A stretch of DNA of 64,000 bases from Deltaproteobacteria bacterium (GTDB lineage Bacteria; Desulfobacterota; Syntrophobacteria; Syntrophobacterales; Syntrophobacteraceae). A program made the position numbers and the translations under genes. Location of the stretch: contig JAAYVE010000061.1 of the NCBI GenBank assembly GCA_012517315.1, positions 1 through 64,000 on the forward strand, written 5' to 3'. This document shows, one piece after another, positions 1 through 64,000 of the stretch (the stretch's first letter is position 1; each line of letters begins with the position of its first letter). The notes under the pieces are model-generated. The model did no database searches. It was given only the letters and a program-made list of their open reading frames with translations, and was not told the origin of the DNA.

Positions 1-8
1 ACATCCCC

Positions 9-716
9 TTGAATGAGCGGATCATCTTCGCCCTGGACGTGGATTCCCACGAATCCGCCGTCCGATGGATCGACCACCTGGAGAGCCACATCCGTTTCTA
101 CAAGGTAGGGCTTCAACTGTTCCTCGCCGACTGGTTTCACACGGTGGACGAAATCACGCGGCGCGGTCACAAGGTCATGGTAGATCTGAAATTCTTCGAC
201 ATTCCCGAGACGGTGCGGCTTGCCGTGCGACAGCTCAAACACCGGGGGGTGACCTTCGCCACCGTCCACGGGAACAACCCGATCCTGGAGGCCGCCGCCG
301 GGGAGAAAGACGGGCTCAAGATCCTCGCCGTCACCGTGCTGACCAGCTTCGGGGTTGAGGACATGAAGGAGATGTTCGGGGCCCCGGTGGACATCAAGAA
401 GTTGGTTCTCTCCAGGGCCAGGCGGGCCTTGCAGTTGAACTGCGATGGAGTGGTGTCGTCTGGCCTCGAAGCAAAAGAGCTCAGAAGGGACCTGGGACAG
501 AACTTCCTCGTCGTGACCCCCGGAATCCGCCCGGGCGTCAACCGCGAGGAACCCATGGACGACCAGAAGCGCATCGTGACGGCGGGCGAGGCCATTGCAA
601 ACGGCGCCGATCACGTGGTCGTGGGCCGCCCCATCAGCAACGCAGCGGACCCCATCGCCGTGGTGGAAATGATGCAGAGCGAGATCGAAAGGGCCCTTCT
701 CCGTGGGGGGCCATGA
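9..716 (+). CDS. pyrF: Orotidine 5'-phosphate decarboxylase
   Basis: Catalyses the last step of de novo UMP synthesis, decarboxylating OMP to UMP in the cytosol. The 235-residue product has the usual length for the bacterial family. The catalytic signature DLKFFDIPETV (Asp59, Lys61, Asp64) is intact, as are the phosphate-binding TPGIRP and VVGRPI segments near the C-terminus. The start used is a TTG at the very left edge, giving MNERIIFALDVD; the frame is open to the edge, so a start just outside the window cannot be excluded. It ends 42 bases before the methyltransferase start, in the same direction. carB, another pyrimidine gene, lies about 22 kb away on the other strand, so they are not in one operon. 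Confidence 0.95.
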   Translation: MNERIIFALDVDSHESAVRWIDHLESHIRFYKVGLQLFLADWFHTVDEITRRGHKVMVDLKFFDIPETVRLAVRQLKHRGVTFATVHGNNPILEAAAGEKDGLKILAVTVLTSFGVEDMKEMFGAPVDIKKLVLSRARRALQLNCDGVVSSGLEAKELRRDLGQNFLVVTPGIRPGVNREEPMDDQKRIVTAGEAIANGADHVVVGRPISNAADPIAVVEMMQSEIERALLRGGP

Positions 717-758
717 CCGCTGGCGACTACTGTATGGGCCAGCTTGGCAGCGGTTCCA

Positions 759-1460
759 ATGGGAAAAAAAGAGTCAACCCCAATCGACCTTCGGTACATT
801 GAAGCCAACACATGTATCGCTTCCCCTCCTCTTTGCCCGGAATTGAAGCTCCACCTCCTCAAAGAGGGCGCGCCGCTGAATCACGCTGCGCCCCTTTGGC
901 GAGGCAAACCGCAACTCTTCGCGTGGCATGGGCCTCGTCCTTATTGGGCATTTGCCTGGGCGAGCGGGCAGGCCCTCGCCCGCTTCGTTCTGGACCATCG
1001 GGAGGTTGTGAGAGGAAAACGGGTTGTGGATTTCGGTGCGGGCTCCGGCATTGGAGCCATTGCCGCCGCCTCTGGAGGTGCCACGGCTGTCACGGCATAT
1101 GACGTCGACCCGGCGGCAATCCAGGCAATCCAATTGAATAGCCGGCTCAACAACGTTGCTGTTCTGACAAGTGAAGAAAACCTTGCCCAGAGGAATCGTC
1201 ACGATTGGGATGTCCTGCTGGCCGGCGACGTCTTTTACCATGGGGGAGATCCCCATTGGTTGATCGATTTGGCTCCACAGGGCAAACTCATACTCATTGG
1301 CGATCCTCCTATCCGCGGGTTTCCCAAGGAGTACCTCAGGGAACTCGCGCGCTACACGGCACGCACCTTCCCTGAGCTGGAAGATCCTTCCATGGAGGAA
1401 GCATGTGTGTACGCTGTTTTGACACGGAGTTCACCCCAAAGTGAACAATTCGCAGCCTGA
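759..1460 (+). CDS. EtfB-lysine-methyltransferase-like SAM-dependent methyltransferase
   Basis: A class I SAM methyltransferase of 233 residues. It resembles the METTL20/ETFBKMT branch of PrmA-like enzymes, which methylate lysines of the electron-transfer flavoprotein beta subunit. Seen in the sequence: PYWAFAWASGQALARFVLD, the SAM-binding VVDFGAGSGIGAIAA, the acidic loop YDVDPAA, and LLAGDVFYHGGD with LILIGDPP. These match the order known in that family. An in-frame TTG lies 15 bases upstream (744); I chose the ATG. The selenoprotein-like TusA gene starts 21 bases after its stop, so the two are probably co-transcribed. The true substrate is not shown by the sequence. Confidence 0.8.
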   Translation: MGKKESTPIDLRYIEANTCIASPPLCPELKLHLLKEGAPLNHAAPLWRGKPQLFAWHGPRPYWAFAWASGQALARFVLDHREVVRGKRVVDFGAGSGIGAIAAASGGATAVTAYDVDPAAIQAIQLNSRLNNVAVLTSEENLAQRNRHDWDVLLAGDVFYHGGDPHWLIDLAPQGKLILIGDPPIRGFPKEYLRELARYTARTFPELEDPSMEEACVYAVLTRSSPQSEQFAA

Positions 1461-1481
1461 GGGAGCTGTAGGAGGACTCAC

Positions 1482-1757
1482 ATGGAAAATATGCATCCAT
1501 CCAGGGGCGGATCCCCGTCGAAAGGAGGGGAGAAGCCCGTCGACTACCGAGGCGACTGCTGAAGGGCGTATCAGGACGTAGGCTTATGTCTGAGGATACT
1601 ACCGATCGGCAGATCGTTCCATTTCATCGTCTCCAGTGAACAACAGGAAAAGATCGTCAAGGTCATCTCCCGCAACGGGGGCCGGATCCTTTCCCAAAAA
1701 CCCCTTGAAGACGGAATGGAGTTCACGGTCAGCAAGAGTTGCGAGCCCCTTGACTGA
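1482..1757 (+). CDS. Probable selenocysteine-containing TusA/SirA-like sulfur carrier (UGA read-through)
   Basis: An ATG at 1482 behind a clear ribosome site (GTAGGAGG) opens a frame with one in-frame TGA at 1560-1562. The same frame continues to a TGA at 1755-1757, giving 91 residues if UGA is read as Sec27. Sec falls at the catalytic Cys of the TusA signature D-x-R-G-x-x-C: here DYRGDC-Sec. Downstream residues (ILPIGRSFHFIVSSEQQEK, RILSQKPLEDGMEFTVSKS) fit the TusA beta-alpha-beta core. The usual Pro after the Cys is Arg here, which is odd. A hairpin at 1568-1599 fits a bacterial SECIS. TusA-family proteins relay persulfide sulfur. The neighbours are a methyltransferase and, convergent, a flavoprotein with a rhodanese domain. 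The alternative is a nonsense-mutated tusA-like pseudogene. Confidence 0.72.
1568..1599 (+). promoter_or_regulatory. Candidate bacterial SECIS element
   Basis: Directly after the in-frame UGA (1560-1562). Bases 1568-1572 pair with 1595-1599. After a small asymmetric bulge, 1574-1580 pair with 1585-1591, including G-U pairs. The apical loop is GGCU (1581-1584), 18 nt after the UGA. A short stem-loop about 16-37 nt after UGA with a guanosine at the start of the loop is the accepted bacterial SECIS pattern that SelB recognises. The structure was read by eye; no folding was computed. Confidence 0.65.
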
Positions 1758-1973
1758 AAGCTCTGTCCAGGGATCAACCCCAGGGGGTAGGTCAAGACCC
1801 CTCTGGAGGCGGAAAGTCGTCCATGGTCCCAATGGGCCGATCACGCAGCGGCCCTCCACCCGCCCCAGGGAGGGATTGCCGGCGTTAGAATCGTTGACGG
1901 CAGGACACTCTTCCCAGACCCTGAGCGAGACACGCTCCCAAAGCGTGGTCCGGAGAACGGCTCTCCATTTTTC

Positions 1974-3695
1974 TTATTCCACGATCAGGATGCCGGCCTT
2001 TTTCAGAGCCGCCACCCCTCCCTGTAGACCCACGGCATTATCAAACCCATGAGTCTGCAACTGCCTTAAGGCTTCATATGATCGCATGCCTGCATTGCAA
2101 ATGAGGACGATGCGCTTGTCCCGGGGAATTTCACTAAAACGATGTTTCAATGTTTCCTGGGGGACATTCAGCCAGCGTTCCTTGAAACGGGCCACAAAGG
2201 GCGCTGCATTGGCCGCCCCCCGCACATCCAGGCAGATGATGTCGTCCCGTGCTTCTTCCAGGAAAAGCCGCTGAAAATCCACTACCGAGATTGACTGGTT
2301 GAACCCGGTGACGACGTTCTCCGCCGTGTTGGCAACGGTGTTCACGATGTCCAAGGCCGTGGCGTAAGGCGGGGAATAGGCTGCTTCAAGGTTTGCCAGA
2401 TCCTCGATGGTTCCACGATGCAGCAGAAGTGCGGCAATGGTGTTGACGCGACCGACGAGGGCGTCGCCATTGGCACTGGCACCCTGGACTCCCAGCAACC
2501 GCCTGGAACTCCGGTCCACCACCAACTGCAGGTAGATGAGCTCCTGGGTGGGATAGAAATGTGCATGGTCCTGCTGCACCACCAGAGCGGCTTCCGGAGT
2601 GAGGCCCTCCTGCCGGGCCGCCTCGAAGGTGAGCCCCGCCCCCGCGACAGCCAGGTCGAAAACCTTAAGCGTGAAGCTCCCGATGACGCCGGGAAAGAAT
2701 GCACAATCTCCAGCCAGATTGGTGCCGATCACCCGGCCCTGACGGTGGGCGAGGGAGGGTTCGAAGAAATGTGTGCCCCTGCCGGTGAGGAGATGAAGGT
2801 TTTCGATGCACCCCCCGCCCGCGTAGATGTCGGGATCGGATGTCTGTAGCCGTTGGTTGACCATCACCCCCCCGCCGGGCGACACCATGAGCCCGGCCGA
2901 AACGGCTAACTCCGTTCTGGGTTCCGCTCCCAGGGCGACGATCACGAGGTCGGCAGGCAGGCGCTGCTTTGAGGTCACCACCTCCAGTGCGTTATCACCC
3001 GTTGCGGAAACGATCTTGGTGACCGACTCGTTGAGACAAACCTGGACCCCCCGGCTCTGAAGCTCCTGCTGCACCATGCGGGCCACGGGCAAGTCCAGAA
3101 GATCGGCCAATACGTGGGAGCCTGCTTCGACTAGGGTGGTTTCCACCCCCCACAGGTCACTCACCGCCGCAGTCATCTCCAATCCACGAGGGCCGGCTCC
3201 AACCACGACCGCTTTGGCCACCTCTCCCTGAGACAAGCGCTGCCTAATATCCTCGGCCTGTCTCAGCGTGGTGGCGCTGATCACACCGGGCAGATCGCAT
3301 CCCGGTACGTCCAGTGATTTGGGTCGTCGACCGGTGGCCAGGACCAATTTGTCATAGGACAGCCTTTGCTCGTCACCCGTCTCCAGATGCCGGACGAGAA
3401 CCCGCTTCGCCTTTCGATCCAAAGCGAGCGCGCGAGTCTTGGTCTGCACACACACGTTCTTGGCGTTTTCAAAAAATTCGCGGCTTCGCACCATCTGGAA
3501 ACTTGCGGTCATGAGTCCCTTGATTTCACTCACATCACCCGAGATGTAATAGGGGATACCGCAAACGGAACAGGCGATTTCCTCCTGTTGTTCCACCACG
3601 GTCACTTCCCAATCTTGTCTGAGACGCTTGAGACGACACGCGACTTTGGGCCCCAAGGCCCCACCGCCGATAATCAGAATCCGCTGGGATGCCAT
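1974..3695 (-). CDS. CoA-disulfide-reductase-like FAD/NAD(P) oxidoreductase with C-terminal rhodanese domain
   Basis: A 573-residue flavoprotein of the pyridine nucleotide-disulfide oxidoreductase family. Order: FAD-binding ILIIGGGALG at the N-terminus; the single-Cys active site of CoA-disulfide/persulfide reductases (SVCGIPYY, Cys45, with an extra Cys42); LATGRRP; the NAD(P)-binding VVVGAGPRGLE; a second FAD motif DIYAGGGCIEN; a dimerisation domain; and a rhodanese domain whose loop CNAGMRS carries the sulfur-accepting Cys. Such fusions reduce CoA-persulfides or polysulfide. The ATG at 3695 is preceded by AAGGAGAAG; the frame extends seven codons further upstream without support. The gene converges on the TusA-like gene, consistent with shared sulfur or selenium-sulfur transfer, which is inference. 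Confidence 0.88.
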   Translation of the reverse strand: MASQRILIIGGGALGPKVACRLKRLRQDWEVTVVEQQEEIACSVCGIPYYISGDVSEIKGLMTASFQMVRSREFFENAKNVCVQTKTRALALDRKAKRVLVRHLETGDEQRLSYDKLVLATGRRPKSLDVPGCDLPGVISATTLRQAEDIRQRLSQGEVAKAVVVGAGPRGLEMTAAVSDLWGVETTLVEAGSHVLADLLDLPVARMVQQELQSRGVQVCLNESVTKIVSATGDNALEVVTSKQRLPADLVIVALGAEPRTELAVSAGLMVSPGGGVMVNQRLQTSDPDIYAGGGCIENLHLLTGRGTHFFEPSLAHRQGRVIGTNLAGDCAFFPGVIGSFTLKVFDLAVAGAGLTFEAARQEGLTPEAALVVQQDHAHFYPTQELIYLQLVVDRSSRRLLGVQGASANGDALVGRVNTIAALLLHRGTIEDLANLEAAYSPPYATALDIVNTVANTAENVVTGFNQSISVVDFQRLFLEEARDDIICLDVRGAANAAPFVARFKERWLNVPQETLKHRFSEIPRDKRIVLICNAGMRSYEALRQLQTHGFDNAVGLQGGVAALKKAGILIVE

Positions 3696-4531
3696 GAATC
3701 TTCTCCTTGATCTCACGGGGATTGCCGTCGCTGCTAGGTTTCGGTCACCTATTCACATCAGTTCGAAATCTCCACGATCGCCCTGCGACAATCGTCGGTT
3801 ACACGATACCTTCCTGCGCCGCCATGCCTCCTGGCCATGCAGACTCAAGAGCGAATCACTCCACTATCCATTGCACCGCTGCCGGCGTGGGTGGTCGGCA
3901 CGACCGCTTCGCGTCCAACAGAAGGCGATGGGTTGAGTGCGTCGGCACCAAAATTCATCAAAACCAAGGAAATCCCAAGTCGCTGGCGCCAACCTGAGAA
4001 TGACCTTACCGGAGGTTCTCACAATCTTTGCTGCCGCGTCAATTGCCCTACGGCGCAGGGTCTGTTGGGTAAGACTTCAACGGGACAACGCCGGAGCACA
4101 GTTCCCCCTTGAAGCATTCATAGAGGAAAAAAGCAAGAAGGAGGGTGAAACGAAGAGCGGCATTGGGGGCAAATCGTTTGAAGGGCAGCACTTTAGAGCA
4201 CGGTGAGCCGGTTCATCACCCCCTCGGTCGTAAGACTCACCAAAGATCGACTCAGTATGACCTGGATTGAGCGATTCTTCCACAGCAAGGGGTGATATAT
4301 ACGTCCATCCCAAACTGAACGATTTGGGCACAGACATCTCGGCAATGTTCCAATGCGGGACCGGTCATGCGGTTGGCCCCTCTCAATTCCCGGGTTCCTC
4401 CCTTCACAGGAACGAGGGCTCAGCAATGTTTTGAAGGAGACCCTGCACGAGTCCCTGAAACGCTTCCGAAATCCTCACGCGCCTTATTTCCCCCTCCACA
4501 CACTGGCCTCAATAGCTGAATGAGCTGCATG
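3696..4531. other. 836-base stretch with no recognisable gene
   Basis: Several short overlapping open frames exist on both strands, but none shows a recognisable family, a good ribosome site or codon use like the neighbours. I see no tRNA, rRNA or array. It lies between the flavoprotein and the Cys/His-rich cluster and may include decayed sequence. Confidence 0.5.
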
Positions 4532-4807
4532 TTACGGGGGCAGTATTTCCCAGAACACATGAATTCCACCCGGTGTCAACGGAGCACCTTCGATTTCGAG
4601 GGACACGAATCGCCAGGACTGCGATTCAGGTGAAGGGGGAAACGCTGCCTTTGCGCCGAAGGTTTCTGCAGTGTCATCTGGCACCGCATCGTGGCGGTCC
4701 TCAGCACACAGGTTGACGACGCAGGCATTGTTGCTGCTGTTGTAAATGCCAACTGTACATTTTGACCCTTCAGGAGAGTCTACGAGGTTGGCCCCAACCT
4801 TTGCCAC
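4532..4807 (-). CDS. Small beta-domain protein of the Cys/His-rich cluster
   Basis: A 91-residue protein of unknown function read from a GTG start. Its centre (CTVGIYNSSNNACVVNLCAED) resembles the C-terminal half of the protein at 8383-9114 (ISFCINNDSDASEKRLHLEAED), so both probably share a beta-sandwich-like domain. It follows the helix plus Cys-tail protein at 4918-5466 on the same strand, 110 bases downstream, so the pair may once have been one gene like the two-part protein at 8383-9114. No signal peptide or membrane segment is visible. It is the last gene of the minus-strand cluster. Confidence 0.55.
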   Translation of the reverse strand: MAKVGANLVDSPEGSKCTVGIYNSSNNACVVNLCAEDRHDAVPDDTAETFGAKAAFPPSPESQSWRFVSLEIEGAPLTPGGIHVFWEILPP

Positions 4808-4917
4808 GTCAAGACCCCGCCCCAGCCTCCTCCCCGCACAGTTTCGTGACCTCTTGGCTGAAGCCGTGCCTTCAGACGATCACAGTGAACGAGCTACTGG
4901 ATGAGCACTCCGACTTC

Positions 4918-5466
4918 TCACCAGCAGTTGTGGACACCCGGGGTGCAGCGGGGGTGACCCCGGAGATGCCACGGCGGGGTGCACCAGTGAGCACCGTAAC
5001 CGCACCCCCAATGAGCCGGGAAATCCCCACAGAAACACTCATCGTACGGGCACCATGGGTCATCCCAGCCCCACCCCTCGCCGTAGCTCCCCCCATAGCC
5101 TGAAAACCGCTGGATCAACTGCATGCCGCCGGCGAGTCCCGCGGTGATCAGGTCGACCCCCAGCCGGAGCATTTTTCCCACGATGGCAAAGAGGGATCCT
5201 TCCGCAGCCGCCTCACGGCGTGGAGATCCGGGATAGGGGTGTGGGGGTCCCTGGGGACCTCCTGACCCGCCTATGCCTTGCCCATAGGAATTCCACGAAT
5301 GTCGCCATGGCGGGGGCGGTGGAAATCCGGGGTTTCCCTGCATGCCGGATGCTGCTTGTGAAGCCATACGTCTCCGGTACTCCTCGAAAGCGGCCTTGGC
5401 CGGGTTCACCCTGCCACCTTCGCCCACCTTGCCCTTCTCGGCCGAATCAGATTGGTGATTGCTCAT
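4918..5466 (-). CDS. Gly/Pro-rich protein with amphipathic helix and Cys/Trp/His tail
   Basis: A 182-residue protein with no known family that I recognise. It starts at an ATG behind a strong GGAGGAGG site. Layout: charged N-terminus; low-complexity Pro/Gly/Tyr segment (NPGFPPPPPWRHSWNSYGQG); one apolar helix (SLFAIVGKMLRLGVDLITAG, about residues 95-125) too amphipathic to be a clear membrane anchor; and a C-terminal tail of about 50 residues very rich in Cys, Trp, His and Gly (WCPYDECFCGDFPAHWGCG). The helix and tail plan recurs at 9196-9477. Such composition suggests metal binding or cross-linked assembly, but that is inference. Confidence 0.7.
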   Translation of the reverse strand: MSNHQSDSAEKGKVGEGGRVNPAKAAFEEYRRRMASQAASGMQGNPGFPPPPPWRHSWNSYGQGIGGSGGPQGPPHPYPGSPRREAAAEGSLFAIVGKMLRLGVDLITAGLAGGMQLIQRFSGYGGSYGEGWGWDDPWCPYDECFCGDFPAHWGCGYGAHWCTPPWHLRGHPRCTPGVHNCW

Positions 5467-5487
5467 GGCACCTCCTCCTGCTCCCGA

Positions 5488-6103
5488 TCAGCAGCTGAAG
5501 GTCTCACACCAGCGCACGCGGGCGACGGCATTGATGCCATAAAGGTAGAGCTGGGCTCCAGGCTTTGTGGTGATGATGCCTTCCTTGATGTGATAGCCGT
5601 TGGGTGAGACCGTCTTGCCCCATGAGAGAAACGTGGCACTGTCCATGACCGGCACCAGGACGGCGGCGACCGGTCGATCTTGAGTTTGGAATCCCTTGGG
5701 GAGGGATGGGCGGAGTAAAAATACTCCACTGACAGATGAACACAGCACCCTCCGCCAATGACGGCGTCTTTGCGGTCCACGGTGTATGGTTCTGCCAGTG
5801 CCTGCAAGTCTTCGTTATCAATTGAAATACCGTTCACAGAGAGCATCCAGGCATAGGCAAAAGCCGCCGTGAAATTGGGGGACACAGGGGTAGCCGGGGC
5901 CGCCACGGCGGAAGGCTGAGCCAGAAGCACCTTGGGCACCTTGCGGCAGTGGGGCAGGCCGTAGCAGCACTTGTGCACAAGGTGGCAGCAGGACCGGCAG
6001 AAGCCGTGGTAATGGGGGGGTGGTACGGATGTCCAAACGCCCCGGTCCACGGACCGCTGCCAGTGCGGTAGAGATCAGGACGGGATAGTATTTGGTTGGC
6101 CAT
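5488..6103 (-). pseudogene. Frameshifted Cys/His-rich N-terminus plus beta-domain protein
   Basis: A paralogue of the intact gene at 6129-6593. The ATG at 6103 has a GGAGG site. The reading frame breaks twice. The first break is at a C7 run (G7 at 6014-6020 on the plus strand), where one more C would give PPHYHGFCRSCCHLVHKCC. The second is probably at a C4 run (5698-5701), after which the frame ends in VRWCETFSC. The C-terminal part (PNGYHIKEG...ARVRWCETFSC) clearly matches PAGYHVKED...ARLRWCEALCC of the neighbour. The first frame alone carries the Cys/His-rich part and FTAAFAYAWMLSVNG. It is either a decaying gene or has two indel errors. Confidence 0.65.
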
Positions 6104-6128
6104 ATCGGGTCCTCCAGTTCTATGCTTT

Positions 6129-6593
6129 TCAGCAACAGAGCGCCTCACACCATCGGAGACGGGCCATGCACTCCTTGACTTCCAACTTGACCGTGGACCC
6201 GGGTGCCGCGGAAGCGAAGTCCTCCTTCACGTGGTAGCCGGCGGGGATGGTGGTCACGTTCCATTCGCTGCTGTCGCTCGAGTCGGTGACAACGACCTTG
6301 ACGGACGGCGTCGTGGCCCCGGTGACGGGCATGTACTCGATGGTCAGGCGCACATTGCGGCTTCCCCCGATGAACGCTTCCCTGGAAGGGTTGGCCGTGT
6401 CGGCGGAAACCTCCTGGTGCACGTGAATGGAAGGCCTGATGGAGCAGCAGCACAGGTGATAAGGCTGTCCACAAAGGGGGCACAAGTACGGTTGGACTGC
6501 AGGCCCGGTGAACCACGCGGGGGGGTGATAGTGGCAGCATTCATGGCGCCAGGCCCACGGATGGCACACAGGAGTGTGTCTGGAGCAGCACAT
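6129..6593 (-). CDS. Cys/His-rich protein with C-terminal beta domain
   Basis: 154 residues, ATG behind AAGGAGG. The first 50 residues are packed with Cys and His (MCCSRHTPVCHPWAWRHECC, then CPLCGQPYHLCCCS), giving several possible metal sites. The second half is a polar beta-rich domain (FIGGSRNVRLTIEYMPVTG, VKVVVTDSSDSSEWNVTTIP) ending in RLRWCEALCC. It is the intact relative of the frameshifted gene beside it, 25 bases away. No signal sequence is seen, so it is likely cytosolic or exported by an unknown route. Function unknown. Confidence 0.75.
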   Translation of the reverse strand: MCCSRHTPVCHPWAWRHECCHYHPPAWFTGPAVQPYLCPLCGQPYHLCCCSIRPSIHVHQEVSADTANPSREAFIGGSRNVRLTIEYMPVTGATTPSVKVVVTDSSDSSEWNVTTIPAGYHVKEDFASAAPGSTVKLEVKECMARLRWCEALCC

Positions 6594-6608
6594 GGTCTTC
6601 CTCCTTTC

Positions 6609-6788
6609 TCACGGTTCCTGCTTGGTGAGGTCCTGGATCTTGATGAGCATATCCTTGATCACACCAAAGCATGTGGTGGCAACGCTGGTCACCACATTGG
6701 CCAATTTATCCGGGATTTCGTTGTCAGTAATGGCCTTTGCCGTTTCATGAACGATCCGATTCAATGAACCCAGAATAACGCTCGCCAT
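6609..6788 (-). CDS. 59-residue amphipathic helical protein
   Basis: A small gene in tight array: ATG at 6788 behind AAGGGAG, TGA at 6609-6611, ending 15 bases before the next gene's start. It reads MASVILGSLNRIVHETAKAI, then IPDKLANVVTSVATTCFGV and a short charged end. The whole chain looks like two amphipathic helices with one Cys, similar in style to the helices in the proteins at 4918-5466, 8383-9114 and 9196-9477. It could bind a surface such as a membrane, lipid body or protein shell; the function is unknown. Confidence 0.7.
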   Translation of the reverse strand: MASVILGSLNRIVHETAKAITDNEIPDKLANVVTSVATTCFGVIKDMLIKIQDLTKQEP

Positions 6789-6800
6789 TTCTAACTCCCT

Positions 6801-8307
6801 TCAGAACCGACGTGGCTCTACGATGCGATGCCTCCCTCCCGGCTGTCCGCAGTCCGCAGGAGATTGCGCCGGCAGACCGTGACGGCCCTTTGCGTAGCAC
6901 TCGAGGAGCCCAAGCGCTTTTGCGAGGATCTCCGTACCCCATTCGAGATTCGTGAGGGGGGCCTTAAGAACCCTCCCGGTCATTTTCAGCAGGACGCAGG
7001 CAGCGGAAACGCAATGGCTGAAAAGGGGAGAGGTGGCGTATCTATGGGGGGCGAGGAGGGTTGAGATCCAGGTCCCTGGGTCAAGAGGGGTCACCCCGAG
7101 CAGTGTTCGGGGGCAGAGGCACTTCCTGGCGAGGAGCGTTCCGCTGAAGATCCCTCCGCAGAACTCCTCGAAATCCGGGTTATCCCCGATGGCACGGGCG
7201 ATGGTCTGGATGAGTAGGAGGTAGATTTCCCTCAGGTTCGGGTTCTTGGCGATGGAGAGCATGAGTTCCCCCGTGCGCCAGTCCATTTCGCGCCTCCCGT
7301 TCCAGCGGGTTGCGTAACGGCCCAGGAAATCCCTGGAAAAATCCCCCCCGGCGATGGCCTCCAGGGCAACTTCCGACGCCAGATGCCCGCTTTCCATGGC
7401 ATTGTGGATGCCTCCCCCGTTGATGGGATCTGCCAGGTTGGCCGCATCTCCAATCACCATGACCCACTCCGCCACCATGGTCTTGTGCCTGTAAAAGGAA
7501 GCCCACCCCCCTTGGGTTTTTCGATGGCCTCCTCGAATTTCAGACTCTCCTTGAGGTCTTCCTGGGTGAAGCGGTGGAACATGGACTTGAGATTTGGCTT
7601 GACGGGGAACTTTTCATCGAAGGCATAGCCGATCCCAACGTTCGCCATGCCTTCGTCGTCAACGAAAACCCAGCCGTACCCGGGGAAAGAGCGCTCGTCA
7701 AAATAGACCCGGATCGGAGGACCGTTCAGGCAGGCACCCCGGTAGTAGCCACGGAGGGAGACGGCCGTGGCGCCTCTCATGACCCGGTTTCCAATGCAAC
7801 GCGTGATGACGGAATTGGCGCCGTCGGCCCCGATGACCAGTCTGGCCTTGAAATGAACGGGGCCTTGGTCCTCCACCGCCTCCACCACGATCCCGTCCGG
7901 GAACCAGCGGAGCCCCTTGACCCGGCATCCCGGCCTGAAGAGAGCCCCGTGGAAAACCGCGTTGCGCACAAGAATGTGGTCCAGTTTCCTCCGGGGGAGA
8001 AGAACGCTGAATCCCGGATAGGGGGTGTTCTGGGGAAACATCTCCCTCAAGACCTGTTTCCCGTTGAGATAGATGTCCCCCTGGACGCAGAAGGATCTCG
8101 TCTGTTCAAGGACTTCATCCACACATCCCAGGATCTCCAGCCAGTAGAGGGCCTGGGGGGCCAGACCGTCGCCGCAGACCTTGTCACGGGGGAAAAAACG
8201 TCTTGTCCAACAGCAGGACGGAAACCCCGCCGCGCCCAAGGAACGTCGCCGCGCTGCTCCCCCCCCGGGCCAGCCCCCACAACGATCACATCAAACATCT
8301 GGTCCAT
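6801..8307 (-). pseudogene. Geranylgeranyl-reductase-family flavoprotein, three frameshifts
   Basis: The coding potential of an approximately 500-residue FAD-dependent reductase of the geranylgeranyl reductase family (saturation of isoprenoid chains) is split over three frames. Seen in order: FDVIVVGAGPGG; FFPRDKVCGDGLAPQALYWL; ARLVIGADGANSVITRCIGN; WVMVIGDAANLADPINGGGI. Breaks coincide with single-base runs: C8 at 8259-8266 (seven would restore GPGGSSAATF), A6 at 8193-8198 (five restores DKTFFPRDK) and A4 at 7493-7496 (five restores PFYRHKTM). The rest of the protein is well preserved, so the damage is recent or the indels are sequence errors. It sits inside the Cys/His-rich cluster. Confidence 0.75.
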
Positions 8308-8382
8308 GATGCTTCACCGCCAAGAACACCCCGAGATGTTCCGGACTGCACCGCCCCCGCCGGAAGTCATCCCGGAAACGTC

Positions 8383-9114
8383 TCACCGGAATTGAGGATA
8401 AAGGCCGACCATGAGGATCACCGGCAGCCTGATCTCCTCATCTCCCGTGATGCGGACCCACCCATTGTAGGAATCCTCCAGCGCGTCGGCGGGTATGTTG
8501 CCCGTCAGGACAAACTTGTCGAAATCCAAGGGAGCAATGGCTTTCTCAGCCGGTTGAACCGAGAACAAGTGCCTCTCCATCCTGAAGCCGGTTGTCGCGC
8601 CGACAAAGTCCTCGGCTTCCAGGTGCAGTCTCTTCTCGGAGGCATCGGAGTCGTTGTTGATGCAGAAGGAGATCTGGAACGGCCTCCCGGGTTGGAGGGA
8701 GATGCGGTTCGTCACGAAGGGGTTCCAGGAGGTTCCCATTCCTGAGTCGGGATCGCCACGAGGTTCCCTGTGGAGCGCAGCCGTCCCCATCCCCGTTTCT
8801 CCCATGTGCGGGGGGGGATATCCCCCTCCCCCGTGCCTCTCATCTTCGCCTTGCCTGTAAGCCGTCTCACTCTGTGCATAGGAGCTCAGCCTGGAAAGCA
8901 CGTTGACCCCCAGCCCGACTCCCGTCTCCGCGAGCTCCAGGATCTTGCTGAAAATCGCCTCGATCTGCTCCACAGTGCCGCGCCCCTTTTCCCCGGCAGG
9001 CTTGGTCCCCTTTGCACCCTGAGAGGACCCGGGCTTCCTGCTCTTCTGTTTTCCCCGGGATCCAGAACTCTTGGTTTTTCCCGTCTCCTCGGCTTGCGAT
9101 CTCTTCTCCGCCAC
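8383..9114 (-). CDS. Lys/Gly-rich N-terminus, amphipathic helix and C-terminal beta domain
   Basis: 243 residues from a GTG start behind GGGAGTAGAGG. The first 50 residues are basic and low-complexity (SSGSRGKQKSRKPGSSQGAK). Then comes a helix (IEAIFSKILELAETGVGLGV, about residues 50-80) like those of its neighbours, a Gly/His/Pro linker, and a beta domain (RISLQPGRPFQISFCINND to the end) typical of surface or assembly modules. The beta domain recurs in the small protein at 4532-4807. No known family is recognised. It looks like a scaffold-type protein of the cluster. Confidence 0.72.
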   Translation of the reverse strand: MAEKRSQAEETGKTKSSGSRGKQKSRKPGSSQGAKGTKPAGEKGRGTVEQIEAIFSKILELAETGVGLGVNVLSRLSSYAQSETAYRQGEDERHGGGGYPPPHMGETGMGTAALHREPRGDPDSGMGTSWNPFVTNRISLQPGRPFQISFCINNDSDASEKRLHLEAEDFVGATTGFRMERHLFSVQPAEKAIAPLDFDKFVLTGNIPADALEDSYNGWVRITGDEEIRLPVILMVGLYPQFR

Positions 9115-9195
9115 CCTCTACTCCCTCGTTGATCCTTCTCATGACTACGCCCACAGAATCCAAACGGGGTGACTGCCCCCCTACCTCCGGGGATC

Positions 9196-9477
9196 TCAGC
9201 AACAGCAACTGCAACGGCATGGGTAACAGTGCGGCACGCACTCCACGTAGTAGGAATGGTGCCCTTGCACGTGGCATCCGGACCAGTGGGCGGGATAGTA
9301 AGGGGGATAGCCGGGATGGCATCCATGCCAAACGGAGCCTTCAACGATCGTGCGAACGAGGGTGGCCCCTCCCTGGAGAACCGCCGTGGTGAGGTCGATC
9401 ATGCCACCGAAGACTCCCATCAAACCGGGGTGGCGATGGGACACGGGATTAATGCCGTAACGTGGATAATGGCGCAT
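9196..9477 (-). CDS. Small protein with amphipathic helix and Cys/His/Tyr-rich tail
   Basis: 93 residues; the ATG at 9477 follows TTAGGAGGC. A helix (GVFGGMIDLTTAVLQGGATL) is followed by a tail rich in His, Tyr, Pro and Cys (HGCHPGYPPYYPAHWSGCHV) ending in CHCYPC-type repeats and CSCCC. The plan matches the longer protein at 4918-5466. The Cys density at the C-terminus suggests metal coordination or disulfide cross-linking. The next upstream gene of the cluster ends 10 bases away, so they are one transcription unit. Confidence 0.7.
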   Translation of the reverse strand: MRHYPRYGINPVSHRHPGLMGVFGGMIDLTTAVLQGGATLVRTIVEGSVWHGCHPGYPPYYPAHWSGCHVQGHHSYYVECVPHCYPCRCSCCC

Positions 9478-9487
9478 GGTTTGCCTC

Positions 9488-10291
9488 CTAATCACCACTG
9501 CTGACACAACCTTCGTCATAGGACGCGGCGGATTCGTCGGAACCTGCTCCCTGGAGATTCAAACCCGGCGGTCCGAAGGAAATGGAACCGGTCGTGGCGC
9601 TTCTCGTCGCACCCCCCAGGTGAAAGGACACGACCCGAGGGGGATGATGGAGAGGGGCGCCTCGGCCTCTCCCACCCACTGGGGCCGCCCCGTGACGCCT
9701 TGGGCGGTGGGACGGCCCCAGTGGGGTCGCGGCTGGAGGGCGGCAAACCGTCACCTCCTTCTCCAGGCAAAGGGAGGGAATGGCCGCGTTGCCCGAAGCT
9801 TCCGGAACCGGGAAGCTCCGGTTGTCACTCCTTCCCTGTTCCCTCCTGAAACGCTCCATGGGAACAATGGCCGTCTCCCCCTCCAGGTGAATGCGGAACA
9901 CCTCGATTCCGAGGAACCTTGCCCTCACCGTATAGTAGGAAGGCAGGCGGAAGTTCTGATGGGACCCCACGGAGAGCGCAGGCAGCCGCCTCACGCTGAA
10001 ATCCACCAGTGGAAGTTGGCGCAGCAACATGTTCACCGTGGGCAGGTTTGTCACATTGAATTTCGCGATGTGGATCGGATCGATATTCTTCACTTCATTG
10101 ACATGGAAGGCCTCGATGGCGATGGGATCGATGTGGTTGATTTCCTTGATTTGGGCCGCGACGTGGGCGATCTTCTGGACCTCCTGCACTCGGGTGGGCA
10201 CAGGTTCGGATTCCCTGCCCTTGACGAGGAGTTCCGACTCGTTGTGGACTTTGACCTTCAATGGATCGTTGGTGACCGTGATGTCTCCCAT
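9488..10291 (-). CDS. Protein with N-terminal Ile-Asp-Pro-type repeats, unknown function
   Basis: 267 residues, ATG at 10291 behind GGAAGGGG. The first half contains irregular repeats around NHIDPIAIEAFHVNEV and NIDPIHIAKFNVTNLP, followed by LRQLPLVDFSVRRLPALSVG. Short alternating hydrophobic strands of this kind suggest a beta-solenoid or extended fibre. The middle (YTVRARFLGIEVFRIHLEGE) looks like a compact beta unit, and the last 100 residues are low-complexity Arg/Gly/Pro/Ser. No family recognised. It is part of the minus-strand cluster of putative structural proteins. Confidence 0.68.
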   Translation of the reverse strand: MGDITVTNDPLKVKVHNESELLVKGRESEPVPTRVQEVQKIAHVAAQIKEINHIDPIAIEAFHVNEVKNIDPIHIAKFNVTNLPTVNMLLRQLPLVDFSVRRLPALSVGSHQNFRLPSYYTVRARFLGIEVFRIHLEGETAIVPMERFRREQGRSDNRSFPVPEASGNAAIPSLCLEKEVTVCRPPAATPLGPSHRPRRHGAAPVGGRGRGAPLHHPPRVVSFHLGGATRSATTGSISFGPPGLNLQGAGSDESAASYDEGCVSSGD

Positions 10292-10319
10292 ATTCCCCTT
10301 CCTTCTCCCGTCGTCACAA

Positions 10320-11046
10320 TCAGTCCGCAATCCCAGGCCACAAGTAATTGATCAGAAGGACCGTCGTTTCATCCTTGACGTCGTGGTCTACAGCCAGTCG
10401 GACCGCGATCTTCACTGTGCCGGGGAGCCCTTTGTCCGAAGCCGGCTCATAGAGGTACCCAGGCTCGCTCCCGCTCTTGACAACGGACCCATCCCTCAAC
10501 CATTGGAGCTCTTTGGACTCGCTGTGATACAATGCGGCTCGAAAGAGTTGCCGGGTGTTGCTCATGTCAATGTATTCGTTGTGAATCGCTGAAGAATTGT
10601 TGCCCCGGTAATAGACGCAAGAGCGCTTGGGATAGATCTCCACCCTGGGATCAGGCGAAGGTTCGGGCCCCAGGCCCACCAGGGCAACCCGGGCGAATGC
10701 CTTGCGCATGGGGTCGTCCACGGAAGTGGCAATCACGATGTCCGTCGCTGCATAAGGCGCCGTCCCCTTGATTGGAGCAACGTAGAGCCCGGATTCATCG
10801 ATGGTTCCCAACCCTTGACCGCCGCCCCCCCCCAGCCACTTGCCAGGTGACCCTGTTCGTGGGTCCGTTGTACACCGTCGCACTGAATTGCACCTGAGTA
10901 TTCAAGGAGTTGACAGTGCGCTCATCGGGATAGGAGAGTTCCGCCACAGCCGGCCACACCTCCACTTCGATCTGGTGCCGGCAAACGACGTGGTGCATCA
11001 CGTGATGGGGCCACCTTCGTCTGTGATAGGGCAGGTGATGCTTCAT
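10320..11046 (-). pseudogene. His-rich N-terminus plus Ig-like domain protein, one frameshift
   Basis: The ATG at 11046 begins MKHHLPYHRRRWPHHVMHHV, a very His/Arg-rich lead, then a domain typical of bacterial Ig-like folds (VNSLNTQVQFSATVYNGPTN, VTWQVAGG). The frame breaks at a run of nine C (10825-10833 on the plus strand). In the other frame the domain continues as GTIDESGLYVAPIKGTAPYA and then IVIATSVDDPMRKAFARVAL, exactly what the fold expects, and runs to 10320. It then adds a beta-rich C-terminus. One indel therefore separates two halves of one gene of about 240 codons. Confidence 0.7.
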
Positions 11047-11233
11047 GGGGTCCGCCTCCCGGGCACGATTCCGGTCTTTGTCGGGATGATGCTCATCACA
11101 ATGTTACACCATCAGGGTTGACAGGGCTGTCGCCATCGCGCCTTTGAGCCGGGACCTGGGATAACGGTCTCGATGCCGTTCTTTGGCCAGCATGATGCGG
11201 AAAAATACGGGGAGGCCCTGTCCCAACCTGCAC

Positions 11234-11605
11234 TCAGGACGTCTCCTTCTCGTCCAGGTTCACCTTGATGCTGCCCAGTTTGAGGGGCAACTTCCCGGCC
11301 ACTTCCATCTCGGTCTTGCATGTGATGTCACAGTCCACATCCGCCGCAACACCCTTGGTCCCAATGGTCCCCCCGAGGTCCAGCGAGATGCCCCGGACCT
11401 TGATCTTGAATCCATCGATGCGGAGCCCAAAAGCGCCCAGGGACATCACCATGGGAATCTTGCGCCTCGGCTTCATGAAAGGAATGGCAAGCCGTATGGG
11501 AATCTCCCCCTATCTTTGCGGACAAGGGACTGACGGCCAGTTTCAAGGACCCCGAGGCAGATGTGTCAAACTGAACGGGATCTATTCTGAGCTTGGTCTT
11601 GAAGC
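11234..11605 (-). pseudogene. 5'-truncated, frameshifted protein at the phage junction
   Basis: Minus-strand coding sequence reads GFKTKLRIDPVQFDTSASGS and LKLAVSPLSAKIG. After a probable one-base indel at a C5 run (11506-11510) it continues IPIRLAIPFMKPRRKIP, LGAFGLRIDGFKIKVRGISL and a repetitive Lys/Leu/Gly beta-type end at 11234. No start is present: upstream of about 11605 the frame hits a stop, and phage sequence begins in the opposite orientation. The gene appears cut by the event that brought in the phage segment. Alternating small/hydrophobic residues suggest a structural protein of the same cluster. Function unknown. Confidence 0.55.
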
Positions 11606-14600
11606 CGGGGGCGTCTCAAGCGGACCTTGCGCAGGAAAAGGCCAAAGCAGCTCTTGAGCTTTCGGAGCGTCTGGAGGGGTTCGTATTCGAGGACCAGGTG
11701 TATTTGATCTCAGAGAACCTCGAATCTCCGAAGCGTGCCGAGGAGGTCCTTCTTCACGAGGTCGTCGGCCATCACGGCATGGAGTCAATCCTCGGGAACA
11801 GGTGGAACGGATTCCTGGATGAGGTCGTCGCTCTATATGGCAAGAAGGGACTCCGCGAAATCGCCGACCTCTATGGTCTGGACCTTGAAACGAAGGAGGG
11901 AAGAAGGAACGCCGCAAAGGAGAAGATTGCCCAGATGGCCGAGACCAGGGAGAGGCCGGGGCTCTTGAAAAGGATTTATGCGGCGGTTCGGGACGCCTTG
12001 AGGAGGATAGGCTTTACCTTGAGGTTGAATGATGCGGATGTGCAGAGGCTGCTTGAAAGGGCAGAGCGGTATGTTGAGGGGGAGGAGGGTGTTTTGGCGG
12101 AGGCTGCCGGAGAGAGAGTTCCAGCTTTCTCTTCAAGGCCCCTTTCCTTCAAGGACAGGGAGGAGATCCGCAAATACCTCGAAGGATTGAAGCCGGAAGA
12201 AATCAAAGCCTTGAAGAAGAGATCCCCCGCCGAATACAGGGCGATTCTGAAAAGCATTGTCCGAAAACTCTTTCCCCAAGGAGCGGATATTCAGTTCAGG
12301 AGGGAAGGCAGAATCATTGATTATGACCATCTTCTCAGTGATCGCAGAAGACAGGAATACATCCACACTCTTCCGGCAACAATCAAGAGAGAAGACATCA
12401 AGATTGAATTCAGAAATGGAGATATCGACAAAGAGGTCCTGATCAAGAAGTATTTCGACCCGGAAATCCAGAGAGACATATGGGATGTGGTTGTCCTGCA
12501 CAACAAGGAGATACGCACCAAGATTGCGCGAAAAGGGAGAAAAGGTGAGGGATATGTGGAAGGGCTTGTTGACAGGGCAGGCAACGTGGCGTCACGTTCT
12601 GCCACCCCGGATGAGGCTAAGGAGATCGCCTCCACTCATCTCGGGAACACCAATGAAAATATACCTCAAGAACCCGAATCGGGCAAGACCGAAGAGGAAG
12701 ACCCCGACATCGCTTTCAGCCTTTCCGCTCCCGAGGTGTTCCGGAAGCTCAAGACCAGGCTCCAGGGAGAACCCAGGGAGAACCTCCAAATAGTGTTTGG
12801 AGAGAACGCGGAGAGAGATCTCCGGGAATTCAACGACTCCTTCCGGATCTCCGCATGGTTGGGCAAGACCAACAAAACGGTCAAGGCCCTTTTCGACAGG
12901 CAGAACCGGAGGGACAAGGACCGCTCGAAGCTCTACCATGATTTTCTCTCCGAGACGAAGGGCGTGTTCGACCTCGACAAGGATCAGATGAAGGAGTTCT
13001 CTGACCTTGCTTTCGGCCTGGAGAATAAAAAGGTCGTGGATGAGCCGAGGTTCGTCAAAACGGGAGAACGGGAGATCTCCAAGGGAACCAAGGGAGAGAT
13101 TGTCACTATCCCGGTCTATGAGTTGAACGACAAACACTATGAGGAACTTGGGCGATATCTGGAAGAGAAGAAGGTCTCGAAGGCCGTGAGGGATGCCTAC
13201 GTCTCCGCAAGAAAGACCCTGGACAGGTCTCTTACCATGATCTGGGACCGACTTGCGGAGATCAAAAACATCGATCCTACCCTCATCGAGGAATTCCGGA
13301 CCCAGATCGGAAGCATCGAGAACTATTTCCCCCACAACCGCTACGGGAACTTCCATATCCGTGCGGTAGACCCCAATGCCAAGGCGGGAGAAAACACCCG
13401 CTACCGCATGCACTTCAACGCCCTGAACGAGAAGCACGCCACGTGGTGGGTGAATCGGAACATCGACCGTATCCGTGAGGAAGCGAAGAAAGAAAATCCG
13501 GATCTCGACTGGGATTCTTTTCAGTGGGAAGTGGACCGGAACAGGCAGCTCCCCGAGGAGGTGTACGACTTCCCGATCCCCGTGGACGCCATGCAGAAGA
13601 TCATCGACAGCGCCGCGTCCCGAATGCCCGAAGAGCTGCGGGAAGGATTGAAGAAGACCCTTTCCGAGGAGGTATCGAACGTCCTCAAGTCCCGAGGTTT
13701 CGGGTCTCACATGATCCGGCGTAAAGATATTCCCGGCTTCGAGAAGGAAGACGTGGCCCGCGTGCTACACGACCACTTCGCCGGTTTTTCCGGGTGGCTG
13801 ACCAAGATGGAGGCCGCTCACGACTTCGGCGAAATACTCAGGGGAATCGACGCATACCGCAAGCCCAACGAGTACAAGTGGGGGACCAGGTTCGTCCAAG
13901 ATATGCTTCAGAATCAGACCCAAATCGATCGGGTAGTGGACGGGGCAAGGACATTTTTCTTTCTGAAGTATCTAGGGGCCAACGTCAAGACGGCTGCGGT
14001 GAACATGACCCAGAACTTCGTTTCAGGGGTCCCGAGACTTGCTATGGACACCGGTTTTGCGAATGCTGGGAAGGCGTTTGCCAAAGCGACCACTGATCTC
14101 AGGCTTGCCCTGACAGAGGAGGGAATTAAAGGAGCCGGCGAGGGAAGGCTCACAGAGTCAGAAAAGCGATTTCTCTTGGATATGTATGCAGAAGGATGGG
14201 GGCAGGCCCAGCTCACCCGTGAGATGCGCGGAAAGGTCTCTGGGCGGTTCAGGCAGGTGAAGGAGAAAGTGATCCGGGTCATGGGGTTCCCAATGGAGAT
14301 GGCCGAACGGTACAATCGCATGAGCCTTGGACTTGCAGCGTTTCGGGCGGCTACGGAAGGACGGATCAAAAACGATAAGACTCTCCATGAACTCAAAGCG
14401 AAGCGGGGAGAGAAACTTTCTTATGAAGATGCAAAACATTTTGCGGAAACGGTGGTGAACGACGCCCATTTCATATACGGCAAGGGTAATCGTCCAGCAT
14501 TTCTCCGAGGGACAAGCGCCGGCAAGGTGCTCTCAAGTGCCTATACTTTCAGGAGCTTTTCCCACAACCTTCTTTCCATGTGGCGATGGATGCTGACTCA

Positions 14601-15456
14601 AGGAGACAAAGAAGGCAGGAAAGCGTTTGCTTATTCCATGATGTCGATGATCGTCCTGGGCGGTCTTGGGGCAGTGCCTCTATACGGGACTCTTGCGGCA
14701 CTCATCCGGCAACTCTTCGGAGATGACATATTGGAAAGCGGAGTGAGGAAAGAGCTTCCCCCTGGCATGCGGGATCTGGTCATGTACGGGGCTCCGTCTG
14801 TGTTCGGGGTGAACATCGGGCATTCCATCGGAATGGAGGTGCCTCTGCTGGATCGGGCAAACGTGAACCGGTCCTGGAGTGAACAGATTGGCCAGAGTAT
14901 GGGAGAGCTTCTCGGTATTCCTTATGCGGTCATGAAGGAGATGGCCCAGGCGGTGGACGCGGTGAAGGCGGGGAGGCCAGACCGGGCTGCGGAGACGGTG
15001 GCACCGACAGTGCTCCGAAACATCCTGAGCGCGGTGAGATTGTCCACCGAGGGGCAAACCAGTCTCAGCGGGAAGCCCATCAACGTGCCGGGAGAAAGAG
15101 GTCCGAGAAGGATCACGGAGGGAGAGGCCATTGCCAAGGGGCTCGGGTTCCAGCCCCTTTCCAGCACCAAGGCGTTCGATATCTACCGGACCATGGAGGA
15201 GCTTAAATCCTTCCGCGATGAGAAGCAGGCGGAGCTCGCAAACCGATATGTAGCTGCACAGAGGAAGAGAGATAATAAGGAGATGGTCCGAGTTAGAAAC
15301 GAGGCGCGGAAATGGAACCGGAACGCGGTCCTGGAAAAGAGGCCGGAAATGCGGATCGACCTGCAGGAGGCCATCAAGGCCAGGCTGCAAGCCAGACAGC
15401 CCATGAAACAAATGCATGGACTGGCTAGAGAATTGCGGGAAGCCTACGGAATGTAA
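11593..15456 (+). CDS. Large phage virion-associated (polyvalent/internal virion) protein, N-terminally truncated
   Basis: A frame of 1287 codons with a weak TTG as the only possible start; an in-frame stop lies just upstream, so the natural N-terminus is probably missing. Near the present N-terminus is a HEVVGHHG segment as in peptidase-like modules of large phage polyvalent proteins. Long charged helical regions follow. About residues 780-1150 hold a hydrophobic part (FFFLKYLGANVKTAAVNMTQ; MMSMIVLGGLGAVPLYGTLA) typical of internal virion or ejection proteins of podovirus-like phages. It was probably packaged in virions and entered the host with the DNA. It ends before a good intrinsic terminator. 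The family assignment is from overall look only. Confidence 0.7.
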   Translation: MVLKPGASQADLAQEKAKAALELSERLEGFVFEDQVYLISENLESPKRAEEVLLHEVVGHHGMESILGNRWNGFLDEVVALYGKKGLREIADLYGLDLETKEGRRNAAKEKIAQMAETRERPGLLKRIYAAVRDALRRIGFTLRLNDADVQRLLERAERYVEGEEGVLAEAAGERVPAFSSRPLSFKDREEIRKYLEGLKPEEIKALKKRSPAEYRAILKSIVRKLFPQGADIQFRREGRIIDYDHLLSDRRRQEYIHTLPATIKREDIKIEFRNGDIDKEVLIKKYFDPEIQRDIWDVVVLHNKEIRTKIARKGRKGEGYVEGLVDRAGNVASRSATPDEAKEIASTHLGNTNENIPQEPESGKTEEEDPDIAFSLSAPEVFRKLKTRLQGEPRENLQIVFGENAERDLREFNDSFRISAWLGKTNKTVKALFDRQNRRDKDRSKLYHDFLSETKGVFDLDKDQMKEFSDLAFGLENKKVVDEPRFVKTGEREISKGTKGEIVTIPVYELNDKHYEELGRYLEEKKVSKAVRDAYVSARKTLDRSLTMIWDRLAEIKNIDPTLIEEFRTQIGSIENYFPHNRYGNFHIRAVDPNAKAGENTRYRMHFNALNEKHATWWVNRNIDRIREEAKKENPDLDWDSFQWEVDRNRQLPEEVYDFPIPVDAMQKIIDSAASRMPEELREGLKKTLSEEVSNVLKSRGFGSHMIRRKDIPGFEKEDVARVLHDHFAGFSGWLTKMEAAHDFGEILRGIDAYRKPNEYKWGTRFVQDMLQNQTQIDRVVDGARTFFFLKYLGANVKTAAVNMTQNFVSGVPRLAMDTGFANAGKAFAKATTDLRLALTEEGIKGAGEGRLTESEKRFLLDMYAEGWGQAQLTREMRGKVSGRFRQVKEKVIRVMGFPMEMAERYNRMSLGLAAFRAATEGRIKNDKTLHELKAKRGEKLSYEDAKHFAETVVNDAHFIYGKGNRPAFLRGTSAGKVLSSAYTFRSFSHNLLSMWRWMLTQGDKEGRKAFAYSMMSMIVLGGLGAVPLYGTLAALIRQLFGDDILESGVRKELPPGMRDLVMYGAPSVFGVNIGHSIGMEVPLLDRANVNRSWSEQIGQSMGELLGIPYAVMKEMAQAVDAVKAGRPDRAAETVAPTVLRNILSAVRLSTEGQTSLSGKPINVPGERGPRRITEGEAIAKGLGFQPLSSTKAFDIYRTMEELKSFRDEKQAELANRYVAAQRKRDNKEMVRVRNEARKWNRNAVLEKRPEMRIDLQEAIKARLQARQPMKQMHGLARELREAYGM

Positions 15457-15533
15457 TGACATTTTTTGTGACGTTTGTGCTGGCCTCTGTGATCAACCTG
15501 TGGTAAATTACATTGGTGTTTTCCAACCATACG

Positions 15534-15566
15534 GCCTGCTTCTTTTCAGGAGCGGGCTTTTTTTTT
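15534..15566 (+). terminator. Rho-independent terminator of the phage gene
   Basis: A nine-pair stem (15534-15542 with 15549-15557, two G-T pairs), a six-base loop and a run of nine T. It sits 78 bases after the giant virion gene and just before the ribosome site of the next phage gene. Confidence 0.85.
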
Positions 15567-15579
15567 GGAAGGAGCTGTG

Positions 15580-16569
15580 ATGTCAATCGCGGCTGCATAT
15601 GTCAGCTCAACCAGCTTTACCGTTGGGACAGACCGTACGGCGGATTTCATTCCTGGCCGGGCAGTCCGGTGTGATTGTGGGGCCGACGGCATCAAGTATG
15701 GTTATGTCGCGCAATCGTCGTACTCCTCGCCCAACACCACAGTCACGTTGGATAGTACGGACTCGCAGGCCATAACCGCAAATCTTGTATCGGTCATGTT
15801 TTCCAGGGTCAAGTTCCAAAGAACCAGCGGCAACATCCCACTCGACCTGCTTTGGATGATCCGCGGCATGCAGACTGTCGTCGTGACATACAAGGATTCC
15901 GATGAGATCACACTCCAGCCGGGCATAGTCCATATCAATGACGGTACACTTGAGCAGCTCTATAAGTGCCCCGGCTTCGATAAAACCGTATCCGGTCTAT
16001 CGTCGTCGACGTGGTATGCGGTGTATGCAAAGCCACCCTCGGATGGAAGCCGCATACTTTCCGCATCTGAGATCGAGTATTCCTCCACGATGATGATGCC
16101 GACTTTGAATGCCTCCAAGCAGGGCTACTATCATGGGACGAACACAAGTTGGCGTTGCATCGGGTTTTTTAAGACCAACGCCTCTTCGGTTGTCAAGCCA
16201 TTCCATGTCAGCGGCGGGCATTTCCTTTTTACGTCCGATCTCACTACATCCAATGCTGACCTGAATGCTGTGGCGCTGTCTTCTTCGTTTTCCACACACA
16301 CCGCGCTTGTTCCGATTGGCAATATTCTTGTCGACATGATTTTGATCTCTGCCGGTTCTGCCAGCACTGCGCTTTACTATCGGAAAAAAGGTGTGACGGA
16401 TGCGGATGGCACCTACCTGATGTATGCCGGCAGCAGCGACGAAACGCGCGGCCTGATTGCAGTGAATGAGAACAAGCAATTCGAGTTGAGATGGCGTGAC
16501 TCGTCAAGTCAGGCGATGAGCGCGTGGTCGATTGGTTTCCGGTTCCCCCGCGAGATTTTGTCCGCCTAG
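15580..16569 (+). CDS. Probable phage tail or receptor-binding protein
   Basis: 329 residues. The ATG at 15580 (MSIAAAYVSSTSFTVGTDRT) follows AAGGAG; a TTG five codons earlier is less likely. It is rich in Ser, Thr and aromatic residues with short beta-strand patterns and no Cys-rich or membrane parts (LSSSTWYAVYAKPPSDGSRI; SAGSASTALYYRKKGVTDAD). Ser/Thr-rich beta proteins placed after virion genes are usually tail fibres or decoration proteins; I do not recognise a named family. Codon use is less GC-rich than in the host genes, in line with phage origin. Confidence 0.6.
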   Translation: MSIAAAYVSSTSFTVGTDRTADFIPGRAVRCDCGADGIKYGYVAQSSYSSPNTTVTLDSTDSQAITANLVSVMFSRVKFQRTSGNIPLDLLWMIRGMQTVVVTYKDSDEITLQPGIVHINDGTLEQLYKCPGFDKTVSGLSSSTWYAVYAKPPSDGSRILSASEIEYSSTMMMPTLNASKQGYYHGTNTSWRCIGFFKTNASSVVKPFHVSGGHFLFTSDLTTSNADLNAVALSSSFSTHTALVPIGNILVDMILISAGSASTALYYRKKGVTDADGTYLMYAGSSDETRGLIAVNENKQFELRWRDSSSQAMSAWSIGFRFPREILSA

Positions 16570-16663
16570 GATGGTGTGGCATTTACCATGCCCCATGTTC
16601 GATCTCGCAGACCAAGATGGGTTGGTGCAATTTGGGCTTTGTTCCTCCTGACGGAATATAGCT

Positions 16664-17635
16664 ATGTGGATCGATGAGCACTCTTTGTGCTTTGCGGAAT
16701 CAGAGCTGGATCTCTGGACGGACGAGGAGGTCGAATCCCCAGGAGGGGGAACCCTTTCGATCGCGCTTTCCTGGAAGGTCTTGAAAGCCATATCGCAAGA
16801 GGCTTCCTGGAAGATTCTAAACACTCTGGCACGGGAAGCGGCATGGATAATCTTATGCACACAGGATTTTGAGACAACTTGGCAAATCCTGGCCGGCCTG
16901 AATCGGGAAAGCTCCTGGAAAATCCTCACAACCAAGGAACAGGAAGCCGCCTGGAAAATACTGGCCGGGATCAGCAGGCAATCCTCCTGGAAGGTGCTGA
17001 ACGTCCTTACACGGGAAGCGGCATGGAACATTCTCGCCACACAAGACCTTGGAACGGCCTGGAAGATACTGGCCGGCATGGACCGCGAGAGTTCCTGGGG
17101 GATACTGGACAGCTTCGAAAGACAGACCTCCTGGAAGGTGCTTGCAGGAATCGACGCGGGTTCCTCGTGGAAGATTCTGAACGTCTTAAGCCGTGAACAT
17201 TCCTGGCAAATTCTGAACAAATGGCTCCTTTCGACACCATTTTCCTGGAAAATCCTGAACACCAAGGAGGCTGAGTCGGCCTGGCGGGTCTTGAATGCGC
17301 TACCTCAGGAAACTGTCTGGAAAGTCCTCAACTTCCTGGACCGGCAGACCGCCTGGAGCATCCTGACCCTGCTTTGCGAGCAGGAGATCGCATGGAAAAT
17401 CCTTCATGCAATTGAAAAGGAAACGTCCTGGAAGCTCGGGTTTGAGACAATCATCAGTCTCCTCCCCGTGAAGGTCCTCCAGGCGAGAGCACAGGCGTTT
17501 CTTTACGGGGCGCACAGGCTGGATTTCGACTTTGAGGCTGGGGCAAAGATTCACAGGTTCATGGCAAATCCGGCTGAAGGGCTCGAAAACGAGGCCCTTG
17601 CGATCATCTACAGACACATTGCCAAATCACGATAG
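16664..17635 (+). CDS. Phage protein built of about 18 twelve-residue Trp repeats
   Basis: 323 residues. After a 35-residue acidic N-terminus, residues 36 to about 255 are near-perfect tandem units of 12 residues with the pattern (S/A)W(K)(I/V)L-x-x-(h)-x-R/Q-E-x, for example SWKILNTLAREA and AWKILAGISRQS. Two units are lengthened by one or two residues (SWQILNKWLLSTPF; AWSILTLLCEQEI). A non-repeat C-terminal domain of about 65 residues follows (VKVLQARAQAFLYGAHRLDF). The repeat would stack Trp and Ile/Leu on one side of a regular solenoid or coil. It lies between likely tail genes, so a fibre or tape-like role is possible. No family recognised. Confidence 0.75.
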   Translation: MWIDEHSLCFAESELDLWTDEEVESPGGGTLSIALSWKVLKAISQEASWKILNTLAREAAWIILCTQDFETTWQILAGLNRESSWKILTTKEQEAAWKILAGISRQSSWKVLNVLTREAAWNILATQDLGTAWKILAGMDRESSWGILDSFERQTSWKVLAGIDAGSSWKILNVLSREHSWQILNKWLLSTPFSWKILNTKEAESAWRVLNALPQETVWKVLNFLDRQTAWSILTLLCEQEIAWKILHAIEKETSWKLGFETIISLLPVKVLQARAQAFLYGAHRLDFDFEAGAKIHRFMANPAEGLENEALAIIYRHIAKSR

Positions 17636-17650
17636 AAAGGAGATCAACAC

Positions 17651-18121
17651 ATGGCGGCATCTCTTCAACTTTTTCTCACAGGCGGCTCAGGCAACTCGGA
17701 CCCCAATGCATCCCTCGGGGGAGTCCGAAGCAGCACCCAGGTTTCCGGAACGGCGATGAACAATCTGTTCGATAACGTCACGCCGGCCGAGGCAAGTGCT
17801 GGGGATATCGAATACCGGGCAATCGACATCTACAACAACGGGGACGCGGCGGCTGAATCGATTCAGGCATATCTCGATCCCGAGACCACCAGTGAGGATA
17901 CGGAAATCGACCTGGGCCTGGATTCGACCACGCAAACGGTCGGAAACGAGAGCACTGCTCCGACGGATGTCACCTTCGCCCACTACACCTCTTCGAGCAA
18001 GCTCTCCATATCCAATATCGCGGCATCCGGTGCGCAAAGGCTCTGGCTGAGGAGAACGGTCTCTTCGAGTGCCGGAAACCTGGCCAACGACAGTTGCACG
18101 CTCAAGATCGAGTTCGCGTAA
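17651..18121 (+). CDS. Phage structural protein, probable tail or capsid decoration
   Basis: 156 residues, ATG behind AAAGGAGATC, 15 bases after the Trp-repeat gene. Small, acidic, Ser/Thr/Ala-rich and beta-type throughout (LQLFLTGGSGNSDPNASLGG; SIQAYLDPETTSEDTEIDLG; CTLKIEFA at the end). Proteins of this size and composition next to fibre genes are commonly virion components. There are no catalytic motifs. Function not established. Confidence 0.55.
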   Translation: MAASLQLFLTGGSGNSDPNASLGGVRSSTQVSGTAMNNLFDNVTPAEASAGDIEYRAIDIYNNGDAAAESIQAYLDPETTSEDTEIDLGLDSTTQTVGNESTAPTDVTFAHYTSSSKLSISNIAASGAQRLWLRRTVSSSAGNLANDSCTLKIEFA

Positions 18122-18190
18122 GAACGATTTGTCTCAAGTGTAACTTACTATAGATTGACAACAAAGGCCAGCACAAAGGAAGGGGAAAGC

Positions 18191-18757
18191 ATGAGCATCA
18201 TCATCCGGATTCCCGTGCAGACGCTCCGCCGCAATGCGATTGTGCCCCGTCTGGACGTGTCTGTTCTGCAGGCCTTCCTGGCCCGGGAAGGATTTCTTGG
18301 CTGGGAGATCGACGGCCTTTACGGCCCTGTTACCGAACGGGCCGTGAAAGCGTTCCAGGCCCGGCAAGGGTTAACCCAGGACGGCATTGTCGGACCGGCA
18401 ACTTGGTCCCGACTTGTTTCCAACTTGGTCATTGATGGCGATAAGCCGCCAGACAACGACTTGTTCACGGACCAAGTTAATTCCGTCTCCAATGGGAAAA
18501 CCCTCACCGAAGAGGATTATGCAAAAGCCGCTGAATTCCTCGGGGTGGATGTGGCGACTATCCGGGCGGTATGCGAGATTGAATCATCGGGTGGCGGCGT
18601 GGCCATCGCCGAGTACCTCAAGGAAAAGGACTGGAGGATGTTCGCCCTGGCCTATAATGGGCCCGGATACGCGGCCAACCAATATGATACCCGCTTGGCT
18701 GAGGCGTATCGAAAGTGGGTTAGGGCTGTGTCAGGATCGGGAGAGGAGGCGGTATGA
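18191..18757 (+). CDS. Phage endolysin with internal deletion (PG-binding plus N-acetylmuramidase ends)
   Basis: 188 residues, ATG behind GGAAGGGGAAAGC. N-terminal half: a type 1 peptidoglycan-binding domain (LQAFLAREGFLGWEIDGLYG, AVKAFQARQGLTQDGIVGP, WSRLV). Then comes the start of a DUF3380-type N-acetylmuramidase domain (LGVDVATIRAVCEIESSGGG), jumping at once to the end of that domain (YLKEKDWRMFALAYNGPGYA, YDTRLAEAYRKW). The middle of the catalytic domain, roughly 90-110 residues in the family, is absent without loss of frame, so the enzyme is probably inactive. In an active phage it would cleave peptidoglycan for lysis. Confidence 0.78.
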   Translation: MSIIIRIPVQTLRRNAIVPRLDVSVLQAFLAREGFLGWEIDGLYGPVTERAVKAFQARQGLTQDGIVGPATWSRLVSNLVIDGDKPPDNDLFTDQVNSVSNGKTLTEEDYAKAAEFLGVDVATIRAVCEIESSGGGVAIAEYLKEKDWRMFALAYNGPGYAANQYDTRLAEAYRKWVRAVSGSGEEAV

Positions 18758-19080
18758 ACTTCGATTTTGATGTGTCGGAAATCAGAATCAACCCGGCCAC
18801 GGACGCCTGGGGTCCCTTCCGATTCAACTTGAAATGGGCCTTGCCCAATCCCACGGGGGACCCGGTTGCGTCCTGCACCGTCAAGTCCTTCCTCAACGGC
18901 ACGGAGACGACCACAGACCTGATTTCATCCTCCTCCATGGCCTCTGTCGGCAATGCCGTGGATGTATGGTTTAAGTACCCAGGAGTCACGAAGACAGGGC
19001 AACATATTCTGGAACTCACCGCGACCCTGGTAGGTGGAGGGGTGAATCGGTTCAGGTTTGGGTATGTGGAGGTGGGATAG
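18754..19080 (+). CDS. Small phage protein of unknown function
   Basis: 108 residues, overlapping the endolysin stop by four bases (ATGA), thus translationally coupled. The sequence is beta-rich (DAWGPFRFNLKWALPNPTGD; VDVWFKYPGVTKTGQHILEL; FRFGYVEVG) without membrane segments, so it does not look like a holin. It is the last gene of the phage segment before the tRNA genes. Function unknown. Confidence 0.6.
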   Translation: MNFDFDVSEIRINPATDAWGPFRFNLKWALPNPTGDPVASCTVKSFLNGTETTTDLISSSSMASVGNAVDVWFKYPGVTKTGQHILELTATLVGGGVNRFRFGYVEVG

Positions 19081-19214
19081 AGCAGGGCAAAGGTCGTACA
19101 TTTGACGGTTGCTCAATTGTGAGCCTTCTGAGCAGAACTGATAATAAAAATGGTAGTCAAGCAACCCATAAAACAAATAAGCTCCAGCTTTGACCAGAGC
19201 TTAACTTATTGATA

Positions 19215-19308
19215 TGGCGGAGAGAGAGGGATTCGAACCCTCGGTAGAGCTTTTGACCCTACACTCGCTTAGCAGGCGAGCGCCTTCAGCCGACTCGGCC
19301 ATCTCTCC
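19215..19308 (-). tRNA. tRNA-Ser (GCU anticodon)
   Basis: 94 bases with encoded CCA. Acceptor stem GGAGAGA/TCTCTCC, D-arm GCCGAGTCGGCTGAAGGC, anticodon loop CTGCTAA, a long class II variable arm and T-loop GGTTCGAATCC. Its 3' end faces the phage remnant, a usual position for integration, but no attachment repeat was found. Confidence 0.95.
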
Positions 19309-19337
19309 GCTAGCTGGAAGTCCATTGCACTGCCTTT

Positions 19338-19430
19338 TGGCGGAGGGAGTAGGATTCGAACCCACGGTCCCGCTGCTAACGGAACAACGGTTTTCAAGAC
19401 CGCCGCCTTAAACCACTCGGCCATCCCTCC
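19338..19430 (-). tRNA. tRNA-Ser (UGA anticodon)
   Basis: 93 bases with encoded CCA. Acceptor stem GGAGGGA/TCCCTCC, anticodon loop CTTGAAA, long variable arm and the standard T-loop. It lies 29 bases upstream of the other tRNA-Ser on the same strand, so both are probably one transcript. Confidence 0.95.
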
Positions 19431-19678
19431 GCAAGCGAACCCATCCATTCGTCAGAGACGATACCTTTAGCACCGGGTCTCAAACCTGTCAAGGAATTCT
19501 CCGCCTTCTCCGGCGGCCTGCAGAGCGGAAACGTCCTTGCGGACCACCGCAAAAAGCCGATGGAGTTTCACGCATAAGTCCCTTGAATAGTTATGAGTTG
19601 TCGGTTAATGTAGCTCCACGTGGCGGATGACCTCTGTCGCCCGCCTCGACATGCGCTCGTTGGAGCATCCGTGCCACA

Positions 19679-20398
19679 ATGTATCGCCGTTGCCTGCGAC
19701 AAGAGGAGTCCGTCTTGGATCATGCCACCTCACCGGATCCCGCCTGTCCCGCCGGGTTCGAACGATGTCCCGTTGCATTGGAAGTGCAGCGTCTGCGGGG
19801 AGAGTGTCAGAGACTCTCTGAGATCTCTCAAACCGACCCACTGACTGGACTGTTCAACTACAAGCACCTCATGCATGCCTTGGAAGTGGAAATGGAGCGC
19901 ACCCGGCGCACCCAGTTTCCCACGGCCCTCATTATGATCGACCTTGATCATTTCAAGGCCGTCAATGACACTTACGGGCACCAGGCGGGTAACGAGGCGC
20001 TTCTCTGGGTCAGCCGCATCTGGAAGGGAAAGACCCGCCAGATTGACATCCCTTGCCGCTTTGGAGGCGAGGAATTCGCCATCGTTCTTCCCGGGACTTC
20101 CCTGCTCCAAGCTGTGCGCACGGCAGAGCGGCTCCGAACCATCGTCGCCGATTCCCCCGTCATCCTAAACGGGCAACCCGTATACCTGACGGCCAGCTTC
20201 GGTGTGGATGTTTATCGGGCGGGGGACCGGTTGACGGCGGGAGAGTTCCTCGAGCGGGCGGACCATTCTCTCAGGGAGGCAAAGGAAAGGGGCAGGAACC
20301 GGGTTTGCCATGAACACGCCCGGTCGGAGAAGGTGTCCACTGAAGTGACCAGCGAGGAGCGAGCCGCTCTCTTCGTCACTCGATGGCCCAGGACCTGA
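19679..20398 (+). CDS. Diguanylate cyclase (GGDEF domain)
   Basis: Makes the second messenger c-di-GMP from two GTP. 239 residues: a short N-terminus with a few Cys (CLRQEE, DPACPAGFERCP) and a coiled segment, then a complete GGDEF domain starting at DPLTGLFNYKHL, with DLDHFKAVNDTYGHQAG and the active GGEEF loop (CRFGGEEFAIVLPG). An RQID sequence ends five residues before GGEEF, fitting the RxxD inhibitory site, so product feedback is likely. No sensor or membrane domain is present. The start codon has no strong ribosome site, so the N-terminus is uncertain. It stands alone after the tRNA genes. Confidence 0.88.
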   Translation: MYRRCLRQEESVLDHATSPDPACPAGFERCPVALEVQRLRGECQRLSEISQTDPLTGLFNYKHLMHALEVEMERTRRTQFPTALIMIDLDHFKAVNDTYGHQAGNEALLWVSRIWKGKTRQIDIPCRFGGEEFAIVLPGTSLLQAVRTAERLRTIVADSPVILNGQPVYLTASFGVDVYRAGDRLTAGEFLERADHSLREAKERGRNRVCHEHARSEKVSTEVTSEERAALFVTRWPRT

Positions 20399-20503
20399 GG
20401 TGGTCCAGCCTCACATGCCCGGCATCCAGGAAAGCCGCCCTGCCGTGCCTTCCCGCTAACCACCGGTCTCCCAAGGTGGTTCCCACCGTCACTGCCCACT
20501 CAT

Positions 20504-21601
20504 TCAAGCACCATCCCTGCAGCAAAACTCCCGCAACCTGGAAATCTGCCCTGGATCCCCGATGACGATGAGGACGGTCTGAGCCTCCAGTTTTTCCTGC
20601 GGAGACGGATTGTACGCGTAATCCTCCCACTCGGGCTGTTTGATGGCGATGGGGACCAGGCCCGTCTGCTTGTATATGTCGATTTCTTCCAGTGTTCTGC
20701 CGACCCAGGGTGAGGATGCGTCGAGGACCACCTCTTCCACCCGGATGGCCAGGTCCCTGCTCCGGAGCATGCGGTCCAGGAAGGAGACAACATGGGGACG
20801 GATCATCTGGCTGGCCATCCGCATGCCCCCGATGAAAGCGGGGTTCACCACGTAGTTGGCGCCGGCACGGTAGAATTTCTCCGTAAGGTTGTTTTCATTG
20901 CAGCGTGAAACGATGGTGACGCCCGGATTGATGTAACGGGCCTGCACGGTGATGAGCAGATTGTGGGAGTCGTCGCTGAGGCTCGCGATGACCCCGGCGG
21001 CGTTTGCAATGCCCGCCTTGTCCAGGACGGCCTCCTCGGTCGCGTCCCCGTGCAGGCAGAACAGCGCCCCGAATTCTTCCTGAACCCGTTCAAGCCTTTC
21101 CAGGTCACCCTCGATGACCACGCAGGGCCGTCCCGTGTTCACAATTTCCCTGATGACATTGATTCCCGTCTTCCCCGCCCCGCAGACGATGATGTGGCCG
21201 CTCAAGGCGGCGATACGCTTTTCCATGCGTCTTTCCCTGAGTATCCTCCAGAGATCCGTTTCCACAAAAAAGGCCGTGATCGTCGACACGGCGTAGAGCG
21301 TGACCCCCATGCCGGACCACATGAGCACCATCGCAAAAAGGCGGCCGTCAGAACCCAACCCTTCCAGGATCTCGCCGTAACCCACGGTCGTCAGGGTGAT
21401 GCTCGTCATGTAGGCACAGTCGAAGAGAGTCCACGCCCCTTTCCCAATGAGATAAAAGCCGAACGCCCCGAAAAGGAACACGCCCAGCGCCAGGGCCGCA
21501 GGCACGATGAGCCGCTGGAGAAGGGCCCGCATGAGGGCAATGTCGGCGATGAGAAGCTGTGAAGTTTTTGAAGAGGCCATGGCTCGTCGGAATGTGTCCA
21601 T
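20504..21601 (-). CDS. Two-TM potassium channel with RCK (TrkA-N/TrkA-C) domains
   Basis: 365 residues, MthK-type architecture. One membrane helix (LIVPAALALGVFLFGAFGFY), a pore loop with the K+ selectivity filter TTVGYGE (residues 71-77) and a second helix (FAMVLMWSGMGVTLYAVSTI) are followed by an RCK-N domain with the nucleotide-binding GAGKTG motif and ending near NPAFIGGMRMASQMIRP. A C-terminal RCK-C domain (VEEVVLDASSPWVGRTLEEI) completes it. It gates K+ flow in the inner membrane in response to ligands bound by the RCK ring. It is monocistronic between convergent and same-strand neighbours. Confidence 0.9.
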   Translation of the reverse strand: MDTFRRAMASSKTSQLLIADIALMRALLQRLIVPAALALGVFLFGAFGFYLIGKGAWTLFDCAYMTSITLTTVGYGEILEGLGSDGRLFAMVLMWSGMGVTLYAVSTITAFFVETDLWRILRERRMEKRIAALSGHIIVCGAGKTGINVIREIVNTGRPCVVIEGDLERLERVQEEFGALFCLHGDATEEAVLDKAGIANAAGVIASLSDDSHNLLITVQARYINPGVTIVSRCNENNLTEKFYRAGANYVVNPAFIGGMRMASQMIRPHVVSFLDRMLRSRDLAIRVEEVVLDASSPWVGRTLEEIDIYKQTGLVPIAIKQPEWEDYAYNPSPQEKLEAQTVLIVIGDPGQISRLREFCCRDGA

Positions 21602-21688
21602 CCGCCCGAAAAAGTGAGAGAATGCTCCCTCGAGTTTTCAGGACTCCCACCGGGAGCAGGCGAATCGGGGCAAATTCCTTTCCACCTC

Positions 21689-22381
21689 CTAGAGGGTTGC
21701 GTGGCGGGAAAGGGCATTGCGCAGGTCACTGGCCACCGGCGGCGCATCCAGATCCTGTCCTTTCAGGATCTGGATGGGAAGAATTCCAGCCATGTTGTAG
21801 AAGGCTGAGTTGCTCTTGTAATCCACCTGCAGGGAAGCCCCCTCCAGGGACACCCCCGCAAAAAGCCCCCGGCTCCGGGAATAGCTGTAGATCTCCGACT
21901 TGAGCATGATGTCCGTGCTCGCTTCGGCATATCGCCCCACCGGGCCGGCCGCAACGCCTGCATCCGCCCCCACGGTGAATTTGCCTCCTGTGATGGCTTC
22001 CACGCTCCTGTTGCTCTTGAACACCAGGATCACGTCAACAGACTGGGCCCCGAACTGGAACCCGAAGCTGCCTCCCATGGCGGAAATGAACAGGGGGTTT
22101 CCCCAGTCGCCCCCATCCCGCCGCACGCAAAGGACCCCCTTGCCGTAGCGCGCTCCGACGAAGAACCCCCCCTTGATGACCCCGGGAATGATGGCGATGC
22201 CGTAAGCGTCTCTCAAAAGCGATGGAGGGATACAGTTCTCAGGAATGGACATGATCTTGTTCAGCACGTCGATGGCCGATCGAACCCTCTCGATCTCCGC
22301 GGTTCCGGCAAAGGCCGGTGCATGGCTCGCCACAAGGAACAACAACGGGTAAAGAGCGCTAAGTGCCCACCTTTTGATCAT
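21689..22381 (-). CDS. SYLF-domain (YSC84-like) lipid-binding protein, secreted
   Basis: 230 residues with a Sec signal peptide (IKRWALSALYPLLFLVASHA, cleavage near AFAG), so periplasmic or outer-membrane associated. The rest is one SYLF domain: AIDVLNKIMSIPENCIPPSL, AYGIAIIPGVIKGGFFVGAR, RRDGGDWGNPLFISAMGGSF, FGFQFGAQSVDVILVFKSNR, GADAGVAAGPVGR, YSYSRSRGLFAGVSLEGASL. The length fits the family. SYLF proteins bind phospholipids; the role in bacteria is poorly defined. It lies between carB and the K+ channel, all on the minus strand but with a wide gap to carB. Confidence 0.88.
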   Translation of the reverse strand: MIKRWALSALYPLLFLVASHAPAFAGTAEIERVRSAIDVLNKIMSIPENCIPPSLLRDAYGIAIIPGVIKGGFFVGARYGKGVLCVRRDGGDWGNPLFISAMGGSFGFQFGAQSVDVILVFKSNRSVEAITGGKFTVGADAGVAAGPVGRYAEASTDIMLKSEIYSYSRSRGLFAGVSLEGASLQVDYKSNSAFYNMAGILPIQILKGQDLDAPPVASDLRNALSRHATL

Positions 22382-22916
22382 GGCAGTATCACTCCTTTCT
22401 CAAATCTCCAGGAAGCCCCTCTCGCCGCCACCGTTACAGATTCCCGCTCCTGCGGCCTGCGGATGAGCGGCCCCTGTCGGGTCACCGGAATTCCCAATCG
22501 CTCCATCGCCAAGGCGAACGGCTCTTCCTCCTCCCCGAAGGTCCCAACGGCAGGGGCGGAATGACCCGGCCCATCGGCCCCCTCGGTCCAGCAACGCGGA
22601 GCGGACGCATCCCGTCGGTGAATTTGCCGCACTCATTCTATTCATGCAGCACGGCATTCTGCAACAGGCGTGAACCGTTGTCCACCCCGAAAGCCGCACG
22701 GAGGACCCCAAGGCAAGGAGGTTCACAGGGATTTGCATCCCTCAGCCTTCGGGGATTGGGAGGATCATCCGCTGGATCGTGGAGAAGCGGGGGGCGGCAT
22801 GATGGCATGGAAGGGATTGGAGGATTCGCAGGACTTCGCCGGCTTCACACCGGTCGCCGGTTCGGTTCAATGCACCGTTGCCGGACGACGGTCAGGGAGA
22901 TCCTTGAAGAAGCCCT
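22382..22916. other. 535-base gap between carB and the SYLF gene
   Basis: No convincing gene. The open frames on the minus strand here have Arg/Gly-rich, unrecognisable translations and no matching ribosome sites. I see no tRNA, repeats or riboswitch. It probably holds the carB terminator region and the SYLF promoter, but I cannot point to clear boxes. Confidence 0.5.
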
Positions 22917-25900
22917 CTACCGAATACCCGCATGATATTCCTGGAGGGATTTCACCGAATCCCCGCCCCTGCGGTAAGCCTCGATCCCGCGGGCGGCCGC
23001 AATGGCGGCGGAAATGGTGGTGATGTAAGGCACTTTGTACATGATGGCGGCTTTGCGAATGTACGAGTCGTCGTGCTTGCTCAGTTTTCCGCTGGGAGTG
23101 TTGATCACCAACTGGATCTCCCCGTTCTTGATGGCGTCCACGATGTTGGGGCGTCCTTCGTGCATCTTGTCGATGGGCTTGGCGGCGACACCGTTTTCAT
23201 TCAAAAACTGGCAGGTGCCCCGGGTGGCCCGGATCCCGAACCCCAGGGAATCAAACCGCCCGGCCACCTGGAGGGCAGGCTGCTTTTCACTGTCGGAAAC
23301 GGTGATGAGAACGGTTCCTTCCAGGGGCAGCCGTTGCATGGCAGCCTCCTGGGCCTTGTAAAACGCTTTTCCGAAGGAACTGGCCATCCCCAGCACCTCC
23401 CCGGTGGACCGCATTTCCGGCCCCAGGACGGGGTCCACTTCGGGGAACATGTTGAAGGGAAAAACGGCCTCCTTCACGCCGAAGTGGGGGATGTGCCTCG
23501 CTTCGATACCCAGGTCGCCCAGCTTTTTCCCCAGCATCAGTTGGGTTGCCAGTCGAGCCATGGGGATGTTGCACACCTTGGAGACGATGGGCACCGTCCT
23601 GGATGCCCGGGGATTCGCTTCCAATACGTACACCGTGTCCTCATAAATGGCGTACTGGATGTTCATGAGTCCCACCACGTTCAGTTCCACGGCGATCTTC
23701 CGGGTGTACTCGTAGATGGTCTCGAGGTGCTTGGCGGGGATACTGATGGGAGGAATGACGCAGGCCGAATCCCCCGAGTGAATTCCGGCCAGCTCGATGT
23801 GTTCCATGACGGCGGGGACGAATGCGCTTGTTCCGTCGGCGATGGCGTCCGCTTCGGCCTCGATGGCATTTTCCAGGAACTTATCGATGAGTATGGGACG
23901 GTCCGGTGTCACTCCCACCGCAGCCGCCACATATTCCCTTAGCATCTCCGGATCGTGAACGATCTCCATCCCCCTCCCCCCCAGGACGTATGAGGGACGC
24001 ACCATGAGAGGATAGCCGATCCGCGAGGCCACCTCCATGGCCTCCTCCAGGCTGCTGGCCATTCCCGATTCAGGCATCGGAATATTCAACTTTTTCATAG
24101 TCTTGCGGAATCGATCCCGATCTTCCGCCAAGTCAATGGCGTCGGGGGAAGTCCCCAGGATTTTCACCCCCGCATCCGCCAGTTCTCTCGTGATGTTCAG
24201 CGGCGTCTGCCCTCCGAACTGGACGATGACCCCTTCCGGCCCTTCCTTCTCGTAAATGGCGAGCACGTCCTCCACGGTGACGGGTTCGAAATAGAGTTTG
24301 TCGGAGGTGTCATAGTCGGTGGAGACCGTCTCCGGGTTGCAGTTGACCATGATGGACTCGAGGCCTTCGTCTCGCAGTGCAAAGGCCGCATGGACGCAGC
24401 AGTAGTCGAACTCGATGCCCTGCCCGATGCGGTTGGGTCCCCCGCCGATGACCATGACCTTTTTCCGGTCGCTGGCTGCCACGGAATCGGGGGCGTTGTA
24501 GGTGGAATAGTAGTAGGCCGCGTTCTCCACACCGCTCACGGGAACCGCATCCCACCCGTGGACAACCCCGAGGCTCTTTCTTCTCTCCCGGATGTCCCTC
24601 TCGGGGATCCCCAGGATCTGCGCCAGGTAGCGGTCTGCAAACCCGTCTTTCTTGCTGCGGATGAGCAGCTCGTCCGAAGGCATTCTCCCCTTGAACTTCA
24701 GGATTTCTTCCTCCAGTTCCACCAGTTCCTTCATCTGCTGGATGAACCAGGGTTTGATGTGGGTCCTGGCGTAGAGGTCCTCCACGGAAGCTCCTTTGCG
24801 CAGCGCTTCATACATGAGGAACTGCCGCTCGCTGGTGGGGGTGGAGAGCATTTCCAGCAAGTCCTCGAGGGCCCTTTCGTGGAAGTCCCTGGCAAAACCC
24901 AGTCCGTAACGCCCGATTTCCAAGGAGCGGATGGATTTTTGAAAGGCCTCCTTGTAATTCTTCCCGATGCTCATGACTTCGCCCACGGCGCGCATCTGGG
25001 TACCCAGCCGGTCCTGGACCCCCTTGAACTTCTCGAAGGCCCACCGGGCAAACTTCACCACCACGTAGTCGCCCCACGGAGTGTACTTCTCCAGGGTTCC
25101 CTCCCGCCAGTAAGGGATTTCGTCCAGGGTGAGCCCCCCCGCCAGGCGTGCCGAAATGAGGGCGATGGGAAACCCGGTGGCCTTGGAGGCCAGGGCGGAA
25201 GATCGCGACGTCCTGGGGTTGATCTCGATGACCACCACCCGGCCCGTCTTGGGGTCGTGGGCGAATTGGATGTTGGTTCCCCCCACCACCTGTATCGCCT
25301 CCACGATGTCGTAGGAATATTCTTGAAGCCGCTCTTGCAGTTCAGGGGCAATGGTGAGCATGGGGGCCGTGCAGTAGGAGTCTCCCGTATGGATCCCCAT
25401 GGCGTCCACGTTTTCGATGAAACAGACCGTGATCCGCTGGTTCTTGGCATCCCGCACCACTTCCAGCTCCAGTTCCTCCCAGCCCATGACCGACTCTTCC
25501 ACGAGGATCTGTCCGATGAGGCTTGCCGAAAGGCCCCTGGACGCCACGGTGCGGAGTTCCTCCACGTTGTAGACCAGCCCTCCCCCCGTGCCACCCAGGG
25601 TGTATGCAGGCCGGATGACAACCGGGTACCCCAGTTTCGCCGCAATGGCCTCCGCCTCCTCCACGCTGAACGCCGGCTCACTGCGGGGCATCTCGATTCC
25701 CAGTCGGTTCATGGTCTCCTTGAAAGCGATCCGGTCCTCACCCCTCTCGATGGCGTCCGCTTCCACTCCGATGATCCTGACCCCGAACCTGTCAAGAATT
25801 CCCTGGCGGGCCAGCTGGCTGGACAAATTCAACCCCGTCTGGCCTCCCAGGTTGGGGAGAATGCCGTCGGGGCGTTCCTTTTCGATGATTCGCCGCAGGC

Positions 25901-26117
25901 TCTCCACGGTCAGCGGCTCGATATAGGTCACATCCGCCATGCCCGGGTCCGTCATGATGGTGGCCGGGTTGGAATTGACGAGGACGATCTCGTAGCCGAG
26001 TTGTCGCAGGGCCTTGCACGCCTGGGTCCCCGAATAGTCGAATTCACAGGCCTGGCCGATGACGATGGGCCCCGAACCGATGATCATCACCTTGTGGATG
26101 TCCTGGCGCCTTGGCAT
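22917..26117 (-). CDS. carB: Carbamoyl-phosphate synthase large subunit
   Basis: 1066 residues, normal length. Makes carbamoyl phosphate from bicarbonate, 2 ATP and ammonia channelled from CarA, feeding pyrimidine and arginine synthesis. Two homologous ATP-grasp halves are present: [20 protein letters not shown] and [11 protein letters not shown] at the start, repeated as [20 protein letters not shown] and [12 protein letters not shown] from about residue 560. Other parts are ATP-binding [14 protein letters not shown] and [13 protein letters not shown], and a C-terminal MGS-like regulatory domain ([26 protein letters not shown]). The ATG at 26117 follows AGGAAAGGG; an ATG nine codons upstream lacks a ribosome site. 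carA is not adjacent. A strong promoter lies about 100 bases upstream. Confidence 0.97.
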   Translation of the reverse strand: [1066 protein letters not shown]

Positions 26118-26226
26118 AAAGAAAGTCCCTTTCCTGATTGGCATTCAGTCAGACTAATGGTCATGGATTGGCGGGGAACCGGGCGGGTCAGGCCTTCTCC
26201 CGAAAGGCCGCCGCTCAGCAGGAGAG

Positions 26227-26255
26227 TATATAGACAGGGGCGTGGCGACGGTCAA
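26227..26255 (-). promoter_or_regulatory. Sigma-70 promoter of carB
   Basis: On the minus strand TTGACC (26250-26255) and TATATA (26227-26232) are separated by exactly 17 bases, giving a start about 100 bases before the carB ATG. The long leader leaves room for regulation, but I see no known riboswitch in it. Confidence 0.7.
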
Positions 26256-26436
26256 GAAAGAAAGCTTGCGTGTTTTAAGCCATTCTGAAAGGGAAGTCGG
26301 GGAACTGGGAAAAAATATGCGGCCCTGTAACCTTTGGGAGACTTCTTTCGACTTGACGGGTGAGAGCCACGTTACCGGCTCCGTCCTGTGATCATGGGAG
26401 ATGCCCTTTGAGCAAACCATTCGGAAGGAGTGCCAA

Positions 26437-26949
26437 ATGAAATTCAGATTGCTGTTCGGTCTTTCGTGTGCGATCCTTTTTGTTGTGCTTGCCGTGGCCG
26501 GTGTTCAGGCCAGGCCTTTTGATTCCGCCGAGGGACCACGCGGTCATGGCGACCCGGAAATGTCCTTTGTTCCTTTTCCCCTGCTCCAGATGCTCAACCT
26601 GACGGACTCCCAGGAGAGGGAAGTCGCCATGATTCTCAGCAAATACCGGGCGAAAATCGGGGAGGTGGTTTCAGCGCGGAAGGAAGCGGCAAAGAACCTT
26701 ATGGAGTCGTCTACGGCAGACGCGTTTTCGGAGAGTTCGGTGAGGACAGCGGCGGAGGGCCTTGCGGCCCAGGACGTGGAAGCCGCCCTGCTGCGGGCTC
26801 GCATCATGAACGAAGTGAAGTCGGTCCTCAGTGCGGAGCAGAAGGAGCGCCTCGACGGATTTCGGAATCGACGGGCCCATAGGATGAAGCAGCGCATGGA
26901 GAACAGGATCTCCGCCCTCGATGACTGGATCGAGGCGCACCTCAAGTAA
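26437..26949 (+). CDS. Periplasmic Spy/CpxP-like (LTXXQ) protein
   Basis: 170 residues; the ATG at 26437 follows CGGAAGGAGTGCC. Signal peptide KFRLLFGLSCAILFVVLAVA with cleavage near VQARP. The mature protein is all helical: LLQMLNLTDSQEREVAMILS corresponds to the LTxxQ signature, and a second pass (VLSAEQKERLDGFRNRRAHR) repeats it, as in Spy, CpxP and ZraP. Such proteins are periplasmic chaperones or metal sensors induced by envelope stress. It precedes a sigma/anti-sigma pair and a second Spy-like gene, so the group is likely a stress-response unit. Confidence 0.78.
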   Translation: MKFRLLFGLSCAILFVVLAVAGVQARPFDSAEGPRGHGDPEMSFVPFPLLQMLNLTDSQEREVAMILSKYRAKIGEVVSARKEAAKNLMESSTADAFSESSVRTAAEGLAAQDVEAALLRARIMNEVKSVLSAEQKERLDGFRNRRAHRMKQRMENRISALDDWIEAHLK

Positions 26950-27273
26950 ACTCCCATCAAGAACGGGCGGAAGGTTCTGCAAACTTCCGCCCGAAATCGG
27001 CCCCCTTTGGAAACGAGGGGCGATGCAGCCGACCCTGCACCGTGACGGGGGGATCGATTCCCGATGCCTGACCGTTCCTGCATCCCTGAGAGAGTATGAA
27101 AATGGATGCTTTTTCTTGTGTTGAATCCATGAATGAGCAAGGCCCCCGGCCTGTTCTCCCACTGCTTCCCATCGTCTCAACACTGCAGGATGCAAAGCGG
27201 CATCCGTTTTTCCCGGTTTTCCCGGTCTGCTGAAACCGCCGGTTGCCGAACGGGGACGCGGGGTCGTTTCTTC
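26950..27273. other. Intergenic stretch with a strong hairpin
   Basis: A perfect ten-pair inverted repeat (26964-26973 with 26984-26993, stem CGGGCGGAAG) lies 14 bases after the Spy-like gene and probably ends its transcript, although it lacks a T run. The remaining 280 bases hold no gene I can support and should carry the promoter of the sigma-factor operon. Confidence 0.55.
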
Positions 27274-27876
27274 ATGGGACCTATGGGGGACGGATTGCCG
27301 GACAGGGAGATCATCGCCCGGGTCATCCAGGGTGACGCACACTGCTTTGAACTGCTGCTGGACCGCTATCGGCTTCGGGTTCTTGGAATCGTGGGAAGGC
27401 ACGTGCCTTCCCACTCCGTGGAGGACGTGTCCCAGGAAGTCTTCCTGGAAGTCTACCGTTCCTTGGGATCCTTTTCCGGCAGGAGCCCCTTGGCCCACTG
27501 GATTTCCAGAATCGCGGTCCGCTGCTGTGTGGATTTCTGGCGCCGGCATCGCGGTCGCGAACTGCCCATGAGCAGCATTTCGGAAGATGGGCAACGATGG
27601 ATGGATTCCCTCCTGGCGAATGATTCCGTCGAGGACTTCCAGAAAAGTGCCACGGCGAAGGAGGCCCAGGAGGTGCTCGAGTTCGCCCTGACTAGGCTTT
27701 CGGCGGAGGAGCGAACCGTTTTGACACTGGTCCACCTCGACGGCCTCTCCGTAAAGGAGGCGGCGGACATGCTCGGTTGGACGTCCGTTCTTGTGAAAGT
27801 GCGCGCCCATCGATCGAGGTGCAAGCTGAGAAAAATCATCGAGAACCTCGTGGACGGAAGCGGAGGTGTTCCATGA
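27274..27876 (+). CDS. ECF-type RNA polymerase sigma factor
   Basis: 200 residues from the ATG at 27274; a longer reading from 27133 adds 47 low-complexity residues without family support. Region 2 is visible (VIQGDAHCFELLLDRYRLRV; HSVEDVSQEVFLEVYRSLGS; SPLAHWISRIAVRCCVDFWR) as is region 4 (LTRLSAEERTVLTLVHLDGL, SVKEAADMLGWTSVLVKVRA). It directs core polymerase to stress promoters. The next gene overlaps by four bases and encodes a membrane protein in the position of an anti-sigma factor. The flanking Spy-like genes are likely targets, perhaps with the operon itself. Confidence 0.9.
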   Translation: MGPMGDGLPDREIIARVIQGDAHCFELLLDRYRLRVLGIVGRHVPSHSVEDVSQEVFLEVYRSLGSFSGRSPLAHWISRIAVRCCVDFWRRHRGRELPMSSISEDGQRWMDSLLANDSVEDFQKSATAKEAQEVLEFALTRLSAEERTVLTLVHLDGLSVKEAADMLGWTSVLVKVRAHRSRCKLRKIIENLVDGSGGVP

Positions 27877-28205
27877 AAAAACAGCGGAAAGAGGGCATTG
27901 GAAAGATCGAGGAGACCCTCATCCGGTTTCATCGGAACCGGCCCGTTCCCGAGGTGTCCGAGCACTGGCGGCACAAAGTGATGGCACATATCCTGGAGCA
28001 ATCCCCTCCAAAGGTCAGGGAGCAGGAAAACGGCATGAAAGTGGGATCGGCCGCCTGGCGCCTGGCAGCGGTGTCTCTTGTCATGACCCTTTTTCTTGCC
28101 GCCTTTCTCGTGGATGGAGGGGCAAGCAACCCTTACGACCTGGTGGACGGGATCCTTTGGGAGACCTCAGGCTACGACCTGGGTCAGGTTTTCGGGGTCC
28201 TGTGA
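27873..28205 (+). CDS. Putative membrane anti-sigma factor
   Basis: 110 residues, ATGA overlap with the sigma gene. The N-terminal 65 residues are charged and cytosolic (IEETLIRFHRNRPVPEVSEH, WRHKVMAHILEQ), followed by one membrane helix (AAWRLAAVSLVMTLFLAAFL) and a short periplasmic tail (NPYDLVDGILWETSGYDLGQ). Position, size and single-helix topology are those of an ECF anti-sigma factor. No zinc motif HxxxCxxC is present, so the assignment rests on context. Confidence 0.65.
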   Translation: MKKQRKEGIGKIEETLIRFHRNRPVPEVSEHWRHKVMAHILEQSPPKVREQENGMKVGSAAWRLAAVSLVMTLFLAAFLVDGGASNPYDLVDGILWETSGYDLGQVFGVL

Positions 28206-28221
28206 AAGGAGTCGACCACCC

Positions 28222-28641
28222 GTGAAGAAGCTCAGACTCTGGGGCGGTCTCCTGGCCCTCTTTCTCTCGGGAGTCCTGATGGGAGCGGTGGGGACCCGAG
28301 TGATCTTCGACCGGTGGGGAATGAACATGCTGGAAGGCCCGAGACCGCCGATGCAACGGCTGATCCTGAAAAGGCTCGACCGCGAACTGAATCTGGACGA
28401 GGAACAGGAACGCCGCATCGAGGAGATTCTCCGCCAGGGCCACCGGGAGATGATAGAACTGCGCAGGAAGCACGAACCCGAGATTAAGGCAGTCCTCCAC
28501 AGGGGCATCAACGCCATGAAAAGCGTGCTTTCACTCCAGCAGCAGGAGAAGCTCGACGCTTTCGTGGAAAGGGAGCGAGCCCGGCGGGCGAAACGGGAAC
28601 GTTCCCTTCGGGAAGACCGGTCAAGGGAGAGAGAGCCTTGA
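28222..28641 (+). CDS. Membrane-anchored Spy/CpxP-like metal or stress sensor
   Basis: 139 residues from a GTG behind GTGAAAGGAG. One N-terminal helix (LRLWGGLLALFLSGVLMGAV) anchors or exports it; the rest is a charged helical hairpin (ILKRLDRELNLDEEQERRIE; VLSLQQQEKLDAFVERERAR), the layout of periplasmic heavy-metal-resistance proteins of the CnrX/ZraP/Spy type. It is the third gene of the sigma operon and may pass an envelope signal to the anti-sigma protein. The C-terminus is very rich in Arg and Glu. Confidence 0.72.
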   Translation: MKKLRLWGGLLALFLSGVLMGAVGTRVIFDRWGMNMLEGPRPPMQRLILKRLDRELNLDEEQERRIEEILRQGHREMIELRRKHEPEIKAVLHRGINAMKSVLSLQQQEKLDAFVERERARRAKRERSLREDRSREREP

Positions 28642-28704
28642 GGAAGTCGAAGCCAGAGTCTTTCTCACTCTTGGTTCCGTTGACGGAGGCGGGCCCCAAC
28701 CTCT

Positions 28705-30003
28705 TCAGAACCTGCCGAGTCTTGAGAAATCGGGAGGAACCCTGCCGTCGAAAAGGTCGCAGGCCTTGTAGTATCGCACATCCTCCGCCCAGAGTTTGAA
28801 AAAAGCAGGGTCCTTGTAGAGGTCTTTAGCGAGCTTAAAAGGACGGGAAGCAGCCTCAAGGAAAGGGTGCAGGAGGTACGACGGATCCCGGAAACACTCC
28901 CATTCACAGCGGCTGCAATTTGCTTCACCCTCCCCACTCAAGCCGTCCAAGGACCAGAGTCTCCCCAGATTCTCACCCCCCCGGTAACCACAGGGATACG
29001 TGCTCCCGTCCCCGGCATTCACGAAGAAATAGTCCCTTCCTCCCAAACAGGGGTAGGATACGTGGGGTTCTCCCATTTGAGCCCGCCCCAAGGCATACAG
29101 AGCGCTCCGGGGAGAGACGATGCGGATCCTGGATCTGTGGCGGGGAATGGTGTCCAGGAGGCCCTGAAAGAGTATCGCCTTTTCCAGCCGGGAGAATCTC
29201 ACCACCGCGTCCGGCGAGTTGGCTCCATAAACTGCCCTCAGCCCCCGATCCCCATCTTCTTGTACCAGTGAAATGGGATAACACGCACTCACCAACGTGA
29301 AACCCATCTCCGTCACAACACGGTAGAAGTTGTCGAAGGCCTGCCTGTAGAAACGGTAGAAGCGGTGGGGCGAACATCCGTTTCCGCCCGGATCACCCAG
29401 GTCGGGGCTTCGAGCGCCGTTGTCCGCCAGGTTGCGGTTGATCCCGAGGTTGGCGGTGGGGTAGAGGCCCCGTTCGTGGAACATGGGAAGAGCCTTTTCG
29501 ATCCCCTTGAACACCCCCGCAAACCCCCGCATGCCCTCGTGCCTGGCAGGATCGGCGGAATCGACGCTGATCCAGAAGTTGCGCAGGGGGGTGGCTGCCA
29601 GGGCATCAGCCAGGTGCGCGACCCGGGAGGTGAACTCCGGCCTCTCCGGATGCTGAAACATGAAGCCGTTGGTTCCCGTGCGAATGTATTCCACGCCGGA
29701 TTGCCCTGCATACCGGATCAACCCGACCAGTTCATCCAGCATGAGCAAGGGTTCGCCTCCGGTGAAAGAAAGGATCTGCACCCCCCGGGCGACCGCTGCG
29801 TCTATGATCCGCTTCACCTCGTCCGTCTTCAGGGTAGATCGGGGAAAATGCCGGCTGACACGCATCCCGCACTGAGGGCAGGAGCCGTTGCAGCGGTCCG
29901 TCAGCTGGATCACCAACTGCCCGGGCACCCGCCGCCGAAAGAATCCTCGTACGTGATTCCCGCGGAAGGGCGGCCATGATCCCTTCCCCCTTGCACCCTT
30001 CAT
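28705..30003 (-). CDS. Radical SAM enzyme with C-terminal Cys cluster
   Basis: 432 residues. The N-terminal radical SAM core carries CNGSCPQC (CxxxCxxC, 4Fe-4S ligands that cleave S-adenosylmethionine), the GGEP motif (ILSFTGGEPLLMLDELVGLI) and TGTNGFM. The C-terminal third has a SPASM-like set of cysteines (YPCLGGRDYFFVNAGDGSTY, PCGYRG, NCSRCEWECF) that would bind a second cluster. Such enzymes often modify peptides or cofactors, but no precursor peptide is seen next to it. It starts 58 bases downstream of the LOG-family gene's end on the same strand. Substrate unknown. Confidence 0.85.
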   Translation of the reverse strand: MKGARGKGSWPPFRGNHVRGFFRRRVPGQLVIQLTDRCNGSCPQCGMRVSRHFPRSTLKTDEVKRIIDAAVARGVQILSFTGGEPLLMLDELVGLIRYAGQSGVEYIRTGTNGFMFQHPERPEFTSRVAHLADALAATPLRNFWISVDSADPARHEGMRGFAGVFKGIEKALPMFHERGLYPTANLGINRNLADNGARSPDLGDPGGNGCSPHRFYRFYRQAFDNFYRVVTEMGFTLVSACYPISLVQEDGDRGLRAVYGANSPDAVVRFSRLEKAILFQGLLDTIPRHRSRIRIVSPRSALYALGRAQMGEPHVSYPCLGGRDYFFVNAGDGSTYPCGYRGGENLGRLWSLDGLSGEGEANCSRCEWECFRDPSYLLHPFLEAASRPFKLAKDLYKDPAFFKLWAEDVRYYKACDLFDGRVPPDFSRLGRF

Positions 30004-30061
30004 GCGTCCGTTTCCCCCGTCAGCCTTTATCCGGCGGCATTGCGGCGCTCGATTCCCCGGG

Positions 30062-31144
30062 TCAGTCCGCGTTGATCCCGTCGATCAGCTGCCGGAGCCG
30101 CCCGTAGTCCCTTCGGTTAAAATCCAGGACCAGCCTCGGCAGGTCTTGGATCATGGGTTCGTCGGCCTCTTCGGGCAAAGCACCCGAAAGAGAGAATTCT
30201 TTCTCCCCATTGAGGATGTCCACGAATTCCTTTTTCAGTTCGGCCAGGCGCTCTTCAGGGAGGGGTTCTTGGAGACGGATCACCAGTCGCCCCCGCACGA
30301 ATCTTAGGCTGTGATATCGCCTGTAGAAACGGTCGATGATGGCGACGGTCTCGTCGATCGACTGCACGAGGTCGAAGAGGCTGAAATCGTTGGCATGGAT
30401 GTAATTTCGACCGGCCAACTCCTCCTCGATGTAACGCTTCCAGTGGGCCCAATAGGTTCCCCCCGGTTCGTCCACCAGGACCAGGGGAATAGGATAGCGC
30501 TTTCCCGTCTGCACCAGGGTGAGGACCTCCATGGCTTCGTCCTGGGTTCCGAACCCGCCCGGAAAAAGGGCGACGGCGTCCGCTTCCTTGATGAAAGCCA
30601 CCTTGCGATTGAAAAAATACTTGTAGGTGATGCTCCGCGGCGTCCCTTCCACAATGGGGTTCGGTGTATTTTCGAAGGGAAGACGGATGTTCACCCCGAA
30701 GGAGTGTTCAGTCCCGGCCCCTTCGTTGGCTGCCTGCATGATGCCGGGGCCTCCCCCCGTGATCACCATGTAGCCCGCCTTGGCCAGTTCCGCTCCAAGG
30801 GCCTTGGCCATTCGAAAAGTGGAAGACCCGGGAGGGACTCGGGCGGATCCGAATATGGTGACCTTCTTCACATCCCGGTAAGGACCGAAGACCTTGGAGG
30901 TAAAACGCATCTCCTTCAGAGTGGAGGTCATGAGTTTGAGGTCGGCCCTGTGAGGAGTCTCCTGACCCGCTTTGAGGGCGGCGAGGATCATTTCACGCAC
31001 CAGTTCCTGGTGCTGGATGCCACCCACGGCGGCCATCAGAGCGTCGATCGCTTCGTCGATGGGGCCGTTGGACCTGGAAAAAGAGAGCTTGACCGGTAGG
31101 TCTTCCGATATGAATTGGGAATGCAACACATCTTTAATGAACAA
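30062..31144 (-). CDS. LOG-family (lysine decarboxylase-like) nucleotide-processing protein
   Basis: 360 residues from a TTG behind CAGGAGC. The central domain has both hallmarks of the LOG family, GGGPGIMQAANEGA and PGGFGTQDEAME, with a Rossmann strand VTIFGSARVPPGSSTF before them. LOG enzymes release cytokinin-type bases from nucleotides or act as nucleosidases. This version is nearly twice as long as the minimal family, with about 100 extra residues at the N-terminus and about 110 at the C-terminus (LRFVRGRLVIRLQEPLPEER), so its substrate may differ. It is probably co-transcribed with the radical SAM gene. Confidence 0.85.
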   Translation of the reverse strand: MFIKDVLHSQFISEDLPVKLSFSRSNGPIDEAIDALMAAVGGIQHQELVREMILAALKAGQETPHRADLKLMTSTLKEMRFTSKVFGPYRDVKKVTIFGSARVPPGSSTFRMAKALGAELAKAGYMVITGGGPGIMQAANEGAGTEHSFGVNIRLPFENTPNPIVEGTPRSITYKYFFNRKVAFIKEADAVALFPGGFGTQDEAMEVLTLVQTGKRYPIPLVLVDEPGGTYWAHWKRYIEEELAGRNYIHANDFSLFDLVQSIDETVAIIDRFYRRYHSLRFVRGRLVIRLQEPLPEERLAELKKEFVDILNGEKEFSLSGALPEEADEPMIQDLPRLVLDFNRRDYGRLRQLIDGINAD

Positions 31145-31440
31145 TGGAAACGCTCCTGTGGTTTGATTGTTCGCCCCGGCGCCGCGGAAGCAACGCCGGC
31201 AGGGGAAGCGCCCGCCGCCGCACCAGGGCCGGTCCTTCCACCATCGAGAGATTGAAGGTCTCGACGGACAAGGACATCATTTCGCACGACGCATCAAAAG
31301 ACAACTCCCATGTGTCATTCTCGTTCCAGTTTCGTGACATCTTGGCATCAACCGGCAAACGCTTGACACTTCTTTCCATGAGGCTGTAGTCTGCCGTAAA
31401 CCCCTTTGGACGAAGCCACAGCACAGGATGGAGATCCCAC
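31145..31440. other. 296-base divergent region upstream of mrpA
   Basis: Separates the minus-strand LOG gene from the mrp operon. Short open frames on both strands have no recognisable content. It must hold both promoters, but I could not pick clear boxes, and I see no known riboswitch. Confidence 0.45.
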
Positions 31441-33798
31441 ATGATTGTTGCGGTAGTGGTCGGGTTTGTCCTGGGTCTCCTGGCTCCGCTGGTGGTCAGG
31501 GTGGCACGAAATGGGACCGGATGGATCACCGGGCTTGTGCCCATCGGGCTTTTTGCTTACTTTGCGTCCTTCCTGAACAGGATCCAGGCGGGGGAGACGC
31601 TTTTCTTCCCCTATCCCTGGCTGTCCCCCCTGGGCATCGGTCTCTCCTTCCGGCTGGATGGGCTGAGCCTGCTCTTCGCCCTACTCATCACCGGCATAGG
31701 AACCTTCGTCTGCCTCTACTCCGCCGGCTACCTCGCGGGACACCCGGATCTCGGAAAATTCTACGGCGCCCTCTTCGCCTTCATGGCTTCCATGCTCGGC
31801 CTGGTGCTCTCAGACAACCTCGTGGCCCTCTTCGTCTTCTGGGAACTCACCAGCGTCACCTCCTATCTCCTCATCGGATTCGACAGTGAAAGGGAGGCCG
31901 CCCGAAGAGCCGCTCTCCAGGCGCTCCTGGTGACCGGGGCCGGAGGGCTCGCCCTCCTCGCCGCCTTTGTCCTCATGCAACAGGCGGCCGGCTCGTTCGA
32001 GATCGCCATCCTTGTGGAGCGGTCACCCGATTTGCGGACATCCCCACTGTACGCCGCCATCATCTTCCTCGTTCTGACGGGGGCGGCAACCAAGTCGGCC
32101 CAGTTCCCTTTCCATTTTTGGCTGCCTAACGCCATGGAAGCCCCCACGCCGGTGAGCACCTATCTTCACGCCGCCACAATGGTGAAAGGGGGCGTCTATC
32201 TCTTAGCGAGACTCAGTCCCGTCCTCGGCGGGACCGACCTCTGGCGGGACTGGTTGATCCCCCTGGGAACCGTGACGATGCTGACGGGCGCCTGGCTCTC
32301 TCTTGTGCAGGTCGACCTCAAGCGGATTCTTGCCCACACCACCGTGGGCGCCCTGGGTGCCTGCGTGCTCCTCATCGGGATGGGAACGCAGGGCTCCCTT
32401 CAAGCCTGCATGGTTTTTCTCCTGGCCCACGGCCTCTACAAGGGGAGTCTCTTTCTCGTTGCGGGCATCGTCGACCACGAGACCGGCACCCGCAACGCGG
32501 CGGATCTGGGGCGGCTGGGACGAGCGATGCCCTTGACCTGCATCGGTGCGCTCCTCGCCGCCTTGTCCAGTGCGGGCGTCTATCCGTTTCTCGGCTTCCT
32601 GGGAAAAGAACTCCTGTACGAATCCACGCTGGTCGGCTTTACCCCGGTGCTCCTGGCCCCTTGCGCCGTGGCGGCCGGCATTGCCTTCGCCGGCATGGGG
32701 GCGGTCGTCGGGGTCCGGCCTTTTTTCAGTGCGCAGGGCCGGTTTTCAGGCCAGCCTCACGATCCATCCCCGGGCATGTGGGTCGGCCCTGTGCTCCTGG
32801 GAATGGTCGGGCTCCTTTTCGGATTGTTCCACGGCCCCCTGCACAGCGCTCTCATCACTCCCGCGGTGAGGTCCTGCATCCTTCAAGCGGGTGATATCCC
32901 AACGCCGAGTTGGCACGGCCTGGATGTAAAGTTGGCATTGAGCGCCCTCAGCCTCCTCATGGGAGGCGCTCTGTATTGGAAATGGAGTGCGCTCAGAGGA
33001 AGACTCTGCCGCTGGAGGAACGTGGGACGATACGGCCCCGCAGCGGGCTACGACCACGCCCTGTGCCTCCTGGAAGCTTTTGCACGGCGGCAGACGCGAT
33101 TCTTTCAGAGCGGCAGGCTGAACGTCTATCTCATCATCGTCATCTGCACCGCTGTCGCCTTGCTAGCCTGTGCCCTGGTGAGGGACAACATCTCCTTCTC
33201 CGACCTGGTGCTCCAGCGCTGGGCGGATGTGAAAACCTACGAAGCGGTTATCGCGGCCATCCTCCTCACGGCCACCGTGGTGACGGTGAGGGCGCAGTCC
33301 ATGCTGGTGGCCGTCGTTGCCCTGGGCGTCGTCGGCTACTGCGTGGCCGTGGTTTACCTTCTCTTCAGCGCACCGGACGTCGCCATGACCCAGTTTGCCA
33401 TTGAAACTCTCTCAGTGATCCTGCTCATGGTCGTCCTATTGAGGCTTCCGAGGCTGAGGACTTTTTCCACCTCGCGGCAGCGCTTGCGAGACGCTCTCGT
33501 CGCCGTCTCGGCCGGACTCATCACGACACTACTCGTCCTTGTCGTGACCACCCAGGCGAGAAACCCCAAATTGGCTGATTTTTACGCCCGGAACAGCCTG
33601 GTCCTGGCCAAGGGCCGCAACGTGGTGAACGTCATCCTGGTGGATTTCAGGGGATTTGACACTCTGGGCGAAATCACAGTGCTGGCCGTGGCGGCCATCG
33701 GGGTGTACTCCCTCGTGAAGCTCGGATCTCACCGGGATCGTATCCCTGAAGGCCCCCCATTTGGCGGGGAAGCTCGCGGCGACGATGTGTCTCCTTGA
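31441..33798 (+). CDS. mrpA: Mrp-type Na+/H+ antiporter subunit A
   Basis: 785 residues and about 20 membrane helices, the largest subunit of the multisubunit cation/proton antiporter related to complex I. The NuoL-like core shows [40 protein letters not shown] and [20 protein letters not shown], with conserved Glu and Lys of the proton path. The C-terminal part ([40 protein letters not shown]) is the MrpB/NuoJ-like extension usual for MrpA. It starts the mrpABCDEFG operon, with GGAG before the ATG. The complex expels Na+ and supports pH and salt homeostasis. Confidence 0.93.
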
Positions 33799-33890
33799 AA
33801 TTGCCCTTCCTTGCAAGACCTCTGCTGTCGGGGGGAAGTGGATTTCTCATGATTGGACGGGCTTTCGGCCTGTCGTGTGAAGGGTGCCAT

Positions 33891-34298
33891 ATGTTCTCCA
33901 TCGTCTTGGCAACGGCGACCCGGTTCTTGCTCCCCCTTCTCCTTCTTCTCTCCGTGTACCTGCTTGTGAGAGGCCACAATGAACCGGGTGGGGGGTTCGT
34001 GGGGGGACTGGTCGCCGCTTCCGCCTTCTCCCTCTATATGATCGCCTTCGACGTGGAAAAGACCCGCCGGCTTCTGCGCGCCGAACCGCGAGCCTTGGTG
34101 GGGGCGGGACTGCTGGTGGCCCTCGGCAGCGCAGGAGTTTCCCCGGTCCTGGGAAAGCCCTTCATGACAGGGGTCTGGCTGGAGCGGACCCTGCCGGTCG
34201 TGGGTAAGGTGGGAACTCCGTTTCTTTTCGACGTTGGCGTTTACCTGGTTGTGGTCGGGGTCTGCCTCATGATCCTTTTGACCGTCGCGGAGGAATGA
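33891..34298 (+). CDS. mrpB: Mrp antiporter subunit B
   Basis: 135 residues with four membrane helices. The family core is clear: [20 protein letters not shown], then [20 protein letters not shown] and [20 protein letters not shown]. The ATG at 33891 gives the normal length; the frame extends to a TTG at 33795 overlapping mrpA, but those 32 residues are not typical. The next gene overlaps by ATGA. Confidence 0.9.
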
Positions 34299-34654
34299 CC
34301 GTGGAAGTGGAACTGGCGCTGACGGTAGGAGGGCTCTACGCAGCAGGGCTCTACATGGTCCTGCGCCGAAGCATCGTGAAGCTCGTCATTGGCCTGGCCC
34401 TCCTGGGACACGCTGCAAACCTGCTCATCTTCACCATGGGGGGGCTCGTCCGGGGGCAACCTCCATTGATGCACCCATGGGACACGCGCCTTTGGGGACG
34501 ATTCGCGGACCCCGTTCCCGAAGCACTCATTCTTACGGCCATCGTGATCGGTTTCGGCGTTCAGGCGTTCGCCATCGTCCTCATCAAACGCATCTACCTG
34601 GACATGGGGACGGAGGACTTGAGGGAACTCCAATCCACCGACATCACCCCGTGA
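34295..34654 (+). CDS. mrpC: Mrp antiporter subunit C (NuoK-like)
   Basis: 119 residues, three membrane helices, homologous to NuoK. Seen: [40 protein letters not shown] and [20 protein letters not shown], the last including the family's LTAIVI segment. It overlaps mrpB by four bases, and mrpD follows after 42 bases. Confidence 0.92.
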
Positions 34655-34696
34655 CGAAACTGAAAAGGGAGTTCTTTCCCTTATGAACGGAGACCC

Positions 34697-36205
34697 ATGA
34701 ACAATGCCCTGCCTCTCGTCATTGCCATTCCCATGATCACGGCGGTGATTTCCCTGTTAGGCCGGCATCGGCCGGGCATGCAGAAAGGAGTGGGACTGGC
34801 CGGTTCCCTTGCGCTGCTCAGCACTTCCATCGCAATTCTCGCGGGTGTTCTCCTTGAAGGGATCCTTTCCGTCCAGATCGGCAACTGGCCTGCACCCTAC
34901 GGCATCACTCTCGTGGCCGACGTGCTGAGCAGCCTCCTCACCCTCGTCGCAGCCGTCGTCGTCCTTCTCGTCTCCATTGCATCGTGGACGGAAATCGATC
35001 CCGACCGGGTGGCCTTCGGTTACCACCCTCTCCTCCACATCCTCACCATGGGGATCTGCGGGTCTTTTCTCACGGGAGACGTCTTCAATCTGTACGTCTG
35101 GTTCGAGGTCATGCTCATCTCGTCTTTCGTCCTGCTTGGTTTCGGCGGGGAGAGAGCGCAATTGGAGGGCACCACCAAGTACGTCACCCTGAACCTCCTC
35201 TCGTCCACCCTTTTCCTGGCCGGCATCGGCGTGCTTTACGGCACCTTCGGGACGCTGAACATGGCGGACCTGGCCCTCCAATTGAGAGGACCCACGCACG
35301 CCCACCTCGCGGAGACGCTGGCCACCCTGTTCCTGCTGGCCTTCGGGATCAAGGCCGCCGTCTTCCCCTTGTTCTTCTGGCTGCCCGCGTCCTATCACAC
35401 CCCCCCCGTTCCCGTTTCCGCCGTCTTCGCAGGGCTCCTCACCAAGGTGGGTATCTATGCTCTTGTGCGCTTCTTCACCCTCATTTTCTCTGGGGATGCG
35501 GCGGTCATGCACCGGATCATTCTTGTCCTGGCGGCGTTCACCATGGTGGTGGGCATCCTTGGGGCCCTCCCCCAAAGAGATTTTCGCAGAATTGTCTCGT
35601 TCAATCTCATCAGCCACATCGGGACGCTTCTGGTGGGTCTGGGCATCTTCACTCCCCTCGCCCTTGCGGGAACCGTCTTTTACCTCATGCACGACATCGT
35701 CACGAAGACGTGCCTTTTCCTCTTCACCAGCATCGTTCAACGCCTGGGAGGTTGCGCGGACATCGGGAAATTGGGAGGCCTGTATCGGTCCCATCCCTTC
35801 ATGGCTCTGCTCTTTCTTCTTGCGGCCCTCTCCGTCGGGGGGATTCCTCCCCTGTCCGGCTTTTGGGGAAAGCTCATCCTGGTCCAGGCGGGCATTGCGG
35901 AAAAGGAATACTGGCTTGTGGCCGCAGTTTTCGGTGCGGGATTTCTCACCCTTTACTCCATGAGCACCCTCTGGTCTGAGGTGTTCTGGAAGGACCGGCC
36001 TGAGGCGATCGGAGATCCCGAGTGCGAGTGCGTCGGAAGAACCTTTCTTCCCTTGTCCCTCGTGACGCCCATTGGTATCCTGGTTTTTCTGATCGTTGTC
36101 ATGGGAATCTGGCCAAGCCCTTTTTTCCACCTGGCGGAACTGGCCGCGCGGCAACTTTCCGACCCCCAAATGTATATTCAGAAGATCCTGCAGGGGAAAC
36201 CATGA
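34697..36205 (+). CDS. mrpD: Mrp antiporter subunit D (NuoM/N-like)
   Basis: 502 residues, about 14 membrane helices, a proton-pumping antiporter-like subunit. Motifs: VWFEVMLISSFVLLGFGG, FGIKAAVFPLFFWLPASYHT, PPVPVSAVFAGLLTKVGIYA and HDIVTKTCLFLFTSIVQRLG, with the conserved Glu, Lys and Pro of the NuoL/M/N family. It overlaps mrpE by four bases. Confidence 0.93.
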   Translation: MNNALPLVIAIPMITAVISLLGRHRPGMQKGVGLAGSLALLSTSIAILAGVLLEGILSVQIGNWPAPYGITLVADVLSSLLTLVAAVVVLLVSIASWTEIDPDRVAFGYHPLLHILTMGICGSFLTGDVFNLYVWFEVMLISSFVLLGFGGERAQLEGTTKYVTLNLLSSTLFLAGIGVLYGTFGTLNMADLALQLRGPTHAHLAETLATLFLLAFGIKAAVFPLFFWLPASYHTPPVPVSAVFAGLLTKVGIYALVRFFTLIFSGDAAVMHRIILVLAAFTMVVGILGALPQRDFRRIVSFNLISHIGTLLVGLGIFTPLALAGTVFYLMHDIVTKTCLFLFTSIVQRLGGCADIGKLGGLYRSHPFMALLFLLAALSVGGIPPLSGFWGKLILVQAGIAEKEYWLVAAVFGAGFLTLYSMSTLWSEVFWKDRPEAIGDPECECVGRTFLPLSLVTPIGILVFLIVVMGIWPSPFFHLAELAARQLSDPQMYIQKILQGKP

Positions 36206-36678
36206 GCATGTTCCTTCTCAACATCGTTTTTGCGATCATATGGATGGTCATCACGGGATTGTTCAAACCGGAGAACTTCCTGGGGGGATTCGCCATTGCA
36301 TACCTCATCCTCTGGCTCCTGCACGACGCCATCGGGGGCCCTTCCTCGTACTTTTCAAAGGTGCGGCAGACCGCGGGATTCGTCGTCTTTTTCCTTAAGG
36401 AACTCTTCAAGGCAAACCTCCGAGTCGCCCGGGACGTTCTCACGATCACGCACCACATGCAACCCGGCGTGGTGGCCGTACCCCTGGACGTGGAAACGGA
36501 CCTTGAAATCACCCTTCTCGCCAACCTCATCACGTTGACGCCGGGGACGCTGAGCCTGGACGTGTCCGATGACCGCAAGATCCTCTATGTGCACGGGATG
36601 TACGTGAATGACCTGAAGCAGTTTCGAAAGGACATCAAGGAAGGTTTCGAACGGCGGGTGATGGAGTTGCTGCGATGA
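36202..36678 (+). CDS. mrpE: Mrp antiporter subunit E
   Basis: 158 residues; the ATG at 36202 overlaps the mrpD stop. N-terminal helices (FLLNIVFAIIWMVITGLFKP; FAIAYLILWLLHD) and the conserved cytosolic domain with NLITLTPGTLSLDVSDDRK and YVHGMYV identify the MrpE/MnhE family. It is required for assembly of the complex. Confidence 0.92.
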   Translation: MSMFLLNIVFAIIWMVITGLFKPENFLGGFAIAYLILWLLHDAIGGPSSYFSKVRQTAGFVVFFLKELFKANLRVARDVLTITHHMQPGVVAVPLDVETDLEITLLANLITLTPGTLSLDVSDDRKILYVHGMYVNDLKQFRKDIKEGFERRVMELLR

Positions 36679-36965
36679 CGAACATCCTCGGTGTAGCGTT
36701 ACCGGCGGCCATGCTCCTTCTCACTTCCACCATCTTCATGGCCTTTGTGCGGCTCATGAAAGGTCCTAGCTTCCCGGACCGGGTGGTGGCCCTGGACATC
36801 ATGACAACGGTTGCCATGGGCCTGATCGGACTCTACGCCATGGAGTCGGGGGAAGTGATCTTTCTGGATGTGGCCTTGTTCCTGGCCCTCGTATCCTTCC
36901 TGGGAACGGTGGCCTTTGCCTATTACGTGGAACGCAGACAACTCAGAACGGGGAGCGGGGAATGA
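36675..36965 (+). CDS. mrpF: Mrp antiporter subunit F
   Basis: 96 residues, three membrane helices. The signature FVRLMKGPSFPDRVVALDIM, with the Asp in the second helix, matches MrpF/MnhF, which is implicated in the ion path. It overlaps both neighbours by four bases. Confidence 0.92.
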   Translation: MTNILGVALPAAMLLLTSTIFMAFVRLMKGPSFPDRVVALDIMTTVAMGLIGLYAMESGEVIFLDVALFLALVSFLGTVAFAYYVERRQLRTGSGE

Positions 36966-37384
36966 TCCAGGATTTCCTTTGCACCACCTTGGTCTTCATC
37001 GGGACCCTTTTCATGATCGTCGCAGGGGTAGGGATCCTTCGCATGCCGGACCTCTTCATGAGAATGTCCTGCACGAGCAAAGCCACAACCCTGGGAATGG
37101 GATTCATCATGGCCGCCCTTGCCGTGCGCTTTCCTCACCTGGAAATCGCCACCCGGGCCCTCATCATCACCCTTTTCGCTCTCCTGACCGCACCTGTGGC
37201 GGCGCACATGATCGCCCGGGCTGCCTATGTCTCCGGGGTCCCCCTTTGGAAAAAGACGGTTGCAGATCAGCTCTGCAATCGCTATGACCGGTGCAGTTGC
37301 ACGCTTGAGAGCTGCCCCATCGTGGAAAACCCACCGGAAGAGGAGGAACGGGTGGACCCGGACCGGCAAGAACCACGAAAGTGA
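36962..37384 (+). CDS. mrpG: Mrp antiporter subunit G
   Basis: 140 residues. Membrane helices ALVFIGTLFMIVAGVG-type at the start and GILRMPDLFMRMSCTSKATT, then TAPVAAHMIARAAYVSGVPL, the standard MrpG/MnhG sequence. The last 35 residues form an acidic tail with three Cys (YDRCSCTLESCPIVENPPEE) longer than usual. It ends the operon and faces yggL, which is on the other strand. Confidence 0.91.
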   Translation: MIQDFLCTTLVFIGTLFMIVAGVGILRMPDLFMRMSCTSKATTLGMGFIMAALAVRFPHLEIATRALIITLFALLTAPVAAHMIARAAYVSGVPLWKKTVADQLCNRYDRCSCTLESCPIVENPPEEEERVDPDRQEPRK

Positions 37385-37469
37385 GAACCCGAGAGCGTCC
37401 CGGTGCCCCCGCCCCTGCAAATCAAAACAAGGGACGCCCCTCGCCTCCAGACCGCGTCGTTTTCGCCGT

Positions 37470-37859
37470 TCAAGCCGGCTCCATTCCCTCGCCCGAAGGT
37501 GCGTCCCCCCCCACCGGCTCCGAGGCAGGCGGCCACCCCCTGTTTTCGTACCAGGCGTCTCTCAGGTCACTCACCTCATATTCCAGCACCCGGGGGTGAT
37601 TCCTGAACCAGTTCTCCACTTCCTGGCGCTGCTCCTCAGTCACCGACCCGCGACCGTCCACGGCCACGAACCCATCCCATTCATGGTATCCGCTGCCTCC
37701 GAAGCCCAGACCGCGGGATTCCAGGGCCTCCTTGAAAAACTGGTCCAGGAAATTGTCCAGGTCCTCCTCGCCAATGTCCTGAGGAAGCCGGAACCGCACG
37801 TAAAAACCCATCTCTTTGAACTCTCCCTTGTGGAGCTTCTTGCGGAGACGCTTTTTCAT
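37470..37859 (-). CDS. yggL: YggL-family (DUF469) 50S ribosome-binding protein
   Basis: 129 residues; the ATG at 37859 follows AGGGAAGGC. The sequence starts KKRLRKKLHKGEFKEMGFYV and continues FRLPQDIGEEDLDNFLDQFF, with GGSGYHEWDGFVAVDGRGSV and VENWFRNHPRVLEYEVSDLR, all typical of YggL. The family binds the large ribosomal subunit and is thought to affect its assembly. The C-terminal 20 residues are an unconserved acidic tail. Confidence 0.85.
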   Translation of the reverse strand: MKKRLRKKLHKGEFKEMGFYVRFRLPQDIGEEDLDNFLDQFFKEALESRGLGFGGSGYHEWDGFVAVDGRGSVTEEQRQEVENWFRNHPRVLEYEVSDLRDAWYENRGWPPASEPVGGDAPSGEGMEPA

Positions 37860-38095
37860 TCTTTTGCCTTCCCTCTCCGGTCTTCGAGACCGCTCGTCAC
37901 GCATTTGAGAAATACGGAGCCGGTTTTCGCACCCGACCCCGCCCGTTTCCTTCCCTAAAGCCGTTGAGACGACGGGGCACCCATCACCCGACTCCCCGTC
38001 TCCTTAACACAACATGTCACCATGATCCATTCGATTCCATTGGACGCCGAAAGCAGTTGGTACGATCCATTCAGACCACTCAACACATCCCCCGC

Positions 38096-38117
38096 ATGCG
38101 GCGAGGGATCGCCGCAT
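38096..38117 (-). terminator. Probable terminator hairpin after the antiporter gene
   Basis: A perfect nine-pair stem (38096-38104 with 38109-38117) and a GGGA loop, 11 bases beyond the antiporter stop on the minus strand. There is no T run, so termination may need Rho. Confidence 0.5.
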
Positions 38118-38127
38118 CCCCCGTTTT

Positions 38128-39609
38128 CTACCAGTCATACAGAATTTCCCAATGGTCGTTGAAAGAGGGGTCCTCCATGCTGTAGCGATAGGCCATGGTT
38201 TTTCCGGTGCCGGGACCACTGCTCGTGTCTTCGCGCCAGTACCTCAGGTAGACGGCTGGAACCTGCTCGACTTGGGCGGGATCTTGAACCGATGGCTTCT
38301 GGAGCCACACTTCTTTTTTTTCGATCACTTTCCAGACGGTCCCGAAGCGCTTGCTCCGCACCCTTTCGCCCACCCGCGGCAGACCCAGGTTTTCCCGCAG
38401 TTCCTTGAAACGATAGAGGGTCATTCTCTCCCCGTACTCCAAGGTCTTGTCCCCGATCAACATGATCCCGATGGCCCCCAGGGGCGCGGTGACAAGGATG
38501 GACAGGACCGCAACGGCCAGGATCACCTCCCCGGAAGCCACCCCCGCCCCGAGGGGAATGGCGCCGATGGCCGCCTGGACGGTGGCCTTGGGGATGTAGG
38601 CCACCACGCAGAAGAGCTTTTCCTTCCAGTTGAGACCGGACCCGAGGAGGGAAACGCAGGTGCCCACACTTCTGAACACGAGTCCCACCGCAATGACCAC
38701 CAGACCCGCTAACCCGGCCTTCCAGGCCACCTGGACGTTCACCTGGGCCCCCACCAGGACGAAAAGTAGCAGTTCCGCGAAAATCCAAAGCTTCTTCAGC
38801 TTCTGGGAAATGATGTGGGCGATGGGTTCCGATTTTTCCAGGATGATGAAACCGATGGCCATGACCCCGAGGAGGCTCGCGATAGGGACCCATTTTTCCA
38901 GGGAGTGCTCGATCTGGGTGAGGACGATGGCCGTTCCCAGGACCACCAGGGTTCGCTTGGGAGGTCTCCAGTCATACCGGGTGAAGAGCTTGTAGAGGAA
39001 ATAGCCGGGGACGAGACCGATGAGGATGCCCAGGCCGATGGAGAGGGGAATCTCCCCCAGCTTCGCCCAGTAGTTCACTTCACCTCCCCCGTACATGCCG
39101 AGGAAGATGGAGAAAAGCACGATGACGAAAACGTCGTCCACCGACGATGCGGCCAGAACCAGGGTAGGAATTCCCTTCTTCACACCCAGGCCCCGGTCCA
39201 TGAAATCGATCATGAACGGCACGACGACGGCGGGGGAAACGGCCCCCAGGATGGCACCCAGCATGGCGGCCTCCACAAGGCTCATCCCCAGAAGCTTCGG
39301 TGCCACCAGTACGACCCCGGCGATTTCGAAGAGGGCCGGAACGCAACTCATGGAGATGGCCGCCCCCCCCACACGGTTGAGGGTGTCCTTGTGGAGTTCG
39401 AAGCCGGCCCGCAGCAGGATGACGATGAGGGCGATCCTTCGAAAGTCCCCGGATACCGTCATCATCTCCGGCGCAATGAGGTCCAGGACGTAGGGACCGC
39501 ACAAGACGCCGACGATGAGCATACCCAGGAGTCCGGGGAGCTTCATGCGCCGGAAGATCTGGTCTGCGGCCAGACCAAGGATGATGATGAGGGCCAAACT
39601 CCATGCCAT
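38128..39609 (-). CDS. CPA-type cation/proton antiporter under fluoride riboswitch control
   Basis: 493 residues; the ATG at 39609 follows AAAGGAGGAAC. About 12 membrane helices of the Na+/H+ exchanger fold: IIILGLAADQIFRRMKLPGL, GMLIVGVLCGPYVLDLIAPE, IALIVILLRAGFELHKDTLN, MLGAILGAVSPAVVVPFMID and LVLAASSVDDVFVIVLFSIF, where the SSVDD Asp pair fits the ion site. A soluble C-terminal tail of about 110 residues follows (LYRFKELRENLGLPRVGERV). The leader carries a fluoride aptamer and a terminator, so expression should rise with fluoride. Antiporters of this kind are among the gene classes known behind crcB-motif RNAs. It is divergent from the dynamin gene. Confidence 0.9.
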   Translation of the reverse strand: MAWSLALIIILGLAADQIFRRMKLPGLLGMLIVGVLCGPYVLDLIAPEMMTVSGDFRRIALIVILLRAGFELHKDTLNRVGGAAISMSCVPALFEIAGVVLVAPKLLGMSLVEAAMLGAILGAVSPAVVVPFMIDFMDRGLGVKKGIPTLVLAASSVDDVFVIVLFSIFLGMYGGGEVNYWAKLGEIPLSIGLGILIGLVPGYFLYKLFTRYDWRPPKRTLVVLGTAIVLTQIEHSLEKWVPIASLLGVMAIGFIILEKSEPIAHIISQKLKKLWIFAELLLFVLVGAQVNVQVAWKAGLAGLVVIAVGLVFRSVGTCVSLLGSGLNWKEKLFCVVAYIPKATVQAAIGAIPLGAGVASGEVILAVAVLSILVTAPLGAIGIMLIGDKTLEYGERMTLYRFKELRENLGLPRVGERVRSKRFGTVWKVIEKKEVWLQKPSVQDPAQVEQVPAVYLRYWREDTSSGPGTGKTMAYRYSMEDPSFNDHWEILYDW

Positions 39610-39708
39610 GGATGTTCCTCCTTTGGGATGGACGAGGGTTTGATTCCGGAGCGGCTCCCGTCCAGGCCTTGCCTCCACGCACGGAAGTCTCCGCCCCACA
39701 AAACAGAA

Positions 39709-39735
39709 AAACCCGCTCCGGCCTGGGGCGGGTTT
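39709..39735 (-). terminator. Intrinsic terminator in the antiporter leader (riboswitch expression platform)
   Basis: Read on the minus strand: an 11-pair stem (39725-39735 with 39709-39719, one G-T pair) with a five-base loop, followed by TTTTTCTGTTTT. It lies between the fluoride aptamer and the start codon, where a riboswitch-controlled terminator is expected. Confidence 0.8.
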
Positions 39736-39828
39736 CTCAAGAACTGTCGACTGGAGGTCTGCTCCCTGACGCCGTTTGCGGCGGGAGCGGTCATCACGCG
39801 CGCCGAAAGGACCAACCGCTCGAAACCA

Positions 39829-39888
39829 AGCAGAAGTCATCAGTCCGGAAATCTCTTCCCGGGCGGTTCAGGCAGACCTCATTGCCTT
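39829..39888 (-). promoter_or_regulatory. Fluoride riboswitch (crcB motif) of the antiporter gene
   Basis: On the minus strand AGGC-AATGAGGTCT-GCCT-GAACCGCC, then a CCGG/CCGG stem, then CTGATGACTTCTGC. This matches the crcB fold: P1 with the ATGAGG loop, the conserved AAC-GCC segment and the CTGATG strand. GAGGT in the first loop can pair with ACTTC after CTGATG. It sits about 12 bases after the predicted transcription start. Confidence 0.85.
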
Positions 39889-39907
39889 CCATCGAATGGG
39901 TAAGCCG

Positions 39908-39937
39908 CTTGTACCATTCTTTTCCGGGCCCGGTCAA
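39908..39937 (-). promoter_or_regulatory. Promoter of the antiporter transcript
   Basis: Minus strand TTGACC (39932-39937) and TACAAG (39908-39913) with an 18-base spacer, placing the start just before the fluoride aptamer. Confidence 0.6.
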
Positions 39938-40051
39938 CCCGCAGTGCGTTCCCTTCCCGGCGAAGGCTTCGAAGCAGCGGGAACCGGGAATGGTAACCCG
40001 AGGCAAAACCGTCCGCCGCCATCGTAACCCCTGGTGGGACCGCCCTTTCCC

Positions 40052-40080
40052 TTGACATGGAAGTCCGCTGTTTGCTAATG
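40052..40080 (+). promoter_or_regulatory. Promoter of the dynamin-like gene
   Basis: Perfect -35 TTGACA (40052-40057), a 17-base spacer and -10-like CTAATG (40075-40080). The predicted start is a few bases before the fluoride aptamer. Confidence 0.7.
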
Positions 40081-40093
40081 AATAGAACAAAAA

Positions 40094-40150
40094 TGGCGAT
40101 GAAGTTCGCCTTGAACCGCCCTGCGGGGACTTGGGGCTGATGACTTCTAC
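40094..40150 (+). promoter_or_regulatory. Fluoride riboswitch (crcB motif) of the dynamin-like gene
   Basis: Reads GGCGATGAAGTTCGCC, TTGAACCGCCC, a short GC stem, then GGGGCTGATGACTTCTAC. P1 is GGCG/CGCC, the loop holds ATGAAGT and its pseudoknot partner is ACTTC after CTGATG. The layout is nearly identical to the known fluoride aptamers. The last strand is shared with the following terminator, as expected for an on-switch. Confidence 0.92.
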
Positions 40151-40178
40151 TTTCGGGTGAGGGTAGGAGTTTTTTTTT
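40143..40178 (+). terminator. Riboswitch-controlled terminator before the dynamin-like gene
   Basis: ACTTCTAC (40143-40150) pairs with GTAGGAGT (40163-40170) in eight pairs, followed by eight more T. Its left arm overlaps the aptamer strand that pairs when fluoride is bound, so ligand should prevent termination. Confidence 0.85.
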
Positions 40179-40287
40179 GCCTCAGGACTCCTGCCCCATT
40201 GAGGGCTTTTCCCCCTCTGGGGATGCGTTGCCGCTCGATTTTGCGGCCAGTGTCTTGACCGGTTGCACCTGTCGAGAAAGGAAGGTC

Positions 40288-42090
40288 ATGTTGGATTATC
40301 CCAAAGTGAGAGACGGTCTGTTCGATGTCGCCGAGAGCCTCGCCCCGTACGTCCGCCCGGAGACGGTGGGCTCGTTGAAACACATCGAGGCGAAACTCCA
40401 GGAGGAAGCGTTCAATTTGGTCATCCTCGGGCAGTTCAAGAGGGGAAAGTCCACCTTCATCAACGCCCTCCTGGGGAAGGACATACTGCCTACCGCCATC
40501 GTCCCCCTCACTTCCGTCGTGACCATTCTCCGTTACGGTCCGGAACTGAGGGTCGAAGTGCAGTACCAGGACGACCGCAGGGAAACCGTCGCCCTGTCCC
40601 AAATCGCCTCCCTCATCACGGAACGGGAAAACCCCAAGAACGTGAAGGGAGTGAAGGAAGTCATCGTCTATTATCCCTCCCCATACCTCAAGGGAGGAGT
40701 CCGCATCATCGACACGCCCGGCGCAGGCTCCGTGTACAGCCACAACACGGATGTGGCCTACAGGTTTCTTCCTTACGTGGACGCCGGCATATTCGTGGTT
40801 TCCGCCGACCCGCCCCTTTCCAAGAGCGAGCACCAGTTCCTCCAGGATGTGCGGGAGCACGTGGACAAGCTTTTCTTCGTGCTGAACAAGATCGATCAGG
40901 TGAGCGACGCGGACCGCCAGGAAGCCCTCGACTTCACCCTCCGCATCTTGGAAGAGGACCTGGGAGCCGGCAAGGTCAAAATCTACCCTTTGTCCGCACG
41001 GTGGGCCCTCGAAGGGAAAAAAAGCAACAACGGAGAAATGCTGCGGCAAAGCCTGCTTCCAGACTTCGAAAAAAGCCTCCAGGAGTTCCTCGTTCATGAA
41101 AAGGGCAAGGTCTTTCTGCGCTCCATCATGAACAGCCTGCGGAAGCTCATTTCCGACGAGACGATCTCGTTCCAATTGGAGCAGGAGGCCATCAAGCTCC
41201 CCCTGGAAGAACTATCCGCCAAGATCGCCCGGTTCGAGCAGGAAATCCAGTCCATTTCCAAGGACCGCGAGAACAACCAATACCTCCTCAAGGGGCATCT
41301 GAACAAGATCATCGCCCAGCTGGACGAAGAGATCGGGCATTTCAAGCGGGAACGACAGCCTGTCTTGCAGGAGGAGCTGGAAGCCGAATACGTGCGCAAA
41401 ACCCGGCGGGGAGGAGGTCGATTGCGGGAAGAATTGGAGGAGTTCGCGTTCCAGGCCATTAAAAGGACCTTCAACGAATGGCGCGTGCAATTGACGGACA
41501 CGATTGCGTCACGGCTTGAGGACGCCCACCGCGAATTCGCCGAGAAGGTGAACGAGACGATCGAACGCATTCTGACCCTCACCGGCAGCATCTTCGATCT
41601 CAAGCTCAAACCGTTCACTTCCGTGGAAAAGCTGAGCAAGAAGAGCGAGTTCTATTTTCTTCTCAAAGACGACCCGGTCGGGCTCGAATTGATCCAGCTG
41701 GCGGTGACCTCGGCGCTTCCCCAGTTCATGGCGAAAAAGATGATCCTTAAGAACATGAAAACCTCGGTTGCGGAACTCTTGGACCGCCATTGCGGGCGCG
41801 TTCGTTACGACTTGGTCAACCGGGTGGGAAAAACCGTGAAGGACTTCCAGAATTCCCTCAACGAAAAAATCGACATGACCCTGGAGGGGATCCGGCTCTC
41901 CTTCCAAAAAGCCGTCGCCCTCCACCAGAGCGGCAAGGTGGACGTGGAAAAGAGCATGAACGAGCTGAGCGTGAAGCTCGGGTCCATTTCGGGTATTCAG
42001 GAGCAACTGCTTGCCTATGCCTCCGTGCTGAATCATGACGGTTCGAAAGCCCGGCAGGAAGGGCCGTTGCAGTCGGGCCCCGTCCACTGA
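40288..42090 (+). CDS. Bacterial dynamin-like GTPase
   Basis: 600 residues; the ATG at 40288 follows AAAGGAAGG. The GTPase domain has a P-loop GQFKRGKST (Gly48-Thr56), switch DTPGAGSVYSHN, and LNKID for guanine. The second half is long helical, coiled-coil stalk sequence (LEELSAKIARFEQEIQSISK; EELEAEYVRKTRRGGGRLRE) with an apolar stretch VGLELIQLAVTSALPQFMAK that could be a membrane paddle. Bacterial dynamins bind and remodel or protect membranes. It has its own promoter, fluoride riboswitch and terminator, suggesting it is made when fluoride rises, perhaps for membrane protection. That link is inference. Confidence 0.9.
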   Translation: MLDYPKVRDGLFDVAESLAPYVRPETVGSLKHIEAKLQEEAFNLVILGQFKRGKSTFINALLGKDILPTAIVPLTSVVTILRYGPELRVEVQYQDDRRETVALSQIASLITERENPKNVKGVKEVIVYYPSPYLKGGVRIIDTPGAGSVYSHNTDVAYRFLPYVDAGIFVVSADPPLSKSEHQFLQDVREHVDKLFFVLNKIDQVSDADRQEALDFTLRILEEDLGAGKVKIYPLSARWALEGKKSNNGEMLRQSLLPDFEKSLQEFLVHEKGKVFLRSIMNSLRKLISDETISFQLEQEAIKLPLEELSAKIARFEQEIQSISKDRENNQYLLKGHLNKIIAQLDEEIGHFKRERQPVLQEELEAEYVRKTRRGGGRLREELEEFAFQAIKRTFNEWRVQLTDTIASRLEDAHREFAEKVNETIERILTLTGSIFDLKLKPFTSVEKLSKKSEFYFLLKDDPVGLELIQLAVTSALPQFMAKKMILKNMKTSVAELLDRHCGRVRYDLVNRVGKTVKDFQNSLNEKIDMTLEGIRLSFQKAVALHQSGKVDVEKSMNELSVKLGSISGIQEQLLAYASVLNHDGSKARQEGPLQSGPVH

Positions 42091-42394
42091 CCCTGCAGCG
42101 GGGTCGAGGAGATAAATCCGGTTGGTGCGGGCATCCAGGCTTCGTGAAAGATGCGTGGCCATCTCCCATCTTTTGACGTTGCCTCGGACCGCCGAGGTTT
42201 CTTGCGGGGATACCCGATCGGGGGCGCAAACGCCGAAGATCCCCGTAGGCCCCTGTCTTGTGAGGCCGCATGAGCCTCCCGGCCCCCTTCATTTTTTTCC
42301 TTGCGACCACCGATTTCCCTCATTTAAATGCTCACATCACCGATGGGGTGCGGTTTCTCTATGGGCGAATGCTTGAAAGACTCAACAGGGAGCA
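42091..42394. other. 304-base leader region before the TauE/SafE gene
   Basis: No gene. Several GC-rich inverted repeats are present (for example around 42196-42250), so the transcript leader may be structured, but I could not match it to a known riboswitch, including the fluoride motif. Confidence 0.4.
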
Positions 42395-43408
42395 GTGCAG
42401 CTTTTCGGCCGATTCGGGAGGGCAAAGATAGAGCTTCTGGACCTTCTTCACGTGACGTTTCGGGTCTCCGGCGTTGAAACCTGGGTGTTTTTGCCGCCGC
42501 TTGTAGCCTTCATCGTCTCCACCGTCACCTCCATGGGGGGGGTCTCGGGGGCGTTTCTCCTCCTGCCTTTCCAGGTGAGTGTCCTGCGCTTTGTGACGCC
42601 GTCGGTGAGCGCCACCAATTTCGTGTTCAACATCGTGGCCATCCCCAGCGGAGTTTACCGTTACCTCAAGGAAGGCCGCATGGCCTGGCCCCTGACGTGG
42701 GTGGTGATCATCGGGACCCTCCCCGGCGTGTTCATCGGGTACTACCTGAGGGTGCTCTACCTTCCCGACCCCAGGTCCTTTAAGTTCTTCGTGGGCCTGG
42801 TGCTCCTCTATATCGGGCTCCGCCTTCTCTACGAAATGACGGAACGCTCCCAGAGGGGGAAGAAAGAAATGAAAGCCCTGGAAGAGAAATTCAACCAACA
42901 CGTGAAACAACTCAAGGAGCAGCACTCAGCCAGACTCTCCGCAGGACTTCCTTCGGCTGCGGTGGTGAAAACCGTGTCCTGGTCCCTGTCGCGAGTCGAG
43001 TACGATTTCTGGGGGCACCGGTTTTCCTTCAGCACTCCCGCAATGTTCACCCTGGCTTTCGTCGTGGGAATCATCGGGGGTACATACGGGATCGGGGGCG
43101 GAGCAATCATCGCCCCCTTCTGCGTTGCGGTCTTTCACCTGCCCGTGTACACCGTCGCCGGGGCGGCCCTCCTGGGGACCTTCCTCACGTCCATTGCCGG
43201 GGTTTTCTTTTATAGTGTCATGCCGTCCAACCTCCCATGCGCCCCCGACTGGCCCCTGGGTTTCCTCTTCGGCGCCGGGGGCGTTGCCGGGATGTACGTG
43301 GGTGCCAGGCTCCAGAAATACGTTCCCCAGAAATATCTCAAGCTCATCCTGGGACTCATCATCACCTTTCTTGCGGGCAATTACATCGTGCAGTTCTTCA
43401 ACCGGTGA
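42395..43408 (+). CDS. TauE/SafE-family anion permease
   Basis: 337 residues. Two halves of about four membrane helices each carry the family repeats: FIVSTVTSMGGVSGAFLLLP with TPSVSATNFVFNIVAIPSGV, and AFVVGIIGGTYGIGGGAIIA with VAGAALLGTFLTSIAGVFFY. Between them is a charged cytosolic coil (KEMKALEEKFNQHVKQLKEQ), which lengthens the loop relative to small family members. TauE/SafE proteins export sulfite, sulfoacetate or other organic anions. Start GTG behind CAGGGAGCA; a later GTG is possible. It follows the dynamin gene after 304 bases. Confidence 0.85.
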   Translation: MQLFGRFGRAKIELLDLLHVTFRVSGVETWVFLPPLVAFIVSTVTSMGGVSGAFLLLPFQVSVLRFVTPSVSATNFVFNIVAIPSGVYRYLKEGRMAWPLTWVVIIGTLPGVFIGYYLRVLYLPDPRSFKFFVGLVLLYIGLRLLYEMTERSQRGKKEMKALEEKFNQHVKQLKEQHSARLSAGLPSAAVVKTVSWSLSRVEYDFWGHRFSFSTPAMFTLAFVVGIIGGTYGIGGGAIIAPFCVAVFHLPVYTVAGAALLGTFLTSIAGVFFYSVMPSNLPCAPDWPLGFLFGAGGVAGMYVGARLQKYVPQKYLKLILGLIITFLAGNYIVQFFNR

Positions 43409-43650
43409 CCCAGAGGGACCGTCTGTTCTCAACGAAGCGGGGCGCGGGAGAAAGCGGCGGGCATGGCGCTCGGTCCGGGGAAAACCAAAACCCCCTTCTC
43501 CCACTTACCGTAGATGCCGCAGGTTTGTGCCGGAAAACCGGGAAATGCATTGACGGAATATGGGGAGCATGGCCCTCATTTCTTGTTCCCTTTTTGCTGG
43601 ACTTTGTCTTCATCCTGGGATAGGAAAGACTCCCAAGGAGGAAGCCCATC

Positions 43651-44547
43651 ATGGAACAGAGAACAAATCTCAGGTTTTGCGGGATGCCGGTGAGGGCATC
43701 GGAGCTGGAGATGATCGAAGGGACGGTGCGGGACTGCTTCGGCCTCAGCCGCACGGAGTTGGCCTTCACGCTGTGTGAACTCCTGGACTGGCGGCGCCCC
43801 AACGGACAGCTCAAAGCCCACGAATGCCGCCAGTTTCTGGAGGAACTGGAGGAGAAAGGGCTCCTGAAACTCCCCGGCAACAGGGGAACAGGTCGCAAAT
43901 CCAAGGTGGTCCCCAAGGCGACCGGGGAATGCCGAACCCCCACGCCGCCCGTCGTGGAGGGGACCCTGGCGGACCTTGGGCCTGTGCAACTCCAACTGGT
44001 GAACACGCCGGACGACCGTCGCCTCTGGCGGGAGTGGGTCAGCCGCTACCACTATCTTGGCTGCACGGTTCCTTTCGGGGCCCACCTGCGTTATTTTGTA
44101 ACCACCAGCGAACCCGTTCCCAGGAAGGTGGGCTGCGTCCAAATGTCCAGCCCCGCCTGGAGAATGGCCCCGCGGGACAAGTGGATCGGGTGGGACGAGG
44201 AACAAAGAGTGCGGGGACTGCAGCGCATCGTCCAGAACAGCCGATTCCTGCTTCTCCCCTGGGTGAAGATCCCTCACCTCGCCAGTGCGACCCTGTCCCG
44301 CCTGGCACGGCAAATCGCCGACGACTGGGAGACTCTCTATGCCGTCCGCCCCGTCCTTCTCGAAACCCTGGTGGACCCCGCCAAATTCAAAGGCACCTGC
44401 TACCGGGCCGCCAATTGGCTGCCCCTGGGGATCACCACCGGCCGGGGACGCATGGACCGGGAACACAAGCGCCATGGAGCGGAGCCCAAGGAGGTCCTGG
44501 TTTATCCCCTCCGCCGCAAGGCCCGCGAGATTCTCCTCAAGGGATGA
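43651..44547 (+). CDS. Stand-alone DruA-type (DUF4338) protein
   Basis: 298 residues, ATG behind AAGGAGGAAGCCC. An N-terminal helical part (GLSRTELAFTLCELLDWRRP, CRQFLEELEEKGLLKLP) is followed by the DUF4338 core: SRYHYLGCTVPFGAHLRYFV, AWRMAPRDKWIGWDEEQRVR, RFLLLPWVKIPHLASATLSR, PVLLETLVDPAKFKGTCYRA and ANWLPLGITTGRGRMDRE. This domain defines DruA of the Druantia anti-phage system. Here no druB-E or helicase is adjacent, and such single copies are common and often behave like mobile or transposase-linked genes. Its biochemical activity is unknown. Confidence 0.82.
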   Translation: MEQRTNLRFCGMPVRASELEMIEGTVRDCFGLSRTELAFTLCELLDWRRPNGQLKAHECRQFLEELEEKGLLKLPGNRGTGRKSKVVPKATGECRTPTPPVVEGTLADLGPVQLQLVNTPDDRRLWREWVSRYHYLGCTVPFGAHLRYFVTTSEPVPRKVGCVQMSSPAWRMAPRDKWIGWDEEQRVRGLQRIVQNSRFLLLPWVKIPHLASATLSRLARQIADDWETLYAVRPVLLETLVDPAKFKGTCYRAANWLPLGITTGRGRMDREHKRHGAEPKEVLVYPLRRKAREILLKG

Positions 44548-44568
44548 AAAAAGCCGACGGAGGCCGGC

Positions 44569-46101
44569 TTGAGCCCTCTCACCAGGACCGGCCGCTTTTT
44601 CCTCATGGCGGCGGTGATGCTGGCCCTTTTCCTTGGAGCCCTGGACGCCCTCATTGTGGGGGCGGCCATGCCCACCATCGTGGCCGATTTGGGCGGTCTG
44701 CATCTCTACAGTTGGGCGTTTTCCGCCTACCTTCTCACCCGCGCCGTGTCTCTGCCCATCTTCGGCAAGCTGTGCGATCTCGTGAGCAGCAGGAGTCTCT
44801 ACACGGCCGCCATCGCCGTTTTCATCGCCAGCTCGGTCCTGGCGGGCATCGTGGACGACATGGCCCAGTTCATCGCCTTTCGTGCCTTTCAGGGGATCGG
44901 CGCGGGCGGGACCTTCGCCCTGGCCTACATTGTGGTCGCGGACCATTCCTCTCCTGAGGCGCGAGGCAGGATGATGGGGACCATCAGTTTCGTCTGGGGG
45001 CTGGCCAGCATTCTCGGGCCCGCCCTGGGGGGCTTCGTCATCGCCTGGCTTTCCTGGCGGTGGATTTTCTATATCAATCTGCCCCTGGGGAGTCTGGCCC
45101 TTCTGGGCATCTACCTTTTCCTGAAAGATACCCGTCTGAAAAAGGAAGAAGCGCCCATCGACGTCCTAGGGGCGACAACCCTGTGCATCTCCGTCCTCTC
45201 CCTGCTCGTCGCCTGCATGCTGGGGGGACGGAGCCTTCCTTGGGTTTCCGCCGAAATCGGGACCCTGGGTCTCGTGACGCTTCTTTCGGGCGGTGCGTTC
45301 GTGCTTGCGGAAAAACGCGCGAGGGAACCCATCCTCGACCTGAGGTTTTTCGCCGTCCGAGGCTTCAGCATGGGCAATGCCTCCGCCTTTTTCAGCAGCG
45401 TCGCCGTCTTTTCCCTCTCCGCCTTCGCCCCCCTCTTCATCCAGGGAGCACTGGGAAGGCCCCCCGCCCAGCTGGGGATCACCATGGTGTTCCTGAGCCT
45501 GGCCTGGTCCCTGGGGGCCTTCCTCTGCGGACGGATCATCAACCGAAGGCGGGAGAGAATTCTCTCCATCCTAGGGTCGGCCATGCTCGCGTGCGGGTCC
45601 GGCTGGATGCTTCTCTTTTCCCCGGACACAACCCTCTTGGAGTTCTCCGCCGCCCTTGCCCTGGCGGGAATGGGCATGGGTTTCGTCTCCATCTCCACGC
45701 TGTTGGCAGTTCAAAACAGCCTGGACGAATCCGATCTCGGCATTGCGACATCGTCCCAGCAGTTCTCACGGACCTTGGGGGGAACCATCGGGATCGGCGT
45801 CTGCGGCAGTCTGGTGAGCCTCCACCTGGGTCGGGCACTGGAATCCCTGAGAAGCTCCGGCGGAGATATGGGGCGGGTCCCCGAAGAGCTTGCCGCCCAG
45901 ATCTCCCGTAACATGGAAAGTCTCCTGGACCCCGGTTTCCAGCAGATGATTTCCCCCCAGGTGCTCGGCGTTCTGCAGGGTGCGGTCACCGTCGGGGTCC
46001 GAATGGTGTTCTGGTGCACTCTGGCGGCGTCCCTGGTCAGCCTTCTCTTCTGCCTGCGCCTGCCGGCGTCCGCCCCTGTTCCAAAGGAAAGAATCCCATG
46101 A
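44569..46101 (+). CDS. MFS multidrug exporter, DHA2 (EmrB/QacA) type
   Basis: 510 residues, 14 membrane helices, TTG start behind CGGAGGCCGGC. Motifs: LGALDALIVGAAMPTIVADL in the first helix (motif D1), FRAFQGIGAGGTFALAYIVV, ARGRMMGTISFVWGLASILG and GPALGGFVIAWLSWRWIFYI (motif C region). It is a proton-driven drug or metabolite exporter of the inner membrane. It starts 21 bases after the DUF4338 stop and overlaps the next gene by four bases. Substrate cannot be told. Confidence 0.92.
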   Translation: MSPLTRTGRFFLMAAVMLALFLGALDALIVGAAMPTIVADLGGLHLYSWAFSAYLLTRAVSLPIFGKLCDLVSSRSLYTAAIAVFIASSVLAGIVDDMAQFIAFRAFQGIGAGGTFALAYIVVADHSSPEARGRMMGTISFVWGLASILGPALGGFVIAWLSWRWIFYINLPLGSLALLGIYLFLKDTRLKKEEAPIDVLGATTLCISVLSLLVACMLGGRSLPWVSAEIGTLGLVTLLSGGAFVLAEKRAREPILDLRFFAVRGFSMGNASAFFSSVAVFSLSAFAPLFIQGALGRPPAQLGITMVFLSLAWSLGAFLCGRIINRRRERILSILGSAMLACGSGWMLLFSPDTTLLEFSAALALAGMGMGFVSISTLLAVQNSLDESDLGIATSSQQFSRTLGGTIGIGVCGSLVSLHLGRALESLRSSGGDMGRVPEELAAQISRNMESLLDPGFQQMISPQVLGVLQGAVTVGVRMVFWCTLAASLVSLLFCLRLPASAPVPKERIP

Positions 46102-46760
46102 GCTACAAGTTCAACAGGAACTGTCACGTGAAATCCTTGGAAGAAAACATGTTCTGCCTCCACGGGCGTCGAAGCGGGGAGGGGGTGGAAGGATCCCGCG
46201 TGGGGGGCCTCCGGGCTTATGAAAAGTCGTTGGAAAGCTCACTTGGCGCCTCCCATTCCGCACCCTTGGGCATCGAGGAGCGGATCACCGGGGCCTTGGG
46301 ACTTCACGCCGGTTGGGGTGAAACCCTCAAGGGGGAGGAACGCATCGAACGGTTGATGCGCAGGTTGGAAAAAAACCTCCAGGTCTCCCGCCGGACCATG
46401 GGTGATCTGGGAATCCTCCAGACCTGCGCCGAATGCGATGAGAAGGCACCCGAAGGAAGCTGCTGCAGCCGTGGACTCGAGAAGAAATACGGGCTCGTCC
46501 TCCTCTTGCTGAACCTGATGTTGGGGGCGGAGTTGCCCGGGTGGAGGCTTCGCCGGGACAGCTGTTATTTCCTGGGGCACCGGGGCTGCATGCTCAAGGT
46601 GAGGCATCCCCTCTGCGTGGACTACCTCTGTCCCCAACTGGAGACAACCCTTGGCCGGGAGGGGCTCATGCGGATCCAGGCGGTATCGGGAGAGGAAATC
46701 GAGGCCGCCTTTCTTCTGGAGGAAGCCGTGAAAGAGGCCCTGCGGAGGCACCTGCAGTGA
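46098..46760 (+). CDS. Cys-rich cytosolic protein coupled to the MFS exporter
   Basis: 220 residues, ATGA overlap with the MFS gene. The N-terminal 110 residues are charged and helical. The C-terminal half holds ordered cysteines: LQTCAECDEKAPEGSCCSRG, then RRDSCYFLGHRGCMLKVRHP and LCVDYLCPQL, nine in all, reminiscent of YkgJ-type zinc or iron-sulfur cluster proteins but not a confident match. Between them is an apolar helix (YGLVLLLLNLMLGAELPGWR). It could be a sensor or modifying enzyme for the transported compound. Function unknown. Confidence 0.6.
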   Translation: MSYKFNRNCHVKSLEENMFCLHGRRSGEGVEGSRVGGLRAYEKSLESSLGASHSAPLGIEERITGALGLHAGWGETLKGEERIERLMRRLEKNLQVSRRTMGDLGILQTCAECDEKAPEGSCCSRGLEKKYGLVLLLLNLMLGAELPGWRLRRDSCYFLGHRGCMLKVRHPLCVDYLCPQLETTLGREGLMRIQAVSGEEIEAAFLLEEAVKEALRRHLQ

Positions 46761-46936
46761 AAGCTCACGCCGGTGATGATGCAGTCGCTCCTAAGCCTTC
46801 TTTTCACGAGGCCCCTCAACGAGAATCCCCGGCCGCCCGCCCGCGGCACCCCCACACGATCCCTTCCCTTTCCCTCGAAAGTCGCCGGCACCGTGCGGGA
46901 CACCCGGGATCCCCCGACGGGTCTGTCACCGATCTG

Positions 46937-49048
46937 TCACCGATAGGTGAAGGGGAACAGCTCCCTTCTGTGCCGCAGCACCGTCGAGAGGACTTCGTCC
47001 CATGCCGAGCAAAGGAATAAGCGCCGGAAGTGGGACTGCTCCCCATACGCATTCCGGATCATTCCCAGGATCGCCAGGGTTTTTTCCCGGAGCCACTCGA
47101 CGGGGCGATGCCCTTCCTGCCGGAGGAGAGCAAGGGGCATGAGGCCCATGGCCCGGACAGTGGGACCCAGCCTGAGGCAGCGGTCCAGTGATCGGCAAAA
47201 GGCCTCCGCCCGATCCCCGGGGTCCTCGAGGTACAGACCGGCGTTCAAGAGCCAGAGCTGCCAGGGATGCCTGCAGGGCGTGTCCCGGAGGTGCTTGTGC
47301 ATCCACCGTTCATAGACGGGGAGTCGCTCCCCGCTGTCCACGAGGAAACGGGCGACAGCCCCGTGCCGGAATCGGTTGAACCCCTCCACGTCTTGTGCAT
47401 TCAGATCTGACGGTTCCTTGCCGAGATATCTTGCCAGGACTGCCCGCGCCTCCCCCAACCTACCCGCATCCATCAGGGCATAGCACAGGTAGCAGAACTG
47501 CCGCCTCCAGTCTTCTTCATGCTCGGGAACCGCCCCATTCCCGAAAGCATCCTGGGCCAGATGGACATACCGTCGCAATGCGTCGAGTCGGGCCGGTCCA
47601 CAGAACCCGCAATTCTGGGCGAGGGTACCGTAAAGTCCGCCCAGATTGGGCGAAATGTACTCCGGGGAAAACCTCCTGCGGAACCCGAGGAACTGTTCCA
47701 GGTAGCTCATCGTCTCCATCAGTTCGTCCGGCAGTTCCATGCGGAAGTCGTAGTGATTGTGGCGCTCACGGAGGAAGGCACGGTTCATGAGGTCCACTTT
47801 GAGACGCAGGCCTTCTTCAGAACGGGATGCGGCGGGATCCAGCAACCGACCCAGTCGCACCCAGGTTTCCCCTTCTTCAATGCGCCCGTCATGATTGGCG
47901 ATAGTCAGCTGGATCTCGGTCAACCCTAAAGCCGCAACCGGCCTGGATGCGGCGATTTCCTCGACGGTTCGCACATCGAATGGAGCCATCAGATTTTCCA
48001 GACACTGACCTGAGGCGTCGGGATCGTCCATGAATCTGCGCAGATTGTACACGAAAGAGTCGATCAATGCCGTTTCCCGCAAGATCTCTCCCAGAGTGGC
48101 ACGGTATCGGCGTTCGAACCCCTTCCACAGGATCACCCGGCTGTCGAGGAGATGAACGTTGGAAGCCAATCGTTTGGGGTCCGACAAGCAATGGAACTGG
48201 TGGTCCAGGTCCTTGCCGGTCCCCGGGCTGTACAATTCGCAGAGAAAGCAGGCGTGGTCGAGGCTCTCCGCTTCCAGGACCTCCACCCCTTCCACTTCGA
48301 CGCTTCGAGATTCCTCGCTGACCGGCCACAAAACCGCCGAAAAACCTTTCTCCCGTGCAAGGCGCGCCTTCTGCCGCAAGTGCCCGACGGGTGCGAGGGA
48401 GAGGTCGCGCCCCAGGGCACCGGTGGAGAGAATCCTGCCGGGAAGAATCCCTCGGTCGAGAGAACAGCCCGCCAGGTACACGGGCAGGGCGAGGGAAGGG
48501 CCGAAAACGACGGGGCTCTGGGATGGGGGGAGGAGGGGCCAGAAAAAGAAGCCCGGGCCCAGCCGGTCTTCCAGGCCGCTCATGGCCGTGGACACCGCTT
48601 CCCGGGCCTGATCATCTGCTGCACCATCCCACCATGAAGGCCACCCGGGGGCGAGGGGCCGCCCTTCGATTCTCCCCATGAGGGCCCATGCAAGGTGAGC
48701 CCCTCTTTCCGTGACCAGGGCGAGGGGAAACGCCTGCCATCGTCCCTTCAGGATTTGAACCCACGTAAAGGGAAGTCCCAGGCGCGAGAGGGATACTCTC
48801 TTTTCCAGGAAAGGGAAAAGCCATGGGGGCATGCGTTCCTTCCCGGCCAGGGCCCCTGCCGTCACGCCGGTTTGCAAAATGAAGGTCCTGCCCCGTCCGA
48901 GGGCCTTCTCCACGCTGCGCCAAGCTTGTGCCCATTCCCCCTCCGTACGGGGCGGCTCCAAGCCACCAGGGCAGAGCATGTCCCACACCCGGTCGGCAAG
49001 GTGTCCGTGGAAGGCCCACACCGCCAATTCGGGCAGTGACCATTTCAT
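46937..49048 (-). CDS. Large protein with Lon-type Ser-Lys protease domain and helical C-terminus
   Basis: 703 residues from the ATG at 49048, four bases after the preceding gene. Residues about 170-290 match the Lon proteolytic domain: GPS at 183-185, ILSTGALGRDLSLAPVGHLR, then Lys227 in LRQK, with ARLAREKGFSAVLWP after it. The Ser-Lys distance (42) is within one residue of that in E. coli Lon (679 to 722), so the catalytic dyad appears intact. No AAA+ motor is present. Residues 330-703 are helical and repeat-like (LDALRRYVHLAQDAFGNGAV; RRQFCYLCYALMDAGRLGEA), suggesting TPR-like protein binding. It probably cleaves a partner, perhaps the zinc-finger protein upstream. Confidence 0.75.
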   Translation of the reverse strand: MKWSLPELAVWAFHGHLADRVWDMLCPGGLEPPRTEGEWAQAWRSVEKALGRGRTFILQTGVTAGALAGKERMPPWLFPFLEKRVSLSRLGLPFTWVQILKGRWQAFPLALVTERGAHLAWALMGRIEGRPLAPGWPSWWDGAADDQAREAVSTAMSGLEDRLGPGFFFWPLLPPSQSPVVFGPSLALPVYLAGCSLDRGILPGRILSTGALGRDLSLAPVGHLRQKARLAREKGFSAVLWPVSEESRSVEVEGVEVLEAESLDHACFLCELYSPGTGKDLDHQFHCLSDPKRLASNVHLLDSRVILWKGFERRYRATLGEILRETALIDSFVYNLRRFMDDPDASGQCLENLMAPFDVRTVEEIAASRPVAALGLTEIQLTIANHDGRIEEGETWVRLGRLLDPAASRSEEGLRLKVDLMNRAFLRERHNHYDFRMELPDELMETMSYLEQFLGFRRRFSPEYISPNLGGLYGTLAQNCGFCGPARLDALRRYVHLAQDAFGNGAVPEHEEDWRRQFCYLCYALMDAGRLGEARAVLARYLGKEPSDLNAQDVEGFNRFRHGAVARFLVDSGERLPVYERWMHKHLRDTPCRHPWQLWLLNAGLYLEDPGDRAEAFCRSLDRCLRLGPTVRAMGLMPLALLRQEGHRPVEWLREKTLAILGMIRNAYGEQSHFRRLFLCSAWDEVLSTVLRHRRELFPFTYR

Positions 49049-49052
49049 GGGT

Positions 49053-50180
49053 TCACGCACCGATGAGGAGGATGAAAACCTTCCCGTCCCACCATTCCGG
49101 CTCCGAAATGTCCTTGAAGTAGAGTCGAAAGTAGCCGGTTTCAGGATCGATGAAGGACTCTTCACCGATTCGCCCCGGCTGCCCCGGCGCAGCCCATCGC
49201 CCATAGAGCTCCACCCGGGGGGGCAGAGATGCGAGAGCCTTGCCGCCGACGACCGTTCCCCCTTCTTTGGGTGTCAGCACCCTCAATTCCCAGAGGATGG
49301 GGGAGAGTTGGACGGTTCCGCGTCGAACCACGACGAGGTTTGCCGGGAGGGTTTCCCCCTCCCCGGCGGCGGCCAGTGGCAGTTCCGATTCGGGAAAGCG
49401 GGCTCGGGCCAGCAGGTCCGCTGCATCCCCCGACGCCTCCGGCCAGGCGATTTGCGGGTAAACGCCGGACAATTCTCTTTTCAGGGTTCCCCCATCGGGA
49501 AAGAGGGCGCGGAGCCCCTCCAGGGGACTGCGTTCCCGTCGTTTCATGATTTCTTCCAGGGCCTGGAGAGCGAAAAAAGCGGCCACTTCCACCTCCAGCC
49601 TGCGAAACGCCTCCAGGTGAGTCCCTGCCGGGGGGGCCGGCCAATCCAGCGCGGCACCCTCCTTCACCTGCCGCAGCGTTTCTTCGTCGACACAACCGCC
49701 GCAGCATTCCAGGTCTTCCTCTCTCAGGGTGTACGTATTCCAGCTTTCGGCGAAGACGTCGTCTCCCAGGGGAATGTCCCCCGGACCGGCCAAAACCGGA
49801 TCGTCATAGATCTGCGCCACTCTCGCAGCCCCGGGGAGATCACCGGGCAGGTCCAGGACGAGCACCCAGGGAGGGTTGTAGTATCGGCCCTTGGGGCCCC
49901 AACCCCCGCACCGTTCGGAAACCCTGCACACCTGCCCCGGCGCCGGTCCCGCCTCGGGGCGGGGCATGGAAAAGCGTCTCAATTCCCTTGCAAGGGCGGT
50001 TTCCTCGAACTCTTCCCGGCCCATGGCCGCGGCTTCGCTGCAAAAAGGGCAGGTCGAGAGGTGATGAGAGAGGGAGCTGTCGCGATCCTCCCCCAAGAGG
50101 ACCCGGTCTGGCGGGCACCCCCTGGCCTGGAGCGCGGTCTGCCAAGCCAGCCTCATTTCCCACGGCTCAAAATCGGACAT
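49053..50180 (-). CDS. Zinc-finger (anti-sigma-like) protein
   Basis: 375 residues. Near the N-terminus, HHLSTCPFCSEAA gives the HxxxCxxC zinc motif of ZAS-type anti-sigma factors, usually the part that holds the sigma factor. A long middle part (PPWVLVLDLPGDLPGAARVA; LREEDLECCGGCVDEETLRQ) and a C-terminal beta-type domain (LWELRVLTPKEGGTVVGGKA; FIDPETGYFRLYFKDISEPE) follow; no membrane helix is present, so it is cytosolic. It lies between the sigma-like gene and the Lon-like protease gene, as a protease-sensitive inhibitor would. Confidence 0.7.
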   Translation of the reverse strand: MSDFEPWEMRLAWQTALQARGCPPDRVLLGEDRDSSLSHHLSTCPFCSEAAAMGREEFEETALARELRRFSMPRPEAGPAPGQVCRVSERCGGWGPKGRYYNPPWVLVLDLPGDLPGAARVAQIYDDPVLAGPGDIPLGDDVFAESWNTYTLREEDLECCGGCVDEETLRQVKEGAALDWPAPPAGTHLEAFRRLEVEVAAFFALQALEEIMKRRERSPLEGLRALFPDGGTLKRELSGVYPQIAWPEASGDAADLLARARFPESELPLAAAGEGETLPANLVVVRRGTVQLSPILWELRVLTPKEGGTVVGGKALASLPPRVELYGRWAAPGQPGRIGEESFIDPETGYFRLYFKDISEPEWWDGKVFILLIGA

Positions 50181-50243
50181 TCAACAAGACTCCGTCGGGT
50201 GGAAACCGTTGCGTGTGTGTCTTCCTTGCCAAGAGATACGGCT

Positions 50244-51308
50244 TCACATTTCTTTCTTGCAAATCTCCACCACCTCCAGCAGGAACGCCTCGAAAAGACC
50301 CCTGTCCAGGTCGGGGGGCGACAGGCCGGGCCAAAGAAGGCAAAAATCCCTGATGCTCTCGTGCACGCTTTTCTCGAGATGTTTGACCCCCGAAGGACCG
50401 CTGTAGCCGAGCCTCGGTGCGGCTTCATGGAGGGGAACCTCTTCACCCTGGAGGAGTGCGAACATCAGGCGTTGCCGGGGCGACCAGCCTGCGGCCAACT
50501 GTTCCGCGAGCAGAGGAATCCGGCTCCGTACGACCCCCGCATCCGCCCCGGGACCGTCCCAGGGGATCTCGACCCCCCTGCCCTCGTCATGGCCTGCGAT
50601 CCGGCCCTCTGCATCTAGCGGCACGGTCTCCGGTACGGAAAGGTCGGGGTAATGGCAGCCGATGAAATGCACCAGCTCCCGCACCGCCATAAAACAGGGC
50701 CTCCCCAGCCGTTGTGCGGCCTGCCGCCAGAAAAAGCCGGCCAGTTCCACGAGCGCATCCCGCTGGGGCAACCGCGTGACGCTCACCACGGCCAGGGGGG
50801 ATTCCCATGCGGCGTAACCCTCTTCCCCCGCGGGATCATGGGGTCCGGGCAAGTCCGCATTGGAGTCCAGGCTGTAAAAGGCCCCTTCCCGGGTAGCCCG
50901 GTAGGCGATGGAAGGCTCCTCCGAGAGGATCTGGCGAAGCCTTCGATACAGGGATCTCCTGGGGTCGTGGTCCAGGGTCCGCGCCTGGTCCCTCAGGTGG
51001 TTGAAAAAGCCCCGGGCGATGCGCTCCATGAGGACGCGGCCGTTCGCCCCATGGGCCGGCAGATCCCCCATACGCCGCAACCACCCTTCAGTCCGGGAGT
51101 TTAGAAAGAGCCACAACTCGTGGGCCACGGAACGGAAGCAGTCTTCACGCTCTTCTTGGGGCAAGGCCCATGGGTCGCAGCATGGAAGGAGGTCCGGGGG
51201 AAGACCCACTCGGCGGGCCAGGCGGAAGACGAACCGGACCGCCCCTTCCAGGACGGGTTGGCACTGAGGATTGGAAAGCCAGTCATGCCAAGCCTCGAGC
51301 AGAGTCAT
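50244..51308 (-). CDS. Divergent sigma-factor-like protein
   Basis: 354 residues. The C-terminal 80 residues resemble sigma region 4: WSPRQRLMFALLQGEEVPLH, EAAPRLGYSGPSGVKHLEKS, VHESIRDFCLLWPGL, a helix-turn-helix recognising a -35 box. The N-terminal two thirds (SVAHELWLFLNSRTEGWLRR; LMERIARGFFNHLRDQARTL; SLYRRLRQILSEEPSIAYRA) could hold a strongly diverged region 2 but is not clearly so. The ATG overlaps the stop of the gene upstream. With the zinc-finger protein it makes a sigma/anti-sigma pair by position. Length exceeds that of normal ECF factors. Confidence 0.65.
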   Translation of the reverse strand: MTLLEAWHDWLSNPQCQPVLEGAVRFVFRLARRVGLPPDLLPCCDPWALPQEEREDCFRSVAHELWLFLNSRTEGWLRRMGDLPAHGANGRVLMERIARGFFNHLRDQARTLDHDPRRSLYRRLRQILSEEPSIAYRATREGAFYSLDSNADLPGPHDPAGEEGYAAWESPLAVVSVTRLPQRDALVELAGFFWRQAAQRLGRPCFMAVRELVHFIGCHYPDLSVPETVPLDAEGRIAGHDEGRGVEIPWDGPGADAGVVRSRIPLLAEQLAAGWSPRQRLMFALLQGEEVPLHEAAPRLGYSGPSGVKHLEKSVHESIRDFCLLWPGLSPPDLDRGLFEAFLLEVVEICKKEM

Positions 51309-51769
51309 GCCATCCTCTCATCCAGGCACTCTTCCGGGACCCGGCCCCTGAACTCGAGACGGCCGAGAAAGGCAGGGTCCAGGGGGAGATTGAAACTGCA
51401 GGATTCCACGAGGTAACTCGCACGGTCGGTGACCACTCCAGTGTATTGCAGGACACACCCTCTGCGGATGGAGCGGCGCGCCCCCCAATCCTTGGAAGAG
51501 CATGGACACACCCTCTGGGCCACACCCGGCAGGGTCTTGAGAACAAAAAGGGGATGCGTTGATTTTCGTGAGACAACCGTGTGGGGGAATTCCCCGGTGA
51601 CTTCCCTCACCCGCGTGTCGGACGCCCCGAAAAAGAGCATTCGGGGTTCCCAGTAACACGGGGGCAGACGCTTGATACCGGGACCGATCCGTTCAAGGTC
51701 CACGGGACGAACCTGCACAGGCTCGATGCATTCCCAGATGGATGCGGCTCTGGATGAAAAGGTGGACAC
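51305..51769 (-). CDS. First gene of the sigma/protease operon, unknown function
   Basis: 154 residues from a GTG; four-base overlap with the sigma-like gene. No family recognised. It contains a conserved-looking core (RLPPCYWEPRMLFFGASDTR; SSKDWGARRSIRRGCVLQYT; FNLPLDPAFLGRLEFRGRVP) with five Cys and a mix of beta strands, no membrane or signal segment. Being first in the operon and tightly coupled, it may be the sensor or an additional partner of the module. Confidence 0.6.
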   Translation of the reverse strand: MSTFSSRAASIWECIEPVQVRPVDLERIGPGIKRLPPCYWEPRMLFFGASDTRVREVTGEFPHTVVSRKSTHPLFVLKTLPGVAQRVCPCSSKDWGARRSIRRGCVLQYTGVVTDRASYLVESCSFNLPLDPAFLGRLEFRGRVPEECLDERMA

Positions 51770-52040
51770 TGGTTCTCAGCCCATGGATGAACGTGAAACG
51801 GCTCATGAAAACCTGCTACGGAACCGGGCCGAATCCCTCACCCGATGAACCTTTCTATACCACAAGCCGAACGCCTGCGCCAGACAAGGGTTTCATCCTT
51901 GACTCACTCATTTCACCCCGCTTCTGAAAAAATGCGGCCCAAAGCCGTAATGGCCCAATGGAAAGTGAGCGTATGTGAGGAGGGACGGAAAAGGGTCTTC
52001 GCCCTCCCGGGCAGGCAAGAAACAGGAAAGGAGGAACACC
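51770..52040. other. Divergent control region between the sigma/protease operon and the plus-strand accessory genes
   Basis: 271 bases without a gene. It must carry promoters in both directions. A TTGACT at 51899-51904 (plus) is a possible -35 but lacks a good -10. The sigma-like factor of the operon may use a different box; any motif repeated here and upstream of csx20 or cas6 would be informative, but I see none by eye. Confidence 0.4.
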
Positions 52041-52529
52041 GTGAGTGTTGCATGGATCCAGGTGCATACCAGGTACAAGGCGGGGGATGAAGTCTTTTGC
52101 GCGGTGGACGATACCGGGTTCGGGTTCAGGAGAAAGTATGTCCGCAGGGTCTACGTGGAAACGGAGGTGGAGAACCTGGAAGACACCGCACGACAGGAAA
52201 GTTGTGTCTACTACGCCGTGAGCGACTTTCCCCACGGGGATTTCGACCCCATCGACCGGATGCCCGAGGATCACCTCCACACCCGGGAACAGGCCCTGGA
52301 CCACTTGGAAAAGCTGGTGCGACACCGTGCCGGACCTGTCCCCCAAAGCCCCGCGCCCGGGGACAACGTCAACGGACACCCGGAAGACGCCTCCTTCTGG
52401 ACAGAGTCCGCTTCCACCGAGGAAGACACCCAATTGGAGGGGATTCTCCTCCTCCTTCATCCCCCTCGCCGGGAAGCCCGGCGCCGGACCATCGACACGC
52501 GTCACCCCTGCGGCGAGGAAAGAGCATGA
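52041..52529 (+). CDS. Hypothetical protein beside the CRISPR accessory genes (1)
   Basis: 162 residues from a GTG behind GAAAGGAGGAAC. The N-terminal 80 residues are a compact beta-rich domain (VAWIQVHTRYKAGDEVFCAV; RRKYVRRVYVETEVENLEDT; CVYYAVSDFPHGDFDPIDRM) with an amphipathic helix after it (REQALDHLEKLVRHRA). The rest is an unstructured Pro/Arg-rich tail. No family recognised. It overlaps the next gene by four bases. Context between the protease module and csx20 suggests a role in defence or its control. Confidence 0.6.
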   Translation: MSVAWIQVHTRYKAGDEVFCAVDDTGFGFRRKYVRRVYVETEVENLEDTARQESCVYYAVSDFPHGDFDPIDRMPEDHLHTREQALDHLEKLVRHRAGPVPQSPAPGDNVNGHPEDASFWTESASTEEDTQLEGILLLLHPPRREARRRTIDTRHPCGEERA

Positions 52530-52906
52530 ACGGAAGCATCGAAACCTTGAAGGAACTGATCCTGCGCGGTGAATTCCACATGTTCACCGTGGCCCCCTGG
52601 GAAGTGATCGTCTATTGCAGGGTCCCCGAAAACGAGTACGCAACGATCGGCGACCCGGATATCCGCCTTGCGGGCATCTGGGTGGAAGACTGCCTCGCCG
52701 TCGTGGATATGACGTCGGAAGAGCCTCCCGAAAGGACTCGGCGTGACGGCCTCCTCAGGGACATGCGGATCGATGTCCCCTGGGATGCCGTCAACCTTTA
52801 TTACCTGGCCGGGCACTCCCCGTGGGACTTTTTTTCCACCGTGCATGTGGAAGGCGTCACCCTGGGGGAAACGGTCTTTGTTTTGCGCTACCCAGTCCAT
52901 GCTTGA
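52526..52906 (+). CDS. Hypothetical protein beside the CRISPR accessory genes (2)
   Basis: 126 residues, ATGA overlap with the preceding gene. The acidic alpha/beta sequence (GSIETLKELILRGEFHMFTV; APWEVIVYCRVPENEYATIG; IWVEDCLAVVDMTSEEPPER; DVPWDAVNLYYLAGHSPWDF; VTLGETVFVLRYPVHA) has no motif I know. No signal or membrane part. The tight coupling says the two proteins work together. Confidence 0.6.
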   Translation: MNGSIETLKELILRGEFHMFTVAPWEVIVYCRVPENEYATIGDPDIRLAGIWVEDCLAVVDMTSEEPPERTRRDGLLRDMRIDVPWDAVNLYYLAGHSPWDFFSTVHVEGVTLGETVFVLRYPVHA

Positions 52907-52992
52907 CCCACGGATATCTCGGGGGACCCAAAAGCCACTGGTACCCCGGGGGGGCCAGTGGAGGCGGACCGCTCCATTCCACGCATGGCCCC

Positions 52993-53022
52993 TTGACGCA
53001 GCCGACCGCCGGAAAGTATCTT
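52993..53022 (+). promoter_or_regulatory. Promoter of csx20-csx1
   Basis: TTGACG (52993-52998) and TATCTT (53017-53022) separated by 18 bases, about 90 bases before the csx20 ATG, within the otherwise empty 208-base gap after the preceding gene. Confidence 0.55.
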
Positions 53023-53114
53023 CACGGCGGACCTGTGCAGGGCCTCGCAGAAGAGGAACGGGAGGCCGATCCCCCGACAGGTTCACCTTCGCACAACCTG
53101 AAAGTGCCGGACGA

Positions 53115-53504
53115 ATGTCGAAACTTCTTCTTCTCTTCAATCATACCCTGACGGGGCAGCAGTCGGCGGACGCCGTGGAAAACCTCGGTGTGTCCGGTTT
53201 CGTCAATCCACCCGAATCCGTCAAGGCCCTCTGGGCAGATATCCCTGCTTCCCCCGCCGAGATCCGCCCCTTCCTGCAGCCGGTCTTCGACTGGCTGGAC
53301 GGCGCTTCAGAACCCGGTGATTATGTTCTCGTCCAGGGCGACTTCGGGGCCGTCTTCCTGGTGGTCCACCATGCCCTGGAAACCCATCGCATCCCGGTCT
53401 ATTCCACCACCCGCCGGGAGGCCGCCGAAGAGCCGGGCCACGACGGGTCCGTCCAACTCACCCACCGGTTCCGCCACGTGCGGTTCCGAGAATATGGAGC
53501 ATAG
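53115..53504 (+). CDS. csx20: Csx20-family protein (probable ring nuclease)
   Basis: 129 residues, ATG at 53115. The start KLLLLFNHTLTGQQSADAVE, the WLDGASEPGDYVLVQGDFGA centre and the end IPVYSTTRREAAEE with RHVRFREYG fit the Csx20 family found beside type III CRISPR loci. Csx20 proteins are reported to degrade cyclic oligoadenylate, switching off the signal made by Cas10. The csx1-type RNase gene begins three bases after its stop, so effector and off-switch are made together. Confidence 0.78.
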   Translation: MSKLLLLFNHTLTGQQSADAVENLGVSGFVNPPESVKALWADIPASPAEIRPFLQPVFDWLDGASEPGDYVLVQGDFGAVFLVVHHALETHRIPVYSTTRREAAEEPGHDGSVQLTHRFRHVRFREYGA

Positions 53505-53507
53505 AAG

Positions 53508-54839
53508 ATGGCCAACGTCTACATTTCTTTTCTGGGAACCAACAATTACCTGGAATGCATCTACCATTGCAATGGTTTCGAGACCCCCGAACCGGTCCGG
53601 TTCGTTCAAGAGGCGTCCATCCAGATGAATTGCAGCGACTGGGGACCGAATGACCTCATTCTCATTTTCACCACTAAGGAGGCGGAACGGAAAAACTGGG
53701 TCGATGACGGCCATCGAAACGAGAAGGGCGAGATACTGCCCCTAAAAGGACTGGATCGGTGCCTCCGAGAAATGCGGTTGGCCGCCCCTCATGAGAACCG
53801 TTCGATCCCCGAAGGATACTCGGAGGAAGAAATCTGGGAAATCTTCAGGAAGGTTTATGATTGTCTCTCACCTGACGATCGTGTCGTTTTCGACATCACC
53901 CACGCATTTCGATCCATTCCCTTGGTGGCGGCAATTGTGCTCAACTACTCAAAAACATTGAAGAACATCCAGTTGAAAGGCATTTACTACGGGGCGTTCG
54001 AGGCACTGGGAAGCATCGGGCAGGTAAAATGCATGAAGGTTCAGGACCGGCGGGTGCGCATACTGGACCTCACCGCCCTCGATCGCCTGATGGACTGGAC
54101 CGTGGCTACCGACCGCTTCCTGCAAAGCGGGGATGCCAGAATGGCCGGCACCCTCGCCAAAGAGAGCGTCAAAGAGATCCTTAAAGAGACGAGAGGACGG
54201 GATGAAGCGGCCAGGACCATACGAGACCTTGGGCAATCCCTGGAATGCTTTACGTGGATGCTTTCAACCTGCCGCGGGCCGGAAATCACGGAAACAGCCA
54301 TGAAGCTGAAGCGCCAGGTCCAACTGTGCCGCAACCTGCAACTGCTTCCCCCGTTCCAACCCTTGTTCTCAACCATCGATGAACGACTCGGGGCATTCAG
54401 GGGCGAAAACCTTCAGGATGGACTGGCGGCGGTGCGGTGGTGTCTCAATCACAACCTCATTCAACAGGGGTTCACCATCCTTCAGGAAATACTGGTCACC
54501 TTCGTACTGGAGGAAACCGGCTTCGACCCGCTGGACCGGGACAAACGGGAAAAAGCGTCACACCTCTTCAAGGTCGCCAACGACAGGTTGGCTGGCAGTC
54601 CCTGCAAAGCTGAAGATCCCCGGGAGCCAGAAGGGGAAGATGCCCAAAAAATTCTGCATGTTATCCAACGGTACGGGGCCTTGTGCCAGGAAGTGGAACG
54701 AATGAGAACCCCCAGAAATGACCTCAACCATGCGGGGTTTCGCCCCGAGACGGAAAGGATCAGGGTGGACCGGTCGCCCGGCTTCGCGAAAAAGCTGGGA
54801 GAAATATTGGAACGGGTTGAGACACTCCTCAACCGGTGA
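53508..54839 (+). CDS. csx1: TM1812-type Csx1 family CARF-HEPN ribonuclease
   Basis: 443 residues. The N-terminal CARF domain binds cyclic oligoadenylate: YISFLGTNNYLECIYHCNGF and the strongly typical VVFDITHAFRSIPLVAAIVL. The C-terminal HEPN domain holds the RNase motif RxxxxH as RTPRNDLNHAGF (R-N-D-L-N-H). Upon infection, cOA made by Csm1/Cas10 would activate non-specific RNA cleavage. ATG three bases after csx20. It converges with the HEPN/MNT pair at the end of the csm operon. Confidence 0.88.
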   Translation: MANVYISFLGTNNYLECIYHCNGFETPEPVRFVQEASIQMNCSDWGPNDLILIFTTKEAERKNWVDDGHRNEKGEILPLKGLDRCLREMRLAAPHENRSIPEGYSEEEIWEIFRKVYDCLSPDDRVVFDITHAFRSIPLVAAIVLNYSKTLKNIQLKGIYYGAFEALGSIGQVKCMKVQDRRVRILDLTALDRLMDWTVATDRFLQSGDARMAGTLAKESVKEILKETRGRDEAARTIRDLGQSLECFTWMLSTCRGPEITETAMKLKRQVQLCRNLQLLPPFQPLFSTIDERLGAFRGENLQDGLAAVRWCLNHNLIQQGFTILQEILVTFVLEETGFDPLDRDKREKASHLFKVANDRLAGSPCKAEDPREPEGEDAQKILHVIQRYGALCQEVERMRTPRNDLNHAGFRPETERIRVDRSPGFAKKLGEILERVETLLNR

Positions 54840-54994
54840 ATCATGCAAGAGCTTGCTGGAAGGGGATTTGCCCGGGTTTTGACAAATTGACCATTGCGTG
54901 GTGAATATTTGACCACCTATGCGGCTAAGGGGATGATTCTTGGGCGCAGCCCCTGAATGGGACAGGGACGGTTTCACGGAGGGGCTTGAACCCG

Positions 54995-55363
54995 CTAAAG
55001 AGGCATTCCCGTCTTCCGTGCCTCCTCCACGAGGCTTTCGGGCGCCATGTCGTCGAAAACCAGGTTGAGCGAGCGGTCCCAGATCCCCGTGGCATCCTCC
55101 ACCGCCTTGAGGGCCTTCCAGGTGAAGTCTTCCGGGAGGCCCACGATGAGCATGTCGATGTCCGAGGCGCGGTCGAAATGCCCCGGGCGCAGGATGGAGC
55201 CGAAGAGGATCACCTCCTTTGCTCCCAGGGCCCGCAGCGCGTCCCCCGCCGACCGGACCTTCTCCAGGAGCTCCAGCCTCTCCCGCTCCATGGCGGCTCG
55301 ATCCTCGTCATACTGCCGCCTGAGCCCCGCCCAATAGGCCGTCAGATCCCTGCCGTCACTCAT
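54995..55363 (-). CDS. MNT-domain nucleotidyltransferase antitoxin (MntA-like)
   Basis: 122 residues; the ATG at 55363 overlaps the HEPN stop by four bases. After a coiled N-terminus (RRQYDEDRAAMERERLELLE) comes the minimal nucleotidyltransferase fold: EVILFGSILRPGHFDRASDI, then DIDMLIVG with the catalytic Asp pair. In HEPN/MNT systems the MNT protein adenylylates the HEPN RNase toxin and silences it. It lies at the very end of the csm operon direction. Confidence 0.82.
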   Translation of the reverse strand: MSDGRDLTAYWAGLRRQYDEDRAAMERERLELLEKVRSAGDALRALGAKEVILFGSILRPGHFDRASDIDMLIVGLPEDFTWKALKAVEDATGIWDRSLNLVFDDMAPESLVEEARKTGMPL

Positions 55364-55839
55364 GGAGCCGACTCCAGAAACGCTTTGAACTGGAGGAAAT
55401 CCTCCCTCACGCGCTTCCAGTCCGTCTCGAGACCGTCCATGAGCTTGAAGATCCTGGCGGGGTCGATGTGATGCGTGTAGAGGTGCCTGAAAAGGTGCCG
55501 AAAGGCCCGGTATTCTTCCAGCCTTCGGTAGCTCTTCTCGGAGATGAGTGCCGGTCTCTTGCCCGGGCGCTCCACACTGACCGCCTGCAGTAGCTCGCGA
55601 TGCCATTCGGGACTTCGGCCGAATGTCCCGTCTATCTCCCGCGCAACGGCTTCAAAAATGCGTTCGAGACCGCTGTAGAAACTGTGCAGGCAGGCGGCAA
55701 GGCTGTCTGCCAGGATGTCCTCGGAACCGCTCTTCGCGAATTCCGCCTTGCGGGCATAGCGGTCGAGGCAGGTCGCGACCAGCCGGTCGAGTTCCATGCA
55801 CTCACGCTGTATCAGGGCAGGCAGCAGGGTCGGCATCAT
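55360..55839 (-). CDS. HEPN-domain toxin (HepT-like)
   Basis: 159 residues, all helical. SLAACLHSFYSGLERIFEAV is the typical HepT helix, and RAFRHLFRHLYTHHIDPARI carries the R-x4-H RNase motif, though with HLF rather than the usual N after Arg. It is coupled with the MNT gene. Its start lies 55 bases after csm5 on the same strand, so the toxin pair may be transcribed from the CRISPR operon promoter, which is unusual. Confidence 0.8.
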   Translation of the reverse strand: MMPTLLPALIQRECMELDRLVATCLDRYARKAEFAKSGSEDILADSLAACLHSFYSGLERIFEAVAREIDGTFGRSPEWHRELLQAVSVERPGKRPALISEKSYRRLEEYRAFRHLFRHLYTHHIDPARIFKLMDGLETDWKRVREDFLQFKAFLESAP

Positions 55840-55894
55840 CTTGAGCCCTTTGTGCAGAGATTATGTGGTTGGCGCTCTTGCCTTTATACCAGCG

Positions 55895-57070
55895 TCAATG
55901 GACGGACTCCAGGGTCAGGAGCAGCCACCCAAAAGGCATGGGAGGTTTTCCATTCTCCATGACGCAGCGGGTGCGGGTGGCCCCCATTTCCGTGATGGGC
56001 CTTCTAGCCTGGACGTTGTATCCCTCCCGTAGTTCATCGACGGAAAGGGACTCGAAATGGGAATATCGTCCTATGCGCAGCAAAAGCCGCTTCCTCTGAC
56101 CCTGGGACCAGTAGTCGCTGTCGGGATCGATGATGAAGATTGGAGCATCAGGCTCGGGCAGCTTTCCTCTTGGAAACAGCTCGTGCAGGACCTGCCAGCA
56201 TCTCCCGCTTGCGGCCCTTCCATCGAATCTGTCAGCTTCGGCAAGCATGCGGCCCCAGTAAAAGCGATTACAGGCATCCAAAACGGTATCGAAATCCAGT
56301 GTCCTGCCGAGAAGAGCCTTGACTTCATGGTGTTGCATGACCGCCGTATCCAGATGGATGCTGACCGTGAAGCTCGGAGGCGTCCAACTGTCGGCAAATG
56401 ACTTGACGCGCTCGAGCCAGATGGGGATGTTTTCGACTCCCGGTCTTGAGGGGTTGAGCATCTCCGCACGGTCTATCCGGGTAGCCGCATCGGGCAGAGC
56501 AGCATCCTCGACCTCCAACAGCCTCAGCACATCCCGCTCCGTTTCGCTCTTTGATCTGTTCAGTGCCGATTCTTCCAGCCTCTTCGAACGCTCACCTCTG
56601 GGTGCCCTACGAACAGCCTCATGGACACGTTCACGGGAACTCGGGTTCAAGTTGGCGAAGTAGTTCACGATAGCCGTCCGAACGGCACCCTTGATGCTCG
56701 ACCCCGGTAAATAGGCACCGCCGGAGTACGGATTGCGCGGCATCATGTCCACGCGAAAGCGATTGTCGGGATTGCCGGCCCTGGCCAGGAATTCCCTTTG
56801 AAACGCTTGCGAGACATCGATTCTCGTCCGTCCCTCACGATCAGGATCGACATGACCCCGAAGAAACGACTGAATGCCTTTGAGGTCGGCTTTATCCAGA
56901 AGTTCGTTGAATCTGCGCAACTCGGATTCCTGCAGCCTGTTCAAGACAACCGCGGGACTGAACTGGACCAGGCAATTGTCATGAAGGATATACTCCAGAG
57001 GATCGATCTCATTGCCTGCACCCACGTGAATGGGCGTCAGCGCCTGAGCCTTGAAGCGGTAGATCGTCAT
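55895..57070 (-). CDS. csm5: Type III-A CRISPR RAMP protein Csm5
   Basis: 391 residues. The N-terminus YRFKAQALTPIHVGAGNEID and the glycine-rich AYLPGSSIKGAVRTAIVNYF are the RAMP signature; RFRVDMMPRNPYSGGAYLPG precedes it. A long middle insertion is typical of Csm5, which caps the Csm complex at the 3' end of the crRNA and recruits nucleases for crRNA trimming. Four-base overlap with csm4. Confidence 0.92.
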   Translation of the reverse strand: MTIYRFKAQALTPIHVGAGNEIDPLEYILHDNCLVQFSPAVVLNRLQESELRRFNELLDKADLKGIQSFLRGHVDPDREGRTRIDVSQAFQREFLARAGNPDNRFRVDMMPRNPYSGGAYLPGSSIKGAVRTAIVNYFANLNPSSRERVHEAVRRAPRGERSKRLEESALNRSKSETERDVLRLLEVEDAALPDAATRIDRAEMLNPSRPGVENIPIWLERVKSFADSWTPPSFTVSIHLDTAVMQHHEVKALLGRTLDFDTVLDACNRFYWGRMLAEADRFDGRAASGRCWQVLHELFPRGKLPEPDAPIFIIDPDSDYWSQGQRKRLLLRIGRYSHFESLSVDELREGYNVQARRPITEMGATRTRCVMENGKPPMPFGWLLLTLESVH

Positions 57071-58008
57071 GATCTCACCTCCGAAAAGAGGAGCGGGAGG
57101 TGTAAGGCATGGTGGCGAACCCCTGCAAGCTCCTTATCGTGGTGGACCCCCCGAAGCAAAGCCCCAAAGGGGCCGTCGTCGCTGGGTGCAAACGTTGCTC
57201 CCGGCCTTGCCATGAGGATGGGGTATTTGAACGGACTGTAACTGCCTTTCGCGTAATCACCCCCGAGCTTCCCAAAATGAACATGCTGTTTAAAACGCAC
57301 GTCCCTCATATTATGGCTGATCACGCCGTGGGACAGGCTCATGGCCCTGTTGCCGGTCGGCGCGAACAGAACCCTTTCCTCGCTTATTGTGCAACCAAAA
57401 TGACCGTTGCCAGTGCTTGCATTGCACCCGAACCCGTTCGCACCCACGAAAGCGAACAGGACTTGAAGTCTCTCCAGGCATGGTTCTCGAGTGCTCAAGA
57501 AAAGCTGGTGCATTGCGTTCGCATGGGGGATGGCGACCTGTTCAAAGAAGAGCCCTCCAGTTTGAGGCGTTGTTCCCGTGAGACGGTCAATGGTGTTGTG
57601 AGCCCTGACGCTTTCATCAGCCAAACCGTTTGTCTCTCCCGCCTTGATCACTTCTTTCTGCAGTGCGCCGTTGAGTTTTGCATCGCTCATGGTGTCACGC
57701 AGACGAAGAAAAAGAGACTCGCTGATGAACCGCCGTTTCCGCAAGGCCTTATTCAAACGCATTTCGTCCAGTGACTTCGGGAGCTCAGTTCTTAACTCCG
57801 GCCTCAGCAGGGGACGAGGAAGCATTCCAACAGGCATCTGGCTGGAGACGAGCCATGGTCGGACTTCTTGGTCCTGAAGCCATTGCAGGAAGGGTTTGTC
57901 GCCTTCTAGATACCTGATTGCCCAAGCCAAGTGGCCCCAGATTGTCCCCGAGACCAGGTCGGTTCCCAAGGCGCTCTTGAGATTCAGTCTTATGCGGTAA
58001 ACAGGCAT
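57067..58008 (-). CDS. csm4: Type III-A CRISPR RAMP protein Csm4
   Basis: 313 residues; the ATG at 58008 follows the csm3 stop by one base. Typical start VYRIRLNLKSALGTDLVSGT with IWGHLAWAI, and a glycine-rich end GGDYAKGSYSPFKYPILMAR. Csm4 binds the crRNA 5' handle and docks Csm1. A longer frame upstream reads through csm3 in another frame and is not used. Confidence 0.9.
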   Translation of the reverse strand: MPVYRIRLNLKSALGTDLVSGTIWGHLAWAIRYLEGDKPFLQWLQDQEVRPWLVSSQMPVGMLPRPLLRPELRTELPKSLDEMRLNKALRKRRFISESLFLRLRDTMSDAKLNGALQKEVIKAGETNGLADESVRAHNTIDRLTGTTPQTGGLFFEQVAIPHANAMHQLFLSTREPCLERLQVLFAFVGANGFGCNASTGNGHFGCTISEERVLFAPTGNRAMSLSHGVISHNMRDVRFKQHVHFGKLGGDYAKGSYSPFKYPILMARPGATFAPSDDGPFGALLRGVHHDKELAGVRHHALHLPLLFSEVRS

Positions 58009-58009
58009 T

Positions 58010-58738
58010 TCAGATGCTCCTGCGGAGTTGAAGGATGTCTTCCGGTGCGATCGCCCTGAATCTCTCCTGCCAATCCTGACCGTCAACTTGGAGACTCTCG
58101 AATTGAATTCGACCGTAACCCCTGGAACCCGACCCCCCAAGAGCGTCATGCTCCAGTAACCGCATGATTTGCAGCAAGGCAGTGAAAAAATCCTCGTCCT
58201 TCTTTCCTCCGTCACCGGTGTCGAAGATACGGTAAACCATGGTCAAGTCGAACAACGCCCCCGCAGGAACGCGCTCCGTCTTGCGGATCCCAACACCAGC
58301 CTTGCCTTGAATACGATCAATGTTATTCTCGAATTTCTCTTCCGTGAAGGGGAGACCGCGTTCAACGACTTCGTCCCTCCACACGGGGTTTATGGGACAG
58401 TCCCGGACAACGAGCCTCGTAGGACCCGCATTCCAGTTCTTACTCGTTGTACCGAAAATGCGCAGCACAGGGTCTTGAGCAAGGCACTCCGGGTTGCGTT
58501 CCTCACCACCGTCCCACGTCTTGCCATCGGACCTTACGCGGTTCGTGGCCCACTCCATGAGACACCGCAGCTTCCCCTTCAGAGAGGAGCCGGGGATATA
58601 TGGCTCGGCAGTGTAGGGATTCTTCACCACGGGGCTATCGATTCCACCGATCTCGATGGCGTCTTTGCCCGCGCCGATATGGAGACCTGTGACCACCTTT
58701 ATTTGTCCCGTGACAGTTTTGTTCTTAACAAGCCTCAT
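58010..58738 (-). CDS. csm3: Type III-A CRISPR backbone RNase Csm3
   Basis: 242 residues, ATG behind GAGAGGAG. VTGLHIGAGKDAIEIGG with Asp34 in GGIDSPVVKNP, the residue that cuts target RNA at six-base steps; AEPYIPGSSLKGKLRCLMEW is the glycine-rich RAMP loop; LLEHDALGGSGSRGYGRIQF ends the fold. All key parts are present, so target RNA cleavage should be active. Confidence 0.94.
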   Translation of the reverse strand: MRLVKNKTVTGQIKVVTGLHIGAGKDAIEIGGIDSPVVKNPYTAEPYIPGSSLKGKLRCLMEWATNRVRSDGKTWDGGEERNPECLAQDPVLRIFGTTSKNWNAGPTRLVVRDCPINPVWRDEVVERGLPFTEEKFENNIDRIQGKAGVGIRKTERVPAGALFDLTMVYRIFDTGDGGKKDEDFFTALLQIMRLLEHDALGGSGSRGYGRIQFESLQVDGQDWQERFRAIAPEDILQLRRSI

Positions 58739-58753
58739 GATGCAATTCTCCTC

Positions 58754-59236
58754 TCAATTGTCTTTCGCATAGAAACGGTGGAACGCAACAACAGCTTCGA
58801 ATACCTTGATGAATGCTTGGAAATCCCTCAAATCCTTGATGGAAGCTATGTGGTCGAAAATGAACTTGGTGAAGGCTCGCGGAGAAACCTTGCGTTTTTC
58901 AGCATAAACCGCCTTGGCCTTGAACATCATGATGAGGGCCTTATCTCTCTCGAAATTATTCTGCTGCTCTTGTAGGTCCTTGCCCCCAAGGATCTTGCGT
59001 TCAATAGCCTTGAATTCATCGTAAAAACGGCGCATCTGGGCAACTGTCAAGTTTGCAAAACCTTTTGCCCACTCCAGTGCTTGCTCATCCACCAGTTCCG
59101 GCTTGAGACTCTTTTTCGCCTCATCTGTGTGATACTTCAGTGGACTGGCCACAGGAAGCTGATCGCCTGTACCCGGCTGTTGTCCGCCCCGCCCACCCTG
59201 CGACGAACGTCCATGTTGTTGCTGATGGTTTACCAT
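58754..59236 (-). CDS. csm2: Type III-A CRISPR small subunit Csm2
   Basis: 160 residues, ATG behind GAAGGAGCG. After a Gln/Gly-rich lead it is all helical: WAKGFANLTVAQMRRFYDEF and FTKFIFDHIASIKDLRDFQA match the Csm2 core that lies along the target RNA inside the complex. Confidence 0.9.
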   Translation of the reverse strand: MVNHQQQHGRSSQGGRGGQQPGTGDQLPVASPLKYHTDEAKKSLKPELVDEQALEWAKGFANLTVAQMRRFYDEFKAIERKILGGKDLQEQQNNFERDKALIMMFKAKAVYAEKRKVSPRAFTKFIFDHIASIKDLRDFQAFIKVFEAVVAFHRFYAKDN

Positions 59237-59254
59237 AGTTCAACGCTCCTTCAT

Positions 59255-61795
59255 CTAGCTTCGGTTTCGATACAACGCGATGGACAGGGGAAGACGCCAG
59301 TCGTAAATGTTGGGGTGTTCCCCTGTTAACTTGAATTGATCATCCAAGCCGAGCCGAGTGAGCCACTGGATAATCCGGTGCTCCTTCTCCTGCAGGTTGG
59401 CCGCCTTGATGTTCCTTGCCAAGTGATACGCCAGCTTGCTCCGCCAGCACGCCTTGGCCACATCGCCGCGTAAGGCAACCGCTTCCGCGTCTCCAGCGAT
59501 TTCGAGGATGCGGTAGACAAAGCCGGTGCCTACGGGTGAAGCGCCGTGCATCTGCTCATGAATCCACTCCGAATCGTCCAACCGCTCGACGTACCTTTTC
59601 CAGGTGATGGCTTTGTCCATCATGGCGCAGATACCATTCCGCCCCTGATTCTTTGCATCCTCGAGGCATTTCTCAGCCTCCCATACTGATCGGTTTACTG
59701 GATGGTTAGGTTTGAGCAAAGTGATCCCCGCGGAAAGGGTAATGTTGGGATTGTTCCCCGTATAAGCGCGGAACGTCTCGTTGATTCGAGCCGCCAAACG
59801 CAGTATCTGACGCCATGGTCCAATGAGGAGGAGGTCATCCCCTCCTGCATATATGGTGTAAGTATCCGGAAACTCTCTGTGCAGCAATCCCTTGAGATAG
59901 CCGGTGAAATAAAGGTCCATCATCCGGGAGAGCTGCGCCAAGCGAGACAGGGTGAAGCGGTCCTCTTCAACCCTGGGTCTTTTCAACCCATAGCTGAAAA
60001 GAAGCCCCAGATGGTCCACATCAGCCTTGATAAGCCCCAGAAAGGCTTTGCCTCGCAGACTCCTCCCGTCCGACTCGACCTCCAGCGCTTCAGCGGCGAT
60101 ATGCATGAAACTCTTGGGTTCTCCATGGCCAATGGTCGTTTCATCGTCCACGATCCAGCTATACCTGGGATCACGCGCCGCATAGCGATCAGAGAAAACG
60201 GGAACGTGATTGGCGAGAGCTTTCACAGGCCAAGGAAGTTCAAAAGGATCGGAAGTGGTCCTCTGAACCGAAAGGAATCCCCCCAGGATTTCAGATGGTT
60301 GCTTCTCCAGAATAGCCAGTTCGAGACCCAGTATGTCGGAGGGCTGCCAAGGGCGGGGTAGACTTCGCCCCCACACAAGCACCTTCGCTCGGACAAGCCT
60401 TCTGCCAATGTCCAATTCATTCTGACAAGTCGGACATCTGTATCCACTTTCTCCTGAGACCTCCGCGGGTCTGACTCCGCAGGAATCGCAGGATGTTTCC
60501 AAAGGAAACTCACGTATCAAGACTCCATGAGCACAAGTAGAGAGTGGACGCTGCTTTCCTTCTTCAATGGACTGGCTCAGTTGTGCCATCACCTCCCGTA
60601 GTCCGGCAGGGCGAAATCCTCCTCCGGGAAAAGGCTCGGAGAGAGCAATATTCAGAGCCAGCGTTCCTGTGTACTTATCGAGAAGCCACTCATCGAATTG
60701 TCTTTTCAGTTCTTCCACGGCAGCTTGCGTATGCTCAAGGGCCGGAACCAGAATGACGAAACGTCCTCCTGCTTGCTGGACAACATTGCAGAGAGGGAGT
60801 TGCATTTTCTCCAGAATCATCAACGTAGCTGCCTCGGCCAAAGCTCCCATCGTGAAAGACCGAGCCCGGAGTATTTTGTTGACACCCTTTACACCCTGTG
60901 TTTGCAGGGTAAAGAGGGTGCTCTGAATGCCTGAGAGATCCCCTGCCAGAAAACGAAATTTGAGCGTAGATTCATTCTTGATGGCCTTCAACTCCTCCAA
61001 TTCCCCCCTCGCTTCGTGATACCGATGGAGGCAAGCTGCGATCGCGGCAGTGGTCCGTGAATGGTCATACAAGGAGATGTCGGGCGAATCCACTGTGCTG
61101 GAAGGAACAGCCCATGTGTAGCGTTCCATCAAACCGAGGAGCATTTCCTCGTAAAGCCGGAATGAAAGCTTGGGTGCTTGTAGGCCCAGCGTTCTGAATT
61201 CAGACCAGAATGCCTCCCACAATTTCCTGTAGAGACTTGGCAGGTTATCGATGCGACCCGTTTCAGGCCATGGAGTCGGTATTGCACTTTCCGCATCCTC
61301 TGGAGACAACGGACCCATTGCATAAGCGTGCCTTGCCGGCCTCCCGAGAGCCATTTCATCCAATATCAATTCATCAAAAACACACCTAAGAGGAGTTGTG
61401 CGATAGGTTCCTCGTCTTGAGCTGTCCTGGCTTGCCTCCTCGTCTTCTCGACGGTCCATTCCCGCAGAGTATCTGTCACCCAAGGCACATAGCCATGCAG
61501 CACCAGGCTGATCGCACGAGTCCGGTTTGTGATGATAACTGGCAATGTTTTCAACCGTGTCAATATTGACACCGTCAGGAAAGGCAAGACTCTCGTTGCG
61601 CATCATGTCAAACAGGGCATTTGTGAAAAGAACATGTTTGTGCGTGTAATAGTGCTTTGCAGAAGGGCACAAGGTCGATTCGAGATCATAGGCATTGCCC
61701 GATACCTCCTCGATGCTTCCATATGCCCGCTGGAGAATCTTGCCCACGTCATGGAGAAGACTCCCCAAAACCGTTTCAGCCATCGTGTAACTCAT
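59255..61795 (-). CDS. csm1: Type III-A CRISPR Cas10/Csm1
   Basis: 846 residues; the ATG at 61795 follows GGAGGAAGAG. N-terminal HD nuclease (VLGSLLHDVGKILQRAYGS, His15-Asp16), a zinc ribbon (CDSCGVRPAEVSGESGYRC, PTCQNE), then the Palm domain with the GGDD motif in YTIYAGGDDLLLIGPW. Both the ssDNA nuclease and the cyclic oligoadenylate synthase should be active. Product cOA would feed the Csx1-type RNase and be removed by Csx20. It sits between cas6 and csm2. Confidence 0.95.
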   Translation of the reverse strand: MSYTMAETVLGSLLHDVGKILQRAYGSIEEVSGNAYDLESTLCPSAKHYYTHKHVLFTNALFDMMRNESLAFPDGVNIDTVENIASYHHKPDSCDQPGAAWLCALGDRYSAGMDRREDEEASQDSSRRGTYRTTPLRCVFDELILDEMALGRPARHAYAMGPLSPEDAESAIPTPWPETGRIDNLPSLYRKLWEAFWSEFRTLGLQAPKLSFRLYEEMLLGLMERYTWAVPSSTVDSPDISLYDHSRTTAAIAACLHRYHEARGELEELKAIKNESTLKFRFLAGDLSGIQSTLFTLQTQGVKGVNKILRARSFTMGALAEAATLMILEKMQLPLCNVVQQAGGRFVILVPALEHTQAAVEELKRQFDEWLLDKYTGTLALNIALSEPFPGGGFRPAGLREVMAQLSQSIEEGKQRPLSTCAHGVLIREFPLETSCDSCGVRPAEVSGESGYRCPTCQNELDIGRRLVRAKVLVWGRSLPRPWQPSDILGLELAILEKQPSEILGGFLSVQRTTSDPFELPWPVKALANHVPVFSDRYAARDPRYSWIVDDETTIGHGEPKSFMHIAAEALEVESDGRSLRGKAFLGLIKADVDHLGLLFSYGLKRPRVEEDRFTLSRLAQLSRMMDLYFTGYLKGLLHREFPDTYTIYAGGDDLLLIGPWRQILRLAARINETFRAYTGNNPNITLSAGITLLKPNHPVNRSVWEAEKCLEDAKNQGRNGICAMMDKAITWKRYVERLDDSEWIHEQMHGASPVGTGFVYRILEIAGDAEAVALRGDVAKACWRSKLAYHLARNIKAANLQEKEHRIIQWLTRLGLDDQFKLTGEHPNIYDWRLPLSIALYRNRS

Positions 61796-61836
61796 CTCTT
61801 CCTCCAGCAACTAGCCCGCGTTACACTAAGATCCCT

Positions 61837-62883
61837 TCACACGCCCTCCAGCCGGTACCGGCCCAGGCCGAAGGTGGTGTTCTTGCCCAGGTTGACCCAG
61901 GAGCCAAGAACCAGGAGTGGCAGGAAAGGGGCGAGGTCCCCCTCGTAGTCCAGCTCCCCCAGGATGCCCCCCAGCTTCATGCGCTTGTCCTGCCTGTGGG
62001 AATAGCGCTCCCAGTCGTGCCACCGGGTGTTGCGGCGGGCGAGGCGGACCTCTTCCGCGAGATCGATGAGCCTCCCGTCCAGGGCCGGGGCACTTTCGTC
62101 GCAATGAAACAAAGTGAGATTCCCCAGGCGCCGCAGAAGGTTGCGCACAAGAACATGGAAGGCGGGCTCCCGGCATAACTCCCCGCCATACACGAGGCGA
62201 AGCGGCGTGAGCAGGCGCATCCTGAGCCTGTCCCCCGGCAGCCTCTCGCACGCCGCCAGGGCGTCTTCTAGGCTCAGTGCCGCCCGGGGCATCTGGAGGG
62301 TCCCGTCTGTGTAAACCGTCTCCACCTCCCGGTCCTCCCCGTTGAGAGCCATGAGCCGGGTCACCGTAAAGTTCCCCCGCCCCTTCCCCAGGCCCAGTTC
62401 TCCCATGCGCCGGAAGGCGAAGACAAAGTAGGGGAGAAACTCCACGGCCCGACCCACCAGGGTGATGCCGAAGGAAAAGAGGCTTCCCCGTTCACATACC
62501 TCTTCGCCCCCGATCTCCAGGTTGAGCACGAACGGGTGGGGCGCCGTGGCATACCGCCTGGTCTCCTCGGCGACGCCTCCGTTGGGGGTCTCGAAAACAT
62601 AGCTGTAGATGCACCGGGTCCTCAGGAGGCAGTTCTCACAGTTCTGCCTTTTCAGGACGCAGCAACTCGCCTTGAGGGCCGTCCCGAAAGCCCCCCGCAG
62701 GGCGCCCCCCCGGTAGGCGGGTAGGTGGATGGTGGACTGCGCCTTCACCTCCACCCGCAACCGCACGCATCGAAATGCGCCCAGGGAAGCCTCAAGCCCC
62801 CGGCACCCGAGAGTCGGCGGCAGGTCCTCGCGCCCTGCCACTGTGCATTCACCATATCCCTTCATGGAACGGACTCCATCCAT
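61837..62883 (-). CDS. cas6: CRISPR pre-crRNA endonuclease Cas6 (type III-associated)
   Basis: 348 residues from the ATG at 62883; a TTG seven codons upstream and an ATG six codons downstream are alternatives. Cys-rich NCENCLLRTRCIYSYVFETP in the first half, FSFGITLVGRAVEFLPYFVF, and the glycine-rich C-terminal LGSWVNLGKNTTFGLGRYRL are the pattern of Cas6 proteins with the C-terminal Cas6 domain. It cuts the repeat RNA to make crRNAs. It is first gene of the cas6-csm operon. No array is visible in the window, so repeats must lie elsewhere. Confidence 0.88.
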   Translation of the reverse strand: MDGVRSMKGYGECTVAGREDLPPTLGCRGLEASLGAFRCVRLRVEVKAQSTIHLPAYRGGALRGAFGTALKASCCVLKRQNCENCLLRTRCIYSYVFETPNGGVAEETRRYATAPHPFVLNLEIGGEEVCERGSLFSFGITLVGRAVEFLPYFVFAFRRMGELGLGKGRGNFTVTRLMALNGEDREVETVYTDGTLQMPRAALSLEDALAACERLPGDRLRMRLLTPLRLVYGGELCREPAFHVLVRNLLRRLGNLTLFHCDESAPALDGRLIDLAEEVRLARRNTRWHDWERYSHRQDKRMKLGGILGELDYEGDLAPFLPLLVLGSWVNLGKNTTFGLGRYRLEGV

Positions 62884-63286
62884 CGTTATCTCTTCACCCA
62901 ACAACGGAGGCGGGGCTCACGATAGGGGGAGCCCTCACCACACTGCCCTGGGTTACGGCCGCCGAAACAGGATTTTTAAAAAAAGCAAAGAAAAAAAGGA
63001 GAGAAATCCACAGCCGGCTTCTTGCACCCCTGGCGAAACACACCTCGGGCCGGGCGGCCCAGGCAACAAACAAGGGAGATTCGAAAGAACTCATGGAAAC
63101 GAAGCCGGCTGCATAGGGAAGCGCAACCCGTCCCCAAAGGGACCGCGTTCCAGCCTTCCCTGGCATTTGCGTGCTCCACTGATGGAAAAACGCCCGTTCG
63201 CTTTGAAAAAACGATCCGTGAAGCCGTTGAACCTCTATGCAGGTGAGGAACAAAACGTGAACCCTTATACCACAGGAGTTCCGGTG
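62884..63286. other. 403-base divergent region between cas6 and the TPR gene
   Basis: No gene that I can support and no direct repeats of CRISPR type. It should hold the promoter of the cas6-csm operon (minus) and that of the TPR gene (plus). Confidence 0.5.
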
Positions 63287-64000
63287 ATGGAACTGAAAGC
63301 CGTCGCAAGAATCATTACTTACCCACGCAAGAGGGAGGGAGCGCCCCAAGTGCCTCTTCAACCCCAAAAGCTTGCTGAGACTCCACCGGAAGCTGCGGGC
63401 ACGGACACCGCCCCTGGGGACTTCTTCGACCGCCTCGCTGAGGACGGGATCCTGAGGGAGCACCTGGTGAACGAGCGCAAGCGGCTCCTGGCGGAAGTGA
63501 CCGTCCTCAGGACCGAAAACCGTTGGGAGGACATCGTCACGCTTCTGCACCCGGTGGAGGAAAAATGCCCGGAGCTGGACGATGCGTGCATGGCTTCCCC
63601 TCTGCGCTATGAAGTCTCCTTCGCCCTCGACCACCTGGGCCGCTTCGACGAGGCCATCGCTCTGGCCCGCGCTTGCGTGGAAAGCGAACCGGAGAATTTC
63701 CACTATCACGCGGGGCTCGCTTACACTGCCTACAACAGCCTCTACGCCGCCAAGACACGCCGGGTGACGCTCCACCCCGCCGAGCGCAAGGCGCGCATCG
63801 AGCTGGCCCACCGTCATTTCGACAAGGCTTGTACCCTCAGGCCCGGCGGGGTCACGAGCTTCTACAGGCGGGGCATGCTCTTCAAACAGATCCAGAACAA
63901 GAAGGATAAGGCGCTGCCCTTGTTCGAAACGGCGGTGAGAAACTGGGACGCCTTGGAGGCAGAGGAGCGGGAAAAGCGCCACCAGGAGCGCAAGAACTTT
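63287..64000 (+). CDS. TPR-repeat protein next to the CRISPR locus (runs off the right edge)
   Basis: An open frame of 238 codons from an ATG behind CAGGAG, without stop to the window end. It starts MELKAVARIITYPRKREG; after a Pro-rich linker come helical TPR-like units: RWEDIVTLLHPVEEKCPELD, RYEVSFALDHLGRFDEAIAL, RACVESEPENFHYHAGLAYT and DKACTLRPGGVTSFYRRGML. Such TPR proteins act as protein-binding scaffolds. It is divergent from cas6, suggesting, but not proving, a role with the CRISPR system. The C-terminal part, which might carry an effector domain, is not in view. Confidence 0.75.
   Translation, partial: MELKAVARIITYPRKREGAPQVPLQPQKLAETPPEAAGTDTAPGDFFDRLAEDGILREHLVNERKRLLAEVTVLRTENRWEDIVTLLHPVEEKCPELDDACMASPLRYEVSFALDHLGRFDEAIALARACVESEPENFHYHAGLAYTAYNSLYAAKTRRVTLHPAERKARIELAHRHFDKACTLRPGGVTSFYRRGMLFKQIQNKKDKALPLFETAVRNWDALEAEEREKRHQERKNF

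Follow-up and report, generated by a model that had tools for sequence, protein, structure and literature searches.

Two described type III CRISPR systems join a protease to a sigma factor and a protein that restrains it. CalpL, CalpT and CalpS are a Lon protease, an anti-sigma factor and an ECF sigma factor of type III CRISPR (PMC11417357, PMC12751052). Craspase/CASP of type III-E comprises the TPR-CHAT protein Csx29 together with Csx30, Csx31 and CASP-sigma; the work on it used Desulfonema ishimotonii, a marine anaerobe (PMC10028731). TPR-DUF3800 proteins occur in Cas12a2 loci (PMC10910872), and DUF3800 is also found in VI-F and V-A2 loci (PMC12669027). Further related literature includes PMC11229360, PMC12839542 and PMC8211822.

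Here, we analyzed a 64-kb stretch of DNA (the window) in which four genes, designated A to D, adjoin a type III-A locus. Judged from sequence, the module appears to resemble CalpL/T/S in having a Lon protease domain, anti-sigma and sigma partners and a type III neighbourhood, and a profile of D (A1) matches the Lon portion of CalpL (7qda, E=0.0018). However, D has as its proposed input domain a TPR superhelix ending in a conserved tail, whereas that of CalpL is SAVED; D has 703 aa, compared with 496 residues in the CalpL chain; C has 375 aa and a ZAS motif, compared with the 33-kDa CalpT; and there are four genes here, including a sigma-like B of 354 aa. With Craspase, the module shares a TPR-bearing protease, a (predicted) sigma-inhibiting protein, a (predicted) sigma factor and one further conserved gene, but its protease is of the Lon rather than the caspase (CHAT) kind, and it accompanies multi-subunit III-A/III-B systems with Cas10 (separate csm2-5, cas10 adjoining), whereas Craspase uses the single-protein Cas7-11/gRAMP. 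Neither C nor A gave a meaningful match in PDB or PADLOC, libraries that may not include Csx30 and Csx31; among PDB chains, the A profile matched none and the C profile gave chance-level matches only.

The sensing end of D looks unlike those of the known protease versions, and the best reading places the module alongside Calp and Craspase as a third type III CRISPR output built on a protease, an anti-sigma factor and a sigma factor. An earlier note on this DNA had suggested that, compared with CalpL-CalpT-CalpS, it may be a new form of signal-driven transcriptional defence, which the Lon fold, sigma-4 region, ZAS-type motif, apparent absence of SAVED and CRISPR association described below all support. 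No description of the module was found in the literature searched (mostly open-access) or in scans against Pfam, NCBIfam and PADLOC.

A Conserved Four-Gene Operon

ORF calling in the window placed A, B, C and D, all on the minus strand, at 46937-51769, with A and B overlapping by 4 nt, a 63-nt gap between B and C, and 4 nt from the stop of C to the start of D (Table 1); the four genes are thus as tightly packed as the earlier note had claimed. Among 38 loci gathered via D homologues, the order A-B-C-D was complete in 23, so the arrangement is not due to chance, and the observation of a four-gene set beside a type III-A locus is confirmed. The module represents a conserved family, found so far in one phylum alone, and is seen near III-A loci and near III-B loci. 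One named isolate, Desulfobulbus elongatus DSM 2908 (L058), carries it adjoining type III genes.

Table 1. Positions in the window of the operon, its predicted functional elements and the neighbouring CRISPR genes
Feature	Coordinates	Strand	Basis
Gene A, function not assigned, 154 aa, first gene of the operon	51305..51769	-	11 aligned homologues; family in 23/38 loci
Gene B, sigma-like, 354 aa	50244..51308	-	Sigma70_r4 in homologues, hhalign, model matches
Sigma region 4 (helix-turn-helix) of B, residues about 264-325	50349..50519	-	Profile and structure match
Gene C, zinc protein, 375 aa; predicted anti-sigma and predicted D substrate	49053..50180	-	Alignment, locus conservation
ZAS-type zinc motif of C, C22...H40-x3-C44-x2-C47	50040..50117	-	14-member alignment
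Gene D, Lon-TPR protein, 703 aa from ATG at 49048	46937..49048	-	Alignment, PDB profile match, model
Lon (S16) proteolytic domain of D, residues 103-275	48224..48742	-	Alignment, profile, model
Ser185 codon of D	48494-48496	-	Catalytic dyad
Lys227 codon of D	48368-48370	-	Catalytic dyad
Proposed signal-input domain of D, a TPR superhelix (residues about 290-697)	46958..48181	-	Model, fold matches
Conserved C-terminal tail of D, FPFTYR, residues 698-703	46940..46957	-	39-row alignment
csx20, cA4 ring-nuclease family gene	53115..53504	+	PADLOC Csx20 1.1e-44
csx1 (CARF-HEPN), cOA-activated RNase family	53508..54839	+	Database scans
Type III-A locus: csm5, csm4, csm3, csm2, cas10/csm1, cas6	55895..62904	-	Database scans
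cas10/csm1, HD and GGDD motifs present	59255-61810	-	Within type III-A locus
cas6	61837-62904	-	Within type III-A locus

Scans of the window's A to D gave no match in NCBIfam or PADLOC; in Pfam all matches were sub-threshold, namely TPR for D and chance-level ones for A and C. Searches found no plasmid relatives of D and B, and viral contigs held no matches to the D, A or B patterns. By eye, 23 stretches upstream of A (two of which begin inside cut-off genes) revealed no common promoter motif; TTGACA-like elements were confined to three related loci (G027, G031 and G033).

D Is a Predicted Lon-Fold Protease with a TPR Superhelix

Although the longest ORF of D spans 46937-49204 on the minus strand (755 aa), its homologues, whose starts were chosen by script near the equivalent point, align from the ATG at 49048, with W3, E7 and W11 conserved. 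Ser185 and Lys227 were invariant in 15/15 and in 19/19 D sequences in two alignments, and the A1 profile matched PDB Lon protease domains (E=1.7e-12). The AlphaFold model of D (pLDDT 91.8) agreed with Lon domains over 166 residues (Z about 19, rmsd 2.3), and no AAA+ domain was found. D is therefore predicted to be a Lon-fold Ser-Lys protease lacking AAA+, in line with the dyad that had originally been noticed in this 703-residue protein. Three weak profile matches (G337, G153 and G071) proved to be AAA+ Lon proteins and a fourth (G162) a lone Lon fragment, and none of these was counted as D; we also set aside L038 and L040, which we take to be Mg-chelatase/ComM-like, and L041, presumably RadA-like.

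The helical C-terminus said to stand in place of SAVED can be refined to a TPR superhelix. Residues 278-703 were entirely helical at high confidence and matched TPR proteins, with APPBP2 (Z 19.7), NprR (18.4), Rap (17.7) and MalT (17.7) among the matches listed. Q478, N479, R516 and R567 are conserved residues of this TPR part. The SAVED domain is an alpha/beta fold. VIA-align returned no SAVED or CARF among the 50 matches listed for D, which is not proof of absence.

An FPF-type tail ends 34 of 39 aligned rows; the exceptions are two truncated proteins, two curli-linked proteins and one DUF3800-like protein (FTFNYY). The D protein of L039, a locus added to the 38 collected via D to give a 39-locus set, also lacks the tail. 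We had considered that tail loss might be confined to the curli branch, and dropped this idea because of L039, whose genome has Cas10 on another contig.

B and C Resemble a Sigma Factor and a Zinc Anti-Sigma Factor, and A Is Conserved

B had been proposed as a sigma-like factor, a description that holds for region 4 and is tentative for region 2. Sigma70_r4 (Pfam) was detected in 10 of 14 B members (best 3e-5) and in 3 of 12 members of a second set, which is more divergent and partly truncated; the window's own B had no Pfam match. In hhalign comparison with six sigma factors of its own genome, B matched in the sigma4 portion only (P=1.6e-9). Its structural model was moderate (pLDDT 76.7, pTM 0.42), and residues 264-338 matched sigma4 structures (Z about 7.5, rmsd about 2.2); the matches of the model were mostly sigma factors, with no significant Foldseek E-value. 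Profile comparison by hhalign was negative for sigma region 2, and Pfam gave it in one of 14 members, weakly (0.057). The N-terminal part (about residues 16-130) is helical and possibly sigma2-like, and the whole length of B weakly matches sigma28 (Foldseek E 0.23; VIA Z 7.9, rmsd 5.9, 129 aligned). Weak structural matches alone thus hint at a sigma region 2 in B.

For C, the HxxxCxxC zinc motif pointed out in the earlier note is borne out by 14 aligned sequences, in which C22, H40 and C44 are invariant and C47 nearly so. The zf-HC2 profile matched neither the window's C nor the other 13 members of this alignment; a divergent homologue (L036:11372-12691) scored above the cut-off (PF13490, 8.2e-6). 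The C-like protein of L039 aligns to the C family (P=4.5e-8).

The A family has conserved positions HP, VCPC, GC and C148 (11 aligned homologues), and A itself had no meaningful match in Pfam, NCBIfam, PADLOC or PDB; it may play a conserved auxiliary role, possibly by joining B and C as the third member of their complex. A PemK/MazF barrel in C or A was attractive by eye and not significant (hhalign: C, P=0.0014, probability 17%; A, P=0.0059, 6%), and the genes resembling A and C in L039 scored no better.

The Module Is Linked to Type III CRISPR, but Not Absolutely

As the earlier note had observed, the operon lies beside a type III-A locus, with csm1-5 and cas6 adjoining. Since csx1 and Csx20, a cA4 ring nuclease (PMC12409355), are also adjoining, the window's locus is built for cyclic oligoadenylate (cOA) signalling. 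Across the 39 loci, type III genes were present in 22, which represent seven labelled families and, in addition, seven named records; 14 had no type III gene or array, 11 of which were on short or cut stretches.

Association with cas10 had been suggested as a check, and it was found. The sample consisted of 395 genomes of the phylum, 118 of which had a strong Cas10 match (E<1e-10; total tallied by hand from the table). Cas10 was present in 17 of 21 D genomes, the window's included (25 profile-matched genomes minus the four excluded above), whereas of the remaining 374 genomes 101 had it (Fisher p=9e-7, uncorrected for relatedness), and at least one Cas10-positive genome occurred in 10 of 11 D-bearing families. 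GGDD was retained in 17 of 19 Cas10-like ORFs of module loci, the other two being fragments at contig ends. In G211 and G235, the sole Cas10 is a Cmr2-type protein encoded on the same contig as the module, while Csm1 was the only Cas10 found in G000, G006, G030 and G339. Conversely, four drafts with a tail-bearing D (G001, G004, G010 and G033; 88-96% complete) had no Cas10 match at all. The link between module and CRISPR is real but not absolute.

A Proposed Protease-Gated Sigma Switch and Its Alternatives

The four genes probably constitute a sigma switch gated by a protease, through which type III CRISPR produces one of its outputs. In the resting state, C would act as an anti-sigma factor holding B. 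Upon detection of invader RNA by the type III complex, an alarm would reach the TPR domain of D and switch on its Lon Ser-Lys site, whereupon D would cut C, and the freed B would redirect RNA polymerase to a defence regulon. The operon, the Lon fold with its dyad, the TPR fold, sigma4, the zinc motif and the linkage to CRISPR come from computation; that C binds B and is cleaved by D, what the signal is and which genes B controls are inferred. The alarm would most likely be diffusible cOA from Cas10, because the module is near III-A and III-B and all neighbouring palm-reaching Cas10 keep GGDD. To our knowledge, no TPR-type cOA receptor has been described. Calp and Csx29/Csx30/CASP-sigma are precedents of the same logic, which we count in favour of the sigma switch. 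Counted against it are the weak signal for sigma region 2 in B, the two curli-linked modules described below, the four drafts with a tail-bearing D and no Cas10 match, and the 14 loci with no type III gene or array.

D might instead be activated, with no nucleotide messenger, when its TPR domain docks onto a Csm/Cmr complex that has bound its target, much as Csx29 docks on Cas7-11. TPR domains often bind proteins, the Csx29 TPR contacts Cas7-11 (PMC10028731), TPR-DUF3800 proteins also accompany Cas12a2 and are not tied to cOA in the part of PMC10910872 used here, and the conserved tail of D could serve as a docking peptide. However, one surface would need to fit both III-A and III-B, and the palm-bearing Cas10s retain GGDD; we consider docking possible, though rather doubtful. 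That D is not the protease of C, acting instead as a scaffold or on another target, with C or A working otherwise (for example, as a PemK-like barrel), seems quite improbable: BrxL is reported to have a Lon fold without the dyad, and C shows the weak PemK-like register noted above, but a scaffold would not need the dyad that is invariant in D.

The module could also be a general stress sigma cassette that frequently neighbours type III genes and has an unrelated trigger. G221 and G326 carry complete A-B-C-D sets adjoining curli-like genes, and neither genome has a strong Cas10 match, so the cassette is not CRISPR-exclusive; this branch is nested within the D tree (weak support), and the four drafts without Cas10 point the same way. 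On the other hand, type III genes accompany the module in 22 of 39 loci, Cas10 is enriched among D genomes, the tail is missing from both D proteins of the curli-linked modules, and the TPR domain of D recurs on another protein adjoining type III genes. We therefore regard a stress cassette as unlikely.

This last protein belongs to a DUF3800-like group that bears the TPR profile of D and an FTFNY tail. It resembles the TPR-DUF3800 proteins of Cas12a2 loci in linking TPR with DUF3800 next to a CRISPR effector, but differs in carrying the D-type TPR profile and an FTFNY tail, in that one member is clearly beside type III genes, and in its weak DUF3800 match, which a single member gave (E=0.2) and the others did not. 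The TPR-tail domain common to both groups suggests a type III input domain unlike CARF/SAVED. Tentatively, and with the balance somewhat against it, the TPR superhelix with its F-[PT]-F-x-Y-type tail may be a receptor for the type III signal that belongs to a new class distinct from both CARF and SAVED, carried by two or more unrelated effectors (a sigma-controlling Lon protease and a DUF3800-like protein) and serving Csm and Cmr, with the tail lost and the input half altered in the curli branch.

The common TPR-tail domain offers a direct route to test whether the type III alarm can be read in a new manner, and the curli branch, if this reading is true, would be a natural experiment in exchange between a CRISPR output cassette and another regulator. 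If the sigma switch is real, type III systems would have reached the same output, cutting an anti-sigma factor to free a sigma factor and change transcription, on at least three occasions, each with its own pairing of protease and sensor, and transcriptional reprogramming would be a general strategy.

A compact four-gene module adjoins the type III-A locus

The four ORFs described in the earlier note lie where it had placed them, all on the minus strand: A, a conserved gene to which no function was assigned; B, sigma-like; C, a zinc protein resembling anti-sigma factors; and D, a Lon-TPR protein. They are tightly packed, as claimed, with 4-nt overlaps or gaps between genes, except for 63 nt between B and C. 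Family scans of the window confirmed the adjoining type III-A locus (Csm1-5 and Cas6) and also found CARF-HEPN Csx1, a Csx20-family gene and an MntA-HepT-like pair; both HD and GGDD motifs occur in the window's Cas10.

Coordinates of gene D, DUF3800-like carriers of its TPR domain and other features observed in the window and in related loci (L-numbers)
Feature	Location	Strand	Remarks
Gene D	window, start ATG 49048	minus	703 aa from that ATG
MntA-like nucleotidyltransferase gene overlapping HepT-like gene	window 54995-55839		toxin-antitoxin type; flanked by csx1 and csm5
Two small ORFs, 184 and 126 aa	window 51975-52906		between module and csx20-csx1, divergent from module; no match in Pfam scan
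Dynamin-like GTPase	window 40177-42090		LeoA-type PADLOC matches; few kb from module
Second, decayed copy of D C-terminal part	G000:C40:87535-88071		module's own genome (L042/L204); 40% identity, two in-frame stops
TPR protein and TOTE-type archaeo-eukaryotic primase gene	L039:14002-16981		adjoins divergent sigma/anti-sigma/Lon-TPR operon
AAA+ Lon protease	L176:7978-9984	(-)	response-regulator receiver domain ahead of AAA+ module (Pfam)
AAA+ Lon protease	L178:7843-9846	(-)	similar to L176 protein by eye
DUF3800-like TPR protein	L206:9493-11685	(-)	FTFNY tail; cas6, cas10 and RAMP gene alongside
DUF3800-like TPR protein	L198:169-2376	(+)	FTFNY tail; 3.6-kb contig
DUF3800-like TPR protein	L036:14711-16891	(-)	FTFNY tail; adjoins L036 Lon-TPR operon

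Protein D joins a Lon domain to a TPR superhelix

Compared singly with the PDB, D gave marginal matches only, among them one to the Lon domain of M. jannaschii (E=0.08); a profile from 15 homologues reached E=1.7e-12 against Lon protease domains and 0.0018 against CalpL, in each case within the Lon part. The Lon-type dyad, Ser185 and Lys227, is intact as reported, being invariant in 15/15 and 19/19 aligned D rows. In an AlphaFold model from a 19-sequence alignment (pLDDT 91.8), the first 100 residues are helical, residues 103-275 form a Lon-type domain and residues 278-703 are helical throughout. Structure comparison pairs the Lon part with Lon domains (rmsd 2.3 at Z about 19) and residues 290-703 with TPR superhelices, among them peptide-sensing NprR and Rap and MalT domain III. 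Since these matches are to a Lon domain and a TPR superhelix, D is a Lon-TPR protein without AAA+ and without SAVED; the proposed absence of a motor thus stands, and the C-terminus, previously described simply as helical and SAVED-free, gains a sharper identity.

For B, part of the sigma assignment was sustained. Pfam placed Sigma70_r4 in 10/14 family members and in 3/12 of a second set, the family profile matched FliA region 4 (E=0.011), and profile alignment with six sigma factors of its own genome gave P=1.6e-9 over region 4 alone; region 2 was not found by profile comparison. With the B structure model (pLDDT 76.7), Foldseek returned no match at E<=0.001, the first seven rows all being sigma chains or models, headed by sigma28, which aligned over residues 2-327 (VIA). 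We regard B as a sigma factor with moderate confidence. The alignment of C showed the expected C...HxxxCxxC motif near the N-terminus; Pfam zf-HC2 was found in 0/14 members of its family alignment, the window's C included.

Distribution of the module and its relatives

The search for D homologues covered 147 relatives, 395 phylum genomes and an 84,980-species collection, the last queried with one peptide pattern, which alone covered other phyla. This pattern yielded 18 loci, all titled as members of Desulfobacterota or Deltaproteobacteria. D was present in 21/395 phylum genomes, leaving out four Lon proteins of other kinds; plasmid and viral collections yielded no relatives. All four genes occur in 23 of the 38 loci gathered via D, and the other 15 lack A, A and B or, in one case, all three partners, several lying at contig ends; a module gene is cut or split in G037, n54, n56 and G010. 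Two more divergent operons appear, from their gene content, to keep the module's logic. L036 lines up a sigma-like gene that matches region 4 at P=3e-5 but has no Pfam match, a C equivalent above the zf-HC2 cut-off and a Lon-TPR gene, while the L039 set consists of an unknown gene, a sigma4-like gene, a C equivalent aligning to the C family (P=4.5e-8) and Lon-TPR.

In most D rows (34/39) the C-terminal tail consists of FPF and then TYR, SYR or something close to these. Of the remaining five, n60 and G300 are truncated, two are the curli-linked proteins and one is the L036 DUF3800-like protein, which ends FTFNYY; the tail is likewise missing from the divergent L039 D, though Cas10 is present in its genome. 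Searching with the TPR half only (24 rows, this L036 protein among them) located the domain on 726-735-aa proteins that end in FTFNY[RHY] and carry an N-terminal MDESG motif, which is typical of DUF3800 (Pfam match weak, 0.2). Such a protein clearly neighbors type III genes in L206 and probably in L198, where one adjacent ORF has a sub-threshold RAMP match; a fourth, in G158, is present as fragments only, with no type III gene detected in its 10 kb. TPR-DUF3800 proteins have been published for Cas12a2 loci (excerpts of PMC10910872); our literature search found no report of type III TPR-DUF3800 proteins or of Lon-TPR.

Association with type III CRISPR

Seeds from the window's III-A locus, which may miss III-B genes, detected type III genes (cas10, csm, csx1 or cas6) in 22/39 loci, one with cas6 only and three with csx1 only. 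Another three had a CRISPR-like array without type III genes, one weak, and 14 had neither, 11 of these being short or cut stretches. Co-occurrence with cas10, the check proposed earlier, was evident: strong Cas10 (PF22335, E<1e-10; genomes tallied by hand) was found in 17/21 D genomes, window included, versus 101/374 others (Fisher p=9e-7, ignoring relatedness). The four without it were curli-linked G221 and G326 and the drafts G004 (93% complete, module on an 8.6-kb contig) and G033 (96% complete, module on a 5.8-kb contig). A further check found Cas10 in G012, G037, G038, G041 and G158 and none in drafts G001 and G010. Among 15 genomes subtyped with TIGR models (E<=1e-10), Csm1 occurred without Cmr2 in G000, G006, G026 (which carries a further Cas10-like ORF), G030 and G339, and Cmr2 was the sole Cas10 above cut-off in G211, G235 and G168. 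GGDD was present in 17/19 Cas10-like ORFs of the loci, contig ends cutting the other two.

A probable protease-sigma output and its portability

In CalpL/T/S (excerpts of PMC11417357) and Csx29/Csx30/CASP-sigma (excerpts of PMC10028731), a CRISPR-switched protease acts on a sigma-factor inhibitor. The A-D module has the same parts list; therefore, by analogy, the same logic is its best reading and probably applies. The alarm would reach D as cyclic oligoadenylate or through contact with the complex. A messenger is favored by the module's proximity to both Csm and Cmr systems, the conserved GGDD of Cas10, and Csx1 and Csx20 next door; TPR chemistry and the Cas12a2 parallel speak for contact.

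In G221 and G326 (L099 and L100), the whole A-B-C-D set adjoins curli-like genes (CsgG, CsgE/F and curlin repeats, as read by eye from translations), and LuxR-type regulators lie near; their D proteins lack the FPFTYR tail and nest, with weak support, among CRISPR-linked D in the Lon-domain tree. Because a complete module thus stands beside curli-like genes yet nests among CRISPR-linked ones, it is a portable cassette, with an input half that seems to vary according to the partner.
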